Shown here in pieces: positions 1 to 48,599 of a stretch of 48,599 nucleotides of DNA. Origin of the DNA: Ignavibacteriota bacterium. Its GTDB lineage: Bacteria > Bacteroidota > Ignavibacteria > Tepidaquicellales > Tepidaquicellaceae. Position numbers and translations under genes: made by a program. How positions within the stretch are numbered: position 1 is the stretch's first letter; each line of letters begins with the position of its first letter. Location: the NCBI GenBank assembly GCA_016218085.1, contig JACREY010000001.1:1-48599 (forward strand). The letters run 5' to 3'. Below the pieces are notes generated by a model. The model was not told the origin of the DNA, made no database searches, and was given only the letters and a program-made list of their open reading frames with translations.

Positions 1-87
1 AACGGTATCTACTTTAAGCTGCGCTTGAAGCGGAAGTACAAAAGCAAAAAGCATAATGAATAGTAGTGCAAAGTTTAGTTTTTTCAT
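1..87 (-). CDS. N-terminal fragment of a secreted protein (runs off the window)
   Basis: An ATG at 87 on the minus strand opens a frame that stays open to the window edge (29 codons). The peptide starts MKKLNFALLFIMLFAF and ends its hydrophobic core with LPLQAQ, a typical type I signal peptide with cleavage after AQ, like the other secreted proteins of this window (all end in AQ). The mature part is outside the window, so the function is unknown. It runs away from the window and is preceded by about 170 bp without a gene. Confidence 0.6.
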   Translation of the reverse strand, partial: MKKLNFALLFIMLFAFVLPLQAQLKVDTV

Positions 88-210
88 CTAACACCTTGTG
101 ATTTGTTATTGATATTTCTCAATGAAAAAATATAACTGTTGACTATGATAACCAAGATGTGATTGAAAATATTACCGTTAGTTTTGGTTTGAAGTACGAA
201 GATTTTCGGA

Positions 211-256
211 GAAGAACCGTCTCCCATCCAAGATGAGAGACTGTCCCGGTTACTTC
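211..256. repeat. REP-like imperfect hairpin
   Basis: Arms GTCTCCCATC (219-228) and GATGAGAGAC (232-241) pair with one non-Watson-Crick position around a CAA loop. Outer arms AACCG/CGGTT (215-219 with 247-251) and GAAG/CTTC (211-214 with 253-256) extend the structure with small internal bulges. It has the size and GC-rich stem of a REP element mobilised by Y1 (RAYT) transposases, but no second copy was noticed in the window. It lies just 3' of the decayed T9SS gene, where that reading frame breaks down. Confidence 0.45.
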
Positions 257-257
257 G

Positions 258-719
258 TCAGTACCGTTTTCTTTGTTTCCACAAATTCCGGCGTTTGTAT
301 TTTGAAAGATAAACACCACTAGCAAGGTTCATTGAATTCCAACTAAGTTTATAATTGCCCAATGGTAACGTCTCATTTTTAAGTATTTCAAGTTCTTGCC
401 CAAGAATGTTAAATACAGCAACTTTACCCTGTGCTTGTTTAGGCAACGAGAACTCAATATAAGTTTGCCCGTTAAAAGGATTAGGATAATTTTGTAATAG
501 TCTGTTGTGTGCCGGTAACTCAGCTTTTTTTGTTGGAATAGTTGCTTTATATAATCCGCCGGCTTGTGTACCAATAAAATAATTCCCATCATCATCTGCA
601 TAAAACGAAATTGGACTCAACAAATGAGAATTAAACCTGTACCTGTCAAAACTTTTTCCTGAATAAGAGCTGATTAATAAATATAGATTTATTTCTTTAG
701 CGGAATTATCATTTATCAA
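258..719 (-). pseudogene. Remnant of a T9SS-secreted beta-propeller/sialidase-like protein
   Basis: The frame has no convincing start and resembles only the last repeat of a WD40/VPS10-like propeller (DDDGNYFIGTQAGGLY), followed by a T9SS type A sorting domain: NYPNPFNGQTYIEFSLP, then VFNILGQELEIL and LASGVY. After SGVY the usual closing strand and KKM(I/V)L(I/M)K tail are missing. The reading continues as an unrelated basic tail into a REP-like hairpin, and the neighbouring frame (143-325) could carry on from the same point, so a frameshift or insertion near 310 is likely. Upstream of 719 no coding continuation is visible. I infer a 5'-truncated, 3'-disrupted gene. Confidence 0.65.
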
Positions 720-804
720 ATAGTAAAAAGCATTGCAAATATTTGGGAATAAATTCGGCTAATTTGATAAGGATTACTGTTATAGTGCAAAGTCTTTCGA
801 TATT

Positions 805-1165
805 TCAAAACGACAGACAGAAAACTCTATGACGAGAAATATCAGAAATATTCTAATAAAGGATTCTACGATGTGCTTTTCTTTAATGAAAGAAATGAAC
901 TTGCTGAAAGCGTTAATTTTTGGCTTACGGTTTTAACCGAACTTAAAAACCGTGGAGTAGAAGAAATCCTTGTTGCATGTATTGTACTTTCTCATTTATC
1001 TGTTGTTTTTGAGAAGCCTTTGCAAAATATTCTTTAAGTCAAAAATCCATTTACACACATTATCTTACAGACTCTTTTTACAGCACGACGAAACTATTTT
1101 GATTAGAAGAGCAACAAAAATTTTCAAAGCAACCCTTTATGAAAACAATCTTAGCCATTTAAGAT
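805..1165 (+). pseudogene. Decayed IS256/mutator-family transposase fragment
   Basis: In one frame around 870-985 the translation reads NERNELAESVNFWLTVL followed by TELKNRGVEEILVAC, which matches the IS256-family core (FWL.VL..LKNRGV.DILIAC.DG) in spacing and residues. The DG that should follow the C is gone and the frame breaks: a second frame continues with FFKSKIHLHTLS, where intact members have a P..KIQLCIVHQIRN-like segment. Several stops interrupt the rest. Neither end of the element nor the remaining DDE residues can be found. It lies immediately 3' of the EPS operon, so mobile-element activity marks this edge. Confidence 0.6.
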
Positions 1166-1183
1166 AAATTTAAAAGGGATGGT

Positions 1184-2428
1184 TTAATGAGAGGCGCTTT
1201 CTCTTACCGTACGTATCCATAATTTTGTATGCCCTTTGGATAATACTTTTACGTACAAAATTAATTTCCAGAGAATGTACTTTGGTGCATACCAGAGTGC
1301 TTTGTAAGCGTTAATATCGGCATTAGATAAATAAAGTCCTCCGAGCACATAAAATAACTGCAGAGCAAATAATAAAATCCATAACAACAAAAAAGTGTTT
1401 GTAGTAAGAACATCTAAAGAGGTTAACAGCATATTTATGATTAGCATTGCAAATGTGAACAAAGAAAGATTTACAAATGCCGGAGTAATTAATTCAATAA
1501 ATGAATCAAAAATCTTGAAAGATTTTTTCTTTACCGCTTCTTTCAGTAATACGGACGAATATTTTTTTAAAAGAGGGAATCTTCCAAATTCCCACCTGGC
1601 TCTTTGTGTTTCGGCATTTTGAGGGTTGATAGGCATTACTGCTTGCACTTTAGCTTCAGGCGCAAATGTTACCGGGATCCCGTTCAACAATAAAACTAAT
1701 CCGTATTCAAGATCCTCTGTTTGAGAAAATGCCAGCCATGGAATTTTTTTTAACAAATTTGTAGTAAAACACATTCCGTTTCCGCGTAAACCGGCAGAAC
1801 AGTTAAGCATTTTTCTCCCCAGCGGTCTTACGTAATTATAAAGATATAATCCTACTCTTGTAATCTCCGAGCTCCATGAACCGGGATTAGGTTTTACGAG
1901 GTCGGCGCATTGTATTGCTTTGCATCCTTGATTAAGATATGTGTTCAGAACTTCAAGAATATTTTTTGATACTGTCGTGTCGGCATCAATAACAAGAAAG
2001 GCATCGAAGAACTTTGGAATGTCTTTGTTTCGCCAATGGTTTTTTAACAATAATTTGAAACACCATTCAAGAGCATATCCTTTGCCCAGAAATTTCTTAT
2101 TCTCGCGTTCAATAACTGTCACTCCTTTTCTTAAAGCATAACTAGATGTTTTATCGGTACAGTTATCTGCAACAACAAATACATGGAATAATTCTTTGGG
2201 ATAATTGATTTCCGCAAGGTTTGATACTGTTTCTGCTATAACTTGTTCTTCGTTGTGAGCCGGAACTATAACAGCAAAACAATGCTTTTTTTGATTTCCT
2301 CTTTTCTTTGAGCTGCTAAACTCTTTCGCCTTGGCATTGTACAGAAAACCAAGAGCAGTTAAAAGAGTGAGATAAAGAGTAAAGAAACCAACAACAATTA
2401 AAAAAATAATTAAAGCTATCTCAATCAT
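1184..2428 (-). CDS. Membrane-anchored family 2 glycosyltransferase
   Basis: A 414-aa processive-type GT2. An N-terminal membrane segment (about residues 5-30) is followed by the GT-A catalytic domain (about 50-290) and two or three C-terminal membrane segments (about 310-400). Visible motifs are VIVPAHNEE (nucleotide-sugar binding, about 53-61), VIDAD (148-150, metal/UDP), TED (237-239, catalytic-base region) and QRARW (275-279). This is the layout of hyaluronan/cellulose/PNAG-synthase relatives acting at the inner face of the cytoplasmic membrane. It is the last gene of the minus-strand EPS operon, and its ATG overlaps the GH9 stop by 4 bp (ATGA), which implies translational coupling. The sugar donor cannot be told from sequence. 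Confidence 0.88.
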   Translation of the reverse strand: MIEIALIIFLIVVGFFTLYLTLLTALGFLYNAKAKEFSSSKKRGNQKKHCFAVIVPAHNEEQVIAETVSNLAEINYPKELFHVFVVADNCTDKTSSYALRKGVTVIERENKKFLGKGYALEWCFKLLLKNHWRNKDIPKFFDAFLVIDADTTVSKNILEVLNTYLNQGCKAIQCADLVKPNPGSWSSEITRVGLYLYNYVRPLGRKMLNCSAGLRGNGMCFTTNLLKKIPWLAFSQTEDLEYGLVLLLNGIPVTFAPEAKVQAVMPINPQNAETQRARWEFGRFPLLKKYSSVLLKEAVKKKSFKIFDSFIELITPAFVNLSLFTFAMLIINMLLTSLDVLTTNTFLLLWILLFALQLFYVLGGLYLSNADINAYKALWYAPKYILWKLILYVKVLSKGHTKLWIRTVRESASH

Positions 2429-4233
2429 TTCGTTTCCATATTTGAGTCGTTGCTATTTTTTTTACTTATACTATTATCAAGAGGTTGAGAAAAAAATGAT
2501 GCAACATAAACGAGCGGAGCTGTATAGTTTATAGCCACTTCATTTACAAAATAATTTTTTTCAAAATCTTCGTAGCTTTTACCCGGCATTTGTGAAATTA
2601 TTTTTCCGTTTAACCTGGAATAACTGTTGGGACCCGCAACTAATAAACCCGGAACCGGATTATCATGATACTTCAACATTGAAAACTGATGATAAGGATG
2701 TTTAACAGGAGCTGCGCCTATCCCGGTAATAAACGAAATGCCAAAAGTATTTCTTCCAAGTAAATAATGAAGTTGATCGAGCGCAGCATCAAAATATTTG
2801 CGCTGATCTGTAACCCGATAAAGGTTTGTCAAATCGTATGCATAGCCGGCAACCACGCTGTTGGAACCCCAGTAATATTCATCGTTATTGAGGGCACATC
2901 TATATCCGCCTAACTCAATTCTTTCTAAAAGTTGATTACAATAAGTATTCATGTTTGACAGTATAGTCGCTCTTGCCTTTATGTTGTTTTGGTGATCAAT
3001 TCCTTGTGGAAATGGATAAAGCTTTAGGAAGGAATAGTAAGCGAAGTTCGCAGTGTTCTTCCAGCTTAAAGTATAATTCGGTCCCCCCACTTTTTGATAA
3101 TTTGAAAGAAAATAATTTATGTATTCCTCAGAGCCGGTTAATCTGAACAATTCTATCGAAGCCCATAATCTTTCGTCGGAATCAATTTCATCTCCGTATT
3201 CACCACCTTCAACGCCGGCAGGATTTTTAAATCCGCCTTGCGGAATAATTTCAGGATTAGATTGTAAAAAATGCCATGCGTCAACTGCACATTTTAATAA
3301 TCGGACAGATAACGGTTTGTTATATTTTTCGAGTAACCGTGCACCCAGCGCGGCAACAGCAGCTACATCTGCTGTTGAAGTACTGCTGATTCCGAAAATG
3401 TACTGCTCTTCGGTTTCTTTATCAGGTAAATGTTCACCGGTCCAATTCTTAATTGATACTTTATGATATACCGCACCATCACCCCTTTGCATTTTAATCA
3501 ACCATTCCAACGCAAAGCATGCCTCATCAAGGACGTCGGGAATTGAATTATGAGACTCCGGAATATTTAACTGACCGTCATAAAAAAAATCCGGGAAGTC
3601 TTCGTAAGCATATAATAAAAATGCTGCGCTTACAGCTGTAGTAGGAACGAATTTATTGTAATCACCGGCATCGTGCCAACCACCTTTTGTGTTCATTTCC
3701 TTTGAAGGATCAACCAAAAACTTTGCATTTTTTAGATGACACGCCGGATGAGCCCATTTAGTGCCGTTACTGATTTCGGCTCCACATCGCTGATAATAAT
3801 AGCTTTGAATTGTTTTCTCGGCACATTCGTTGTAAACATTGCTGCCGATTGAAAATTGATAGGACGTTACCGAGAGCGCCGGTACGGAAATTTTATAAAC
3901 GCCCGGACGCGTTAAAGAAGAAAAATTCAACGGGTATAAATTATCGCCGGTTGTTCTGTCGAATTCAATTTTATTATTAGGTTTTCCTTTAAATACTATT
4001 TCATTTGTTGCGGCATTTTTTACAACAAAAGAATCCGGATTTACCGCCCTCACAAAAGCAATCTTAACATCATAAGGTCTGTAACCCAATTGATCAATAA
4101 TGAGAGTATCTTGTTTATTATTCCCGCCTGCGCTGCTAACGTTTGTCCTAAAAAAATAAAATACCGATATAAGCAAGATGACAGGCAGAAAAACAGACCA
4201 TCTTAAAATATTTTTTTTATCTGATGACTTCAT
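2425..4233 (-). CDS. Glycoside hydrolase family 9 (endoglucanase-like), membrane-anchored
   Basis: 602 aa. An uncleaved-looking hydrophobic anchor (about 12-28) precedes a CelD-type N-terminal Ig-like domain (about 42-130: DTLIIDQLGYRP, ending SYQFSIG) and the (alpha/alpha)6 GH9 domain (about 135-580). The GH9 signature GGWHDAGDYNKF (184-195) supplies both nucleophilic-water aspartates, and the C-terminal NEVAINYTAPL segment supplies the catalytic-acid glutamate. No T9SS sorting domain is present, unlike the other secreted enzymes nearby, so it probably stays in the inner membrane facing the periplasm. Lying inside an EPS operon, it is more likely to trim or release the nascent polymer, as BcsZ does for cellulose, than to feed on plant cellulose; that role is inferred. 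Confidence 0.88.
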   Translation of the reverse strand: MKSSDKKNILRWSVFLPVILLISVFYFFRTNVSSAGGNNKQDTLIIDQLGYRPYDVKIAFVRAVNPDSFVVKNAATNEIVFKGKPNNKIEFDRTTGDNLYPLNFSSLTRPGVYKISVPALSVTSYQFSIGSNVYNECAEKTIQSYYYQRCGAEISNGTKWAHPACHLKNAKFLVDPSKEMNTKGGWHDAGDYNKFVPTTAVSAAFLLYAYEDFPDFFYDGQLNIPESHNSIPDVLDEACFALEWLIKMQRGDGAVYHKVSIKNWTGEHLPDKETEEQYIFGISSTSTADVAAVAALGARLLEKYNKPLSVRLLKCAVDAWHFLQSNPEIIPQGGFKNPAGVEGGEYGDEIDSDERLWASIELFRLTGSEEYINYFLSNYQKVGGPNYTLSWKNTANFAYYSFLKLYPFPQGIDHQNNIKARATILSNMNTYCNQLLERIELGGYRCALNNDEYYWGSNSVVAGYAYDLTNLYRVTDQRKYFDAALDQLHYLLGRNTFGISFITGIGAAPVKHPYHQFSMLKYHDNPVPGLLVAGPNSYSRLNGKIISQMPGKSYEDFEKNYFVNEVAINYTAPLVYVASFFSQPLDNSISKKNSNDSNMETK

Positions 4234-5107
4234 GGTTAAATTTCCTTTCCGATGTTGAAGCCAAATTAAATCTCTGTTTTAGATTAAATAAGTCGCGAAC
4301 AAACCAGCCAATCATAGCAGGTCTCATATTTACATCCTTTAAATTGTACGGTATATATGGTACTCCATAAGCAACATAAAACCGAATTTTAAAATTGTAA
4401 TGGTAACGTGATTGAATTGCTTCACCGATCTGCGGTAAAGAAAAAAATTGCTCGAGTTCAAACGCGGTTTCTGAACCTTCAAATAATCCCATTGCTTTTT
4501 CTGCAAGATGTTTGTCGTGGGTTGCTATTGCTATAAGCGGTGTCTCGTTAATTAATATGCTGATCATTTTCAGATAATTTTTTTCACTTGCTAATTTGAA
4601 ATCGTCCGGATCTTGCCATTGACCCTTTACAATACGAACCGGGACGTTCATCCTGGCAATCTCTTTAGCATCGGATAAACTCCGCGGCCATCGTGACGGT
4701 ATTGTATAGCCAACGTTGTCATAAATTGTTTTTACCTGTTTAAAATATTGTAAAGATTTTTCAGCGAGATCCGGTGATAATGAATCGAAATGAATTCTTA
4801 TATTTTTATCGGGGATTTCTTTAACAATGTGTTCAAATAGTTTCATATCGAATTCTAATGCAGAAGGTTTTATTGATACGTAAGAATCAAAACCATTGCG
4901 AGATATTGTTTTTATGATTTCAATATATTTTTCTGCGACCGATTGTTTGCTTTCACTTGGAAGGGTCCATGCCGAAATAGTTGTCGCCCACCCGTTGGTT
5001 GCTGACCATTTACAGAATTTTTCAGCTCGTTCCAAATTCGTTCCTGCAATGTGTCGCTTTGCAATTAAATTTTTTATATGACTGTTAAGCATTTGGAACG
5101 TTTCCAA
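4217..5107 (-). CDS. Proline dehydrogenase-fold protein of unknown substrate
   Basis: 296 aa with the landmarks of the PRODH/PutA FAD barrel: VSIKPSALEFD, PVRIVKGQW (equivalent of VRLVKGAYW), IATHD (equivalent of ATHN) and YVAYGVPYIPY (equivalent of Y.PYG....Y). The arginine pair that grips the proline carboxylate in true enzymes (RRL after the PYG motif) is not visible; here the region reads NLKDVNMRPAMIGWF. A changed substrate is therefore likely. It overlaps the GH9 gene by 17 bp and the upstream GNAT gene by 23 bp, so it belongs to the EPS operon. A slightly later ATG at 5092 (MLNSHIKN) is equally possible. An FAD-dependent step in the operon is inferred only from the fold. Confidence 0.7.
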   Translation of the reverse strand: METFQMLNSHIKNLIAKRHIAGTNLERAEKFCKWSATNGWATTISAWTLPSESKQSVAEKYIEIIKTISRNGFDSYVSIKPSALEFDMKLFEHIVKEIPDKNIRIHFDSLSPDLAEKSLQYFKQVKTIYDNVGYTIPSRWPRSLSDAKEIARMNVPVRIVKGQWQDPDDFKLASEKNYLKMISILINETPLIAIATHDKHLAEKAMGLFEGSETAFELEQFFSLPQIGEAIQSRYHYNFKIRFYVAYGVPYIPYNLKDVNMRPAMIGWFVRDLFNLKQRFNLASTSERKFNHEVIR

Positions 5108-6182
5108 TACTATTCCATTTTATATATAAAAACGGACGCACCCGTTTAAGCAATACATTAGCGAACGCATTTGTAAAATCAAAAAAGCATGAAACATAGG
5201 AATGATAAATTCTATAAGAAATCATATCGTGAAGATGGTCGGTCCAGATATGAAGCCACTGCTCGTTGCCGCCTAAAAATTCAATTGCATCTAATTTCTT
5301 ACCGAATGAATAACGAATAACCTCATTCATAAGCAATATACCGGGCGAAAACTTTGCATATTTTTCATTGTGACCAATTTTAAGAATCCAAAACCGGTTT
5401 GCGTATTCTAATCCTATCTGAGCAGCAACTGCTGTTCCGTCAATTCTCAAAAAACAAAGTTGCAGTATTTTAAGATCCGCAGCTTCTCTTGAATAGTTGC
5501 GAAAAAAGGCACCTAATTTTTTGTTGACCATCATCGCAGTGCCAATTTGCTTTTTCCAGCCGGAAGCTTCTAATTCAAAAATTTCATCAAGATATTTATC
5601 TACCGTCTCGGCAGGCGGACACTTAATTTCTATACTTACATTCCCGTTATTCTCGGCAAGTTTCTTTAACCTTCTCAGACTTGACCTGCGGCTGGAAGAA
5701 ACATTTTGTTGAAAATTCTCCCATGTATCGGTTATAGGGAGATAAGGGATATTTCCGCTTCTAACAAAATTTAAACTTCGTTGGTGGTTATGCAGCTGTT
5801 CAAGCTTTATCATTTCTAAAGATGATGAATTGAGTCCATAGAGGAAGATAGTTTTTTTCATGTTATTGATTGCCTGCAGCAACCCGAGCAACGAGTCTTC
5901 GTCTTCGTAGAGAAAACTCATGGGCTCACTATGTAAAGAAGCACCAAGCATTTCCAAGCGTTCCGAGAAATATTTTTTAACTAAAACCATTGGTGCTATT
6001 GCTTTTACATTTTCTCCCGAAAACAAAACTATTACAAATAGTTTTTCATTGGAAGAAACAGTTTTGGCGCAATTTACCAACCATTCAAACCTCATAAGAG
6101 GCATTTGAATTTTATCTGCCAGACGGTTGCAGTCTTTTTTAATGGATGACAATTCTTCTATATTTTCTATAACCCTAACCAT
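5085..6182 (-). CDS. CelD/BcsL-type GNAT acyltransferase 1
   Basis: 365 aa. The C-terminal half matches the Acetyltransf_6 (BioF2/CelD/BcsL, FemAB-like) domain: a run of Arg/Lys (SSSRRSSLRRLKKL) opening the domain, FELEASGWKK, then an acceptor/CoA strand region ending LDAIEFLGGNEQW, equivalent to the DFLRG.E.YK signature of its two neighbours. These cytoplasmic proteins are expected to acylate a sugar or peptide amine; in cellulose and EPS loci they are assumed to decorate the polymer or its precursors. It is the shortest and most divergent of three tandem paralogues (5085, 6246 and the C-terminus of 7800-10517). The gap to the next upstream gene is 63 bp. Confidence 0.75.
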   Translation of the reverse strand: MVRVIENIEELSSIKKDCNRLADKIQMPLMRFEWLVNCAKTVSSNEKLFVIVLFSGENVKAIAPMVLVKKYFSERLEMLGASLHSEPMSFLYEDEDSLLGLLQAINNMKKTIFLYGLNSSSLEMIKLEQLHNHQRSLNFVRSGNIPYLPITDTWENFQQNVSSSRRSSLRRLKKLAENNGNVSIEIKCPPAETVDKYLDEIFELEASGWKKQIGTAMMVNKKLGAFFRNYSREAADLKILQLCFLRIDGTAVAAQIGLEYANRFWILKIGHNEKYAKFSPGILLMNEVIRYSFGKKLDAIEFLGGNEQWLHIWTDHLHDMISYRIYHSYVSCFFDFTNAFANVLLKRVRPFLYIKWNSIGNVPNA

Positions 6183-6245
6183 TAGTTCACTCTATACTTT
6201 TGTATCATGTGCCATTGTAATTTGCAATCACTATGCTACTTTATT

Positions 6246-7775
6246 TTACAATTTGTTTTTAACTGTAGGTAATTCATCCTCGCTGCGGGCGTGCTGTAAT
6301 GAATCAACTACCGATTCCACAATCCTTTGCTGTCTGCTGTTTTTATTTTTTCTTGTTGCTTGTTTTTGTAAGATGATATTACTCTGCAGTTCTTGGATTT
6401 TTTCTTCCTTGAAGTAAATCCTTTTGTTCTTTGTTGAAGAAACTCTAAGCCGGCTAAGACAAAATCGGAAATACGAAAAGAGAAACATTATTTTACCGTG
6501 TTTTCCAATTTGTAGTTTGATAATAGCTGTCTCTGTTTTAACGCGGAACATCAATCTCATGCGAGTTTTTAAAAAGTAAAAAAATACTTTTCTTATTACA
6601 AAAACTGAATCTGGCTGGATAATTATAAGATCATAATTATTATGTTCATCCGATGAGAATTCATATTTATATTCTTCGGTTCCTCTTAAAAAATCTACAG
6701 TTCCATAATTATGCGAGATGGCGTCGTCAATCATTGTAAAAATGAGCGCCATACCGGGTCTAAAAAAGGCGGGAAAATGTTTGTGATCAAACCCGCTGAG
6801 GTAATCATAAATCCTATCCTTAAATTGGTAAGCCATGCGCGTGGCTATAATTTTATTGTTAAACTTTGCTTCCTTGAACCAGAGCCACCCCTTGTTAAAA
6901 AATATTTTACAGACATGTATAATGAACTCTTCAAAACGTTTGTCGGCAAATAATCCGAGATGCCCAAGTTCATTCCATCGGCTTTGATGCAAGTGCTTCA
7001 AAGTTTGGATTGAATTCAGAAAATTTGTGTCGCATACTTTTATAATTTCTATGTCCGAATATTTTTCAGTTTGTCTCTGAATCTGTCTGAATTTGCGGCG
7101 TGTGCTTGCTTTCAAGGATCCCAAATAAATATCAATGGAACGTGGTACCGTTAATCTTGGACACGCATCAGTTTTGGTTATTTGTGCTCTAAAGTTTTTT
7201 ATCTGCAGTTGTGGTAGAAGCCATTTAAAAATGAAACTTCCTTCCGAAACATTTTGAAAATCGATTTCATTAAAGAGATTTTTATATTCACTCAAGTACG
7301 ATACAACAGCATCGGCAACTTTTTTTTCATAATTATTAAGAGCAATTATATCGAGATAGTCGCTCACCCCGTTTTCTTCAATCGCGTTGGAGAGAAAGGT
7401 TCCGGATTTAAGCCCGCAGCCAATTAATTTGAGTTGTCGATGAATTATAAAACCGCCAAATGTATAGCTTTGAATATAAAAGGGAGCGATTCCTATCAAC
7501 TTCCCGGATGATGAAATCAATAAGATATGAGGCGAGTTAGATTTACTTGCAGCAAAATAATTCCACCAATTATATAGCCATTCAAATGTTTGGTAAATTG
7601 TTGCGCTGGAAGAATTTAAAACTACATCATTCCACTGGTCGTTAAGATTAAAAATGGAGTTAAAATTTTTAACGGTCTTGATAATTATATCCGGATGTTT
7701 GACGCTAATCGAAGTATATATATCCGAATGCCATTTTTCACTTTGTGTATAATATTCGCGTATAGCTTCTTCCAT
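6246..7775 (-). CDS. CelD/BcsL-type GNAT acyltransferase 2
   Basis: About 509 aa. I chose ATG 7775 (MEEAIREYYTQ), 8 nt after AAAGG; a GTG at 7799 directly abuts the upstream stop but lacks its own ribosome site. Domain order: an N-terminal half with SATIYQTFEWLYNWW, ISSSGKLIGIAPF and SDYLDIIAL, then the Acetyltransf_6 region with STRRKFRQIQRQ, LHQSRWNELGHLGLF and GTVDFLRGTEEYKYEF. The same four landmarks occur in the same order in the C-terminal half of the 7800-10517 protein, so the two arose by duplication. A basic 100-residue tail after the domain is low-complexity and of unknown role. An acyl donor (acyl-CoA) is known for the superfamily; the acceptor is not evident. Confidence 0.75.
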   Translation of the reverse strand: MEEAIREYYTQSEKWHSDIYTSISVKHPDIIIKTVKNFNSIFNLNDQWNDVVLNSSSATIYQTFEWLYNWWNYFAASKSNSPHILLISSSGKLIGIAPFYIQSYTFGGFIIHRQLKLIGCGLKSGTFLSNAIEENGVSDYLDIIALNNYEKKVADAVVSYLSEYKNLFNEIDFQNVSEGSFIFKWLLPQLQIKNFRAQITKTDACPRLTVPRSIDIYLGSLKASTRRKFRQIQRQTEKYSDIEIIKVCDTNFLNSIQTLKHLHQSRWNELGHLGLFADKRFEEFIIHVCKIFFNKGWLWFKEAKFNNKIIATRMAYQFKDRIYDYLSGFDHKHFPAFFRPGMALIFTMIDDAISHNYGTVDFLRGTEEYKYEFSSDEHNNYDLIIIQPDSVFVIRKVFFYFLKTRMRLMFRVKTETAIIKLQIGKHGKIMFLFSYFRFCLSRLRVSSTKNKRIYFKEEKIQELQSNIILQKQATRKNKNSRQQRIVESVVDSLQHARSEDELPTVKNKL

Positions 7776-7799
7776 ATTTACAGCCTTTGTCAAATACAC

Positions 7800-10517
7800 T
7801 TATACCTTCGAAAGATTATTAACATGAAGTCCCTTTTCTCGCGGATTAAATTTGTTCTTTTGTGTGTGAACAAATTTTTCGGCATTATTTCCGGGATTCC
7901 AGCCAGCGGGTAATGGAGGCAGTAATTTGTTTTTGATTTTTTTTATAACAGACGGAATATAGTGTGCCGTCAAGCCGGATAACCCGTAATTTTTTATTTG
8001 AACCGCCATAATATTTATTTCATTAACAGTACGGCGTTTTATCCGAACAAAAAATAAAATGAGCAAAAAGAAAGTATGTCTAAAACTGTAGCCGAATACA
8101 GGATTGTTGATTGTTACTTTATATACCCACTGCCAGTCGTTAGTAAACTCAAATTTATAAGGTTCTCCTCCGCGTAGTAAGTCAACAACTTCGGATTTAT
8201 TTTCAATCGCGTTCTCAATCAGTAAAAGAAGCAATGCCTTGCCTGGTCTATATTTTGCAAGTGGTGATTGATCATTAAATGCTTTTAGATAATCGTAATA
8301 ATATTTTTTGTATTTAAATGCACAATCGACGGCAATACATTCATCCTTTGAATAAACCGAGGTAAAATAAAGCTGTCCTTTTGTTAAAAAACTTTTAGCT
8401 ATATCTTTAAGAAACAGTCTGTATTTGTCATCCGAGAACAAGCCCGAAACACCAACGTGATTCCACCGTTTCTGATGCAGTCGGACAAAATCATCGTAAG
8501 ATTGTTCCAACTCATACGCCGATTCAACTTCTTTTATATTAAAAAGGGAATGTTTCGTAATATCCCGCCGTATTTTTTTTAGCTGGTATCTTACCCTCGG
8601 ATTTAACCGGTTGAAATAATTATCGATAGTCTCGGGGACTGTTATTCTTGGGCAAATTTCTTTTTTGGTTATGCTATGTTCGCTGAAATCTTTTAAAAGA
8701 GGGAACATAAATTTGAATATTGCTGAATCCGAACGAACCTCATCAAGTTGGATAATATCATAATCCAAACATTTTTCTTTGAGGTACCCGATTAATGTTT
8801 CGGCAACTTTTCTTTCGTAACCACGATGAACAATTAAGTCGAGGTAATCACTAACACTGTATTCAGAAATAGTATGTTCCGATTTATTCTTTCCTACGCC
8901 GCTGCCGATAAGCCTAAGACGGCTCAATATCCTAATACCGCCAATATATTTTTGATCTATGAAAAAAGGTGCAATACCTATGAGCTTTTCATTAAGGAAT
9001 TTGTTTTGCAAACCGTTTTTGCGCTCTGCGTAATAAAACAAAATTAGGTTAAGTTGTTTGCCGTTGCCATAATATTTCCACCAGAGGCGCTGCCACTCGA
9101 ATGTTTGAAAAATGTGTACATCGGCATCTTCACACAGTTCTTCCCACTCAGCATAAAGGTTGTCGAATTCTTTATCTGTTTTGACAACAACCGTTCTTAT
9201 GTTGTTATGCGATAATTTATTCCCAATTTCCCGGATTGTGCCGTTATTTACAGTTTTGTTAAGCTGTTCTGTAATATGAAAAGGTGTTGTTGGACCCTCA
9301 ATATTAAATGACCTTGAGATTGAATCTGTTGCACCGGTATAACTTTCGTTCAAAACTTTTTTTTCAGCTTGAACAACAGCATGAGAATTTTTTATGAACG
9401 ATTCTTCAAATTTTTCGCACACCTCTAAGATTTTTTCAAATTGATTTTTATTAGTGAACGGATGAACAGGTAATTCAATGAGGTTTTGCGAAAGCGCTAA
9501 TGTTTTTTTCAGCCGTTTATCAAAAGGTGATTCCGGCCATCCGGCGCCGCAGCTTATTCCCGAATTAATAAGTTCGGATTGTAAGAGACCGCGGTTACCT
9601 TTTTGAACAACTACCGGCAGACTGTAAGGAGTCCATGTTTCCGGTAAATCATTGTAAAGCGGTTTTAAAAATGAGAAATCTTTTAAACCGTTATATAAGT
9701 AAAAATAATTTTGCTTCCTTTTTTCGATATGAGTTTTAGCATCAACATGTTTAGAATAAAATGAAGTAAGACGGGAAATATTTTTGATTTGGGATTTATG
9801 GATCATGCTGTAATCCATAAATCCTCTTTCGGGCATTTTAGCTATACCTAAAATATCGTTCCCGTTGGTAAGCTTTAAATAATAATATTTGCCTCTCGTC
9901 TGCAAGAGTTTGGATAATGTGTATAAGCTGTTTACGCTTTTTGTATATGACGGTTTAAAATTTTCAAATCTCCGGTTGAGAACTAAATAACCGCCTTCGG
10001 GCAAGTTAAGCATTTTGCGGGGGCTGAAAATTGAAAAGTCGCCCCATGTTCCTAATTTTTTACCATGTTCTCCTGCATAAATAACGTGTGCACAGTCTTC
10101 AACCAGATAAATATTTTTTTCGTTGGCAAGGTTTCTCAGCGTTTCAATTTTGGTAGGATGCCCGAAGTAGTGAATCGCGAAAATTGCTTTTGTCCCCGGT
10201 GATACCAACTCGCTGATCTCATTAACATCAAACCGGCAGTACTCATCTATTTCATAAAACCTGGGGGTGTAGCCGCATGCAAGTATTATTCTAAAAAGCT
10301 TAGCCGGAATAAACGAAGGCATTATAATATTTGGAAATTCAACCTGATCAGTATGTTGTGAAGCATTATTTCGGTTGTTCATGTAATGAAGAATATCTGC
10401 AAAGGCATGTGTTGCATTTCCGTATCTGAAAGTTTGCGCGCCTAAAGAATCAACATACAACTCAAAACTGCTTTTGGGAATTTCCGTTTGTAGAAAAATA
10501 TTTGTTTGTTCAAACAT
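7800..10517 (-). CDS. Fusion: DegT/DnrJ/EryC1-type aminotransferase + CelD/BcsL GNAT
   Basis: 905 aa in one uninterrupted frame. Residues 1 to about 385 are a PLP-dependent DegT/DnrJ/EryC1-type sugar aminotransferase: IYLVEDCAHVI supplies the pyridine-nitrogen Asp (D141), and GDFSIFSPRKMLNLPEGG supplies the Schiff-base Lys (K168). Residues from about 440 to 800 are a CelD/BcsL-type GNAT (IFQTFEWQRLWW, VSDYLDLIVH, RLHQKRWNHVGVSGLF, EVVDLLRGGEPYKFEF). A natural reading is that the first half makes an amino sugar and the second half N-acylates it, giving an N-acylated residue of the EPS repeat; this is inferred. The start overlaps the upstream deacetylase stop by 1 bp (TAATG). Separate genes are the usual arrangement, so the fusion is unusual. 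Confidence 0.82.
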   Translation of the reverse strand: MFEQTNIFLQTEIPKSSFELYVDSLGAQTFRYGNATHAFADILHYMNNRNNASQHTDQVEFPNIIMPSFIPAKLFRIILACGYTPRFYEIDEYCRFDVNEISELVSPGTKAIFAIHYFGHPTKIETLRNLANEKNIYLVEDCAHVIYAGEHGKKLGTWGDFSIFSPRKMLNLPEGGYLVLNRRFENFKPSYTKSVNSLYTLSKLLQTRGKYYYLKLTNGNDILGIAKMPERGFMDYSMIHKSQIKNISRLTSFYSKHVDAKTHIEKRKQNYFYLYNGLKDFSFLKPLYNDLPETWTPYSLPVVVQKGNRGLLQSELINSGISCGAGWPESPFDKRLKKTLALSQNLIELPVHPFTNKNQFEKILEVCEKFEESFIKNSHAVVQAEKKVLNESYTGATDSISRSFNIEGPTTPFHITEQLNKTVNNGTIREIGNKLSHNNIRTVVVKTDKEFDNLYAEWEELCEDADVHIFQTFEWQRLWWKYYGNGKQLNLILFYYAERKNGLQNKFLNEKLIGIAPFFIDQKYIGGIRILSRLRLIGSGVGKNKSEHTISEYSVSDYLDLIVHRGYERKVAETLIGYLKEKCLDYDIIQLDEVRSDSAIFKFMFPLLKDFSEHSITKKEICPRITVPETIDNYFNRLNPRVRYQLKKIRRDITKHSLFNIKEVESAYELEQSYDDFVRLHQKRWNHVGVSGLFSDDKYRLFLKDIAKSFLTKGQLYFTSVYSKDECIAVDCAFKYKKYYYDYLKAFNDQSPLAKYRPGKALLLLLIENAIENKSEVVDLLRGGEPYKFEFTNDWQWVYKVTINNPVFGYSFRHTFFLLILFFVRIKRRTVNEINIMAVQIKNYGLSGLTAHYIPSVIKKIKNKLLPPLPAGWNPGNNAEKFVHTQKNKFNPREKGLHVNNLSKV

Positions 10518-11380
10518 TAAATTAGCTCCGCCTGTTTTTGTTTGTCCTTACTACTATGTTTAATTTCAGTTGTATTGGAATTGCCGTTCTTTCTATGCAA
10601 AACTTTAGAGCCGGCATATTCATAATATTCATATGGTGTTAGCATTTTTAAAGCAAAATTTAGAGCGCCGTTTCCTCCCGGAATTGTAATTCTTCTGATG
10701 TCTAAAATATCTTGACCAAATTTGGGAGGACCGGTATAAACACCGCAGCCGATATTGTACCCAGCAATTTTTACCATCTTTTTTAAATAGTTATTAACAG
10801 CCCCGTAGGGATATGAAAAGCTTTGTATGCTTGAACCAATTAGTAATTCCAATTCATCCTTTGACCATGCAATTTCATACCATGCGTTTGAATATGGTTC
10901 GTTAGGCAGATATAAATGAGTCATCGAATGCGAACCGATTTCGAAACCTGCTTCGTGCATTTCTTTGATCTGATCCGAATTTAATAGACTGGGATTTCCG
11001 GTTAACAATTTGTTATTCCATAAATCTATTTTGATTTTCGAATCCCCGATAACAAATACGACGGCATTCCATCCCATATCCTTCAACATTGGAAATGCAA
11101 TTTTAAATACCTCTTCATAGCCGTCGTCGAAAGTTAATATGACCGGTCTTTTGGGAAGAGATATTTGACCTTTAATAAAAAGAAGGTAATCTCTAAATGT
11201 TATTGGCGTAAAGCCCCATCTATCAAGCAGCATTAAATGTTTGCGGAATTCTTCCCTGCCTACACTAGTCCAATGCGACTGAGATGATTTCCCTTCATCA
11301 ATAATCTTATGGTACATAAGTACTTTTATGTTATGAAATTGCTTATGTGTATTGTTATCATCGTTATCTATTTCAATCAT
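10517..11380 (-). CDS. Polysaccharide deacetylase (NodB/CE4)
   Basis: 287 aa. The NodB domain runs from about residue 18 to 230: motif 1 ILTFDDGY (TFDDG at 83-87, catalytic base and metal Asp), motif 2 EIGSHSMTHLYL (metal-binding HxxxH) and motif 3 FSYPYG. CE4 enzymes remove N-acetyl groups from GlcNAc-containing polymers such as chitin, PNAG and peptidoglycan, or from lipid-linked precursors. There is no signal peptide or membrane segment, so if the start is right the enzyme is cytoplasmic or exported by an unseen route; the same is true of several CE4 proteins in EPS operons. It overlaps its upstream neighbour by 4 bp (ATGA) and its downstream neighbour by 1 bp. Confidence 0.87.
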   Translation of the reverse strand: MIEIDNDDNNTHKQFHNIKVLMYHKIIDEGKSSQSHWTSVGREEFRKHLMLLDRWGFTPITFRDYLLFIKGQISLPKRPVILTFDDGYEEVFKIAFPMLKDMGWNAVVFVIGDSKIKIDLWNNKLLTGNPSLLNSDQIKEMHEAGFEIGSHSMTHLYLPNEPYSNAWYEIAWSKDELELLIGSSIQSFSYPYGAVNNYLKKMVKIAGYNIGCGVYTGPPKFGQDILDIRRITIPGGNGALNFALKMLTPYEYYEYAGSKVLHRKNGNSNTTEIKHSSKDKQKQAELI

Positions 11381-12606
11381 TTTGCCGCTACCTCTGCCAT
11401 ATTATTAAATGTTTGTTTCTGCCCGGTTAAAATTGTTTGATATGATTCATTCATCTTAGCGGATATTATTTTCCAGTCGTATGTTGAACAAATCAGATCG
11501 TACCCGTTGGAGCTTAAAATTTTTCTCATTGCAAGATCATTAAGAAGTTCTACGCTACGCAGAGCAAATTTTTCCGGATCATCTTCAATTAATACCGATT
11601 CGCCGTCAACAACATTTATACCCTCACATCCTATACTTGTTGTAATAACCGGTTTCTTCATAGCAAGAGCTTCCAGCACTTTTAATCTTGTGCCGCCTCC
11701 CATTCTTAAAGGCACTACATATAAACTTGAACGCCATACATACGGACGAACATCGTCAACAAACCCGGTTACTATTACATTGCTTGACGACCTGTCCTGA
11801 AGATTTTTGGGCGGGCTGTTTCCCACAATATAAATTTTGGCCTCGGGAATTCTTTTTAGTATTAATGGAAATATCTCATCCAGGAAATAAAGCATACCGT
11901 CATAGTTTGGAAAGTAGCCCATCATACCTGTAAATACCATTGAGAAAGGTTCAAGATCGGCGGATAGCGGTGTAAAGTAGGAAGTGTCAACGCCGTTTGG
12001 CATTAAGAATTTCGGAATATGCGGAACATCTTTATTTAAAATAGTTTTGTCTCTTTCGGAAACAACAAATATCGCATCCATTTTTTTACAAGCGATAATC
12101 TCCTCTTCGTACGATTTTTTGTATTCCCTATAGTAGTGCACCCGCCTCAAAGAATTTTGCTGGTACTTCCACATTCGGAATAGGTTATCATATTCGATGT
12201 TGTGTTCGTCAAGAACTTTAACTGCATCTGTGTTCAATTCAAAATTTCCCATAATAGGAAATTCCATCTGAACAATATCAAAATCTTCCGCACCCAGTAT
12301 TTCGTCAAGTTTCTTTTGCATCTCTTTGCTTTTGGAAAAAAGAGAGAAAAAACTTCCCGAAGTCCACAACGCATAAAACTGAGCCACTCTTCTGTGAGAC
12401 CACGTCCATGGCGGATCTACAATGTGAAATGCTTTTACCTTTGAAGCAAAATGGTCGTTCAATAATTTCAATTCGTTCTCTCTGCCAAACGAAACGAAAG
12501 TAACATCGTTGTTTTGGGCAATGCCTTTAAGCAGATGATAGATACGCAACGCACCTCCAAAATTTGGCGGTACCGGGCAATATGGCGATAGATGCAGTAT
12601 CTTCAT
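11377..12606 (-). CDS. Family 4 glycosyltransferase (GT-B)
   Basis: About 409 aa. ATG 12606 is preferred because AGAGG lies 8 nt upstream; the longer GTG start at 12615 would overlap this ribosome site. The N-terminal Rossmann half starts ILHLSPYCPVPPNFGGALR with the acceptor-side Gly-rich loop. The C-terminal half carries AKIYIVGNSPP, VIVTGFVDDVRPYVWRSSL and PLRMGGGTRLKVLEALAMKKP, the GT4 donor-binding E..A..KPV block. It is a cytoplasmic retaining transferase that should add one sugar to the lipid-linked repeat unit; donor and linkage are not predictable. It overlaps the CE4 gene by 4 bp. Confidence 0.87.
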   Translation of the reverse strand: MKILHLSPYCPVPPNFGGALRIYHLLKGIAQNNDVTFVSFGRENELKLLNDHFASKVKAFHIVDPPWTWSHRRVAQFYALWTSGSFFSLFSKSKEMQKKLDEILGAEDFDIVQMEFPIMGNFELNTDAVKVLDEHNIEYDNLFRMWKYQQNSLRRVHYYREYKKSYEEEIIACKKMDAIFVVSERDKTILNKDVPHIPKFLMPNGVDTSYFTPLSADLEPFSMVFTGMMGYFPNYDGMLYFLDEIFPLILKRIPEAKIYIVGNSPPKNLQDRSSSNVIVTGFVDDVRPYVWRSSLYVVPLRMGGGTRLKVLEALAMKKPVITTSIGCEGINVVDGESVLIEDDPEKFALRSVELLNDLAMRKILSSNGYDLICSTYDWKIISAKMNESYQTILTGQKQTFNNMAEVAAK

Positions 12607-12642
12607 TTTTTTCACCTCTGTTTTTTTAGTTCATTTTTCCTG

Positions 12643-12762
12643 TTACTCAAGATTTAGATTGACCTTTGAGACAGATTTATATTTACATTTTACTTCGATT
12701 GAAAAAAAATATTCTTTTTGGCTTACTCTTAAGTCGGGATATGTTGCATTTTTATTGTTCAT
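12643..12762 (-). CDS. Possible 39-aa small protein between GT26 and GT4
   Basis: An ATG at 12762, 2 nt after the GT26 stop codon, opens a 39-codon frame ending at TAA 12643-12645 and fills most of the gap to the GT4 ribosome site. The peptide starts MNNKNATYPDLRVSQKEY, is charged and soluble-looking, and has no motif I recognise. Close coupling to the upstream gene supports translation, but the ribosome site is poor and such a short frame can occur by chance in AT-rich DNA. Confidence 0.3.
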   Translation of the reverse strand: MNNKNATYPDLRVSQKEYFFSIEVKCKYKSVSKVNLNLE

Positions 12763-12764
12763 CC

Positions 12765-13631
12765 TTACCATGGTCTTTTATCGCTTGATGAGAAAATACT
12801 GTTGGTAAAAAACCGTGCTGTAAATACGGATAAAAGAAAAACCGGTATTTCAATAAGTATTCTATCCCATTTTGTTTTAGGATCTTGAATAAATCTGAAC
12901 AGCCATTCTAACCCGGTTTTTCTAATGAACAGCGGCGCTCTTTTTCTCTCTTCAGTGACAAAATCGAAAAACCCTCCGACAGCACAACAAACCGTATTGT
13001 TTAATTGTCGGGCAATTTTATCGGCAAACATTTCCTGTTTAGGCGAGCCCATTGCAACCAGCAAAATATCGGGCGAAATGTTTTTTATTTCATTAATCAA
13101 TTCGGGTTCATCATCGCTTGAAAAGAAACCTGAATGATAACCCGCTATTTTTAGTCCCCGGTATTGTCTTTCCAATCTGGACACACATTCTGTTATAACA
13201 TTCTTTGTTGCGCCGAGAAGATAAATTTTGGACCCTAATCTCGATGCTGCTTCAAGTATCAACGGTGTAAAGTCTGTTCCGTTCAAATTTTCTTTTACCG
13301 GTTTAGAAAAAATTTTGCCGGCAATTTTTAAACCGCTGCCGTCCGGCAATACCAGATCCGCATTGTTAACTGTTTGAGCAAACACAGGATTCTTTCCGGC
13401 TAAATAAATTGTATGCACATTTGTAAAAAAAATCTTTCTGGATTTTTGATTGCTTTTTTCCGTCAAAAAATTACGCACGATTTTCAAAGCGGTCTTTTTA
13501 GTCAGGTTGTCAAACCGAACACCAAAGAAGTGAGTTCTGTTACAGGCTACTATGAATTCCCAAAACTTTGCTTCACTAATAATTGATGTTTCAGTATCTG
13601 CAATTATTTTTAAATCTTTTGTTGTTTCCAT
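12765..13631 (-). CDS. WecG/TagA/CpsF family glycosyltransferase (GT26)
   Basis: 288 aa with the full GT26 core: LTKKTALKIV, VLPDGSGLKIAGKIF, LNGTDFTPLILEAA, IYLLGA, ILLVAMGSPKQEMF, CCAVGGFFDFVTEE and GLEWLFRFIQDP. The family transfers ManNAc(A), glucose or galactose from a nucleotide sugar to undecaprenyl-PP-GlcNAc, the second step of many wall and capsule polymers, at the cytoplasmic membrane face. In E. coli enterobacterial-antigen synthesis the WecA/WecG pair works in sequence, and a WecA-like enzyme is encoded here at 19588. It lies 4 bp after the polymerase gene. A non-family N-terminal leader of about 20 residues precedes the domain. Confidence 0.9.
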   Translation of the reverse strand: METTKDLKIIADTETSIISEAKFWEFIVACNRTHFFGVRFDNLTKKTALKIVRNFLTEKSNQKSRKIFFTNVHTIYLAGKNPVFAQTVNNADLVLPDGSGLKIAGKIFSKPVKENLNGTDFTPLILEAASRLGSKIYLLGATKNVITECVSRLERQYRGLKIAGYHSGFFSSDDEPELINEIKNISPDILLVAMGSPKQEMFADKIARQLNNTVCCAVGGFFDFVTEERKRAPLFIRKTGLEWLFRFIQDPKTKWDRILIEIPVFLLSVFTARFFTNSIFSSSDKRPW

Positions 13632-13635
13632 ATTT

Positions 13636-15165
13636 TTATGCCGCTTGCGATACAGTTTCGTTAGGATCCGAAGTTATCTTCTTGTTTAAATTTGCTAAGG
13701 TTGGAATTAGCCCGCACAGTGTACCCAATACAATCATGTTCCGGTAATAAGTAAGCTGAAGATCGTAATAGGAAACGACCATTTGATTAACAATTGCAAT
13801 TACAATTATGATACAGATGGATTTTAAATAAGGATCGTTAAGTTTTGTATAAAGAAATGCGCACCTGAAAATCAGTGCATTAAAAAAGAACCAGAAAATA
13901 AAAAAGCCGACCGCCCCCATTTTGACAAATATCCATAGGATTTCATTGTGCGGTATATAATCCCGAAGTGGAAAAATTATATCCGGCAGAGGTATAAGAT
14001 TTTTATACTTATTTCCGAAACCTATCCCAGTTATAGGTTTTGTGGTCTTGATCGTATAAGCTAAATTATAACGTTCAAAATCTCTGTATAAATTGGAAAG
14101 ATATCTTTCACTTTCAGTATCGGGGTTAATGCTGGATTTTATTAGTTTGAGTGGAGAAGCTAATTTGCTTTCACTTTCCCAAAAGACTGCGGAATAAACA
14201 GCAGTAATTAATAAAAAAATCATTATAAAATTAAAAAGCTTCACCCGTTCATTATTCTTCAACATCAATGCAAAAGTAATTAACGAGATAAACAAACCGG
14301 CGTAAGCCGCCCTGCGCTGTCCTGTAAAAAATCCTAAAAGCAGAATTGGCAATAAAAGAAGAAGAACATTACGCTGTTTTTCATTTCCTTTTAACAATGC
14401 CAGACTTATAAGAAATACGATTAAAATTGTTGTGAATACCGGGTCTTCGTGATTAGTTAAAGTTTCATAACCGGCGTTACTAAATCCTAAAGAGATAAAA
14501 CGGGCAATCCCCTGAAGAGCTTTGATAGTTGTGCCTACAATTAAAATCCACATTATAATTTCTAACTGCTTTCTGGTTTGAATAATCTGAGGTATTAGGA
14601 AAAATAAAAATCCGAAATAGAATAGAGCTCTCACTTCCCATAGTGCCGGTAAAAACATTCCGCCGGATAGCATTCCGTTTACCAAAGAAAGAATGAGACT
14701 TACAATAAAAATTGCGGCGAGCGCCCATTCCTGTATGTACTGAATTTTTGTCCGCTTCCTTACGCTTATAGCTACAAACCAGGCAAGCAGCATAAGAATG
14801 AGATGAAGTTCTACAGGGTTTATCACTCCCGCTGAAAAATAGGGTATGTGGGTATTCTCTTTTAAATTTTTAAAATAGTCCATCCTAAAAGTGAAAGGAT
14901 CAAAACCCGGAATATTAAACTGGTCGAAAAGAAGTACCATAAAAAAGAAAATATAGAATCCCCAATCAACTCTGTAAAATATTATGAGTAAAATAGAAAT
15001 TGCGGTTACAAAACCGGCAGCGGCTATTATATTACCTTCTGTTTTAAGAAGAAGTGCACATGCAATAATCGAAACTGCTAATGTAACCAGAGCAACTGCG
15101 GTTTTATCTGTCGATAGATTATTTAAGAATCTATTTCTATTGTATGTTATACTGTCTGTGTTCAT
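13636..15165 (-). CDS. O-antigen ligase/Wzy-type polysaccharide polymerase
   Basis: 509 aa, almost wholly hydrophobic with around a dozen membrane segments. The Wzy_C/O-antigen-ligase domain sits in the second half, with the large periplasmic loop (KTTKPITGIGFGNKYKNL, then PLRDYIPHNEILWIFVKMG). The G.GFG(N/R)....H(N/S).(Y/L/I) pattern is the family hallmark, and its His and Arg residues contact the pyrophosphate lipid. With Wzz upstream and Wzx elsewhere in the window, block polymerisation of flipped repeat units is the likely job. Family members also ligate O-antigen to lipid A, which sequence cannot exclude. It lies between the 55-aa membrane peptide (17 bp upstream) and GT26. Confidence 0.85.
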   Translation of the reverse strand: MNTDSITYNRNRFLNNLSTDKTAVALVTLAVSIIACALLLKTEGNIIAAAGFVTAISILLIIFYRVDWGFYIFFFMVLLFDQFNIPGFDPFTFRMDYFKNLKENTHIPYFSAGVINPVELHLILMLLAWFVAISVRKRTKIQYIQEWALAAIFIVSLILSLVNGMLSGGMFLPALWEVRALFYFGFLFFLIPQIIQTRKQLEIIMWILIVGTTIKALQGIARFISLGFSNAGYETLTNHEDPVFTTILIVFLISLALLKGNEKQRNVLLLLLPILLLGFFTGQRRAAYAGLFISLITFALMLKNNERVKLFNFIMIFLLITAVYSAVFWESESKLASPLKLIKSSINPDTESERYLSNLYRDFERYNLAYTIKTTKPITGIGFGNKYKNLIPLPDIIFPLRDYIPHNEILWIFVKMGAVGFFIFWFFFNALIFRCAFLYTKLNDPYLKSICIIIVIAIVNQMVVSYYDLQLTYYRNMIVLGTLCGLIPTLANLNKKITSDPNETVSQAA

Positions 15166-15182
15166 CCGTAAATAATTATTTG

Positions 15183-15350
15183 TTAAGCAAATGGGAACTG
15201 TATGCTGAACATTTTATAAAGAATGTACAGCGTCTGTATAAGCGCTATTGCTGCTATGACGGTATATTTGACCGACTCTGATTTCCAGTTTAGTTTTCCT
15301 AAAAGTATTGCCGCTAAAGAAAATCCGATTAAAACCAAGATCATTTGCAT
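15183..15350 (-). CDS. 55-aa two-helix membrane peptide of the EPS operon
   Basis: ATG 15350 opens a 55-codon frame ending in TAA at 15183-15185. AGGA lies 9 nt upstream of the start, the gap to the CpsD-like stop is 11 bp and the gap to the polymerase start 17 bp, so the frame fills the intergenic space of an otherwise gapless operon. The peptide starts MQMILVLIGFSLAAILLG, has a short polar turn (GKLNWKSESVK), and a second hydrophobic helix (YTVIAAIALIQTLYILY). I do not recognise the family. Its position suggests a small accessory subunit of the Wzz/Wzy membrane complex; this is inferred. Confidence 0.65.
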   Translation of the reverse strand: MQMILVLIGFSLAAILLGKLNWKSESVKYTVIAAIALIQTLYILYKMFSIQFPFA

Positions 15351-15361
15351 ATGCACAATTC

Positions 15362-16126
15362 CTAAAAGTCATTGTCATTTATTTTGTTCATTACGAAGCC
15401 TATAACATTCTTTTCATTAACACGGCGGAACAACCTGCTGATATCGCTGCGTTTTGTTCTGCTGGATTCTACTACAACGATCAAACCGTTAAGTTGATTT
15501 GCAATTAGTGTAGGGAAATTTTTCGCATCTACAGATGATAGGTCAACAACTATGAATTCAAAAGTCTGGAATAACGAATAAGCTACTATATTGAAATTGA
15601 TTAACCTGTTAGGAGGTAAATTTTTTAAATTCCCCGAAGGTAAGACTGATAAGTTTTCTATTTGGGTAGGTGTGACACATATTTCGTCGCCGAGCAGAGC
15701 ATCTGTAAAACCCGGTGATATTGGAGTTCCAAATATTTCGTGAACACGCGGTTTGTTGGTATTGAGATCAATCAGCACTGTCTTCCGTTGAGAACTTAAC
15801 GATAATGCAGTTGCAAGATTACATGCTGTTGTAGTTTTTCCTTCGCCTGCATTAGGGCTGGTTACACCTATCATGTACTTCATTTCTTTATGTTTACTGT
15901 TATTAACAAACAACGAATAATTAAAACAATTATACAGTTGATAAGCAACGATACTTTCGTTTACCGATTTGCCGGGTGTTGTACTGAAGACCACCGGTTT
16001 TAAATATTTTTCTATATCACTATTTAGTAATTCATCTTTTTCTGACTCTTTTTTTGATTTAGTTCTTTCTTCGGATTTATTTACAGCAGCATTAATCAAG
16101 TTATCGGTTAATTCGTAACTACTCAT
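15362..16126 (-). CDS. CpsD/CapB-like P-loop ATPase of EPS export (degenerate BY-kinase)
   Basis: 254 aa. The ParA/MinD-like fold of bacterial tyrosine kinases is clear: Walker A SPNAGEGKTTTACNLA (about 90-105), Walker A' VLIDLNTNKPRVHE (117-130) and Walker B FIVVDLSS (191-198). Active BY-kinases usually have D.D.R in the A' motif and a Tyr-rich C-terminus. Here A' reads DLNTNKP and the protein ends MNKINDNDF with no tyrosine cluster, so kinase activity is doubtful while ATP binding looks intact. It follows Wzz by 26 bp, the usual split Wzz + ATPase order, and should pace polymerisation and export from the cytoplasmic face. The first 80 residues are a polar, variable leader. Confidence 0.8.
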   Translation of the reverse strand: MSSYELTDNLINAAVNKSEERTKSKKESEKDELLNSDIEKYLKPVVFSTTPGKSVNESIVAYQLYNCFNYSLFVNNSKHKEMKYMIGVTSPNAGEGKTTTACNLATALSLSSQRKTVLIDLNTNKPRVHEIFGTPISPGFTDALLGDEICVTPTQIENLSVLPSGNLKNLPPNRLINFNIVAYSLFQTFEFIVVDLSSVDAKNFPTLIANQLNGLIVVVESSRTKRSDISRLFRRVNEKNVIGFVMNKINDNDF

Positions 16127-16152
16127 ATTCGCTTTCCTTTCAAGATTTTCAA

Positions 16153-17499
16153 TTAATCGTTCGTTTTATGATAAGATGGCAGGTAAGCCAAAACAAGCTT
16201 GTCGTACACTTCTATATCCCGTGTTGTTCTTATTCTCGTATCGAACAATTCCATAAAACCTGCTGCCAGGAGTCCGATAAATAAACCGAGAGCAATTCCT
16301 CCGCCGATTAACAAAAGCCTATTCGGTTTAGCAGGATGAACCGGATACTGCGGTGGATCAATAACTATATATTGTTGGGCGCCTTTTTCTCCAAGATCAC
16401 GGTTGGTTCGTGCCTGTTCCAATTTTATTTTCATATCGTTGTAGAGTTTATTGTAAACTTCATACGTTGATCTTATATCCTCATTCTGGTTTTTGTTCAC
16501 TTCCGCACTACGTATTGTGCCTATAACATTGCTACTTTGTTTTTGAAGATCCCAAACTTGATTCTGCTGCCTTGAAAGTTCAGATTCGATTGTGTGTTTC
16601 ATTCTGCCGGTTAAATCTGAAATTTTTGATTGAAGTGCGGTAAGATCGGGAAAGTTAGATGTATAGCGTTTCGACATGTCCTCATATTTATTAAGAAGAG
16701 ACCGCAGTTGATCCGCATCGGGAACATCCAGAAATACAACTTTATAATAATTTGTAATTGTAGTCGGATCTTCAAAATTTGATGATGTGTTTCGAAGAAT
16801 CTTTAGAGCAGTCTGATAGCTTGTAATTCTCGCATCAATAGAACCAATCTGCGATTCCAATTCTCCAATACGCGAAGGAAGCCCATAGCTGTCTCCTCCG
16901 GGCAAAACGCTCGATCTAACTGTTTCAATATACTGCTGCTGGCTCAGTCCGAATTTATCTCCCAGGTCTTTCAATTTATTTTCAAAAAACTCAACCGCCA
17001 GTTCGTTCTCTTTATTATTAACTTCAAGCCGTTTTTTAATAAACAATTCCGACAGAATACGTGCACCATCTTGAGCGCGGTCCGGATCCTCATTGAAAAA
17101 ATTAATTGTAAATAAATCGGAACCGCGTAAATCCGTTTCTATATCTTCCTTTATTTCTTTAATTGCCTGCTCTTTTTGTTCTTTGGTTCTAACAACCTTG
17201 TTCAAACCGAGACTGTCCATTAATGAAAAAATAGTAGGTCGGCTGTGAACAATTTCATTGAAGTCTCTAAGTCTATCATCCGATGCTGCTGTTACTGCCA
17301 TTGTGTAACTAACCAAGGGATTTAATACAGCGTCTTTTTGAACTGATATTGTAATTGAAGATTTGTATTTCTGAGGCAGAAGAAATGTACCGGAAATACA
17401 AACAACACTTATTAATATTAACGGGTAGAAGAAAAATTTTTTTCGTCTTCGTAATACTGCCATTATTTCATCAATAGTAAACTGCGGATATCTTAACAT
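16153..17499 (-). CDS. Wzz/GumC-type polysaccharide co-polymerase
   Basis: 448 aa. The N-terminal Wzz domain has its first membrane segment at about residues 20-42 (FFFYPLILISVVCISG). The periplasmic body (about 45-400) is helical, with long coiled-coil-prone stretches rich in Gln, Glu and Lys. The second membrane segment is at about 402-425 (LLLIGGGIALGLFIGLLAAG), preceded by the family's PP.YP..PAKPNR motif. PCP-2a proteins of this type set chain length and connect polymerase, ATPase and the outer-membrane Wza channel. The ATPase is a separate downstream gene. This is the first gene of the minus-strand operon; an AAAAGG ribosome site lies upstream of ATG 17499. Confidence 0.9.
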   Translation of the reverse strand: MLRYPQFTIDEIMAVLRRRKKFFFYPLILISVVCISGTFLLPQKYKSSITISVQKDAVLNPLVSYTMAVTAASDDRLRDFNEIVHSRPTIFSLMDSLGLNKVVRTKEQKEQAIKEIKEDIETDLRGSDLFTINFFNEDPDRAQDGARILSELFIKKRLEVNNKENELAVEFFENKLKDLGDKFGLSQQQYIETVRSSVLPGGDSYGLPSRIGELESQIGSIDARITSYQTALKILRNTSSNFEDPTTITNYYKVVFLDVPDADQLRSLLNKYEDMSKRYTSNFPDLTALQSKISDLTGRMKHTIESELSRQQNQVWDLQKQSSNVIGTIRSAEVNKNQNEDIRSTYEVYNKLYNDMKIKLEQARTNRDLGEKGAQQYIVIDPPQYPVHPAKPNRLLLIGGGIALGLFIGLLAAGFMELFDTRIRTTRDIEVYDKLVLAYLPSYHKTND

Positions 17500-17535
17500 C
17501 AGAATACCTTTTAATTTATTGATTCACTTCATATA

Positions 17536-17551
17536 CTAAGATTCGTGCCAA
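17536..17551 (-). promoter_or_regulatory. Weak sigma-54-like promoter upstream of wzz
   Basis: Read on the minus strand, TTGGCACG is a perfect -24 element. It is followed at the correct spacing by TTAG instead of TTGC, so the invariant -12 GC is lost. The predicted start would be near 17525, 25 bp before the wzz ATG. The mismatch makes it tentative. Confidence 0.3.
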
Positions 17552-17616
17552 TCAAAATGATGTGAGGTAAAATGATTTTGTTGAATTTCGATGAGGTTTG
17601 TCCGAAGTAATTTTAT

Positions 17617-17704
17617 GTCACCGCTACAAAAAATTTTCCATGTGTATATAACCGCACCATACATTAACTCATCTTTGTGTAAAAATTATTCAGTATCCGG
17701 TGAC
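17617..17704. promoter_or_regulatory. Inverted GTCACCG/CGGTGAC pair between divergent EPS promoters
   Basis: GTCACCG (17617-17623) and CGGTGAC (17698-17704) form a 7-bp inverted pair, each flanked on the outer side by TAT-like bases and on the inner side by TAC-like bases. They lie between the two candidate sigma-54 promoters of the divergent EPS operons, about 70-100 bp from each, which is where enhancer sites for a sigma-54 activator would be expected. The rest of 17500-17858 is AT-rich with no gene. Confidence 0.3.
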
Positions 17705-17803
17705 CCATATCAAAAACGGTTTGATTGTGTCCTTCATAAACGCATGTACTAATATTATTTCTTTTACAGCTCATCATTTATTCATAAAAGCAAAGTTTTT
17801 AAA

Positions 17804-17820
17804 AGGCATACCGTTTGCTA
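17804..17820 (+). promoter_or_regulatory. Candidate sigma-54 promoter of the export operon
   Basis: AGGCAT (GG at 17805-17806), five bases, then TTGCT (GC at 17817-17818) gives the exact GG-N10-GC spacing of -24/-12 promoters, with a good TTGCT box and two mismatches in the -24 hexamer. A start near 17829 would leave a 30-nt leader to ATG 17859. Confidence 0.5.
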
Positions 17821-17858
17821 TTACCTATGCTTATAATGATTAATTCTAAAAGTGAACC

Positions 17859-18611
17859 ATGAAAGATTTAAGACTACATTTTCTATTACTTCTAATTCCT
17901 GTTTCTATAATAGTAACAGGCTGCGGCGGCGGCAGTAATTTTTCCAAAGGTTATAATGCCCATGTCTTATTTAAAGATTCAAACGTAGGTCCTTTAGATG
18001 AGGGAAATGTTAAAAGGGCTGCCGTGGATACTTCTTATATTAACTTTAATAGTAGAGATATTATCAAGTCCGGCGACCAGTTACAGGTCTCGGTATGGGG
18101 ATATCCTGAATTCAATACTACAACAACCGTAAAAGATTACGGTACAGTTACAATTCCGTTAATCGGTGATGTTATGGCGGCAGGATTAACTACAGACAGA
18201 TTCACTGTTGATGTAAGCAGAAAATTAACGCAGTACGTCAAAGGTGAACCAAAAGTAACTGTCTCTCATATTGATATGAATAAACGCATTAGTGTTATGG
18301 GTGCCGTTAACAAACAGGATAATTACACTTCACTCTCGGACATTTCTTTAGTAGAAATAATTGCAGCGGCAGGCGGTCCTACACCGGACGCCGACCTTGG
18401 GCATGTTAAGATCTTTATGAAAGGAAAAATAAGTGACGTTAAGGAAATTGACCTTGCAAAACATTTAGAGCAAGGCGACATGGACAATATTCCAAAAGTT
18501 AGATCGGGAGATACGGTTTTTGTGCCGAGAGAAGAAAACGTAATGAGAAAGCTTTCAGATTTTACGCGTGATATTCTTTTACTTTTTGGTTTTTTCAGCT
18601 TACTGTATTAA
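17859..18611 (+). CDS. Wza-like polysaccharide export lipoprotein (Poly_export + SLBB)
   Basis: 250 aa. The signal ends in lipobox VTGC (Cys22), so this is an outer-membrane lipoprotein. The Poly_export domain (about 62-140) carries IKSGDQLQVSVWGYPEFN and GTVTIPLIGDVMAAGLT. One SLBB domain follows (about 147-215: ISVMGAVNKQDNYTSLSDIS, AAGGPTPDADL). The final 20 residues (FTRDILLLFGFFSLLY) are hydrophobic, like the C-terminal membrane helix of Wza. It forms the periplasmic/outer-membrane conduit for the polymer and would dock on the Wzz protein encoded divergently 360 bp away. First gene of the plus-strand operon, behind a candidate sigma-54 promoter. Confidence 0.9.
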   Translation: MKDLRLHFLLLLIPVSIIVTGCGGGSNFSKGYNAHVLFKDSNVGPLDEGNVKRAAVDTSYINFNSRDIIKSGDQLQVSVWGYPEFNTTTTVKDYGTVTIPLIGDVMAAGLTTDRFTVDVSRKLTQYVKGEPKVTVSHIDMNKRISVMGAVNKQDNYTSLSDISLVEIIAAAGGPTPDADLGHVKIFMKGKISDVKEIDLAKHLEQGDMDNIPKVRSGDTVFVPREENVMRKLSDFTRDILLLFGFFSLLY

Positions 18612-18615
18612 AAAA

Positions 18616-19521
18616 ATGAAGACAAATAATTTCATATTGATAATAATTCTTTTCATCAGCGGATATACTGCCGCTCAGGAAATAATCGTTCCCCAAAAAA
18701 GAGGCGCAAGAAATGCTGCCATGGGCGACGCTCTGGTTTCGGAATCAGGCGATATAAGTACTGTCTATTTGAATCCCGCATCTCTGATTTTTTTAAAAGA
18801 AACATCATTGTTTATTAATCACGGACAGTTAAGTAATAACCTGGGCATGACGGAAAATTTTGCAGTTCCATTATTGCAATTAAATTCGTTAATACTTTCC
18901 GTTGGTTTAGAATCTTACCATTTAGGATACATCGGGAATAAAACCTCATTCCCGGGACAGAATATTTTTGAGTTCGGCTATAATTTTTCAGCGGCAACAA
19001 ATGCAATTGCCCCGACATTCAGCATCGGTACTACTGTAGGTTTACAATACGGCAGAACAAATCATTCAAAAACGTGGGCAGCATCCTATTCATTAGGAAT
19101 AAATTATTCACCCTCTGCAGATATTAATTATGGTCTCGCATTAAGCGGATTGGGAGACTACATAAAATATTCGCAGACGGATACTGTTTTATACGCCGAA
19201 AGAAAAACACCCGGTAAAAGTTTAGTGGTTGGTGCATCAATGAAATATCCTTCAGCTTCTTCACTTAGAAGAACTGTTTTTGTTTTAGCAATGGCAAGCG
19301 AAAAAATATTCGGTAGGTCCGGTTTATTATATAAAGCCGGCTTCGAAGTTATCCCGTGGAAATTTTTAAATCTCCGCTTTGGGTATGTTTTTGGTCCAAG
19401 CGTTAGTGAGCCACGCATCGGACTTGGAATAAACTATAGTGCTCTTGTTTTTGAATATGTTTTCTTTAGCGGACCTAATCCGGTTATGCTTCAACAATTT
19501 TCCATTTCAATAAGGATGTAG
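18616..19521 (+). CDS. PorV/PorQ-family outer-membrane beta-barrel protein
   Basis: 301 aa from ATG 18616, 5 nt after the Wza stop; a longer frame from 18568 would bury the signal peptide. MKTNNFILIIILFISGYTAAQ is a type I signal. The mature start RGARNAAMGDALVSESGDIS, followed by YLNPASL, is the family hallmark, and the remainder alternates as outer-membrane strands ending in an aromatic strand. PorV is the T9SS shuttle that delivers cargo to the sortase PorU, while other family members have no known role. Its place directly after Wza and four genes before T9SS-tagged GH18 suggests it helps move or anchor these products; that is inferred. Confidence 0.75.
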   Translation: MKTNNFILIIILFISGYTAAQEIIVPQKRGARNAAMGDALVSESGDISTVYLNPASLIFLKETSLFINHGQLSNNLGMTENFAVPLLQLNSLILSVGLESYHLGYIGNKTSFPGQNIFEFGYNFSAATNAIAPTFSIGTTVGLQYGRTNHSKTWAASYSLGINYSPSADINYGLALSGLGDYIKYSQTDTVLYAERKTPGKSLVVGASMKYPSASSLRRTVFVLAMASEKIFGRSGLLYKAGFEVIPWKFLNLRFGYVFGPSVSEPRIGLGINYSALVFEYVFFSGPNPVMLQQFSISIRM

Positions 19522-19587
19522 AATAGAATTAAAAAAGTTCACCGGATTTCGATAAACACATTGGAAGAAAGTGGTAAAGAGGTTATG

Positions 19588-21531
19588 ATGTTCAAAATAA
19601 ATTTAATAGGATTTTTATTAGCGATGGGTCTTTCTTTAATTTCTACCCCATTAATAATAAAACTTGCCTTTAAGATAGGGGCAATTGATAAACCGGATAA
19701 CAGAAAAATTCATAAAACACCAACACCCCGTCTTGGAGGTGTGGGAATATTTTCAAGTTTTATTATTACATTAATCGTAGTAGAATATTTTTTTCCGCAA
19801 GCAAACATTTCCGGCTTAAATAATAATCTTAACCTGCTTCTGATCTCTTTATCTCTCATTATAGTTTTACTATTGGGAATATTTGATGATGTGCGGACTT
19901 TAAAACCCGGGCCAAAATTCTTTATTCAATTAATAGCTGCAACTTTAATTTATGTCTCAGGTTTTCAGATCTCATCTATTACTAATCCATTTACAGAACA
20001 ATTATTTTATTTGGGGATTTTTTCTTTCCCGTTGACAATTCTTTGGATTACCGGTATTACAAATGCATTTAACCTGATTGACGGACTTGACGGATTAGCA
20101 ACCGGAATTGCTGTAATAGCCGGACTGACAATTTTTGCAATCTCTCTTTTAAATAATGATATAACTTCTGCGGTAATTGGAATGACATTAGCCGGTTCCT
20201 TGTTCGGATTTTTGCGTTTTAATTTCAATCCCGCTAAAATTTTTCTTGGTGATTCCGGAAGTCTATTTGTCGGATTCTCTCTTGCCATCCTTTCAATACA
20301 AAGCTCTACAAAAGGTTCAACCGCATTTTCATTGATTATTGCTCTGCTCGCTCTCGGCATCCCAATTATAGATACATTAATGTCTATGCTAAGGCGCATG
20401 CTTGCTTGGTTTCTACCGGGTCAACAATTGAAGAGTTCAATGACAAAAAAACTTTACTCCATGTTTCTGCCTGATAAAAGACACATTCATCACCAGCTTT
20501 TGGCTTCGGGATTTTCACAGAGAACTACAGTTATTATGCTTTATCTCGTTTCGTCTGCTTTGGGTGTATGTGCCGTATTAGTTACTGCCGGCAGTTTGAA
20601 TGCTTCATTAATAATTATAGGTGTTGGATTTTTTTTAGTAGTTGCAGCAAGAAAATTAGGTTACAAAGAAATTGCTCTTTTCAGAAACGGGATTCTTTTA
20701 AAACTTTATAGCCTAACAATTTTAAAACATTCCGCATTTCAATTCTGCCTTGATGCTTTATCCATTATAACGGCTTTAATGCTTTCCTACATTTTAACAA
20801 TCTCTACTTACCAAACTGTTTTTTTCAATCCCGGACCGCCGGAATTTATTGCAGCGGGAGTTATTATACTAATTCAGCTTAGTGCTTTTGTCTTCGGAGG
20901 ATTATACAAACGCAAGATCGTTTTGTTGGGGTTGGGAGATTTTCTGCAAATATTCAGGGCGGTTCTGATTGCTGTTTTAATTACTGTTCTCATTATGAGT
21001 TTTGCACCATTCCTCTCGGCTGCTTCTCATGCCAACATATTTATGATGCTCGACTTTTATTTTCTAATAAGCATGGTAGCCGGTTCAAGAATTTTATTCC
21101 ATGCGCTTAATTATCTGTTTAACCGTGAATCGGCTGAAGGAAAAAGAATTCTTATCTATGGTGCCGATTGGAAAGGAATGATTGCTTTACAAACACTGCT
21201 GCAATTGGAACAGAACAAAAAAATTCCTGTCGGTTTTTTAGACGACGACCCAGAGCTGGAAGGCAAATTTATGAACGGTTATCCTATTTACGGCGGGCAC
21301 TGGAAGATAGAGGGCTTATTGAAAAAAGGAAAGTTTGATGAAATTGTGATGACGAAAGAGAAAACCGAATTTGAAATACTTAACAGGATAAAAAAAATTA
21401 CCGATAGATATAATGTACCGGTTCATGTTTCGAAGATAAATTTTGAAAACATGGATTCCATCAGCGTAAATAGAAAGCAAAAAAATATTTCGCTGAAAGA
21501 TAGTGGAAAACTAACTCCTAAAATTGTATAA
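19588..21531 (+). CDS. WecA/TagO-like undecaprenyl-phosphate sugar-1-phosphate transferase with C-terminal Rossmann-like domain
   Basis: About 647 aa. AAAGAGG (19576-19582) favours ATG 19588 (or 19585) over the TTG at 19561. The N-terminal half is a multi-pass MraY/WecA enzyme: DNRKIHKTPTPRLGGVG, LLGIFDDVRTLKPGPK, NAFNLIDGLDGLATG, FNPAKIFLGDSGSLFVG and PDKRHIHHQL, with all metal and substrate Asp and His blocks present. The second half adds membrane helices and a cytosolic NAD-binding-like segment (RILIYGADWKGM, VGFLDDDPELEGKFMNGYP) like the N-terminal part of PglF/CapD proteins but without the catalytic epimerase domain. It should start the EPS repeat unit by loading a HexNAc-1-P. The role of the extra domain is unknown; it may regulate. 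Confidence 0.87.
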   Translation: MFKINLIGFLLAMGLSLISTPLIIKLAFKIGAIDKPDNRKIHKTPTPRLGGVGIFSSFIITLIVVEYFFPQANISGLNNNLNLLLISLSLIIVLLLGIFDDVRTLKPGPKFFIQLIAATLIYVSGFQISSITNPFTEQLFYLGIFSFPLTILWITGITNAFNLIDGLDGLATGIAVIAGLTIFAISLLNNDITSAVIGMTLAGSLFGFLRFNFNPAKIFLGDSGSLFVGFSLAILSIQSSTKGSTAFSLIIALLALGIPIIDTLMSMLRRMLAWFLPGQQLKSSMTKKLYSMFLPDKRHIHHQLLASGFSQRTTVIMLYLVSSALGVCAVLVTAGSLNASLIIIGVGFFLVVAARKLGYKEIALFRNGILLKLYSLTILKHSAFQFCLDALSIITALMLSYILTISTYQTVFFNPGPPEFIAAGVIILIQLSAFVFGGLYKRKIVLLGLGDFLQIFRAVLIAVLITVLIMSFAPFLSAASHANIFMMLDFYFLISMVAGSRILFHALNYLFNRESAEGKRILIYGADWKGMIALQTLLQLEQNKKIPVGFLDDDPELEGKFMNGYPIYGGHWKIEGLLKKGKFDEIVMTKEKTEFEILNRIKKITDRYNVPVHVSKINFENMDSISVNRKQKNISLKDSGKLTPKIV

Positions 21532-21546
21532 CAATGGAGAAATTTT

Positions 21547-24500
21547 ATGATTAGGAGAAAAAATAGAAACCTAAAATTTATTTTCCTTGTAACATTCTGC
21601 AGTCTGTTATTAACACAGGAACTTTCTGCTCAATTTATTTCACCACCTACATTAATTTCTCCGGCTAACGGTTCCGGCAATCTTTCCGCTCCCGTAACCT
21701 TAACGTGGTCATCATCAGCTTCTTCATTTCATGTTCAGGTTGCTGCTGATGCATCTTTTAATAATTTATTAGTAGATGTGTCCGGAATTTCAAATCAATC
21801 TTTTGTAATAAACGTGCTTGCCGGTGGTACAAAATATTATTGGAGAGTAAATGCATCATCGTTTCTTTTTACAAGCGATTGGTCATCTGTTTGGAATTTT
21901 ACATCAGCTTCCAGGCAGACAATTCCGCCTGCCCCGGCATTAATTTCTCCTGCGAACAATTCGACAAATCAACCCACTACAATTGTTCTAAGTTGGAATG
22001 CTTCAACAGGTGCAGATCATTATTGGATTCAGATTGCTACAGATCAGACGTTCTCAAATCCTACGATTGGAGATTCAACCATCAGAGGAACGTCATATCA
22101 AGCGAATAATCTTACTACTTCTACTAATTATTTTTGGCGGGTCAAAGCCATAAATTCTGCGGGCTCAAGCAGTTGGTCCTCCGTTTGGAATTTTACAACA
22201 GTGAGCGGACAAATACAACCTCCTCTTCAACCGACACTTGTTTCACCATTAGATAAATCCGTTAATCAACCAACATCAATTACATTCAACTGGAATTCCG
22301 CATCAAATGCAGATCACTATTTAATTCAAGTAGCAACAGATCAAACTTTTTCTAGCATGGTTTATACCAATTACACAATAACAGGAACATCACAACAGGT
22401 TAACAACCTGCAAAATAATAAAACTTACTTTTGGCAGGTAAGGGCTGCTAATGCCGGAGGACAAAGTCCCTGGTCAGCAACGTGGAGTTTTACAACTTCA
22501 TCACAGGCAACACTTGAAGCGCCGGCTCTTTCTTCACCGGTTAATGGGGCGACAAACCAGCCAACAACTTTAACTTTAAGCTGGGGTAATGCAGCTAATG
22601 CAACGAGTTATAATTTGCAAGTTGCCAAAGATTCTACATTTAACAACAAGGTCTTTAACGACTCAACAATTACATCGAACTATAAACAGGTTAACACTCT
22701 TGCCCAGGCAACACAATATTTTTGGCGGGTCAATGCAAGAAATAACACCGGCATAAGTAATTGGTCTTCTGTTTGGAATTTTACAACAGTTTCGCAACAA
22801 ACAATTCCTTCTGCACCTGTTTTAGTTTCTCCGACTAACGGAACAACCGACGAACCGTTAAATCCTATATTATTATGGAGTAGCATCGTAAGTGCCGCTA
22901 AATACAGATTGCAATTAGCAATGGACTTTTCTTTTAGCAACATTATTTTTGACGACTCTACAATAACAACCAGCTCTAAACAGGTGGGTCCTCTTACTCA
23001 GGCAACACAATATTTTTGGCGGGTTAATGCAAGAAACAACTCCGGCATAAGTAATTGGTCTTCAGTTTGGAATTTTACAACACTCAATAATGAAAATTTT
23101 GTGCCTGTACTTATTTCACCTTCGGATGGTATAGGCAATATTCCACTTACCACATTATGTGTATGGGATTCTGTGAAGAATGCACAGCAGTATCAGATAC
23201 AGGTATCAAAGCAACCTAATTTCAGTTTGATTGTTATTAGTGATTCAACAACAAAAACTAATATTCAATTAGAAAGTTTGGATAATTACACAACCTACTA
23301 TTGGCGGGTAAGAGCCAAAGTAACTAATAATTGGCGGCAGTACTGTTCCGCATGGCGTTTTACAACAAGGAGTAGTACACCAACCTATTTTAATATAGAT
23401 ACAACAATTACTTTTCCTTCCTATGAAGATTTGTCAAGCTACAAGTCTTCCGATTATAAAATAATCGGTTTACCCGGTACAAGTCATATTCCCATTATTA
23501 ATTTTTTGCCCGGAACAAGACTTCAAGATTGGCAGGCGTATTGGGATAACGGAGCGCCGGATGGATATTTATTGGACTATAACGAAAACAACTTTTTCTT
23601 TTCAATCGGTAAGGCATTCTGGATAATTAAAAAAGGTCCCATACGAATTACAGCAACAATCGAAAACGCTCCTTTAAATAATAACAACAATGTTGAAATA
23701 CCTCTTCACGGCGGATGGAACATGATTACGAACCCGCTAACTTTTCCGGTTGATTGGGATTCTGTAAAAACGATCAATAATATTACCGAGCCGGTTTATT
23801 CTTACAACGGTGCATTCAATATCTCTGATACGTTTAAACCCTTTGAAGGATTTTACTATTTTAATTCCACAAACCTTTCTAAACTTGAAATTCCATCTAA
23901 GTTTTCAGGAAGAATTTCATCATCCGGTAAAAAAAATCTGAACAAACAGACCAGTTCAAAAAACTGGACTGTAAAAATAAAACTTAATGTGGAGGGGCAA
24001 GTTGATAGCGCTGCCTGGTTTGGAGTTTCTTCATCATCAACGAACGATTACAATAAATTGAATTCACACAAACCGCGGAATTGGGGAACTACCCCGACAA
24101 TTTATTTTATGCACCCCGAATGGGATAAAGATTATCCGGTCTTTGCCAGTGATATTAAACCTTCGTTTGCTAATTCATCCGAATGGACTTTCGAAATAAA
24201 ATCACATGCATGGAAACCAGTATCTCTAACCTTTAATCTGAAAGAGTTCCCCGGCAATTTGAATATCTATCTCTTCAACATTGTTTCAAACAAGTGGATT
24301 AACCTGAGAGAAAATCCTTCAACTCAAAATCTGGAATATCAATATCAATTTACTCCCGTTTCCTCAAAAACATCTGTCAAAATAATGGTAGGTAAGGAAT
24401 CGCAAGATAATTTAAAAGTTTCTACACCATCGGATTTTGATCTTGGTAATAACTACCCGAATCCTTTTAATCTATCAACGACAATTCCCGTGTCAATGCC

Positions 24501-24711
24501 GGTACAATCGGAAGTTGAAATTTCCGTTTATAATATTATTGGCAATCAGATAAAGACCATTTACAAAGGTATGCTTGGTTCCGGTAAGCACTGGTTTAGA
24601 TGGGACGGTACCGATGACAAGGGAAATATAATTTCAAGCGGTATCTATTTCTATCGCCTGTCGGATAATTCAAAAATAGATATGATAAAGAAAATGATCC
24701 TAATGAAGTAA
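21547..24711 (+). CDS. Large secreted FN3-repeat protein with T9SS sorting domain
   Basis: 1054 aa. A signal peptide (1 to about 28, ending LSAQ) is followed by about six tandem fibronectin-III repeats of 94-98 residues (about 35-610; consensus P.L.SP.....NQPTT, YFWRV.A.N..G.S.WSSVWNFTT). A unique Ser/Asn/Trp-rich region follows (about 615-950: GGWNMITNPLTFPVDWDSV), then a T9SS type A domain (about 960-1054: NYPNPFNLSTTIPVSMP, SGIYFYRL, KKMILMK). A GGAGA ribosome site precedes ATG 21547. T9SS cargo crosses the outer membrane and is attached to the surface, so this is probably an adhesin or matrix protein co-produced with the EPS. Two FN3 units are nearly identical at DNA level. Confidence 0.88.
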   Translation: MIRRKNRNLKFIFLVTFCSLLLTQELSAQFISPPTLISPANGSGNLSAPVTLTWSSSASSFHVQVAADASFNNLLVDVSGISNQSFVINVLAGGTKYYWRVNASSFLFTSDWSSVWNFTSASRQTIPPAPALISPANNSTNQPTTIVLSWNASTGADHYWIQIATDQTFSNPTIGDSTIRGTSYQANNLTTSTNYFWRVKAINSAGSSSWSSVWNFTTVSGQIQPPLQPTLVSPLDKSVNQPTSITFNWNSASNADHYLIQVATDQTFSSMVYTNYTITGTSQQVNNLQNNKTYFWQVRAANAGGQSPWSATWSFTTSSQATLEAPALSSPVNGATNQPTTLTLSWGNAANATSYNLQVAKDSTFNNKVFNDSTITSNYKQVNTLAQATQYFWRVNARNNTGISNWSSVWNFTTVSQQTIPSAPVLVSPTNGTTDEPLNPILLWSSIVSAAKYRLQLAMDFSFSNIIFDDSTITTSSKQVGPLTQATQYFWRVNARNNSGISNWSSVWNFTTLNNENFVPVLISPSDGIGNIPLTTLCVWDSVKNAQQYQIQVSKQPNFSLIVISDSTTKTNIQLESLDNYTTYYWRVRAKVTNNWRQYCSAWRFTTRSSTPTYFNIDTTITFPSYEDLSSYKSSDYKIIGLPGTSHIPIINFLPGTRLQDWQAYWDNGAPDGYLLDYNENNFFFSIGKAFWIIKKGPIRITATIENAPLNNNNNVEIPLHGGWNMITNPLTFPVDWDSVKTINNITEPVYSYNGAFNISDTFKPFEGFYYFNSTNLSKLEIPSKFSGRISSSGKKNLNKQTSSKNWTVKIKLNVEGQVDSAAWFGVSSSSTNDYNKLNSHKPRNWGTTPTIYFMHPEWDKDYPVFASDIKPSFANSSEWTFEIKSHAWKPVSLTFNLKEFPGNLNIYLFNIVSNKWINLRENPSTQNLEYQYQFTPVSSKTSVKIMVGKESQDNLKVSTPSDFDLGNNYPNPFNLSTTIPVSMPVQSEVEISVYNIIGNQIKTIYKGMLGSGKHWFRWDGTDDKGNIISSGIYFYRLSDNSKIDMIKKMILMK

Positions 24712-24768
24712 TGCAAATAAAATTTTGTTAATAAAATTTGAATAAAAATTATGGAAGGTAAAATAGTT

Positions 24769-25296
24769 ATGAAAAGCATAAATAAATTTTTTATAAGTCC
24801 CGTAAAATTCCCGCTCATGTTAATCCTTATAACTGTGCAGGCAGTTTTTTCACAATCCGTTTCAAATAAAAGCGGTGAAGATAATGTTGAGAACGTACAC
24901 TATACTGTTTCTAATGGAAAAATTTTGGTTTCGTACGATCTGCTTGGAAACAGCGATAAATTGTATAATGTATCTTTAACGCTTAGAAAAGCAACTAATA
25001 AAAGTTTTGTTTACATACCAAAAACAGTTTCAGGAGATATTGGAGAAGGTCACTTTGCAGGAAAAGACAAAGGAATAATTTGGGAAATTAAAAATGATTT
25101 TCCGGATGGAATTTCGGGTGATGACTTTTATTTTATTGTTCAGGCAGCAAAAGTTGAGGAAGACACGAATATTCTTATGTGGACTGGAATTGGAATAGCT
25201 GCCGTTGCGGCGGCTGTAACTTATTTAATAACTGGGTCAACTAAGGATACTAATAATCCTAAAAGTTCATTCCCGCCGCCTCCGGGAAGACCGTAA
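24769..25296 (+). CDS. Small secreted/anchored protein of unknown function
   Basis: About 175 aa from ATG 24769, with GGAAGG upstream; a longer start at 24751 adds a charged leader before the signal. The N-terminal signal ends QAVFSQS. The mature part looks like one beta-sandwich (YTVSNGKILVSYDLLG, VSGDIGEGHFAGKDKGIIWEI, DDFYFIVQA). One membrane helix near the end (WTGIGIAAVAAAVTYLI) is followed by a Pro-rich tail. I recognise the pattern of repeated short secreted proteins in Ignavibacteria but no function. It lies between the FN3/T9SS protein (57 bp) and GH18-1 (38 bp), probably in the same operon. Confidence 0.65.
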   Translation: MKSINKFFISPVKFPLMLILITVQAVFSQSVSNKSGEDNVENVHYTVSNGKILVSYDLLGNSDKLYNVSLTLRKATNKSFVYIPKTVSGDIGEGHFAGKDKGIIWEIKNDFPDGISGDDFYFIVQAAKVEEDTNILMWTGIGIAAVAAAVTYLITGSTKDTNNPKSSFPPPPGRP

Positions 25297-25334
25297 ATGA
25301 TCGGCTAATAATTATATCTAATTACAAATTAAGA

Positions 25335-26441
25335 ATGATATGTTACATGACTACATGCATCATAAAAATAAAATCGTATCCTTTAATAGAATGCATAATG
25401 ATAATTCTAATTTCCGGATGCTTATTTAAAACGAACGCTCAATCAGAAATAAAAATTGGCGCTTATTATGCAGGCTGGATGCAAGGATGGTACAATAACG
25501 GGCGGCTGCCTGCTGAAAAAATAGATTTTAATGTGGTGGACTATGTTATTCATTTTGCACTTTTTCCTAATGCAGACGGAACATTCGATGATCAGGCAAA
25601 CAGCATTAGAGAATCTAATTCCGAAGCTATTGTAAAAGCTGCACACTCTGCAGGTAAGAAGGTTTTAATTTCAGTAGGCGGTTGGAACAGTGCCGATGCT
25701 TTCCGCGGTGCAACAAGCACTTTTAAACTCATAAAATTTGTTTCTAACCTTGTTAACTTTATGAGAGCACGTGGTTACGACGGGATAGATCTGGACTGGG
25801 AACCATTGGAACTATCGGATGCAGGACAATATATTTCATTAACCGCTACACTAAGAGCTATGATGACTGCCTCACAACCCGGTTCATGGTTAACGGCAGC
25901 TAACGGCACACAATGGCAAATCTTCTCACGCATACATCAGTATTTCGATATTATTAATCTAATGACTTACGATTTATCCGGTCCTTGGGGCGGATGGGTT
26001 ACTTGGCATAATGCACCGCTTTATAACGGCGGGTATGAGTTTCCAGGTTCAGGCGGCTTGGTTCCTTCTGCCGCAGGCATGGCAGAAAATTTTATTGCAG
26101 CAGGAGTGCCCGCTAATAAAATAGGCATAGGAATAGATTTCTACGGATATAAATGGCAAGGGGGCAGCGGAACCAGTACCGGAGGTGTTACAGAACCAAG
26201 ACAGAGGTGGACAAACCCGCCTCAATTATTTCCTAATATTCCCTATTACCAGATAATGGAAAATTTCTACAGTCCCGATCTTTATCGCTGGGATACAAGT
26301 GCGGGCGTGCCTTATTTGCAAATTAATACTTCGTGCGATTGGAGCGACAAGTTCATTTCTTATGACGATGAACGAACATGCAAAGCCAAAGTTGAGTATG
26401 CAAAAAAAAAAAGTTGTCCGGAGTTTTTATTTGGGAATTAG
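25335..26441 (+). CDS. GH18-1, 5' part: chitinase-like domain, frame broken at A11
   Basis: 368 aa as read. The signal region ends NAQ (a lipobox-like LISGC also occurs in it). The GH18 barrel has the family strand motifs VLISVGGWNSADAFRG and the catalytic DGIDLDWE (DxxDxDxE intact). The frame ends early: at an A11 tract (26402-26412) it reads KKKSCPEFLFGN and stops, whereas both paralogues continue with an IIWELGGG-type strand. That missing strand (VFIWELGAG) is present in the -1 frame of the following entry. One slippage by -1, or one extra A, would restore a protein of about 794 aa. So this is a frameshifted pair, a programmed slippage site or a sequencing error. Confidence 0.85.
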   Translation: MICYMTTCIIKIKSYPLIECIMIILISGCLFKTNAQSEIKIGAYYAGWMQGWYNNGRLPAEKIDFNVVDYVIHFALFPNADGTFDDQANSIRESNSEAIVKAAHSAGKKVLISVGGWNSADAFRGATSTFKLIKFVSNLVNFMRARGYDGIDLDWEPLELSDAGQYISLTATLRAMMTASQPGSWLTAANGTQWQIFSRIHQYFDIINLMTYDLSGPWGGWVTWHNAPLYNGGYEFPGSGGLVPSAAGMAENFIAAGVPANKIGIGIDFYGYKWQGGSGTSTGGVTEPRQRWTNPPQLFPNIPYYQIMENFYSPDLYRWDTSAGVPYLQINTSCDWSDKFISYDDERTCKAKVEYAKKKSCPEFLFGN

Positions 26442-27718
26442 GTGCGGGAGTTCTTTCAAATTCCGGCAGCCAGCCGCTTATAAACTCTATTAAATCTGCA
26501 ATAAAAGATTCAATAACAATTCCAGCCGCACCACAGCTTTTTTCTCCGTTAAACAAATCTCAAGGAATATTCGATTCGGTTACATTAAGTTGGTTCCCTG
26601 TTGAATTCGCAGATTCTTATAGAATACAACTCGCAGGCGATTCACTTTTTACAGGCATATTGCTTGACTCAACGATAAGCAATTCTACTTCAGTATCAAT
26701 ACACAACATCAACACACCGCGAAAATATTTCTGGCATGTTTGCGCAATAAACGATTCTGGTAAAAGTGAATTTACATCAACGAGAGAATTTTCAACTGCC
26801 GAAGCTCAATTGAATTATCCGCTACTTATAACTCCCCAAAACAATTCAAAGAAAGTTTCTAATAATGTAACTTTCAAATGGTCGCAAATTACAGACGCCG
26901 GTTCTTATGAATTACAAATTGCAAATTCACCAAACATCTGCGATCTTGTTCTTGATACAATAATTGTAAATGATACGAGTTTTATTAAACAGGGATTGGA
27001 ATATAGTAAAGCTTTTTATTGGCGCTTAAGATCAATTCCTAAAAAGAATAGTACATTAGCCGCCGGTAACTTTTCTGAGTGGTATTCGTTTACAACAATA
27101 GGCAGCCCTCCTTCCGTACCCGTTCTTTCATCTCCTACCGATGACGTGAAAAATATTTCGGTCAATACGGTGCTTAGATGGAAAGCCTCTTCCTACGCAG
27201 AAAAATATGAAGTGCGCATTTCAACTGATAGCAGCTTTACACAAATAATAATTGATACAGCAGGTATTGTAAATACATACTTACAAATAAAAAATATGTC
27301 TCCAGCTGCAACATATTACTGGTCGGTAATTGCATTTAATGAAGACGGCAGCAGCGGCTGGTCCGAAACACGGAAATTTACAATTGCAGGCAGTAATGAT
27401 AAATTATCTCAGATTGACGGAGAAGCCGTTGAATTCGAATTATTTCAAAATTATCCTAATCCATTCAATGCTAATACGGTAATCCGCTTCGGTTTGCCTG
27501 ATGAATGTAATGTGCAAATTATTATTATCGATATTCTTGGAAAATATAAAAATGTAGTTCAGGAGTTAAGACTGGACGCGGGAATTTATGAAATTCAACT
27601 TAACGGACTTGGACTTGCAAGCGGTGTATATTTCTATACTATTGTTGCAGGAGTAATTGACCAAGCAGCAGAGCAAAAAGTTTATATGCAAACAAAAAAA
27701 ATGATTATGATCAAATGA
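26414..27718 (+). CDS. GH18-1, 3' part: last GH18 strand, FN3 repeats and T9SS domain
   Basis: 434 aa as an open frame, without a ribosome site of its own and overlapping the 5' part in a different frame. It starts with SGVFIWELGAGVLSNSG, the final GH18 barrel strand, then has three FN3 repeats (about 35-125, 130-230, 232-330) and a T9SS type A domain (NYPNPFNANTVIRFGLP, SGVYFYTI, KKMIMIK). It is the natural C-terminal half of the upstream GH18 product and would give surface export only if joined to the signal peptide of that half. The same GH18 to T9SS order is intact in the paralogues at 31205 and 36683. Confidence 0.8.
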   Translation: MSGVFIWELGAGVLSNSGSQPLINSIKSAIKDSITIPAAPQLFSPLNKSQGIFDSVTLSWFPVEFADSYRIQLAGDSLFTGILLDSTISNSTSVSIHNINTPRKYFWHVCAINDSGKSEFTSTREFSTAEAQLNYPLLITPQNNSKKVSNNVTFKWSQITDAGSYELQIANSPNICDLVLDTIIVNDTSFIKQGLEYSKAFYWRLRSIPKKNSTLAAGNFSEWYSFTTIGSPPSVPVLSSPTDDVKNISVNTVLRWKASSYAEKYEVRISTDSSFTQIIIDTAGIVNTYLQIKNMSPAATYYWSVIAFNEDGSSGWSETRKFTIAGSNDKLSQIDGEAVEFELFQNYPNPFNANTVIRFGLPDECNVQIIIIDILGKYKNVVQELRLDAGIYEIQLNGLGLASGVYFYTIVAGVIDQAAEQKVYMQTKKMIMIK

Positions 27719-27842
27719 TTTTGTAATTAAACGAAAGTGCGCTTTACAGGAAATTTTTCGCAGAGACATATTAAAACAAAAACATCTTTGTAAGTAAGAA
27801 ATATTATGGAAAATTCTTACAGTAAAATAGAGACAAAAAGCC

Positions 27843-28244
27843 ATGTTTAGCGGAGCTATATCGGTAAAAATAAATTCAGAAGTACAAATCCTTGCTGTTC
27901 GATTTAAAGCCCGCTGGCTTGCAGAAAAGGTTGGTTTGGATAAAGGACCGGCAGGAGTTCTATCTGCTATTATTTCTGAAATTGCACGACTCATCGTTAC
28001 GCAGACGAGTTCCGGCAGAATAGATATATTTTCTATTCGTGATAAATCCAGAGTTGGAATTACAGTTTTAGCATTTCTAGAAAATTGTGTAAAAAAAGAA
28101 ATCGAAGAAAAAACCTTTGAGAAGCAAAAAATATTGAAGCGAATGGATTTGAGAACATTAGCTGCAAAACATATAATAGATGAGTTTAAGGTCTATCCCG
28201 GCAACGATAAAGAATTAATGATGCAAATAACCAAATGGGTGTAG
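27843..28244 (+). CDS. Degenerate RsbT-like (GHKL) protein, probably not an ATPase
   Basis: 133 aa, the same length as RsbT at 45766-46167 and aligning end to end with it. Shared features are the ISxxAR helix (ISEIARLI here, ISELARNI there), the closing IDEFKVYPG...KW (MDEFEIFSETG...KKW there) and the GRIDIFSIRDKSRVGI strand pair. The ATP-site elements are lost: the N-box Asn is Leu50, the DKGPGI G1 box is replaced by LAFLENCVKK, and GKGLGLGLPG is replaced by MDLRTLAAKH. An adaptor or decoy that binds RsbT partners without kinase activity is inferred. It precedes a histidine kinase by 58 bp and follows the GH18-1 locus. Confidence 0.75.
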   Translation: MFSGAISVKINSEVQILAVRFKARWLAEKVGLDKGPAGVLSAIISEIARLIVTQTSSGRIDIFSIRDKSRVGITVLAFLENCVKKEIEEKTFEKQKILKRMDLRTLAAKHIIDEFKVYPGNDKELMMQITKWV

Positions 28245-28302
28245 TGTTACTTTTTTCTATTTGTCGAATTGTATGACAAAATTTTATTAATTAAAAAAAT
28301 CA

Positions 28303-30273
28303 ATGACGGTTGAAATGAATCTTCTATTAAGCAAAGATGATATAATGCCTCACCGGAAAAAAACGACAAAGAGTAAGCGTGGGCACTTAAATATTTTACT
28401 TCTTGGGCATGACGACGATGAAGCCGCATTGATTAACTCCTTCCTTAAAGACAAAGGTCTAAAGTTTTCTTTAAAACGTGTTAAGACTTTGAAAGATTTT
28501 ACTTCTGCATTGCACCAATTTAATCCTTCTATAATTATTGCCGACCTTGCCATGTCCAAATTTAACGGACTTAAAGCCCTTATTTATTTAAGGAAGCATG
28601 ATATAAATGTCCCGCTAATTGTTGTAACAAAACAACAAATTGAAAATGCTGCTGTCCGGTGTATGAAAGAAGGAGCTTCTGATTTTATAATTAGTACAAG
28701 TCTTACAAGATTGCCGAATTCAATATTCAACTCTATCAAAGCCGCTGAACGTAAAATGCAAACAAATATTTCAGAGACCCGGTTATTAATGAATTATGAG
28801 TTGTACGAACATTTTTTAAAAATAATGGGTGAAATAGATATTGGACTTTTAATAGTTAACGCCGAGACGAAAGAATTCATTTTTGTTAATGAAACATTTT
28901 GTAAGATATGCAGATATACGGCAGCGGAAATTTTTAACTTTTCTTCTCTATCAAATTTAATAGCGGGAAAGAACAGAGAAAGTTTTGAAGCTGAAATGGC
29001 TAAAATCCTTAAGCATAACAATCCAATAAATATTTTTAATGCTATCATATTAAGAAAAGACAATAAGAAAATTAATGTTGAATTTACAGCCCGGCGTTCT
29101 TTCATGAATAATCGTGTGCTGATCATTTCTATTGTCAAAGAAGTAACCGAAACTTTAAGCAAGAGATTAATGAAAAAACTTATTGATGAAGCTTCGCACG
29201 AAAATGAGAAGCGTTACCGCTCTTTAATAGAAGGCGTAAAAGACTATGCTATTTTTATGCTGGATTCGGATTGGAGAATAATAAGCTGGAATGCCGGTGC
29301 GGAAAGAATTGTTGGGTATAAAGAAAAAGAAATTATACTTAAAAATTTTTCTGTTTTTTTTCCGAAAAATAGCGAAGACAGTATTGACCCTATTGATCTG
29401 CTGAAGAAAGCAAGAAATGATAAACATGTTGAAACTGAACTGCAATTGATAAAGAAAGACGGAAATAAATTTTGGGCATCTTTAACTATCACAAGATTGA
29501 ATGATAAAGATTTGATTGCCGGCACGTTTTCGATTATTATCCGCGATCTTACGAAAAACAAAATATCCGAGGAACTGCTGCATGAACAGGAAACTCAGCT
29601 TCGTTCACTTGCAAAACATCTTCAAGAAGCAAGAGAAGAAGAGAAACTCCGTATAGCAAGGGAACTTCACGACGAGTTTAGTCAAATGCTGACTGTACTT
29701 CGCATGGATTTAACCGTTCTCAGCCGCACAATCTCAAAAACCATTTCGGAACCTATCCAAAGAAATTCTTTGCTGGAAAAAATTTCCTCCATTGCCGAGC
29801 TACTTGAAAGCACGATACGTTCTTCAAGGAGAATAATAACCGAGCTGCGTCCTGCCGTACTTGATGAACTCGGTTTGTACACTGCAATTCAGTGGCAAGC
29901 ACAAGAGTTTGAAACCCGGACAGGCATTAGATGCAAGATCATAAAACTTCATAACGATATAAATTTGGATAAGCATACATCAACAGCAATTTTTCGAATT
30001 TTGCAGGAAGGGCTAACAAATGTTGCAAAACATTCTGCGGCGACAAATGTAGTTATTAATTTAAAAGTTATTGATCACAAACTACTTCTTGAGTTAAAAG
30101 ATAACGGAAGAGGAATAGATAAGAATAAATTAAGGTCCCCGACTTCTACCGGTCTACTGGGAATACGGGAAAGAGTTATGGCGCTAAACGGGAGTTTTGA
30201 AATTCATTCCGATATTGGTGATGGAACGCGGCTCCTTATATATGTACCATACAAACAGGAAGAAAAATTATGA
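28303..30273 (+). CDS. Hybrid-type histidine kinase: REC-PAS-PAS-HisKA_3-HATPase
   Basis: 656 aa, no membrane segment, so cytosolic. An N-terminal receiver (about 28-148) keeps the DDDE acidic cluster and phospho-Asp (D81 in IIIADLAMS), but the conserved Lys is Ser131 (DFIISTSL), so phosphorylation switching may be altered. PAS1 is about 165-280 and PAS2 about 296-420. HisKA_3 has KLRIARELHDEFSQ with phospho-His H456. The HATPase domain ends in DNGRGIDKNKL and GLLGIRERV. This is the NarX/DesK class. Its stop overlaps the regulator start by 4 bp (ATGA). It lacks the RsbU_N domain of the stressosome kinase at 42444, so the nearby RsbT-like protein must act on it differently, if at all. Internal starts such as ATG 28345 are possible. 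Confidence 0.88.
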   Translation: MTVEMNLLLSKDDIMPHRKKTTKSKRGHLNILLLGHDDDEAALINSFLKDKGLKFSLKRVKTLKDFTSALHQFNPSIIIADLAMSKFNGLKALIYLRKHDINVPLIVVTKQQIENAAVRCMKEGASDFIISTSLTRLPNSIFNSIKAAERKMQTNISETRLLMNYELYEHFLKIMGEIDIGLLIVNAETKEFIFVNETFCKICRYTAAEIFNFSSLSNLIAGKNRESFEAEMAKILKHNNPINIFNAIILRKDNKKINVEFTARRSFMNNRVLIISIVKEVTETLSKRLMKKLIDEASHENEKRYRSLIEGVKDYAIFMLDSDWRIISWNAGAERIVGYKEKEIILKNFSVFFPKNSEDSIDPIDLLKKARNDKHVETELQLIKKDGNKFWASLTITRLNDKDLIAGTFSIIIRDLTKNKISEELLHEQETQLRSLAKHLQEAREEEKLRIARELHDEFSQMLTVLRMDLTVLSRTISKTISEPIQRNSLLEKISSIAELLESTIRSSRRIITELRPAVLDELGLYTAIQWQAQEFETRTGIRCKIIKLHNDINLDKHTSTAIFRILQEGLTNVAKHSAATNVVINLKVIDHKLLLELKDNGRGIDKNKLRSPTSTGLLGIRERVMALNGSFEIHSDIGDGTRLLIYVPYKQEEKL

Positions 30274-30902
30274 TTAGAATTATAATTGCCGACGATCATC
30301 CGTTGGTTAGAAAAGGAATAAAAGATGTTTTGGAAGAAGAAAATGATTTTAAGGTAGTTGTAGGCGCGGCTTTTCCTCATGAGGTTCTTGAAGGAATTAG
30401 AGATCATAATCCGGATATTTTAATAACGGATTTATCAATGCCCGGAAGAAGCGGTCTTGATTTAATTAGCGACGTAAAACAACTCTTTCCAAAACTTCCA
30501 ATACTTGTTTTGACAATGCATCCCGAAGAACGCTTTGCAGTACGCGCTTTAAAAGCCGGTGTTGCAGGATATCTTACTAAAGATACCAAGCCGGAAGAAA
30601 TTATTAAAGCTGTAAGACAAATTATCGGCGGCAGAAAATTTATTACACCTTCTATTGCAGAAAAACTTGCTACTGAATTCGATAGAGATCTTGATAAACC
30701 GCCTCATGAAATCCTTTCGGATAGAGAGTACCAGGTTTTCCGTATGATTTCCACCGGCGTAAAAGTTCGAGACATTGCCGATAAACTTTCGCTTAGTATT
30801 AGAACCGTTCACACTTACCGCACAAGAATCATGGAAAAAATGAAAATGAAAACAGATACTGAGCTAACAGTGTACGCTATGGAACACAGGTTGATAGACT
30901 AA
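30270..30902 (+). CDS. NarL/FixJ-type response regulator
   Basis: 210 aa. The receiver (about 1-120) has ADDHPLVRKG, phospho-Asp D54 (LITDLSMPG), VLTMHPEE and the switch Lys in GYLTKDTK. A LuxR/GerE helix-turn-helix follows (about 145-208: LSDREYQVFRMISTGVKVRDIA, SIRTVHTYRTRIMEKM). It is coupled by a 4-bp overlap to the histidine kinase and is surely its partner. Downstream lies a 300-bp gap and then GH18-2, which it could control; no operator was identified. Confidence 0.93.
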   Translation: MIRIIIADDHPLVRKGIKDVLEEENDFKVVVGAAFPHEVLEGIRDHNPDILITDLSMPGRSGLDLISDVKQLFPKLPILVLTMHPEERFAVRALKAGVAGYLTKDTKPEEIIKAVRQIIGGRKFITPSIAEKLATEFDRDLDKPPHEILSDREYQVFRMISTGVKVRDIADKLSLSIRTVHTYRTRIMEKMKMKTDTELTVYAMEHRLID

Positions 30903-31204
30903 CTAAAAGTTTAATAATTTATAACATGCCTAATTAAACCCTTCTAAATTTTCATCCGATTGTTTTCGTATTGATAGTGACACTTATTAAAATATCGAAG
31001 AGTTTCATTCACGATTGGAATCGCAGAAGTGTTTACTTTCGTAACAGTCAAATCATCATACACTATTTTTCCTACAGACCGGATAATTGTATTTAATAAA
31101 AAAAGTTTTTTCCTTATTCTCTCACTCTAAAAAAATACTATAGACGCCTATGAGCATTAACTTACAAAATGCAACTCATTACAATAGAACAAAGGGAAAA
31201 GATA

Positions 31205-32671
31205 GTGGAACAAAGAACTCGTTCTATACTAATTATGCATCTGAGTATATTTATTCTGTTAATTTTTTCATTCGGTTTTTCTTCAGCACAAACAAAATTA
31301 TGGACTACGGCATATTATGCCGGATGGATGCAAGGGCAAAATAACAACGGGCATTTACCCGCGCAGAATATAGATTTCTCTGCCGTTACACACATTATTC
31401 ATTTTGCTGTAGTTCCAAATTCCGACGGTACACTTGATACAGCATCTAACACAATTACTGAATCCAATTCCTTAGAACTAATATCTCTTGCACACAAACA
31501 TGGTGTAAAAGTGCTTATCTCAATAGGCGGTTGGAACAGCGGAGACGGATTCCGCGGCGCTACTTCCCTGCTTAACCTAACTTCTTTTATATCAAATCTT
31601 ATTTCTTTGGTAACCACACGCGGTTATGACGGTATTGATATTGACTGGGAACCATTAGGTTCTGCCGATGCCGTACTTTACATTGCACTCATCACTTCAC
31701 TACGTACCGCTCTAAACACATTAAGTAATGAAACCTTGCTTACCACAGCCAATGGTTCGCAAGCAGAAATAATTTCACAAGTCTTCCCTCTGTTTGATCA
31801 AATAAATTTGATGACTTATGATTTGTCCGGTGCCTGGCCCGGATGGGTTACATGGCATAATTCACCATTGCATAATGGTGGTTATCAATTTCCTTGCTGT
31901 CCCGGATCTTTTTTACCATCAACCGATAGCCATGTTGATGATTTCATTGATGCTGGAATTCCTGCAAGCAAACTCGGTATCGGAATTGATTTTTATGGTT
32001 ATGTTTGGAACGGTGGTAATGGTACAACAACCGGAGGTGTTACTAAACCACGACAGACATGGACAAGCGATCCCTGGGTGCAAGGCAATGTTCCGTATTA
32101 CACTATTATGCAAGATTATTATCAGCCGCAATATTACAACTGGGATGATGCCGCTAAAGCTTCCTATCTTAGTATTGATGACACAGGTTCCACTAACGAT
32201 AAATTCATTTCTTATGATGATGAAAAAACCGTACAAGCAAAGTTTGATTATGCCCGAACAAAGGGAATAGGCGGATTAATAATATGGGAACTTGGCGGTG
32301 GTTACCGAGCCAATCAGTCTGCCGGACAAAAAGATGTTCTTCTTCAAGCTGTAAAAAATGCCCGTGATCGTATTGCCGATGTAGATGATGCAATCCCGGA
32401 AATACCCGCTCTGTTCGCACTGGAACAAAATTATCCGAATCCTTTTAATCCTTCAACAATCATACAATTCTCTTTACCAATTACCGAACATGTTGAACTG
32501 AATATTTACAACATTCTTGGAGAAAAAGTTGCCGGGTTGGTTAATGAAACTTTGAGTGCCGGAACGCATAATATAACCTGGGATGCATCAAATATGCCAA
32601 GCGGAATTTATATTTGCCGGTTCCGTTCGTTCAACAATGTACTAACCAAGAAGATGACTTTGATAAAATAA
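31205..32671 (+). CDS. GH18-2: secreted chitinase-like enzyme with T9SS domain
   Basis: About 488 aa. I chose GTG 31205 because AAAGGG sits 8 nt upstream; ATG 31169 and ATG 31235 are in frame. The signal ends FSFGFSSAQ. The GH18 barrel (about 25-385) carries VLISIGGWNSGDGFRG, catalytic DGIDIDWE, DQINLMTYDLSG (MTYD loop), FYGYVWNGGNG and IIWELGGGY. A T9SS domain follows directly (NYPNPFNPSTIIQFSLP, SGIYICRF, KKMTLIK). GH18 enzymes cleave beta-1,4 GlcNAc polymers by substrate-assisted catalysis. The DNA from about 31967 to 32350 is nearly identical to 37427-37810 in GH18-3. It has a 266-bp gap upstream with no recognisable promoter. Confidence 0.9.
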   Translation: MEQRTRSILIMHLSIFILLIFSFGFSSAQTKLWTTAYYAGWMQGQNNNGHLPAQNIDFSAVTHIIHFAVVPNSDGTLDTASNTITESNSLELISLAHKHGVKVLISIGGWNSGDGFRGATSLLNLTSFISNLISLVTTRGYDGIDIDWEPLGSADAVLYIALITSLRTALNTLSNETLLTTANGSQAEIISQVFPLFDQINLMTYDLSGAWPGWVTWHNSPLHNGGYQFPCCPGSFLPSTDSHVDDFIDAGIPASKLGIGIDFYGYVWNGGNGTTTGGVTKPRQTWTSDPWVQGNVPYYTIMQDYYQPQYYNWDDAAKASYLSIDDTGSTNDKFISYDDEKTVQAKFDYARTKGIGGLIIWELGGGYRANQSAGQKDVLLQAVKNARDRIADVDDAIPEIPALFALEQNYPNPFNPSTIIQFSLPITEHVELNIYNILGEKVAGLVNETLSAGTHNITWDASNMPSGIYICRFRSFNNVLTKKMTLIK

Positions 32672-32727
32672 AAAATCACAGAATGGAACTGGGTATTCAA
32701 TAATTTTTTCTCTTCGATAAAAAATTG

Positions 32728-32814
32728 TGGCGATAATCTTTACACTTCTATAATGAGCTGGGAATCTTTTACACAGTCATAAAAATATAAATGCGAACCT
32801 AAAAACTATCGCCA
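32728..32814. promoter_or_regulatory. Inverted TGGCGATA/TATCGCCA pair upstream of a sigma-54 promoter
   Basis: TGGCGATA (32728-32735) and TATCGCCA (32807-32814) are perfect inverted 8-mers about 80 bp apart, 40-125 bp upstream of the -24 box at 32853. This is a plausible enhancer pair for a sigma-54 activator. The surrounding gap 32672-32972 holds no gene; an AT-rich weak stem just after the GH18-2 stop is not a convincing terminator. Confidence 0.35.
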
Positions 32815-32852
32815 TAATTCTGCCAAAAAAGAACTTTTCTTATAGATATCGG

Positions 32853-32868
32853 TGGCACAACGATTGCA
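32853..32868 (+). promoter_or_regulatory. Sigma-54 promoter of the GT/flippase operon
   Basis: TGGCAC (32853-32858), five bases, TTGCA (32864-32868): a full match to the -24/-12 consensus with correct GG-to-GC spacing. The predicted start near 32879 lies 94 nt before ATG 32973. A sigma-54 activator is encoded in this window at 40015-41007. Confidence 0.8.
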
Positions 32869-32972
32869 CTAACAATCAGTCTATAGCATAAACGTTTTCT
32901 AACAAAAACATTCCGTGAATAAAAAGATGGAAAAACGTTCACGCTCCAAACAACTATATGTAAGGATATCTA

Positions 32973-34412
32973 ATGAATGACGGCCGTATTATAATGCCGG
33001 GTGAGGAAGCAAAAAAATCTTTTGCAGAAGTACTACAAGCCATCCGGACAAACATGATTACCAAAATGCAATTGCAGAAGAGAGAACAACTTCTTCTTGT
33101 GCTGCACGCACCGCCTCTTCCTCTTAATCAAGGTTACAGGCAAGCGGCTTACAATGATATTATTCAACTTTCGCGTCTTAAGGATTTGCATATTTTAATT
33201 TGCAGCGGAAAAATGGTGTACGATTTTCACCGCGACTCTTATGACTTAAATTACAAAGGTCTAATTTCCACTCCGGGTGTGAAGAGTGTATCTTTTTTCG
33301 AACTTAATGTTGACTGGGAGAAACCTCTTTGGCAACGAATCATGCATCAGGTTTCGGTTCTAATTAAAAAACAGCGGTTGATTGAAGATAGTGCAGCTAT
33401 TGAATTAACACATAATATTATCAAACTATGCGATCTATATGATATTAAGGATATTCATTTAGGAATTACTATCAATTTATTTATTGATACATTTTTAAAT
33501 TTGAGGAAGTCCGGCAATTACAGAATATCGTTTACCGCACATGATATAGATTCCGATAAAGTTCTAATCCGAATGAAAGAGAACCTTGCTGAAAGAAAGA
33601 TTATTAAAGTGATTACCAACTGGCTGACGTATTGGCTATTACTTTGGAAAGAAATTGATGCATGCAAGAAGAGCCGCTTTGTAATTTCTATGGCTTACCA
33701 CGATTTTGAAAGATTAACAAAGAAAAATGTTAATGCTTTTTTCATTCCTCCATATTTGCACACATTGCCCGCAAATCGTATTACTAAAGAGCTTACCGCA
33801 AAACCAACTCTTCTGATTTTTGGACACATTGCATTTTCTGCAGCAGGCAGCGGGATAGAACAATTTATGGAAAAGGTAGTTCCTGCCGTAAAAGAAAAAG
33901 TACCCGGAGTTATTATTAAAATAGTAGGAAAGGATGCCAGTCCTGAGGTGATTTCTAAATGTGAAATGCTTGGTGTTTTATACCGGGAGTATATTGAAGA
34001 CCCTGAAGAGTTATGGAATGAAACTACTGTGCTTGCGAGTCCGCTTCTTGTTAGCAAAGGGATTCGTATTAGAATTCTTGAAGCTGTTTGCCGAGGCATC
34101 CCTGTGGTTTGTACTGAGCAATCGGCAACAGGTTTTTCCCATCCCGAAGAATTTTTACGCATTACGAATGATTTTAATTTGTTTGCACATCATTGCATTG
34201 AATTGCTGACGGATACAAATAAATACCAATTAGAATTAGAGCGGATTGATAAATATTTCATTCAAAATCTTTCTGAAGACATAATAAGAGCTAAATGGAA
34301 ACATGTATGGTCGGAAGAATCATCCGCTTTTTCTACATCGAGAAAAATGAAAAAAGTAATAAGCGAAACAACCAGACCCGCTTACGAAACCAATCTTCAA
34401 TCAAGCAAGTGA
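32973..34412 (+). CDS. Family 4-like glycosyltransferase
   Basis: 479 aa, cytosolic. The N-terminal acceptor half is variable (LLVLHAPPLPLNQGYRQAA). The C-terminal half is GT-B: TLLIFGHIAFSAAGSGIEQF, VIIKIVGKDASPEVI, LASPLLVSKGIRIRILEAV and GIPVVCTEQSATGF, in which the E..C.GIPVV block corresponds to the GT4 E(x7)E donor-binding motif with one weak position. It stands behind a consensus sigma-54 promoter and 15 bp before a flippase gene, so it probably adds a sugar to the repeat unit that Wzx flips. Donor unknown. It is more divergent than the GT4 at 11377. Confidence 0.75.
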   Translation: MNDGRIIMPGEEAKKSFAEVLQAIRTNMITKMQLQKREQLLLVLHAPPLPLNQGYRQAAYNDIIQLSRLKDLHILICSGKMVYDFHRDSYDLNYKGLISTPGVKSVSFFELNVDWEKPLWQRIMHQVSVLIKKQRLIEDSAAIELTHNIIKLCDLYDIKDIHLGITINLFIDTFLNLRKSGNYRISFTAHDIDSDKVLIRMKENLAERKIIKVITNWLTYWLLLWKEIDACKKSRFVISMAYHDFERLTKKNVNAFFIPPYLHTLPANRITKELTAKPTLLIFGHIAFSAAGSGIEQFMEKVVPAVKEKVPGVIIKIVGKDASPEVISKCEMLGVLYREYIEDPEELWNETTVLASPLLVSKGIRIRILEAVCRGIPVVCTEQSATGFSHPEEFLRITNDFNLFAHHCIELLTDTNKYQLELERIDKYFIQNLSEDIIRAKWKHVWSEESSAFSTSRKMKKVISETTRPAYETNLQSSK

Positions 34413-34427
34413 AGACAAATATTATTT

Positions 34428-35915
34428 ATGAGTGAGACCGGCACTTCGATATTAAATAACACAAAGACGATGTTTGTTGCACAAATCATCACGTGGACGT
34501 CTTCCTTTTTCTTAATGATGTTCCTTCCGCGTTATCTTGGCGCCGATGCCTACGGACGATTGTACTTTGCTATTTCTCTGACAATGCTTGGTGGATTAAT
34601 TATAGACCTGGGGTTCAGCAATTACTTTGTAAAAGAAGTTGCACGAGACCGCACCAAAGTAAATTTATTTTTCATGAATGGAATAGGGCTGAGGATAGTT
34701 GCATGGCTAACAGCAATGGCAATCATGTTTTTATACGTTTACATTACAGGGTTCACCTCGGAGTTACTCACGCTTCTTCTTATTCTCGGCTTTCAAAAAT
34801 TACTTGAAACCATTTCCGACCTTGCACACCGGATTTTTCAAAGTTTCGAGCGGCTAAGATACCGTTCAATTGCGGTTATCATCGAAAGAGTTTCTCTTTC
34901 TGCAATAGCGGTAACAATGCTTTTGTTAGGGTACGGAGTAATTACAATTGCGCTGGTAATGGCATTTAGCACATTCTTGAATTTTTTAACCTGTCTTTAT
35001 TTCATTCCGCGTCTCGTAACAATAAAAATGCAGATTACTATTTCGTCATGGATGAAATTAATAGGCGGCAGTTTGCCGTTCCTTATTTCAACTTTCTTTT
35101 CGTTCGTTTATTATCGGATAGATGTGATAATGTTATCCGCATTGACTAATAATAGTGTAGTTGGATGGTACGGAGCTCCTTACAGATTATTCGACACAAT
35201 GATGTTCTTCCCTTCAATTCTTCAGATTGTAGTCTTTCCTGTATTTGCACGGTTGTGGAAACAATCGCGGAATGATTTTATTCTGAACGCCCGGCGCTCG
35301 CTTGATGCTTCAATAATTATAGGATTTTTAATCGCCTTTTGTTTGATAGCTCTTGCACGCCCGATAGTTGATTTACTTTTTGGTTTGGAACATTATTTAA
35401 ATTCCGTTATTCTTTTGCAATTGTTGGCTGTAACTCTTCCTCTTGTATATGCAAACTTTATACTTGGAACGGTTGATACTTCCTCGGATAAACAAAATGA
35501 ACTTTCGATAGTATCAATCATAGCTACTTTTATTAACATCGGTTTAAATTTTTGGTTGATTCCTTTATTCCAGGGATCGAGTGGTAACGGCGCTATCGGT
35601 GCAGCGATAGCAACATTGATTACTGAAATATGCGTGCTGATAATGTTTGGTTATTTACTGCCGCGCGGATGCTTCTGCAAAGAAAATTTACTTGTTATTG
35701 CAAAGTCACTGACTGCCGGAATAATTTCAGGAATATTTCTCTGGTACATCGAAAGCAAGTTTAAAATGTGGCTTGTTAGCGGAATTATTAGTGTGTTTGT
35801 TTATACGGTTTTACTCGCAGCAACAAATGTTCTAACTAAAAGAGAACTAAATATTGCGCTTAGTCTTTTTCCTAAAAGATGGAAAGATACTGCGTCGCGT
35901 CTTTCAGGATTGTAA
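34428..35915 (+). CDS. Wzx-type lipid-linked oligosaccharide flippase
   Basis: 495 aa, 12-14 hydrophobic segments along the whole length, with the MOP-superfamily polysaccharide-flippase pattern: an N-terminal MFVAQIITWTSSFFLMM helix, LGADAYGRLYFA, SYYRIDVIML-like FVYYRIDVIMLSALTN, and GWYGAPYRLFD. It moves undecaprenyl-PP-linked repeat units to the periplasmic side, supplying the flippase that the minus-strand EPS operon lacks. The gene follows the GT by 15 bp and is the last in its sigma-54-driven pair; no terminator was found in the 300-bp gap that follows. Confidence 0.9.
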   Translation: MSETGTSILNNTKTMFVAQIITWTSSFFLMMFLPRYLGADAYGRLYFAISLTMLGGLIIDLGFSNYFVKEVARDRTKVNLFFMNGIGLRIVAWLTAMAIMFLYVYITGFTSELLTLLLILGFQKLLETISDLAHRIFQSFERLRYRSIAVIIERVSLSAIAVTMLLLGYGVITIALVMAFSTFLNFLTCLYFIPRLVTIKMQITISSWMKLIGGSLPFLISTFFSFVYYRIDVIMLSALTNNSVVGWYGAPYRLFDTMMFFPSILQIVVFPVFARLWKQSRNDFILNARRSLDASIIIGFLIAFCLIALARPIVDLLFGLEHYLNSVILLQLLAVTLPLVYANFILGTVDTSSDKQNELSIVSIIATFINIGLNFWLIPLFQGSSGNGAIGAAIATLITEICVLIMFGYLLPRGCFCKENLLVIAKSLTAGIISGIFLWYIESKFKMWLVSGIISVFVYTVLLAATNVLTKRELNIALSLFPKRWKDTASRLSGL

Positions 35916-36018
35916 CGCATTTATTTTATCTTACTAACTCACCTTCGCTGAATGTTTAGGTTTATATCCCCGACCTTTAAATCCCCAATTAACAGCTCTT
36001 TTTCAAATAGAATTCCTT

Positions 36019-36038
36019 TTGTAGTACAATTACTACAA
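36019..36038. promoter_or_regulatory. Palindrome GTAGTA-N4-TACTAC (operator-like), copy 1
   Basis: TTGTAGTA (36019-36026), CAAT, TACTACAA (36031-36038): an 8-bp perfect inverted repeat about 185 bp before the pseudo-receiver start. The core GTAGTA-N4-TACTAC recurs at 41055-41070 beside the sigma-54 activator gene. The rest of 35916-36210 shows no gene and no sigma-54 box. Confidence 0.45.
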
Positions 36039-36222
36039 CAAATTCTCTCTTAGTATTATATCTCACCCCTCAATCTTGATACAATAATAACAGCTCAGTT
36101 ACCTACCAATAAGTCTGTAGTTTTTCACACACCTTAAAAATCATTTGTACTATACCGCCCATATAGGTTCATTCTTATTTTCGCATCCATAAAAATAAGC
36201 TAAGGTTCAATTGGAAATTTTA

Positions 36223-36636
36223 ATGAATGTGATAATATGTACCGATTCGCCAATTCTGCTCAACCGTTTAGTAACCATACTTTCGGAGCTGTCGCACTTA
36301 CACGTGGCAGGCGTTACAAATACTTTAGATGAAGCCGAAGCGGAAATCAGAAAAAACAATGCACAGGTTTTTATCACTGCTTTTCACAACATACATAAAA
36401 CGGTTTTCAAAAAACTTAACGGTATTAAAAAAAATAACAGCGGTTTAGTTGTTATTGTGTTAACCAATAACACTGCAGAACAATATTTATCTCAATGGAA
36501 AAAAGCCGGAGCCGATTATGTTTTTGATCAAGCTATGCACTTTACTAAACTGATGGATATTCTTGCCGGTTTTGTTTACAAAAATTTTTTGGAATCTCTT
36601 AGATCGAATTACTACGACGAAAAAAAACCCGTTTAA
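36223..36636 (+). CDS. Pseudo-receiver domain protein
   Basis: About 137 aa. ATG 36223 (MNVIICTDS) is the usual place for a receiver start; an upstream TTG at 36211 with TAAGG is possible. The fold is CheY-like (VIICTDSPILLNRLVTIL, LVVIVLTNNT, KKAGADYVFDQA), but the phospho-acceptor Asp after the third strand is absent (VFITAFHNIHKT), one acidic-cluster Asp is missing and the switch Lys is Gln (FDQA). It therefore cannot work as a normal phosphorylated receiver. No output domain. It lies 46 bp before GH18-3 and is probably co-transcribed, suggesting a regulatory or scaffolding role for that locus; inferred. Confidence 0.7.
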   Translation: MNVIICTDSPILLNRLVTILSELSHLHVAGVTNTLDEAEAEIRKNNAQVFITAFHNIHKTVFKKLNGIKKNNSGLVVIVLTNNTAEQYLSQWKKAGADYVFDQAMHFTKLMDILAGFVYKNFLESLRSNYYDEKKPV

Positions 36637-36682
36637 AATTATGAACACAAATCATTTCACAGTAAAAGAAGGAAAAACACAA

Positions 36683-39600
36683 ATGAAAAAAATCATTTTG
36701 GGGATAACATTATTTACCCTTTTGATCTTTTCCAGCGGATCTGCTTCTGCACAATCCAAACTATGGGCTACAGCCTATTATGCCGGATGGATGCAAGGAC
36801 AAAATAACGACGGGTATTTACCCGCACAGAATATAGATTTTTCTGCAATTACACATATTGTACATTTTGCATTGGTTCCAAATGCAGATGGAACTCTGGA
36901 CGCTTCGGCTAATAGTATCACTGCTACAAACTCATCCGAACTGATAACCCGCGCTCATGCACAGGGTGTAAAAGTACTTATATCAATAGGTGGATGGAAT
37001 AGCGGAGACGGATACCGCGGTGCAATTAATTCCGCAAATCTTTCCAAATTTGTTTCCAACATTGTTTCATTTGTAACAACGCGCGGATATGACGGCGTTG
37101 ATATTGATTGGGAACCGTTGTACTCAACCGATGCATCACTTTATATCTCATTGATTAATGCACTGCGTCCGGCACTTAATGCTGCTCTTCCAAATGCACT
37201 ACTTACTGCGGCTAACGGTTCGGAAGCAGATATATACGCACAAATTTACCCGCTCTTCGATCAAATAAATTTGATGACTTATGATATGTCCGGTGCTTGG
37301 CCAGGATGGGTTACATGGCATAATTCACCTGTCTCAGACGGCGGTTACGTTTTCCCAAGTACAGGTGGAGCTGTTCCATCTGCTAATCGCAACATTGATA
37401 ATTTTATTGCAGCTGGAATTCCAGCAAGCAAACTCGGTATCGGAATTGATTTTTACGGTTATGTTTGGAACGGCGGAAATGGAACAACAACCGGAGGAGT
37501 AACAAAACCACGTCAGACATGGACAAGCGATCCATGGGTTCAAGGCAATGTTCCGTATTACACAATTATGCAAGATTACTACCAGCCGCAATATTACAAC
37601 TGGGATGATGCCGCTAAAGCTTCTTATCTTAGTATTGATAACTCAGGTGCTACTAACGATAAATTCATTTCTTATGATGATGAAAAAACCGTTCAGGCAA
37701 AGTTTGATTATGCCCGAACAAAGGGAATAGGCGGATTAATAATATGGGAACTTGGCGGTGGTTACAGAGCCAATCAATCTGCCGGACAAAAAGATGTTCT
37801 TCTTCAAGCAGTAAAGAATGCACTTAACAGCGGTTCAACCCCAATTGCTGATGTTACTCCTCCGTCAATTTCAATAACATCCCCATCTAACGGCGCTTCA
37901 CTTTTAGGTGTTGTTACACTTTCCGCAACTGCATCTGATAATGTTGGAGTTGCCGGTGTACAATTTAAAGTTGACGGAATAAACAGCGGTGTTGAATTAA
38001 CAACTACACCATTTTCTACTTCACTCAACGCTGCGTTACTTTTGCCGGGAACCCACACAATTTCGGCGGTTGCACGGGATGCCGCAGGAAATACCTCCAC
38101 TGCATCGGTGAATGTTTCAGTTATTATTTCAACTGCCGACACTACTCCTCCGGTGATTTCAATTACATCACCTGCGAATAACTCTACCATTACAGGCACA
38201 GTTACAATCAACTCTAATGCATCCGATAATATCGGTGTAACAGGTGTACAATATAAATTGGACGGATCAAATCTCGGTACAGAGGTTGTAACATCACCAT
38301 ACAATTTCTCATGGAATACTGCACAGACTACGGACGGAACTCATACTCTATCCGCTGTTGCAAGAGATGTTGCCGGCAATACTGCTACTGCATTGTTAAC
38401 CGTGAATGTATCTAACACTGTCGCAAATCCTTCAAGCAATCTTGTTGTTTATGATGATGTTTTGCAAACACTGTGGACAAATAGTTCATGGAGTGCATCT
38501 GTTAATTTTAGCGGCACTGAAAAATCCTATTCCGGAAGCAGCTCAATTAAAACCATTTTCTCATCCTGGGGTGCATTAAGCCTTCAATACGGAGGATGGA
38601 ATTCTCCGGGAATTAATCCCGCATTATACCAGCAATTGAAATTTGCAGTATATGCACCGGCTGCGGGGACCAAGTTGTCTGTATATTTCCAAAATAGTAA
38701 AGGTCAATCATTCCCTTCTATAAATTATGATGTTATTACTGCCAACCAATGGACAGTAATTTCGATACCGATGAATCAACTAAATCCTAACGGACAGGTA
38801 TTTGACAGAATCTCAATTCAGGAAAGCGGCGGTTCTAATAAAACACTTTTTATTGACGAACTTTCATTCATAGGCAATGCTGTGCCGACAGTTCCAACGG
38901 CACCGTTACTTGCTTCGCCTATTAATAGTTCAACCGGTGTTCCAACAAATCCGCTTTTAAGCTGGAGCGCAGCAGACGGAGCTGCTTCTTATAATCTGCA
39001 AGTCTCCTCAAGTTCAACATTCTCATCAATAGCAGTTGATCAAAAAGGAATTACCGGAACCTCATCCCAGGTAAACGGATTAACTGCAGGCATTACATAT
39101 TACTGGAGAGTTAACGCAACTAACACTAATGGAACAGGCAACTGGTCTTCAGTTTTCAATTTTACAACCGGATCACAAACTTCATCGCCCGGATTTATTG
39201 TTTATGGCGATACTTTAAAATTACCATGGATGAATACATCATGGGGTACAACAGCAACATTCAACAGTACACAGAATGTGTCACAAGGTTCTTACTCGGT
39301 CAGTGTCGTTCAAAGCGGCTGGGCTGGTCTGCGTTTGCGGAACGGTTCGTGGAGTAATCCTGTAAATATCAACACAAGCAATTATGCAAATTTTGAATTT
39401 GCGGCTTACGGCGGAATAAACGGTCTTACATTAGGAGTTTATTTCGAGAACGATCAAAGTCAATCGTTCCCAACCGTTTCTAATATTCAGGTTGCTGCAA
39501 ACCAGTGGCAAGTAGTATCGGTTCCTATTAGCCGGTTGAATCCGAATAATTATGCTGTAAACAGTATTACTATTCAAAATTTTACGAACAAACAAAAGAC

Positions 39601-39946
39601 TTATTTTGTTGACAATATTAACTTCAATGGAACTACACTCGCTTCGAAACTATCTGCGCTAACAGAAGACACCACGGTACCGGCTGGATTTAATTTGGAT
39701 CAGAATTATCCGAATCCGTTCAATCCATCTACAATTATATCGTTCAATATTTCCGAGCAGAGTTTTGTTACTTTGAAGATCTACAGTATTCTCGGTCAGG
39801 AAGTAGCAACTTTAGTATCCAAAACACTGCCTGCCGGAAATTACCGTGAGGTATGGGATGCAAGTAATTTGCCGAGCGGAATATATATTTATCAGCTTCG
39901 TTCAAATGATAATGTGCTGGTTAAGAAAATGAACTTTATTAAATAA
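36683..39946 (+). CDS. GH18-3: large multidomain chitinase-like enzyme with T9SS domain
   Basis: About 1087 aa from ATG 36683, with AAGGA upstream; the longer frame from 36563 overlaps the pseudo-receiver. The signal ends SASAQ. GH18 is at about 25-385 (VLISIGGWNSGDGYRG, catalytic DGVDIDWE, DQINLMTYDMSG). Two Ig-like domains follow (about 390-480 and 486-577: DTTPPVISITSPANN, AVARDVAGNT), then a CBM-like jelly-roll (about 578-733), FN3 (about 736-832), a second CBM-like copy (about 834-984; both have SFP...ANQW..(I/V)S(I/V)P followed by LNP) and T9SS (about 1005-1087: NYPNPFNPSTIISFNI). Surface-displayed, polymer-binding. A strong terminator lies 25 bp after the stop. Confidence 0.9.
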   Translation: MKKIILGITLFTLLIFSSGSASAQSKLWATAYYAGWMQGQNNDGYLPAQNIDFSAITHIVHFALVPNADGTLDASANSITATNSSELITRAHAQGVKVLISIGGWNSGDGYRGAINSANLSKFVSNIVSFVTTRGYDGVDIDWEPLYSTDASLYISLINALRPALNAALPNALLTAANGSEADIYAQIYPLFDQINLMTYDMSGAWPGWVTWHNSPVSDGGYVFPSTGGAVPSANRNIDNFIAAGIPASKLGIGIDFYGYVWNGGNGTTTGGVTKPRQTWTSDPWVQGNVPYYTIMQDYYQPQYYNWDDAAKASYLSIDNSGATNDKFISYDDEKTVQAKFDYARTKGIGGLIIWELGGGYRANQSAGQKDVLLQAVKNALNSGSTPIADVTPPSISITSPSNGASLLGVVTLSATASDNVGVAGVQFKVDGINSGVELTTTPFSTSLNAALLLPGTHTISAVARDAAGNTSTASVNVSVIISTADTTPPVISITSPANNSTITGTVTINSNASDNIGVTGVQYKLDGSNLGTEVVTSPYNFSWNTAQTTDGTHTLSAVARDVAGNTATALLTVNVSNTVANPSSNLVVYDDVLQTLWTNSSWSASVNFSGTEKSYSGSSSIKTIFSSWGALSLQYGGWNSPGINPALYQQLKFAVYAPAAGTKLSVYFQNSKGQSFPSINYDVITANQWTVISIPMNQLNPNGQVFDRISIQESGGSNKTLFIDELSFIGNAVPTVPTAPLLASPINSSTGVPTNPLLSWSAADGAASYNLQVSSSSTFSSIAVDQKGITGTSSQVNGLTAGITYYWRVNATNTNGTGNWSSVFNFTTGSQTSSPGFIVYGDTLKLPWMNTSWGTTATFNSTQNVSQGSYSVSVVQSGWAGLRLRNGSWSNPVNINTSNYANFEFAAYGGINGLTLGVYFENDQSQSFPTVSNIQVAANQWQVVSVPISRLNPNNYAVNSITIQNFTNKQKTYFVDNINFNGTTLASKLSALTEDTTVPAGFNLDQNYPNPFNPSTIISFNISEQSFVTLKIYSILGQEVATLVSKTLPAGNYREVWDASNLPSGIYIYQLRSNDNVLVKKMNFIK

Positions 39947-39971
39947 ACATAAGTCCAGAAACATGTGTGTT

Positions 39972-40009
39972 AACCGTCTTGGTTTATTTTAAAACCAGGA
40001 CGGTTTTTT
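39972..40009 (+). terminator. Intrinsic terminator after GH18-3
   Basis: A 14-bp stem (AACCGTCTTGGTTT at 39972-39985 with AAACCAGGACGGTT at 39992-40005, one G-U pair) with a 6-nt loop, running into T6. It separates the converging GH18-3 gene and the sigma-54 activator gene. Confidence 0.88.
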
Positions 40010-40014
40010 ATTTG

Positions 40015-41007
40015 TCAGCCGTCAATTCTATCTAATTTATTATATAACGCTTTTCTACTTACACCTAACAAATTAGCAGCTCTGGATTTATTATTATCAA
40101 CTGCATTCAAAGTTCTAAGAATGATCTCCCTCTCAGCGTTTTTTAAGGAAGTACCTACGGTTATGTTAATCGTATCTTCCTGAAATCTTGAATCGGTGAT
40201 ATTCACAGGCAGGTAGTTCGGGGTTATAATATCTTCCTGACACATGATTACCAAACGTTCGATAACATTTTTTAACTCTCTTACATTCCCGGGCCAATTA
40301 TATCTAAGCATCATATTAAAAGCGGCATCAGAGAATTTTTTGGCATTCTTTTTTTGTTGTTTGCACAGGGATGATAAAAAGTATTCGATTAGAATAGAAA
40401 TATCTTCCTTACGTTCTCTTAAGGGCGGCAGGTGAATTTCAATTACACTGAAACGGTAATACAAATCTTTACGCATTTCACCGCTGTTAATTGCGTCGTC
40501 CATTTTTTTATTTGTTGCGGCAAGCAATCTTACATCAACGAATAATTCTTCTTTACCGCCAAGCCGTCTTAAAGATTTGCTCTCTATTACCCTAAGAAGT
40601 TTTGCCTGAGTCTCGGGAGCCATTTCTGCAATTTCATCAAAGAAGAGAGTACCACCGTTTGCCATTTCGAAGTACCCCATTTTTTTTGATATCGCACCTG
40701 TGAATGCCCCCTGTTCGTGACCGAATAATTCATTTTCAAATACATCTCTTGGAACAGCGGCACAATTAATAGCTATGTACGGCTTGCCGGCTCTGGGACT
40801 TCTGGAATGAATTAACCTGGCAACCACGTCCTTACCCGTGCCGCTTTCACCGGTTATTAAAACTGGAGTTGTTGAATCAGATACAAGATTAATTACAGAA
40901 TAGATTTCGCGGATGCGGGAATTATTACCAATGAAATCAACTTCAGTTTTAGGAAGGGTGTTATTAACACCTGAGATTTCTGATGGCAAGATTATATTGT
41001 CCTTCAT
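40015..41007 (-). CDS. Sigma-54-dependent activator without a receiver domain
   Basis: 330 aa from ATG 41007 (GGA upstream); a longer frame to 41064 places the ATG at the centre of a palindrome and is less likely. The AAA+ domain has all motifs: GESGTGKD (Walker A), ELFGHEQGAFTGA (sigma-54 contact), GGTLFFDEIAEM (Walker B), AATNK, YYRFSVIEIHLPPLRER (sensor/arginine finger) and YNWPGNVREL. A Fis-type helix-turn-helix closes the protein (AANLLGVSRKALYNKL). It lacks the N-terminal sensor domain of NtrC-type proteins. A lone receiver is encoded just upstream (41129-41530) and could control it in trans. It likely activates the sigma-54 promoters at 32853 and 17804. Confidence 0.93.
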   Translation of the reverse strand: MKDNIILPSEISGVNNTLPKTEVDFIGNNSRIREIYSVINLVSDSTTPVLITGESGTGKDVVARLIHSRSPRAGKPYIAINCAAVPRDVFENELFGHEQGAFTGAISKKMGYFEMANGGTLFFDEIAEMAPETQAKLLRVIESKSLRRLGGKEELFVDVRLLAATNKKMDDAINSGEMRKDLYYRFSVIEIHLPPLRERKEDISILIEYFLSSLCKQQKKNAKKFSDAAFNMMLRYNWPGNVRELKNVIERLVIMCQEDIITPNYLPVNITDSRFQEDTINITVGTSLKNAEREIILRTLNAVDNNKSRAANLLGVSRKALYNKLDRIDG

Positions 41008-41053
41008 TATAAATCCATATTTGTTTACCAAATGATAAATGTTGTTTCGTTGC

Positions 41054-41071
41054 GGTAGTAACATTACTACC
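41054..41071. promoter_or_regulatory. Palindrome GTAGTA-N4-TACTAC (operator-like), copy 2
   Basis: GGTAGTAA (41054-41061), CA, TTACTACC (41064-41071): a perfect 8-bp inverted repeat about 50 bp upstream of the preferred activator start at 41007. It has the same 6-bp half-sites and 4-bp core spacing as the copy at 36019-36038, which suggests autoregulation plus control of the GH18-3 locus by one factor. Confidence 0.5.
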
Positions 41072-41128
41072 AGCCAACATTAGCCGATGTCTATTAATAG
41101 TATTTCAATCGGCAATGAAATCAATTTA

Positions 41129-41530
41129 CTAAGCAGTTGTATTTACTAAAATATCGAGCCTCTTTAATATTTTCGGAAGTTCCAGGAAAATAGACGACTT
41201 ATTTATAAACCCGTCAACTGGTAATGATTCAACTATTTCCTTAAATATGTGCTTCTCATGAATAGTAACAATCACTATTTTTATTCCCGGATGCTTTTCT
41301 TTTATCAAATGAGCGGCAGTTAATCCATCCATTTGAGGCATAGAAATATCCATAAAAACAATATCTGGTTTAAGCTTGTTGATTTTTTTTATAGCTTCAA
41401 AACCATCTTTTGCTTCACCCACTATGCTAAGATCTGTTTGATAAGTTAAATATTCCTTATAACCCTGCCGGAAATTATAATTGTCATCAACTATCATGAC
41501 CCTAGGTATATGTGATTTGTTTCTTGACAT
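41129..41530 (-). CDS. Stand-alone CheY-like receiver
   Basis: 133 aa, one complete receiver domain: VMIVDDNYNFRQG (acidic pair), phospho-Asp D61 (IVFMDISMPQMDG), VIVTIHEKH (switch Thr) and the Lys in GFINKSS. No output domain. It ends 64 bp before the 41064 end of the longest activator frame (121 bp before the preferred start) on the same strand. The two look like the separated halves of an NtrC-type regulator, which may work by protein contact. A 7-bp inverted repeat lies just upstream of its start. Confidence 0.9.
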   Translation of the reverse strand: MSRNKSHIPRVMIVDDNYNFRQGYKEYLTYQTDLSIVGEAKDGFEAIKKINKLKPDIVFMDISMPQMDGLTAAHLIKEKHPGIKIVIVTIHEKHIFKEIVESLPVDGFINKSSIFLELPKILKRLDILVNTTA

Positions 41531-41543
41531 AACATCTATTCCT

Positions 41544-41562
41544 TACATAATAACGTTATGTA
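41544..41562. promoter_or_regulatory. Inverted repeat TACATAA/TTATGTA upstream of the receiver gene
   Basis: TACATAA (41544-41550), TAACG, TTATGTA (41556-41562): perfect 7-bp arms 14 bp upstream of the receiver ATG at 41530. It could be an operator or a 5'-leader stem. The 244-bp gap 41531-41774 otherwise contains only AT-rich sequence and short imperfect repeats. Confidence 0.35.
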
Positions 41563-41774
41563 TATTAATTCCGTTATTCAATTGATAGTTTTATTGATTT
41601 TTTACCGGGTAATAATTTGAAAAATATTAAGCAGGTAACATTAGAAGATAATCATTAGCACTAACGGCTAATATTATTACTGTGCAACTATGAAGTAATT
41701 CGTTTTTTTGCCGATTGACACCTGAGGATTTATGTAGAGAAAGAAACGTGCTTGGTTAAGAATATTGCAGGTGT

Positions 41775-42440
41775 TCATTGTTTAACCGCTATGAGATTTT
41801 TTTGTATTGCATACTTAACCAAAGATGCGATATCATGAATATCCAGTTTCTTCATTATATTCATTCTATGGCTGTTTACTGTACTGATGCTTAAAAAAAG
41901 TTTTTGAGAAATCTCCTTACTTGTGAGACCTTCGGCAATCAATTGGAATACTTCCATTTCGCGTTTTGTAAGTTTATTATAATTATCGTTTTCTATTAGT
42001 TCTTTATTCCTGGTTCTTTTTATAAGTCCTTCAAGCAGTACTTTTGAAACGGTCGGCGAAAAGAAAGTTTCTTTCATAGCTACAGAACGTACCCCTTCAA
42101 AAATTTCTTTTTTCTCTGCATTCTTTACAACATAACCATCGGCGCCTGCAAGTATCATTTGCTGGATATACTCTTCGTTTTCGTGTATTGTCAGGATTAG
42201 CACCCTGGTATCAGGGTATTTATTCTTAATTATTTTTGTCGCCTCAATACCGTTAAGTCTGGGCATTGAAATGTCTAATACAGCTACATCCGGTTTATGT
42301 TTGGCAATAAGATCCAATGCTTCAACTCCATCGGAAGCTTCACCGACAATTATAAATTGTGGTTCACTTTTGAAAAGAAGCCGAAGCCCGTCTTTAACAA
42401 TAGCATGATCATCTGCGAACAAGATTTTTATTTTTTTCAT
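41775..42440 (-). CDS. NarL/FixJ-type response regulator of the stressosome operon
   Basis: 221 aa. The receiver has FADDHAIVKDGL, phospho-Asp in VAVLDISMPRLNG, LILTIHENEE and Lys in GYVVKNAEKKE. A LuxR helix-turn-helix follows (LTKREMEVFQLIAEGLTSKEIS, SISTVNSHRMNIMKKL). It lies 3 bp after the histidine kinase stop and is its partner. It is the last gene of the R-S-T-X-HK-RR operon and therefore the likely DNA-binding output of the stressosome here, since no sigma-B-type factor, RsbV/RsbW pair or RsbU phosphatase is present in the window. Confidence 0.93.
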   Translation of the reverse strand: MKKIKILFADDHAIVKDGLRLLFKSEPQFIIVGEASDGVEALDLIAKHKPDVAVLDISMPRLNGIEATKIIKNKYPDTRVLILTIHENEEYIQQMILAGADGYVVKNAEKKEIFEGVRSVAMKETFFSPTVSKVLLEGLIKRTRNKELIENDNYNKLTKREMEVFQLIAEGLTSKEISQKLFLSISTVNSHRMNIMKKLDIHDIASLVKYAIQKNLIAVKQ

Positions 42441-42443
42441 TTT

Positions 42444-44987
42444 CTATGTTTTCTTTTTTATAGGGATAGATATTTCTACGCATGTTCCCTTTCCCATGCT
42501 TGATTCAATATGAAAATTACCGCCTAATTGTTCTGTGCGTTCGCGCATATTTATCAAGCCGAAATGCAAGCTTTCGGGTTTAGTACGATCATAATGTAGG
42601 TTGATATCAAAACCCATACCGTCATCTTCGATGCTGAAAAGAATTTCATCTTTGTTTTCGGCTAACATCAACACTATTTTTTTTGCGTCGGAATGTTTGA
42701 TACAATTTGTCAATGCCTCCTGACCAATTCTGTAAAGTGCGATTTCCGTATTCGGATCGTAATGCCTGAATATTGGGATATCGGAGACAAAATTAATTCT
42801 GCCGGAATAAATCTTTTTTGATTCAGTGCACAACAGTTTAAGCGCTGTAACCAACCCAAAATGGTCGAGAGCAGGCGGACGTAAATTGTATGAAATTCCG
42901 CGCACCTCTTTTATAAGACTGTCAATTTCTTTTTTTACGGATCGCAGTTTTGTGCCGTTGATTCTCTTCTTTTCTTTCAGGGTGTCCTCGAAGAAGTTCA
43001 TTTGAAATTTCAAACCGGTCAGCCGTTGACAGACATCATCGTGTAATTCTCTTGAAATCCTAAGCCTCTCTTCTTCATGTGCTTTCTGAATTGAATAAGT
43101 AAAATTTTTCAAATCTTCCGCGCGCTGTTCTGCCTGCGTATTTAATTCCTGAAGTAAAAGTTTTCGTTCCGTTATATCCCAAATGTGGCATTGAATTAAT
43201 CTATCGTTGTTTACAGTATAGGCGATGCTGATAAATTCAATAGTTACTATTTTCTTGTCATTCGTATTGAGTTGGAGCTCGTCATATCTTGCATATCCTT
43301 TCTCTATAATTTCCTTGAATGCCTGTTCGGATTCCGGTATTCCTTTTACAGCTTTTATTTCCCAAAGTTTTTTATCAAAAAAATCTTCTTTAGGGAATCC
43401 TAAAAATTCTATGATGAAGGGATTAATATCATTTATTACTCCTGTTGATGCATCAAGTAATATTAATCCTTCTTTTGAGGTTTCGAATAATCTACGGTAT
43501 TTTATTTCAGAAGATTTGATTGCCTGCTGTGCAAGTTCCTGTTGGGTTATATCCTGACTGGTCCCTATTATTTTTGTTGAGAGTTGATGATCATCAAAAA
43601 CCACCTTCCCCCTTGTGTGTAAAATTCTCTTGGTTTTTTTTTGCTTCAAAATTGCATGTTCGGTTATGAACGGTTTATTGTTGGTTAGAGCATTTTTTAA
43701 GATATCATGAAATCTTTGTCTGTCATCGCTGAAAATATAATTAAGAAATTCGTCCAAGGATATTTCAGGAGCTGATGGATTAAGTCCGAAAATATCACAA
43801 AGTTCTTCCGAGCACCATATTGTGTTAGAATTTACAGTCCATTCCCAGCTTCCAATATGGGCTATCTGCTGAGCTTCGGTAAGCTGCATCTGGCTTTTCT
43901 TTATTTCATCTTCTCTTTTTTTGCGTTCGGTAACATCACGTTTTACGAAAGCAACATGCGTAACCTTGTCACCTTGATTTTTGTACGGATAATAAGCTAT
44001 CTCCATAAATTTTTTACCGAGCAGAGGAAAAGTGAACCATGTTTCATGTTTTATCTCCGAACCGCCAAGGCATTTATCAATATTTTCTTTTATAAGATTA
44101 TTAAAAGTGTCCTCACCAAAAATTTGAGAAATGCTTTTACCTAAAATTTCCGATCTCTCTTTGGACAAAGCCGAGCAATATTCTTCATTGACGGCTTCAT
44201 ATTGATAATTTCTGTTTATAAGACACATTAATTCTTTCGATGCATTTGCAATGAACTCATATTTTCTTCGTATCTCTTCAATATGGCGCCTGTCGGTTTG
44301 ATCGCGTGAATTTACAATTATCCCCGATATGTCGGGATTGTTAAGAAGGTTTTTCCCCACCGATTCCAGAATTTTCCAATCACCGTTTTTGTGCCGGAAG
44401 CGGAATTCTGTTGTTGCTGTAAAACCTGGTATCTCTACCGCTTTATAAAAAAGTTCCAGCACCCTATAAACATCATCGGGATGAATAAATGAGAAAACAT
44501 TCTTGCCTTTAAGCTCATTTTCGGTGTAGCCGAGTATCTTTTCAACAGAGGCGCTGTAGTACATCATATTACCTGCTTTATCAAGAATTGTAACTATATC
44601 AAGTGCGTTTCTAAGTAATGCTTCATAATAATTTACACTTTGTCTAAATGCATCTTCTGCATTTTTTCTTACGTTAATTTCTCTTTTCAGATTTTCAACT
44701 ACGTCTAAAAATCCTTTGAACGTCATGACAAAAGGAGAAAGGTATTCTGTAAAAAAAACTGTCGCTGAAGTTATTATGCTTTCTTTATTACTATTTATGC
44801 TGGGTTCATTTAATATTTTCATAGTAATATCTGAATGCAGGCGAGCAGTATCAAGAATTGATTGACCTCCTCCGAGCGATTTTCTTCCCAAATCGTAAGC
44901 ACGGTTCAAGGCGGTTTCCCCGTTGGTGTCAATATAATTTTTTACCGCATTAATATATTCATTGCAGAATTCTTCACTCAATTCCAT
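42444..44987 (-). CDS. Stressosome-linked histidine kinase: RsbU_N-like domain + four PAS + HisKA_3
   Basis: 847 aa, cytosolic. Residues 1 to about 90 (FCNEYINAVKNYIDTNGET, AYDLGRKSLGGGQSILD, ARLHSDI) match the helical N-terminal domain of the phosphatase RsbU, the part that binds RsbT in Bacillus. Four PAS domains follow (about 130-240, 255-355, 370-490, 500-620). HisKA_3 has RLRISRELHDDVCQ with the phospho-His, and the HATPase has SIEDDGMGFD and GLINMRERTEQLGG. The start overlaps the RsbX stop by 1 bp. The inferred signal path is RsbT released from the stressosome, binding the RsbU_N-like domain, kinase activity, then the NarL-type regulator. Confidence 0.88.
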   Translation of the reverse strand: MELSEEFCNEYINAVKNYIDTNGETALNRAYDLGRKSLGGGQSILDTARLHSDITMKILNEPSINSNKESIITSATVFFTEYLSPFVMTFKGFLDVVENLKREINVRKNAEDAFRQSVNYYEALLRNALDIVTILDKAGNMMYYSASVEKILGYTENELKGKNVFSFIHPDDVYRVLELFYKAVEIPGFTATTEFRFRHKNGDWKILESVGKNLLNNPDISGIIVNSRDQTDRRHIEEIRRKYEFIANASKELMCLINRNYQYEAVNEEYCSALSKERSEILGKSISQIFGEDTFNNLIKENIDKCLGGSEIKHETWFTFPLLGKKFMEIAYYPYKNQGDKVTHVAFVKRDVTERKKREDEIKKSQMQLTEAQQIAHIGSWEWTVNSNTIWCSEELCDIFGLNPSAPEISLDEFLNYIFSDDRQRFHDILKNALTNNKPFITEHAILKQKKTKRILHTRGKVVFDDHQLSTKIIGTSQDITQQELAQQAIKSSEIKYRRLFETSKEGLILLDASTGVINDINPFIIEFLGFPKEDFFDKKLWEIKAVKGIPESEQAFKEIIEKGYARYDELQLNTNDKKIVTIEFISIAYTVNNDRLIQCHIWDITERKLLLQELNTQAEQRAEDLKNFTYSIQKAHEEERLRISRELHDDVCQRLTGLKFQMNFFEDTLKEKKRINGTKLRSVKKEIDSLIKEVRGISYNLRPPALDHFGLVTALKLLCTESKKIYSGRINFVSDIPIFRHYDPNTEIALYRIGQEALTNCIKHSDAKKIVLMLAENKDEILFSIEDDGMGFDINLHYDRTKPESLHFGLINMRERTEQLGGNFHIESSMGKGTCVEISIPIKKKT

Positions 44988-45778
44988 TATCTACTCGGCT
45001 TATTCTTTTCGAGGTACTTTACAACTGTAACTAAAGCATCATCCGATCCTTTTACAAAACGTTTTGTTATATATTCAGCAACATTCTGTGGAGAAATGTT
45101 TACTAATCCTTTTGTGAACGAAAATGAATCATCAGAATAAATTTGATCTCTTGTATAAGTGGGTTCTTCAAGGTCGTTTAAAGGTTCACTTGCTAAATTA
45201 TCATTAGGCCATTCCGGGTAAGAGGGCTGCCATGTATTAAACTGTGAGTCCGCCGCAAAACGTAAAAAATAATCACTTCTAATCCCGTCTGTCGAAAGAA
45301 TTAATAAATCCCCTTTCGAAATTGGAATTATGGTAGCGTATAATTGTGAAAGATTGTATCCCAATACACCTCGGCACATAAAAATACTTTCATAAGCAGG
45401 CTTTGTTTCCGAATCGGCACGTAAAAGTACTCCCTCAACATTACCGATGCTTAACCAGGTAAGAGTATCATCGGTATAATTAATAGAAGCTAAAGCTAGT
45501 ACCACGCCGCGTGTATTTTTTAGTTTTTCATGGCATAGTTTAACTAATTTCATAATAGATAAATCGGCATTGGCTTCCAAAGTATCTACCGCGCACTTTG
45601 CGGCAATTGCAGCTTCATGTCCGTGACCCATTCCATCTACTACACCAACAATTACTTTCTCGGGGAATTCTTTTATTATATATAAATCTCCCGATTCATT
45701 TTGACCGGGAAATATTACAGAAGATGTACTATAAGCAACCCGCGACAGATAAACAGTTTCACCTGTTACATGAGCCAT
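44987..45778 (-). CDS. rsbX: RsbX-like SpoIIE/PP2C phosphatase
   Basis: 263 aa, a single PP2C-type SpoIIE domain: IVGVVDGMGHGHEAAIAAK supplies metal Asp and the DGMGHG signature, VLALASINYTDDTLTW and LSIGNVEGVLLR follow, and LLILSTDGIRSDYF supplies the DG motif. RsbX dephosphorylates RsbS and RsbR to reset the stressosome. The second metal Asp near the C-terminus is less obvious: the tail (YSDDSFSFTKGL..DDALVTVVKYL) has DDALV as the candidate. It overlaps RsbT by 13 bp. Confidence 0.88.
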   Translation of the reverse strand: MAHVTGETVYLSRVAYSTSSVIFPGQNESGDLYIIKEFPEKVIVGVVDGMGHGHEAAIAAKCAVDTLEANADLSIMKLVKLCHEKLKNTRGVVLALASINYTDDTLTWLSIGNVEGVLLRADSETKPAYESIFMCRGVLGYNLSQLYATIIPISKGDLLILSTDGIRSDYFLRFAADSQFNTWQPSYPEWPNDNLASEPLNDLEEPTYTRDQIYSDDSFSFTKGLVNISPQNVAEYITKRFVKGSDDALVTVVKYLEKNKPSR

Positions 45779-46167
45779 TTTTTTACCGATACCCTTGTGC
45801 CTTTTCCGGTTTCCGAAAAGATTTCGAATTCGTCCATTAGCCTTCGAACCCCTGGTAATCCTAAGCCTAAACCTTTACCGGTTGAATAGCCATCTTGCAT
45901 TGCAAGAAAAATATCCGGAATTCCTGGTCCTTTATCTACAGCTGTAATTACAATGCCGACTTTTTTACCGTGTCTGATTGTTTCAATAATCATATCCCCG
46001 TGTTTTGCGAAAATAATAATATTTCTTGCTAGTTCTGAAATTACTGTGGCAATTATAGTTAGGTCTGTCAGTGAAAAATCTAATTCCTTTCCTACTCTTC
46101 TACCAAGCTCCCTAGCGACAATAATATCGGAATCTGAAGTAATTGCAATAGTGGACCCGCCATCCAT
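45766..46167 (-). CDS. rsbT: RsbT serine/threonine kinase (GHKL)
   Basis: 133 aa with an intact Bergerat fold: N-box ISELARNI, G1 AVDKGPGIPD, G2 GKGLGLGLPGVRRLMDEF and closing GKGTRVSVKKW. RsbT phosphorylates RsbS and RsbR under stress, leaves the complex and activates a partner carrying an RsbU_N domain. Here that partner is probably the histidine kinase at 42444. It lies 2 bp after RsbS. A paralogue without ATP-site motifs is at 27843. Confidence 0.93.
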   Translation of the reverse strand: MDGGSTIAITSDSDIIVARELGRRVGKELDFSLTDLTIIATVISELARNIIIFAKHGDMIIETIRHGKKVGIVITAVDKGPGIPDIFLAMQDGYSTGKGLGLGLPGVRRLMDEFEIFSETGKGTRVSVKKWLM

Positions 46168-46169
46168 CC

Positions 46170-46538
46170 CTATATTTTCCTTTTCTTATTGTTACTTGTG
46201 GTAAGAAGAGCAAGACCTTCTTCTAAGTCTAAAGCCGTGGAGATTCCTTCAAGGGTTAGACCAAGTTGAACCATAGTAAATGCAACTTCGGGCTGTATAC
46301 CGCAAATAACCGTATCAGCACCTCGTAACTTTACCATGTGAACAAGGGATCTCAGTGTGCGTGTAGCAAAGGAATCCATTATATCCAGAGCGGTTACATC
46401 AATAATTACTCCTTTGGAACGGTGTTTGCCGACCTGTTCAACAAGGGCGTAATGAAGCTTCAGCAGATCTTCATCTGTAAGAGCTGCTTGTATAGTAGCT
46501 ATTAGATAATCGCTTTGCTTTAATATAGGTACTTCCAC
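46170..46538 (-). CDS. rsbS: RsbS STAS scaffold protein
   Basis: 122 aa, one STAS domain. It contains GVIIDVTALDIMDSFATRTL with the phosphorylatable Ser (DSFATR) at the start of the recognition helix, and ADTVICGIQPEVAFTMVQLG. RsbS and RsbR form the core of the megadalton stressosome. The gene starts 3 bp after the RsbR stop. Confidence 0.93.
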   Translation of the reverse strand: MEVPILKQSDYLIATIQAALTDEDLLKLHYALVEQVGKHRSKGVIIDVTALDIMDSFATRTLRSLVHMVKLRGADTVICGIQPEVAFTMVQLGLTLEGISTALDLEEGLALLTTSNNKKRKI

Positions 46539-46541
46539 TAC

Positions 46542-47459
46542 TTATGCTCCTGCTTGATCTAAAGACAGCTCACTTACAGGAATAACTTTATAACCCAATT
46601 GTCTCTCCGCTTGTTCAATACCACCCTGTAAGTCACCAACTGTATTCATCTTAGTTAAGTCGACTCCTATTGTAACCAATGTTTGGGCAATTTCAGGCGA
46701 TAGACCGGTTACGATAACTGAAGCACCGAGAAGACGTGATGCTTCAACCGTCTGAACCAGGTGGTTTGCTACATTGGAATCCATTGCCGCAACACCGGTA
46801 ATATCTATAACAACAAGTTTAGCACGATTAGTTCTAATTCCTCTAAGCAGTTGCTCAGTTAACTGCCTTGCCCGTTGAGGGTCAATTACGCCAATTATAG
46901 GAAGAATAAGCAATCGGTCACGCACCTGAAGAACTGGAGTAGAAAGTTCACGGATAGCTTCCTGTTGTTGTCTGATGGTTCTTTCGCGTTCCTGAACGAA
47001 ACTTACTGCAACAGTATTAGCAATTCTGTTTGCCGCGGGTTCATAAGCATCAAGTATTCTGTTAAGCAATCCGAAATCATGCTGGTACTTGGCAAATAAT
47101 GAACGGGCAAGTACGTCACGAAGCAGAAGTACAATTCCAATAACTTCGTGAGTTTCAACTCCACGTGGAATAATTCTTTCCGATAGATCACGCGCATATG
47201 TTTGCAATGCTTCAAAAGTTCCAGACTGAAGCGCATCTACGTAGCTATCATATATTGTTGTTGCTTCAGCAAAAATTTCATCCTGACTCATTGCTGTTAA
47301 GAGTTTTGCTTCAGTAATACGCCGCGCCCACTCCTGCCTCAATTGAGTTCTACTTTCGCGAAGGTGTGCTACTAATTGACGTAGTAACTCACTTCTGGAT
47401 TCGTCCGAATTATTAAGATTTGCTTCTAGCGAAAGGTTTCTTCTTTCTGTTTTTGCCAT
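46542..47459 (-). CDS. rsbR: RsbR sensor/scaffold protein of the stressosome
   Basis: About 305 aa. ATG 47459 (MAKTERRNL) is chosen because GAGGAAG directly precedes it; a longer frame to 47528 is less likely. The N-terminal half (about 25-180) is helical with QEWARRITEAKLL, the RsbRD-type turret sensor rather than a heme globin, and no PAS is visible. The C-terminal STAS domain (about 190-295) has LVVIDITGVAAMDSNVANHL (phosphosite Ser) and VIVTGLSPEIAQTLVTIG (second phosphosite Thr). The stimulus is unknown. It is the first gene of the R-S-T-X-HK-RR operon. No promoter motif was recognised upstream. Confidence 0.9.
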   Translation of the reverse strand: MAKTERRNLSLEANLNNSDESRSELLRQLVAHLRESRTQLRQEWARRITEAKLLTAMSQDEIFAEATTIYDSYVDALQSGTFEALQTYARDLSERIIPRGVETHEVIGIVLLLRDVLARSLFAKYQHDFGLLNRILDAYEPAANRIANTVAVSFVQERERTIRQQQEAIRELSTPVLQVRDRLLILPIIGVIDPQRARQLTEQLLRGIRTNRAKLVVIDITGVAAMDSNVANHLVQTVEASRLLGASVIVTGLSPEIAQTLVTIGVDLTKMNTVGDLQGGIEQAERQLGYKVIPVSELSLDQAGA

Positions 47460-47861
47460 TTCTTCCTCTCTGATTTTATTAAAGTTCTTCTTTTGAATTC
47501 TAATATTAATTTTTCCATAAGCTGACAAAAAATCTATGATCGGAATCCACTTTAATTTTGTGTGTAAAGATTACGCCAGCATTATTATTATATCAATCGA
47601 AAGAAATGTGTATTTTTTTATAAATACTTCATATTAAAGCTTCTCATTAGTTTATACTAATTAATCATGGGTAGAAAGCCAATCTTAGTTAAGAGTCACA
47701 TTAATGAATCTATTTGAAAAAAGGTTATTTCATCATAGGTACAACAAACGTCTAGCATTTTCTTGTTGATGTTATTCTAGTTCAACAGCAAACAAATTTT
47801 TTGTTTTTGATTAAGATAGATTTCCAAAATTACAGAGTTGATAACATCTAGTGTCCAAGTG
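47460..47861. other. Gene-free AT-rich stretch upstream of the stressosome operon
   Basis: I see no coding frame, sigma-54 box or RNA gene here in either direction. It must contain the promoter of the minus-strand stressosome operon, but no -10/-35 pair stands out. Together with the hairpin at 47862 and the area to 48039, it makes about 580 bp of non-coding sequence between the operon and the integrase relic. Confidence 0.6.
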
Positions 47862-47904
47862 TAATTTTTGCTAGATGTAAAGTATTTACATCTAGCAAAA
47901 ATTA
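47862..47904. repeat. Perfect 20-bp inverted repeat (hairpin)
   Basis: The left arm 47862-47881 (TAATTTTTGCTAGATGTAAA) and the right arm 47885-47904 are exact reverse complements around a GTA loop. A third copy of the half-motif ACATCTAG lies at about 47844-47851. The stem is AT-rich with T5/A5 at its base, so it could act as a weak bidirectional terminator, but it could equally be a mobile-element or recombination site. No gene ends nearby. Confidence 0.85.
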
Positions 47905-48039
47905 TAATGTACTATCTTTTCCACATCATTACTTCAAGCAACTAACAGATATTCACGATTGAGAGTTGATGGGCAAATAGCGGTGGGAGCTCAAAAAGTT
48001 AAAATTACATGAACTATGTTTTCGTTCCCTAGTTGGTTT

Positions 48040-48398
48040 TCACAATAAATTTACCGCGTCTCTGAAATTTTGCTGCTGGAGGTGAGAATAAACTTGAGTC
48101 GTTGTAAGTGATTCATGACCATGTAATTATTTTACCACATACAGAGAAACTCCCTTTTGAACAAGCAATGAAGCAAAGGAATGCCGCAAAGTGTGGAAGT
48201 GATTTTATCATCTAGTTTAGCTGTATTTACTGCCGTCTTGAATTTTTTGCTGACCTATAATTCACTCAAATTTGCATTTTGTGTTCTAAAGAAAACATAG
48301 TCCTCATTATTCTCTTTTGAGACTAAAGATTTTCTTAAAATCAGTAGTTTCTTCAAGAACGAATTCTTCGGAATAATTCTTTCTTTTTGTTCTTCGTG
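48040..48398 (-). pseudogene. C-terminal relic of a tyrosine recombinase (phage-type integrase)
   Basis: Reading the minus strand from 48398: HEEQKERIIP, then NNEDYVFFRTQ, a stop, KKFKTAVNTAKLDDKI, a one-base frame change, HFHTLRHSFASLLVQKGVSL, a stop, LHGHESLTTTQVYSHL and a final stop (TGA 48040-48042). The catalytic-core residues of the XerC/D class are recognisable (the Arg in HTLRHS, the His in LHGHE, the nucleophile Tyr in VYSHL), but two in-frame stops and a frameshift kill it. The N-terminal half is missing; the relic starts directly beside the terminator of tRNA-Thr. Confidence 0.85.
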
Positions 48399-48423
48399 AT
48401 GAATGAATCGTGTGAGTCAATAA

Positions 48424-48456
48424 AAAAGCCCCAAAACGAAGTGTTTTGAGGCTTTT
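48424..48456 (-). terminator. Intrinsic terminator of tRNA-Thr
   Basis: A 14-bp stem (48424-48437 with 48443-48456, one G-U pair) with a 5-nt loop; on the minus strand it ends in a run of T. It begins 5 bp after the tRNA 3' end. Confidence 0.85.
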
Positions 48457-48460
48457 AGTG

Positions 48461-48533
48461 AGCTGGCGATGGGACTCGAACCCGCAACCTGCTGATTACA
48501 AGTCAGCTGCTCTACCAGTTGAGCTACGCCAGC
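48461..48533 (-). tRNA. tRNA-Thr (anticodon UGU)
   Basis: A 73-nt cloverleaf on the minus strand: acceptor GCTGGCG/CGCCAGC, D-arm region GCTCAACTGGTAGAGC, anticodon stem GCTGA/TCAGC with loop CTTGTAA (anticodon TGT), T-arm TTGCGGGTTCGAGTCCCA. The discriminator base is U and CCA is not encoded. Such genes are common integration sites, and an integrase relic lies 62 bp away. Confidence 0.96.
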
Positions 48534-48599
48534 ATTAAACAATGCTTTCAAAATTGCGTGGCAAATCTAATATAAAATCCCAATACTGCGCAATAATTC

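Follow-up and report, generated by a model that had tools for sequence, protein, structure and literature searches.

Among the closest described systems are the histidine kinases with an RsbU_N domain that are encoded downstream of RsbRSTX modules and pass the output of the stressosome to a response regulator (PMC9237108; PMC12143880). For B. subtilis RsbT, residues R19, R23, and N24 have been linked to the binding of RsbU, and the predicted complex shows them buried between the two proteins (PMC12143880). Outside Bacillus, stressosomes often adjoin two-component systems, and most of the adjoining signaling proteins in the surveyed set have no RsbU_N; the route from the stressosome to such kinases has been left open (PMC9237108). 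A search of open-access papers turned up no description of a degenerate RsbT, an RsbT paralog, or a histidine kinase carrying an RsbT domain. The analysis reported here suggests that, in some soil and groundwater Ignavibacteria, the second RsbT copy connects the stress-sensing complex with an adjacent sensor kinase purely by binding.

The DNA analyzed (hereafter, the window) is an entire contig of 48,599 bases (C17) from an assembly assigned to family f1. Its main stressosome module is of the described kind, with an RsbU_N kinase and a response regulator, and is accompanied by two further regulatory genes:

40015..41064, minus strand: NtrC-like AAA+/HTH regulator
41129..41530, minus strand: stand-alone REC protein adjoining the stressosome operon
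41775..42440, minus strand: NarL-type response regulator of the main module
42444..44987, minus strand: RsbU_N-PAS(x4)-HisKA_3-HATPase kinase (P0005; RsbU_N by Pfam), the expected target of the true RsbT
44987..45778, minus strand: RsbX-type PP2C feedback phosphatase
45766..46167, minus strand: true RsbT switch kinase (P0002), 133 aa, all ATP motifs present
46170..46538, minus strand: RsbS (STAS), stressosome scaffold, matching STAS proteins of other RsbRST operons
46542..47528, minus strand: RsbR (C-terminal STAS), stressosome scaffold/sensor

The second module, together with a gene upstream of it, lies on the opposite strand:

24751..25296, plus strand: secreted protein, 181 aa
27843..28244, plus strand: pseudo-RsbT (P0001), 133 aa, predicted RsbT/SpoIIAB-like fold lacking the N-box Asn, DxGPGI, and GxGxGL, with R20/R24 kept and W25 gained
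28303..30273, plus strand: sensor histidine kinase (P0003), 656 aa, degenerate REC-PAS-PAS-HisKA_3-HATPase_c, kinase core intact
30270..30902, plus strand: NarL/FixJ-type response regulator, 210 aa

The pseudo-RsbT gene is separated from the kinase gene by 58 bp, and the end of the latter overlaps the regulator gene by 4 bp. The three genes are as described in the initial annotation, which also saw in them a mirror of the RsbT-RsbX-HK-RR series of the main module. The parallel holds for RsbT, kinase, and regulator; it does not extend to RsbR, RsbS, and RsbX, which are missing from the second module, nor to the RsbU_N domain, which a Pfam search did not find in P0003. Residues ~28–150 of this kinase form a receiver devoid of the acidic pair and the conserved Lys, i.e., a pseudo-receiver; in the corresponding domain of the G540 kinase, the phospho-acceptor position is occupied by Asn.

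The 133-aa protein is an RsbT paralog by descent. Its alignment with residues 1–132 of the true RsbT of the window is gapless, with 29/132 identical (22%) and 60/132 positive (45%) positions (BLASTP, 37 bits, E 7e-9), in line with the end-to-end similarity noted initially. Chance similarity was ruled out for two reasons. Firstly, the local score of 105 was not approached in 20,000 shuffles (maximum 67). Secondly, the profile of the pseudo-RsbT group matches true RsbTs with E ~1e-20 to 1e-26. P0001 has no Pfam or NCBIfam match and does not reach the gathering cut-offs of Pfam HATPase_c and HATPase_c_2 (best group member, E 0.022), and a search of PDB sequences with a five-member pseudo-RsbT profile gave no match. 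The AlphaFold2 model has the SpoIIAB/RsbW-type GHKL fold (pLDDT 80.8; below 50 in the lid stretch 86–99); among solved structures it comes closest to RsbW (6m37; Foldseek E 2.8e-6, Z 13.4) and SpoIIAB (1th8; Z 12.7).

The loss of the ATP-binding motifs, also proposed from the single sequence, was borne out by alignment with 22 true RsbTs, all of which keep the N-box Asn, DxGPGI, and, with small variations, the second Gly box. P0001 has L50 for the N-box Asn, LENCVK for DKGPGI, and RMDLRTLA for GLGLGLPG. Neither Gly box is kept in any of the six pseudo-RsbTs identified, and the N-box Glu/Asn pair is broken in five of them in different ways: Asn is replaced by Leu in the window and MnB_16 and by Lys in G518 and G551, while in G528 Glu has become Gly. 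In G540 the loss of the site is less complete, since the Asn and the catalytic Glu are still there. Judging from these motifs, the pseudo-RsbTs are predicted to have neither ATP binding nor kinase activity.

At first the gene gave the impression of being unique to one genome, which is explained by the provenance of the contig. The window is 98.4–99% identical at the DNA level to Stygiobacter sp. RIFOXYC2_FULL_38_25 (G090, family f10; Stygiobacter is placed in Melioribacteraceae by NCBI), and its tetranucleotide composition correlates with that of the other contigs of its own assembly at a mean of 0.33–0.52, compared with 0.68–0.78 among those contigs. Most likely, the contig is misbinned and its true host is Stygiobacter-like; hence the absence of the pseudo-RsbT from f1 relatives carries no weight.

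Intact relatives were found in five further species from two families of Ignavibacteria. Melioribacter sp. MnB_16, of a different genus, has an ortholog with 77% identity, and its gene order matches that of the window (GH18 gene, pseudo-RsbT, kinase, regulator, GH18 gene); a class-wide profile search with follow-up yielded four more in family f8 (G518, G551, G540, G528). Other weak RsbT-like matches in the class, e.g., in G487 and G464, proved to be RsbW/SpoIIAB-like proteins with the usual motifs, among those inspected, and plasmid or viral spread was rejected, as a search of plasmids and viral contigs returned no match. In the tree, the six pseudo-RsbTs group together (98/98), nested inside the RsbTs of RsbU_N-type modules (96/96). 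The f8 members hold this position when the window pair is omitted (90); the window pair without them is weakly placed because of its very long branch. The case for a single origin thus draws in addition on W25, on the kinase pairing described below, and on sequence similarity, P0001 being 31% identical to the G518 pseudo-RsbT and 22% to the RsbT of its own window.

The initial proposal to look for the degenerate form beside kinase genes of other Ignavibacteria was fruitful: all six genes lie directly upstream, and on the same strand, of a kinase from a single clade (100/100), followed in G540 and G528 by a NarL regulator. Two kinases of this clade (G426 and G518:C210) have no pseudo-RsbT gene, hence the protein is not indispensable. 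The N-terminal sensor part of the kinases varies, with only one PAS in G518 and G551, so that a shared docking site must fall in the last PAS, the linker, or the DHp domain.

Every genome with a pseudo-RsbT also encodes a true RsbRST stressosome, in several cases 2–18 kb away. Two families were covered completely in the search (79 and 13 genomes). Nine of these 92 genomes have a stressosome RsbT, and the six with a pseudo-RsbT all belong to these nine (hypergeometric 1e-7, uncorrected for ancestry, the related genomes not being independent). In G518 and G551, the pseudo-RsbT-kinase pair is located ~2 kb from the RsbRSTX-[RsbU_N kinase]-RR operon, separated from it by a homolog of the 40015–41064 gene and flanked on the other side by a homolog (180 aa) of the 24751–25296 gene. 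The latter also precedes the pair in MnB_16, indicating a conserved neighborhood, and is found upstream of the kinase in G426 and G518:C210 as well.

The interval 25335–39946 of the window contains three GH18 genes around two-component genes, with C-terminal sorting-like tails, and the regulated process may be the use of chitin or a related glycan. One GH18 gene is split (ORFs 25335–26441 and 26414–27718), the reading frame changing at an A11 run (26400–26412, GC-A11-GTTGTCC); reading in the -1 frame gives YAKKKLSGVFIWELGAG, which matches intact GH18 paralogs. Both the A11 run and the split recur in MnB_16 (~81% DNA identity) and RIFOXYC2, and this conserved arrangement looks like a programmed frameshift or transcriptional slippage.

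Elsewhere in the class, RsbT-like domains are physically joined to kinases. The stressosome operons of G239, G511, G597, G718, and G660 encode fusions of RsbT-like domains with RsbX and with the N-terminus of a histidine kinase, and in G239 the ATP motifs of the fused domain are intact. In G480, the first 131 residues of a kinase of the stressosome operon (L100, 7270–8871) form an RsbT-like domain whose ATP motifs were lost independently; this domain is 25% identical to P0001 (E 1e-5), and its model is closest to SpoIIAB/RsbW. Like the pseudo-RsbT, these proteins tie an RsbT-like domain to a kinase within an RsbRST setting, but they are fused rather than separate and belong to other branches of the tree. 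Three RsbT-like domains per operon were observed at L099 and L152–L155: a free RsbT, one fused to RsbX, and a third joined to a large signaling protein (a histidine kinase or another).

We propose, with a probability of about one-half, that the pseudo-RsbT is an RsbT reduced to binding, which couples the adjacent second kinase to the stressosome or to a stressosome partner. Beyond the sequence and the predicted fold, we infer the absence of ATP binding, the docking partners, and the direction of control. A duplicated RsbT would have lost ATP binding and kinase activity, kept its fold and the docking surface of helix 1, and become a binding-only subunit of the PAS-HisKA_3 kinase. Its RsbT-type surface might dock on the stressosome (the STAS domains of RsbS/RsbR); the alternative site would be the final PAS of the kinase together with the helical linker. 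The state of the stressosome would then be coupled to a second HK-NarL branch, parallel to the branch leading from the true RsbT to the RsbU_N kinase. As the pseudo-RsbT would be unable to phosphorylate RsbS and RsbR, it could not bring about its own release, which might depend on phosphorylation by the true RsbT; otherwise it may be a permanent kinase subunit. This coupling fits best the combination of kinase pairing, co-occurrence with the stressosome, a presumed docking helix that is retained, a missing ATP site, and kinase fusions in other genomes. What counts against it is that the proposed partner has no RsbU_N, i.e., the known docking site of RsbT is missing.

The surface of helix 1 bears on both this reading and its chief rival. 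R20 is kept in all six pseudo-RsbTs, and R24 is Arg or Lys in all six; position 25 is Trp in 6/6, compared with 0/22 true RsbTs. These three positions are presumably equivalent to R19, R23, and N24 of B. subtilis RsbT, an equation that we base on identical spacing and on the B. subtilis sequence. Since W25 occupies the exact spot where specificity would change, the protein may no longer belong to the stressosome network at all: it would bind its own kinase only, e.g., at the PAS and linker, in response to some other signal, and the link to the stressosome would be historical. Unlikely as we consider this, the pairing with the kinase is indeed stricter than physical linkage to the stressosome operon, the G540 and G528 pairs being found in other neighborhoods; W25 is a shared new residue at an interface position; and a PAS-linker interface has been predicted for RsbQ on RsbP (PMC12143880). 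All six genomes, however, still have a true stressosome, and the arginines of helix 1 have been kept.

The same arginines, presumably corresponding to RsbU contacts, would suit a decoy, that is, a free dead RsbT that competes with the true one for RsbS/RsbR or for RsbU_N of the first kinase and so dampens that branch. A precedent exists in RsbW3 of M. smegmatis, which has no kinase activity and antagonizes RsbW1, probably via a heterodimer (PMC7693655). We regard this explanation as distinctly improbable: the gene is co-inherited with the second kinase and not with the operon of the RsbU_N kinase, and the invariant Trp next to the interface arginine points to changed rather than copied specificity. 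A bridge to the second kinase is favored over a decoy by the operon-like arrangement and joint inheritance with the kinase (6/6), and by the RsbT-like kinase fusions, one of them degenerate, in other stressosome operons.

The gene is under purifying selection, as the initial annotation had supposed. In the window/MnB_16 comparison, dN/dS (Nei-Gojobori, own script) is 0.19 for the pseudo-RsbT, 0.17 for its kinase, 0.04 for the regulator, and 0.08 for the true RsbT; for the G518/G551 pseudo-RsbTs it is 0.09. Simulated neutral drift with 81 differences gives an expected amino acid identity of ~60% (maximum 69%), against the observed 77%. Instead of absence or random decay in relatives, which would have told against a function, we found six intact frames and low dN/dS, and together with the simulation these rule out a pseudogene. 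That a functionless, decaying paralog has persisted by chance is very improbable, for its patchy presence (2/79 and 4/13 genomes of the two families) and its loss beside two same-clade kinases are outweighed by the open frame in six species, dN/dS of 0.09–0.19, substitutions by codon position of 23/13/45 (p 5e-5), and 18 alignment columns invariant across the six species.

If the coupling reading is extended to the G480 fusion, RsbT proteins and domains with a dead ATP site could constitute a separate output route of Gram-negative stressosomes, in which stand-alone adaptors or hidden N-terminal kinase domains would let STAS scaffolds control histidine kinases devoid of RsbU_N. We put this forward tentatively; if true, it would explain how RsbRSTX modules signal to kinases of this type. 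A conserved RsbT without an ATP site, tied to a kinase without RsbU_N, is a concrete and testable candidate for the missing link. As a pseudokinase-like adaptor within a partner-switching network, it would also allow binding and phosphorylation to be studied separately.

Compared with the RsbTs of B. subtilis and of Gram-negative RsbRST(X) modules, the pseudo-RsbT agrees in length, colinear alignment, fold, the Arg pair of helix 1, the C-terminal DEF...KW, and the stressosome as genomic company; it differs in having no DxGPGI or GxGxGL lid, in its pairing with a kinase that has no RsbU_N, and in the common W25. The anti-sigma kinases RsbW and SpoIIAB provide its best fold matches, but P0001 has no ATP motifs and no gene for a sigma factor or RsbV partner nearby, and the sequence tree groups it with RsbT. 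RsbW3 of M. smegmatis resembles the proposed adaptor as a GHKL-family regulator that has no kinase activity and acts by binding (PMC7693655), while belonging to the RsbW lineage, antagonizing an anti-sigma factor, and being unpaired with a histidine kinase. Finally, the RsbU_N kinases downstream of RsbRSTX, exemplified in the window by the first module, share with the second module an output through a histidine kinase and response regulator, and are set apart from the kinase beside the pseudo-RsbT by the RsbU_N domain itself.
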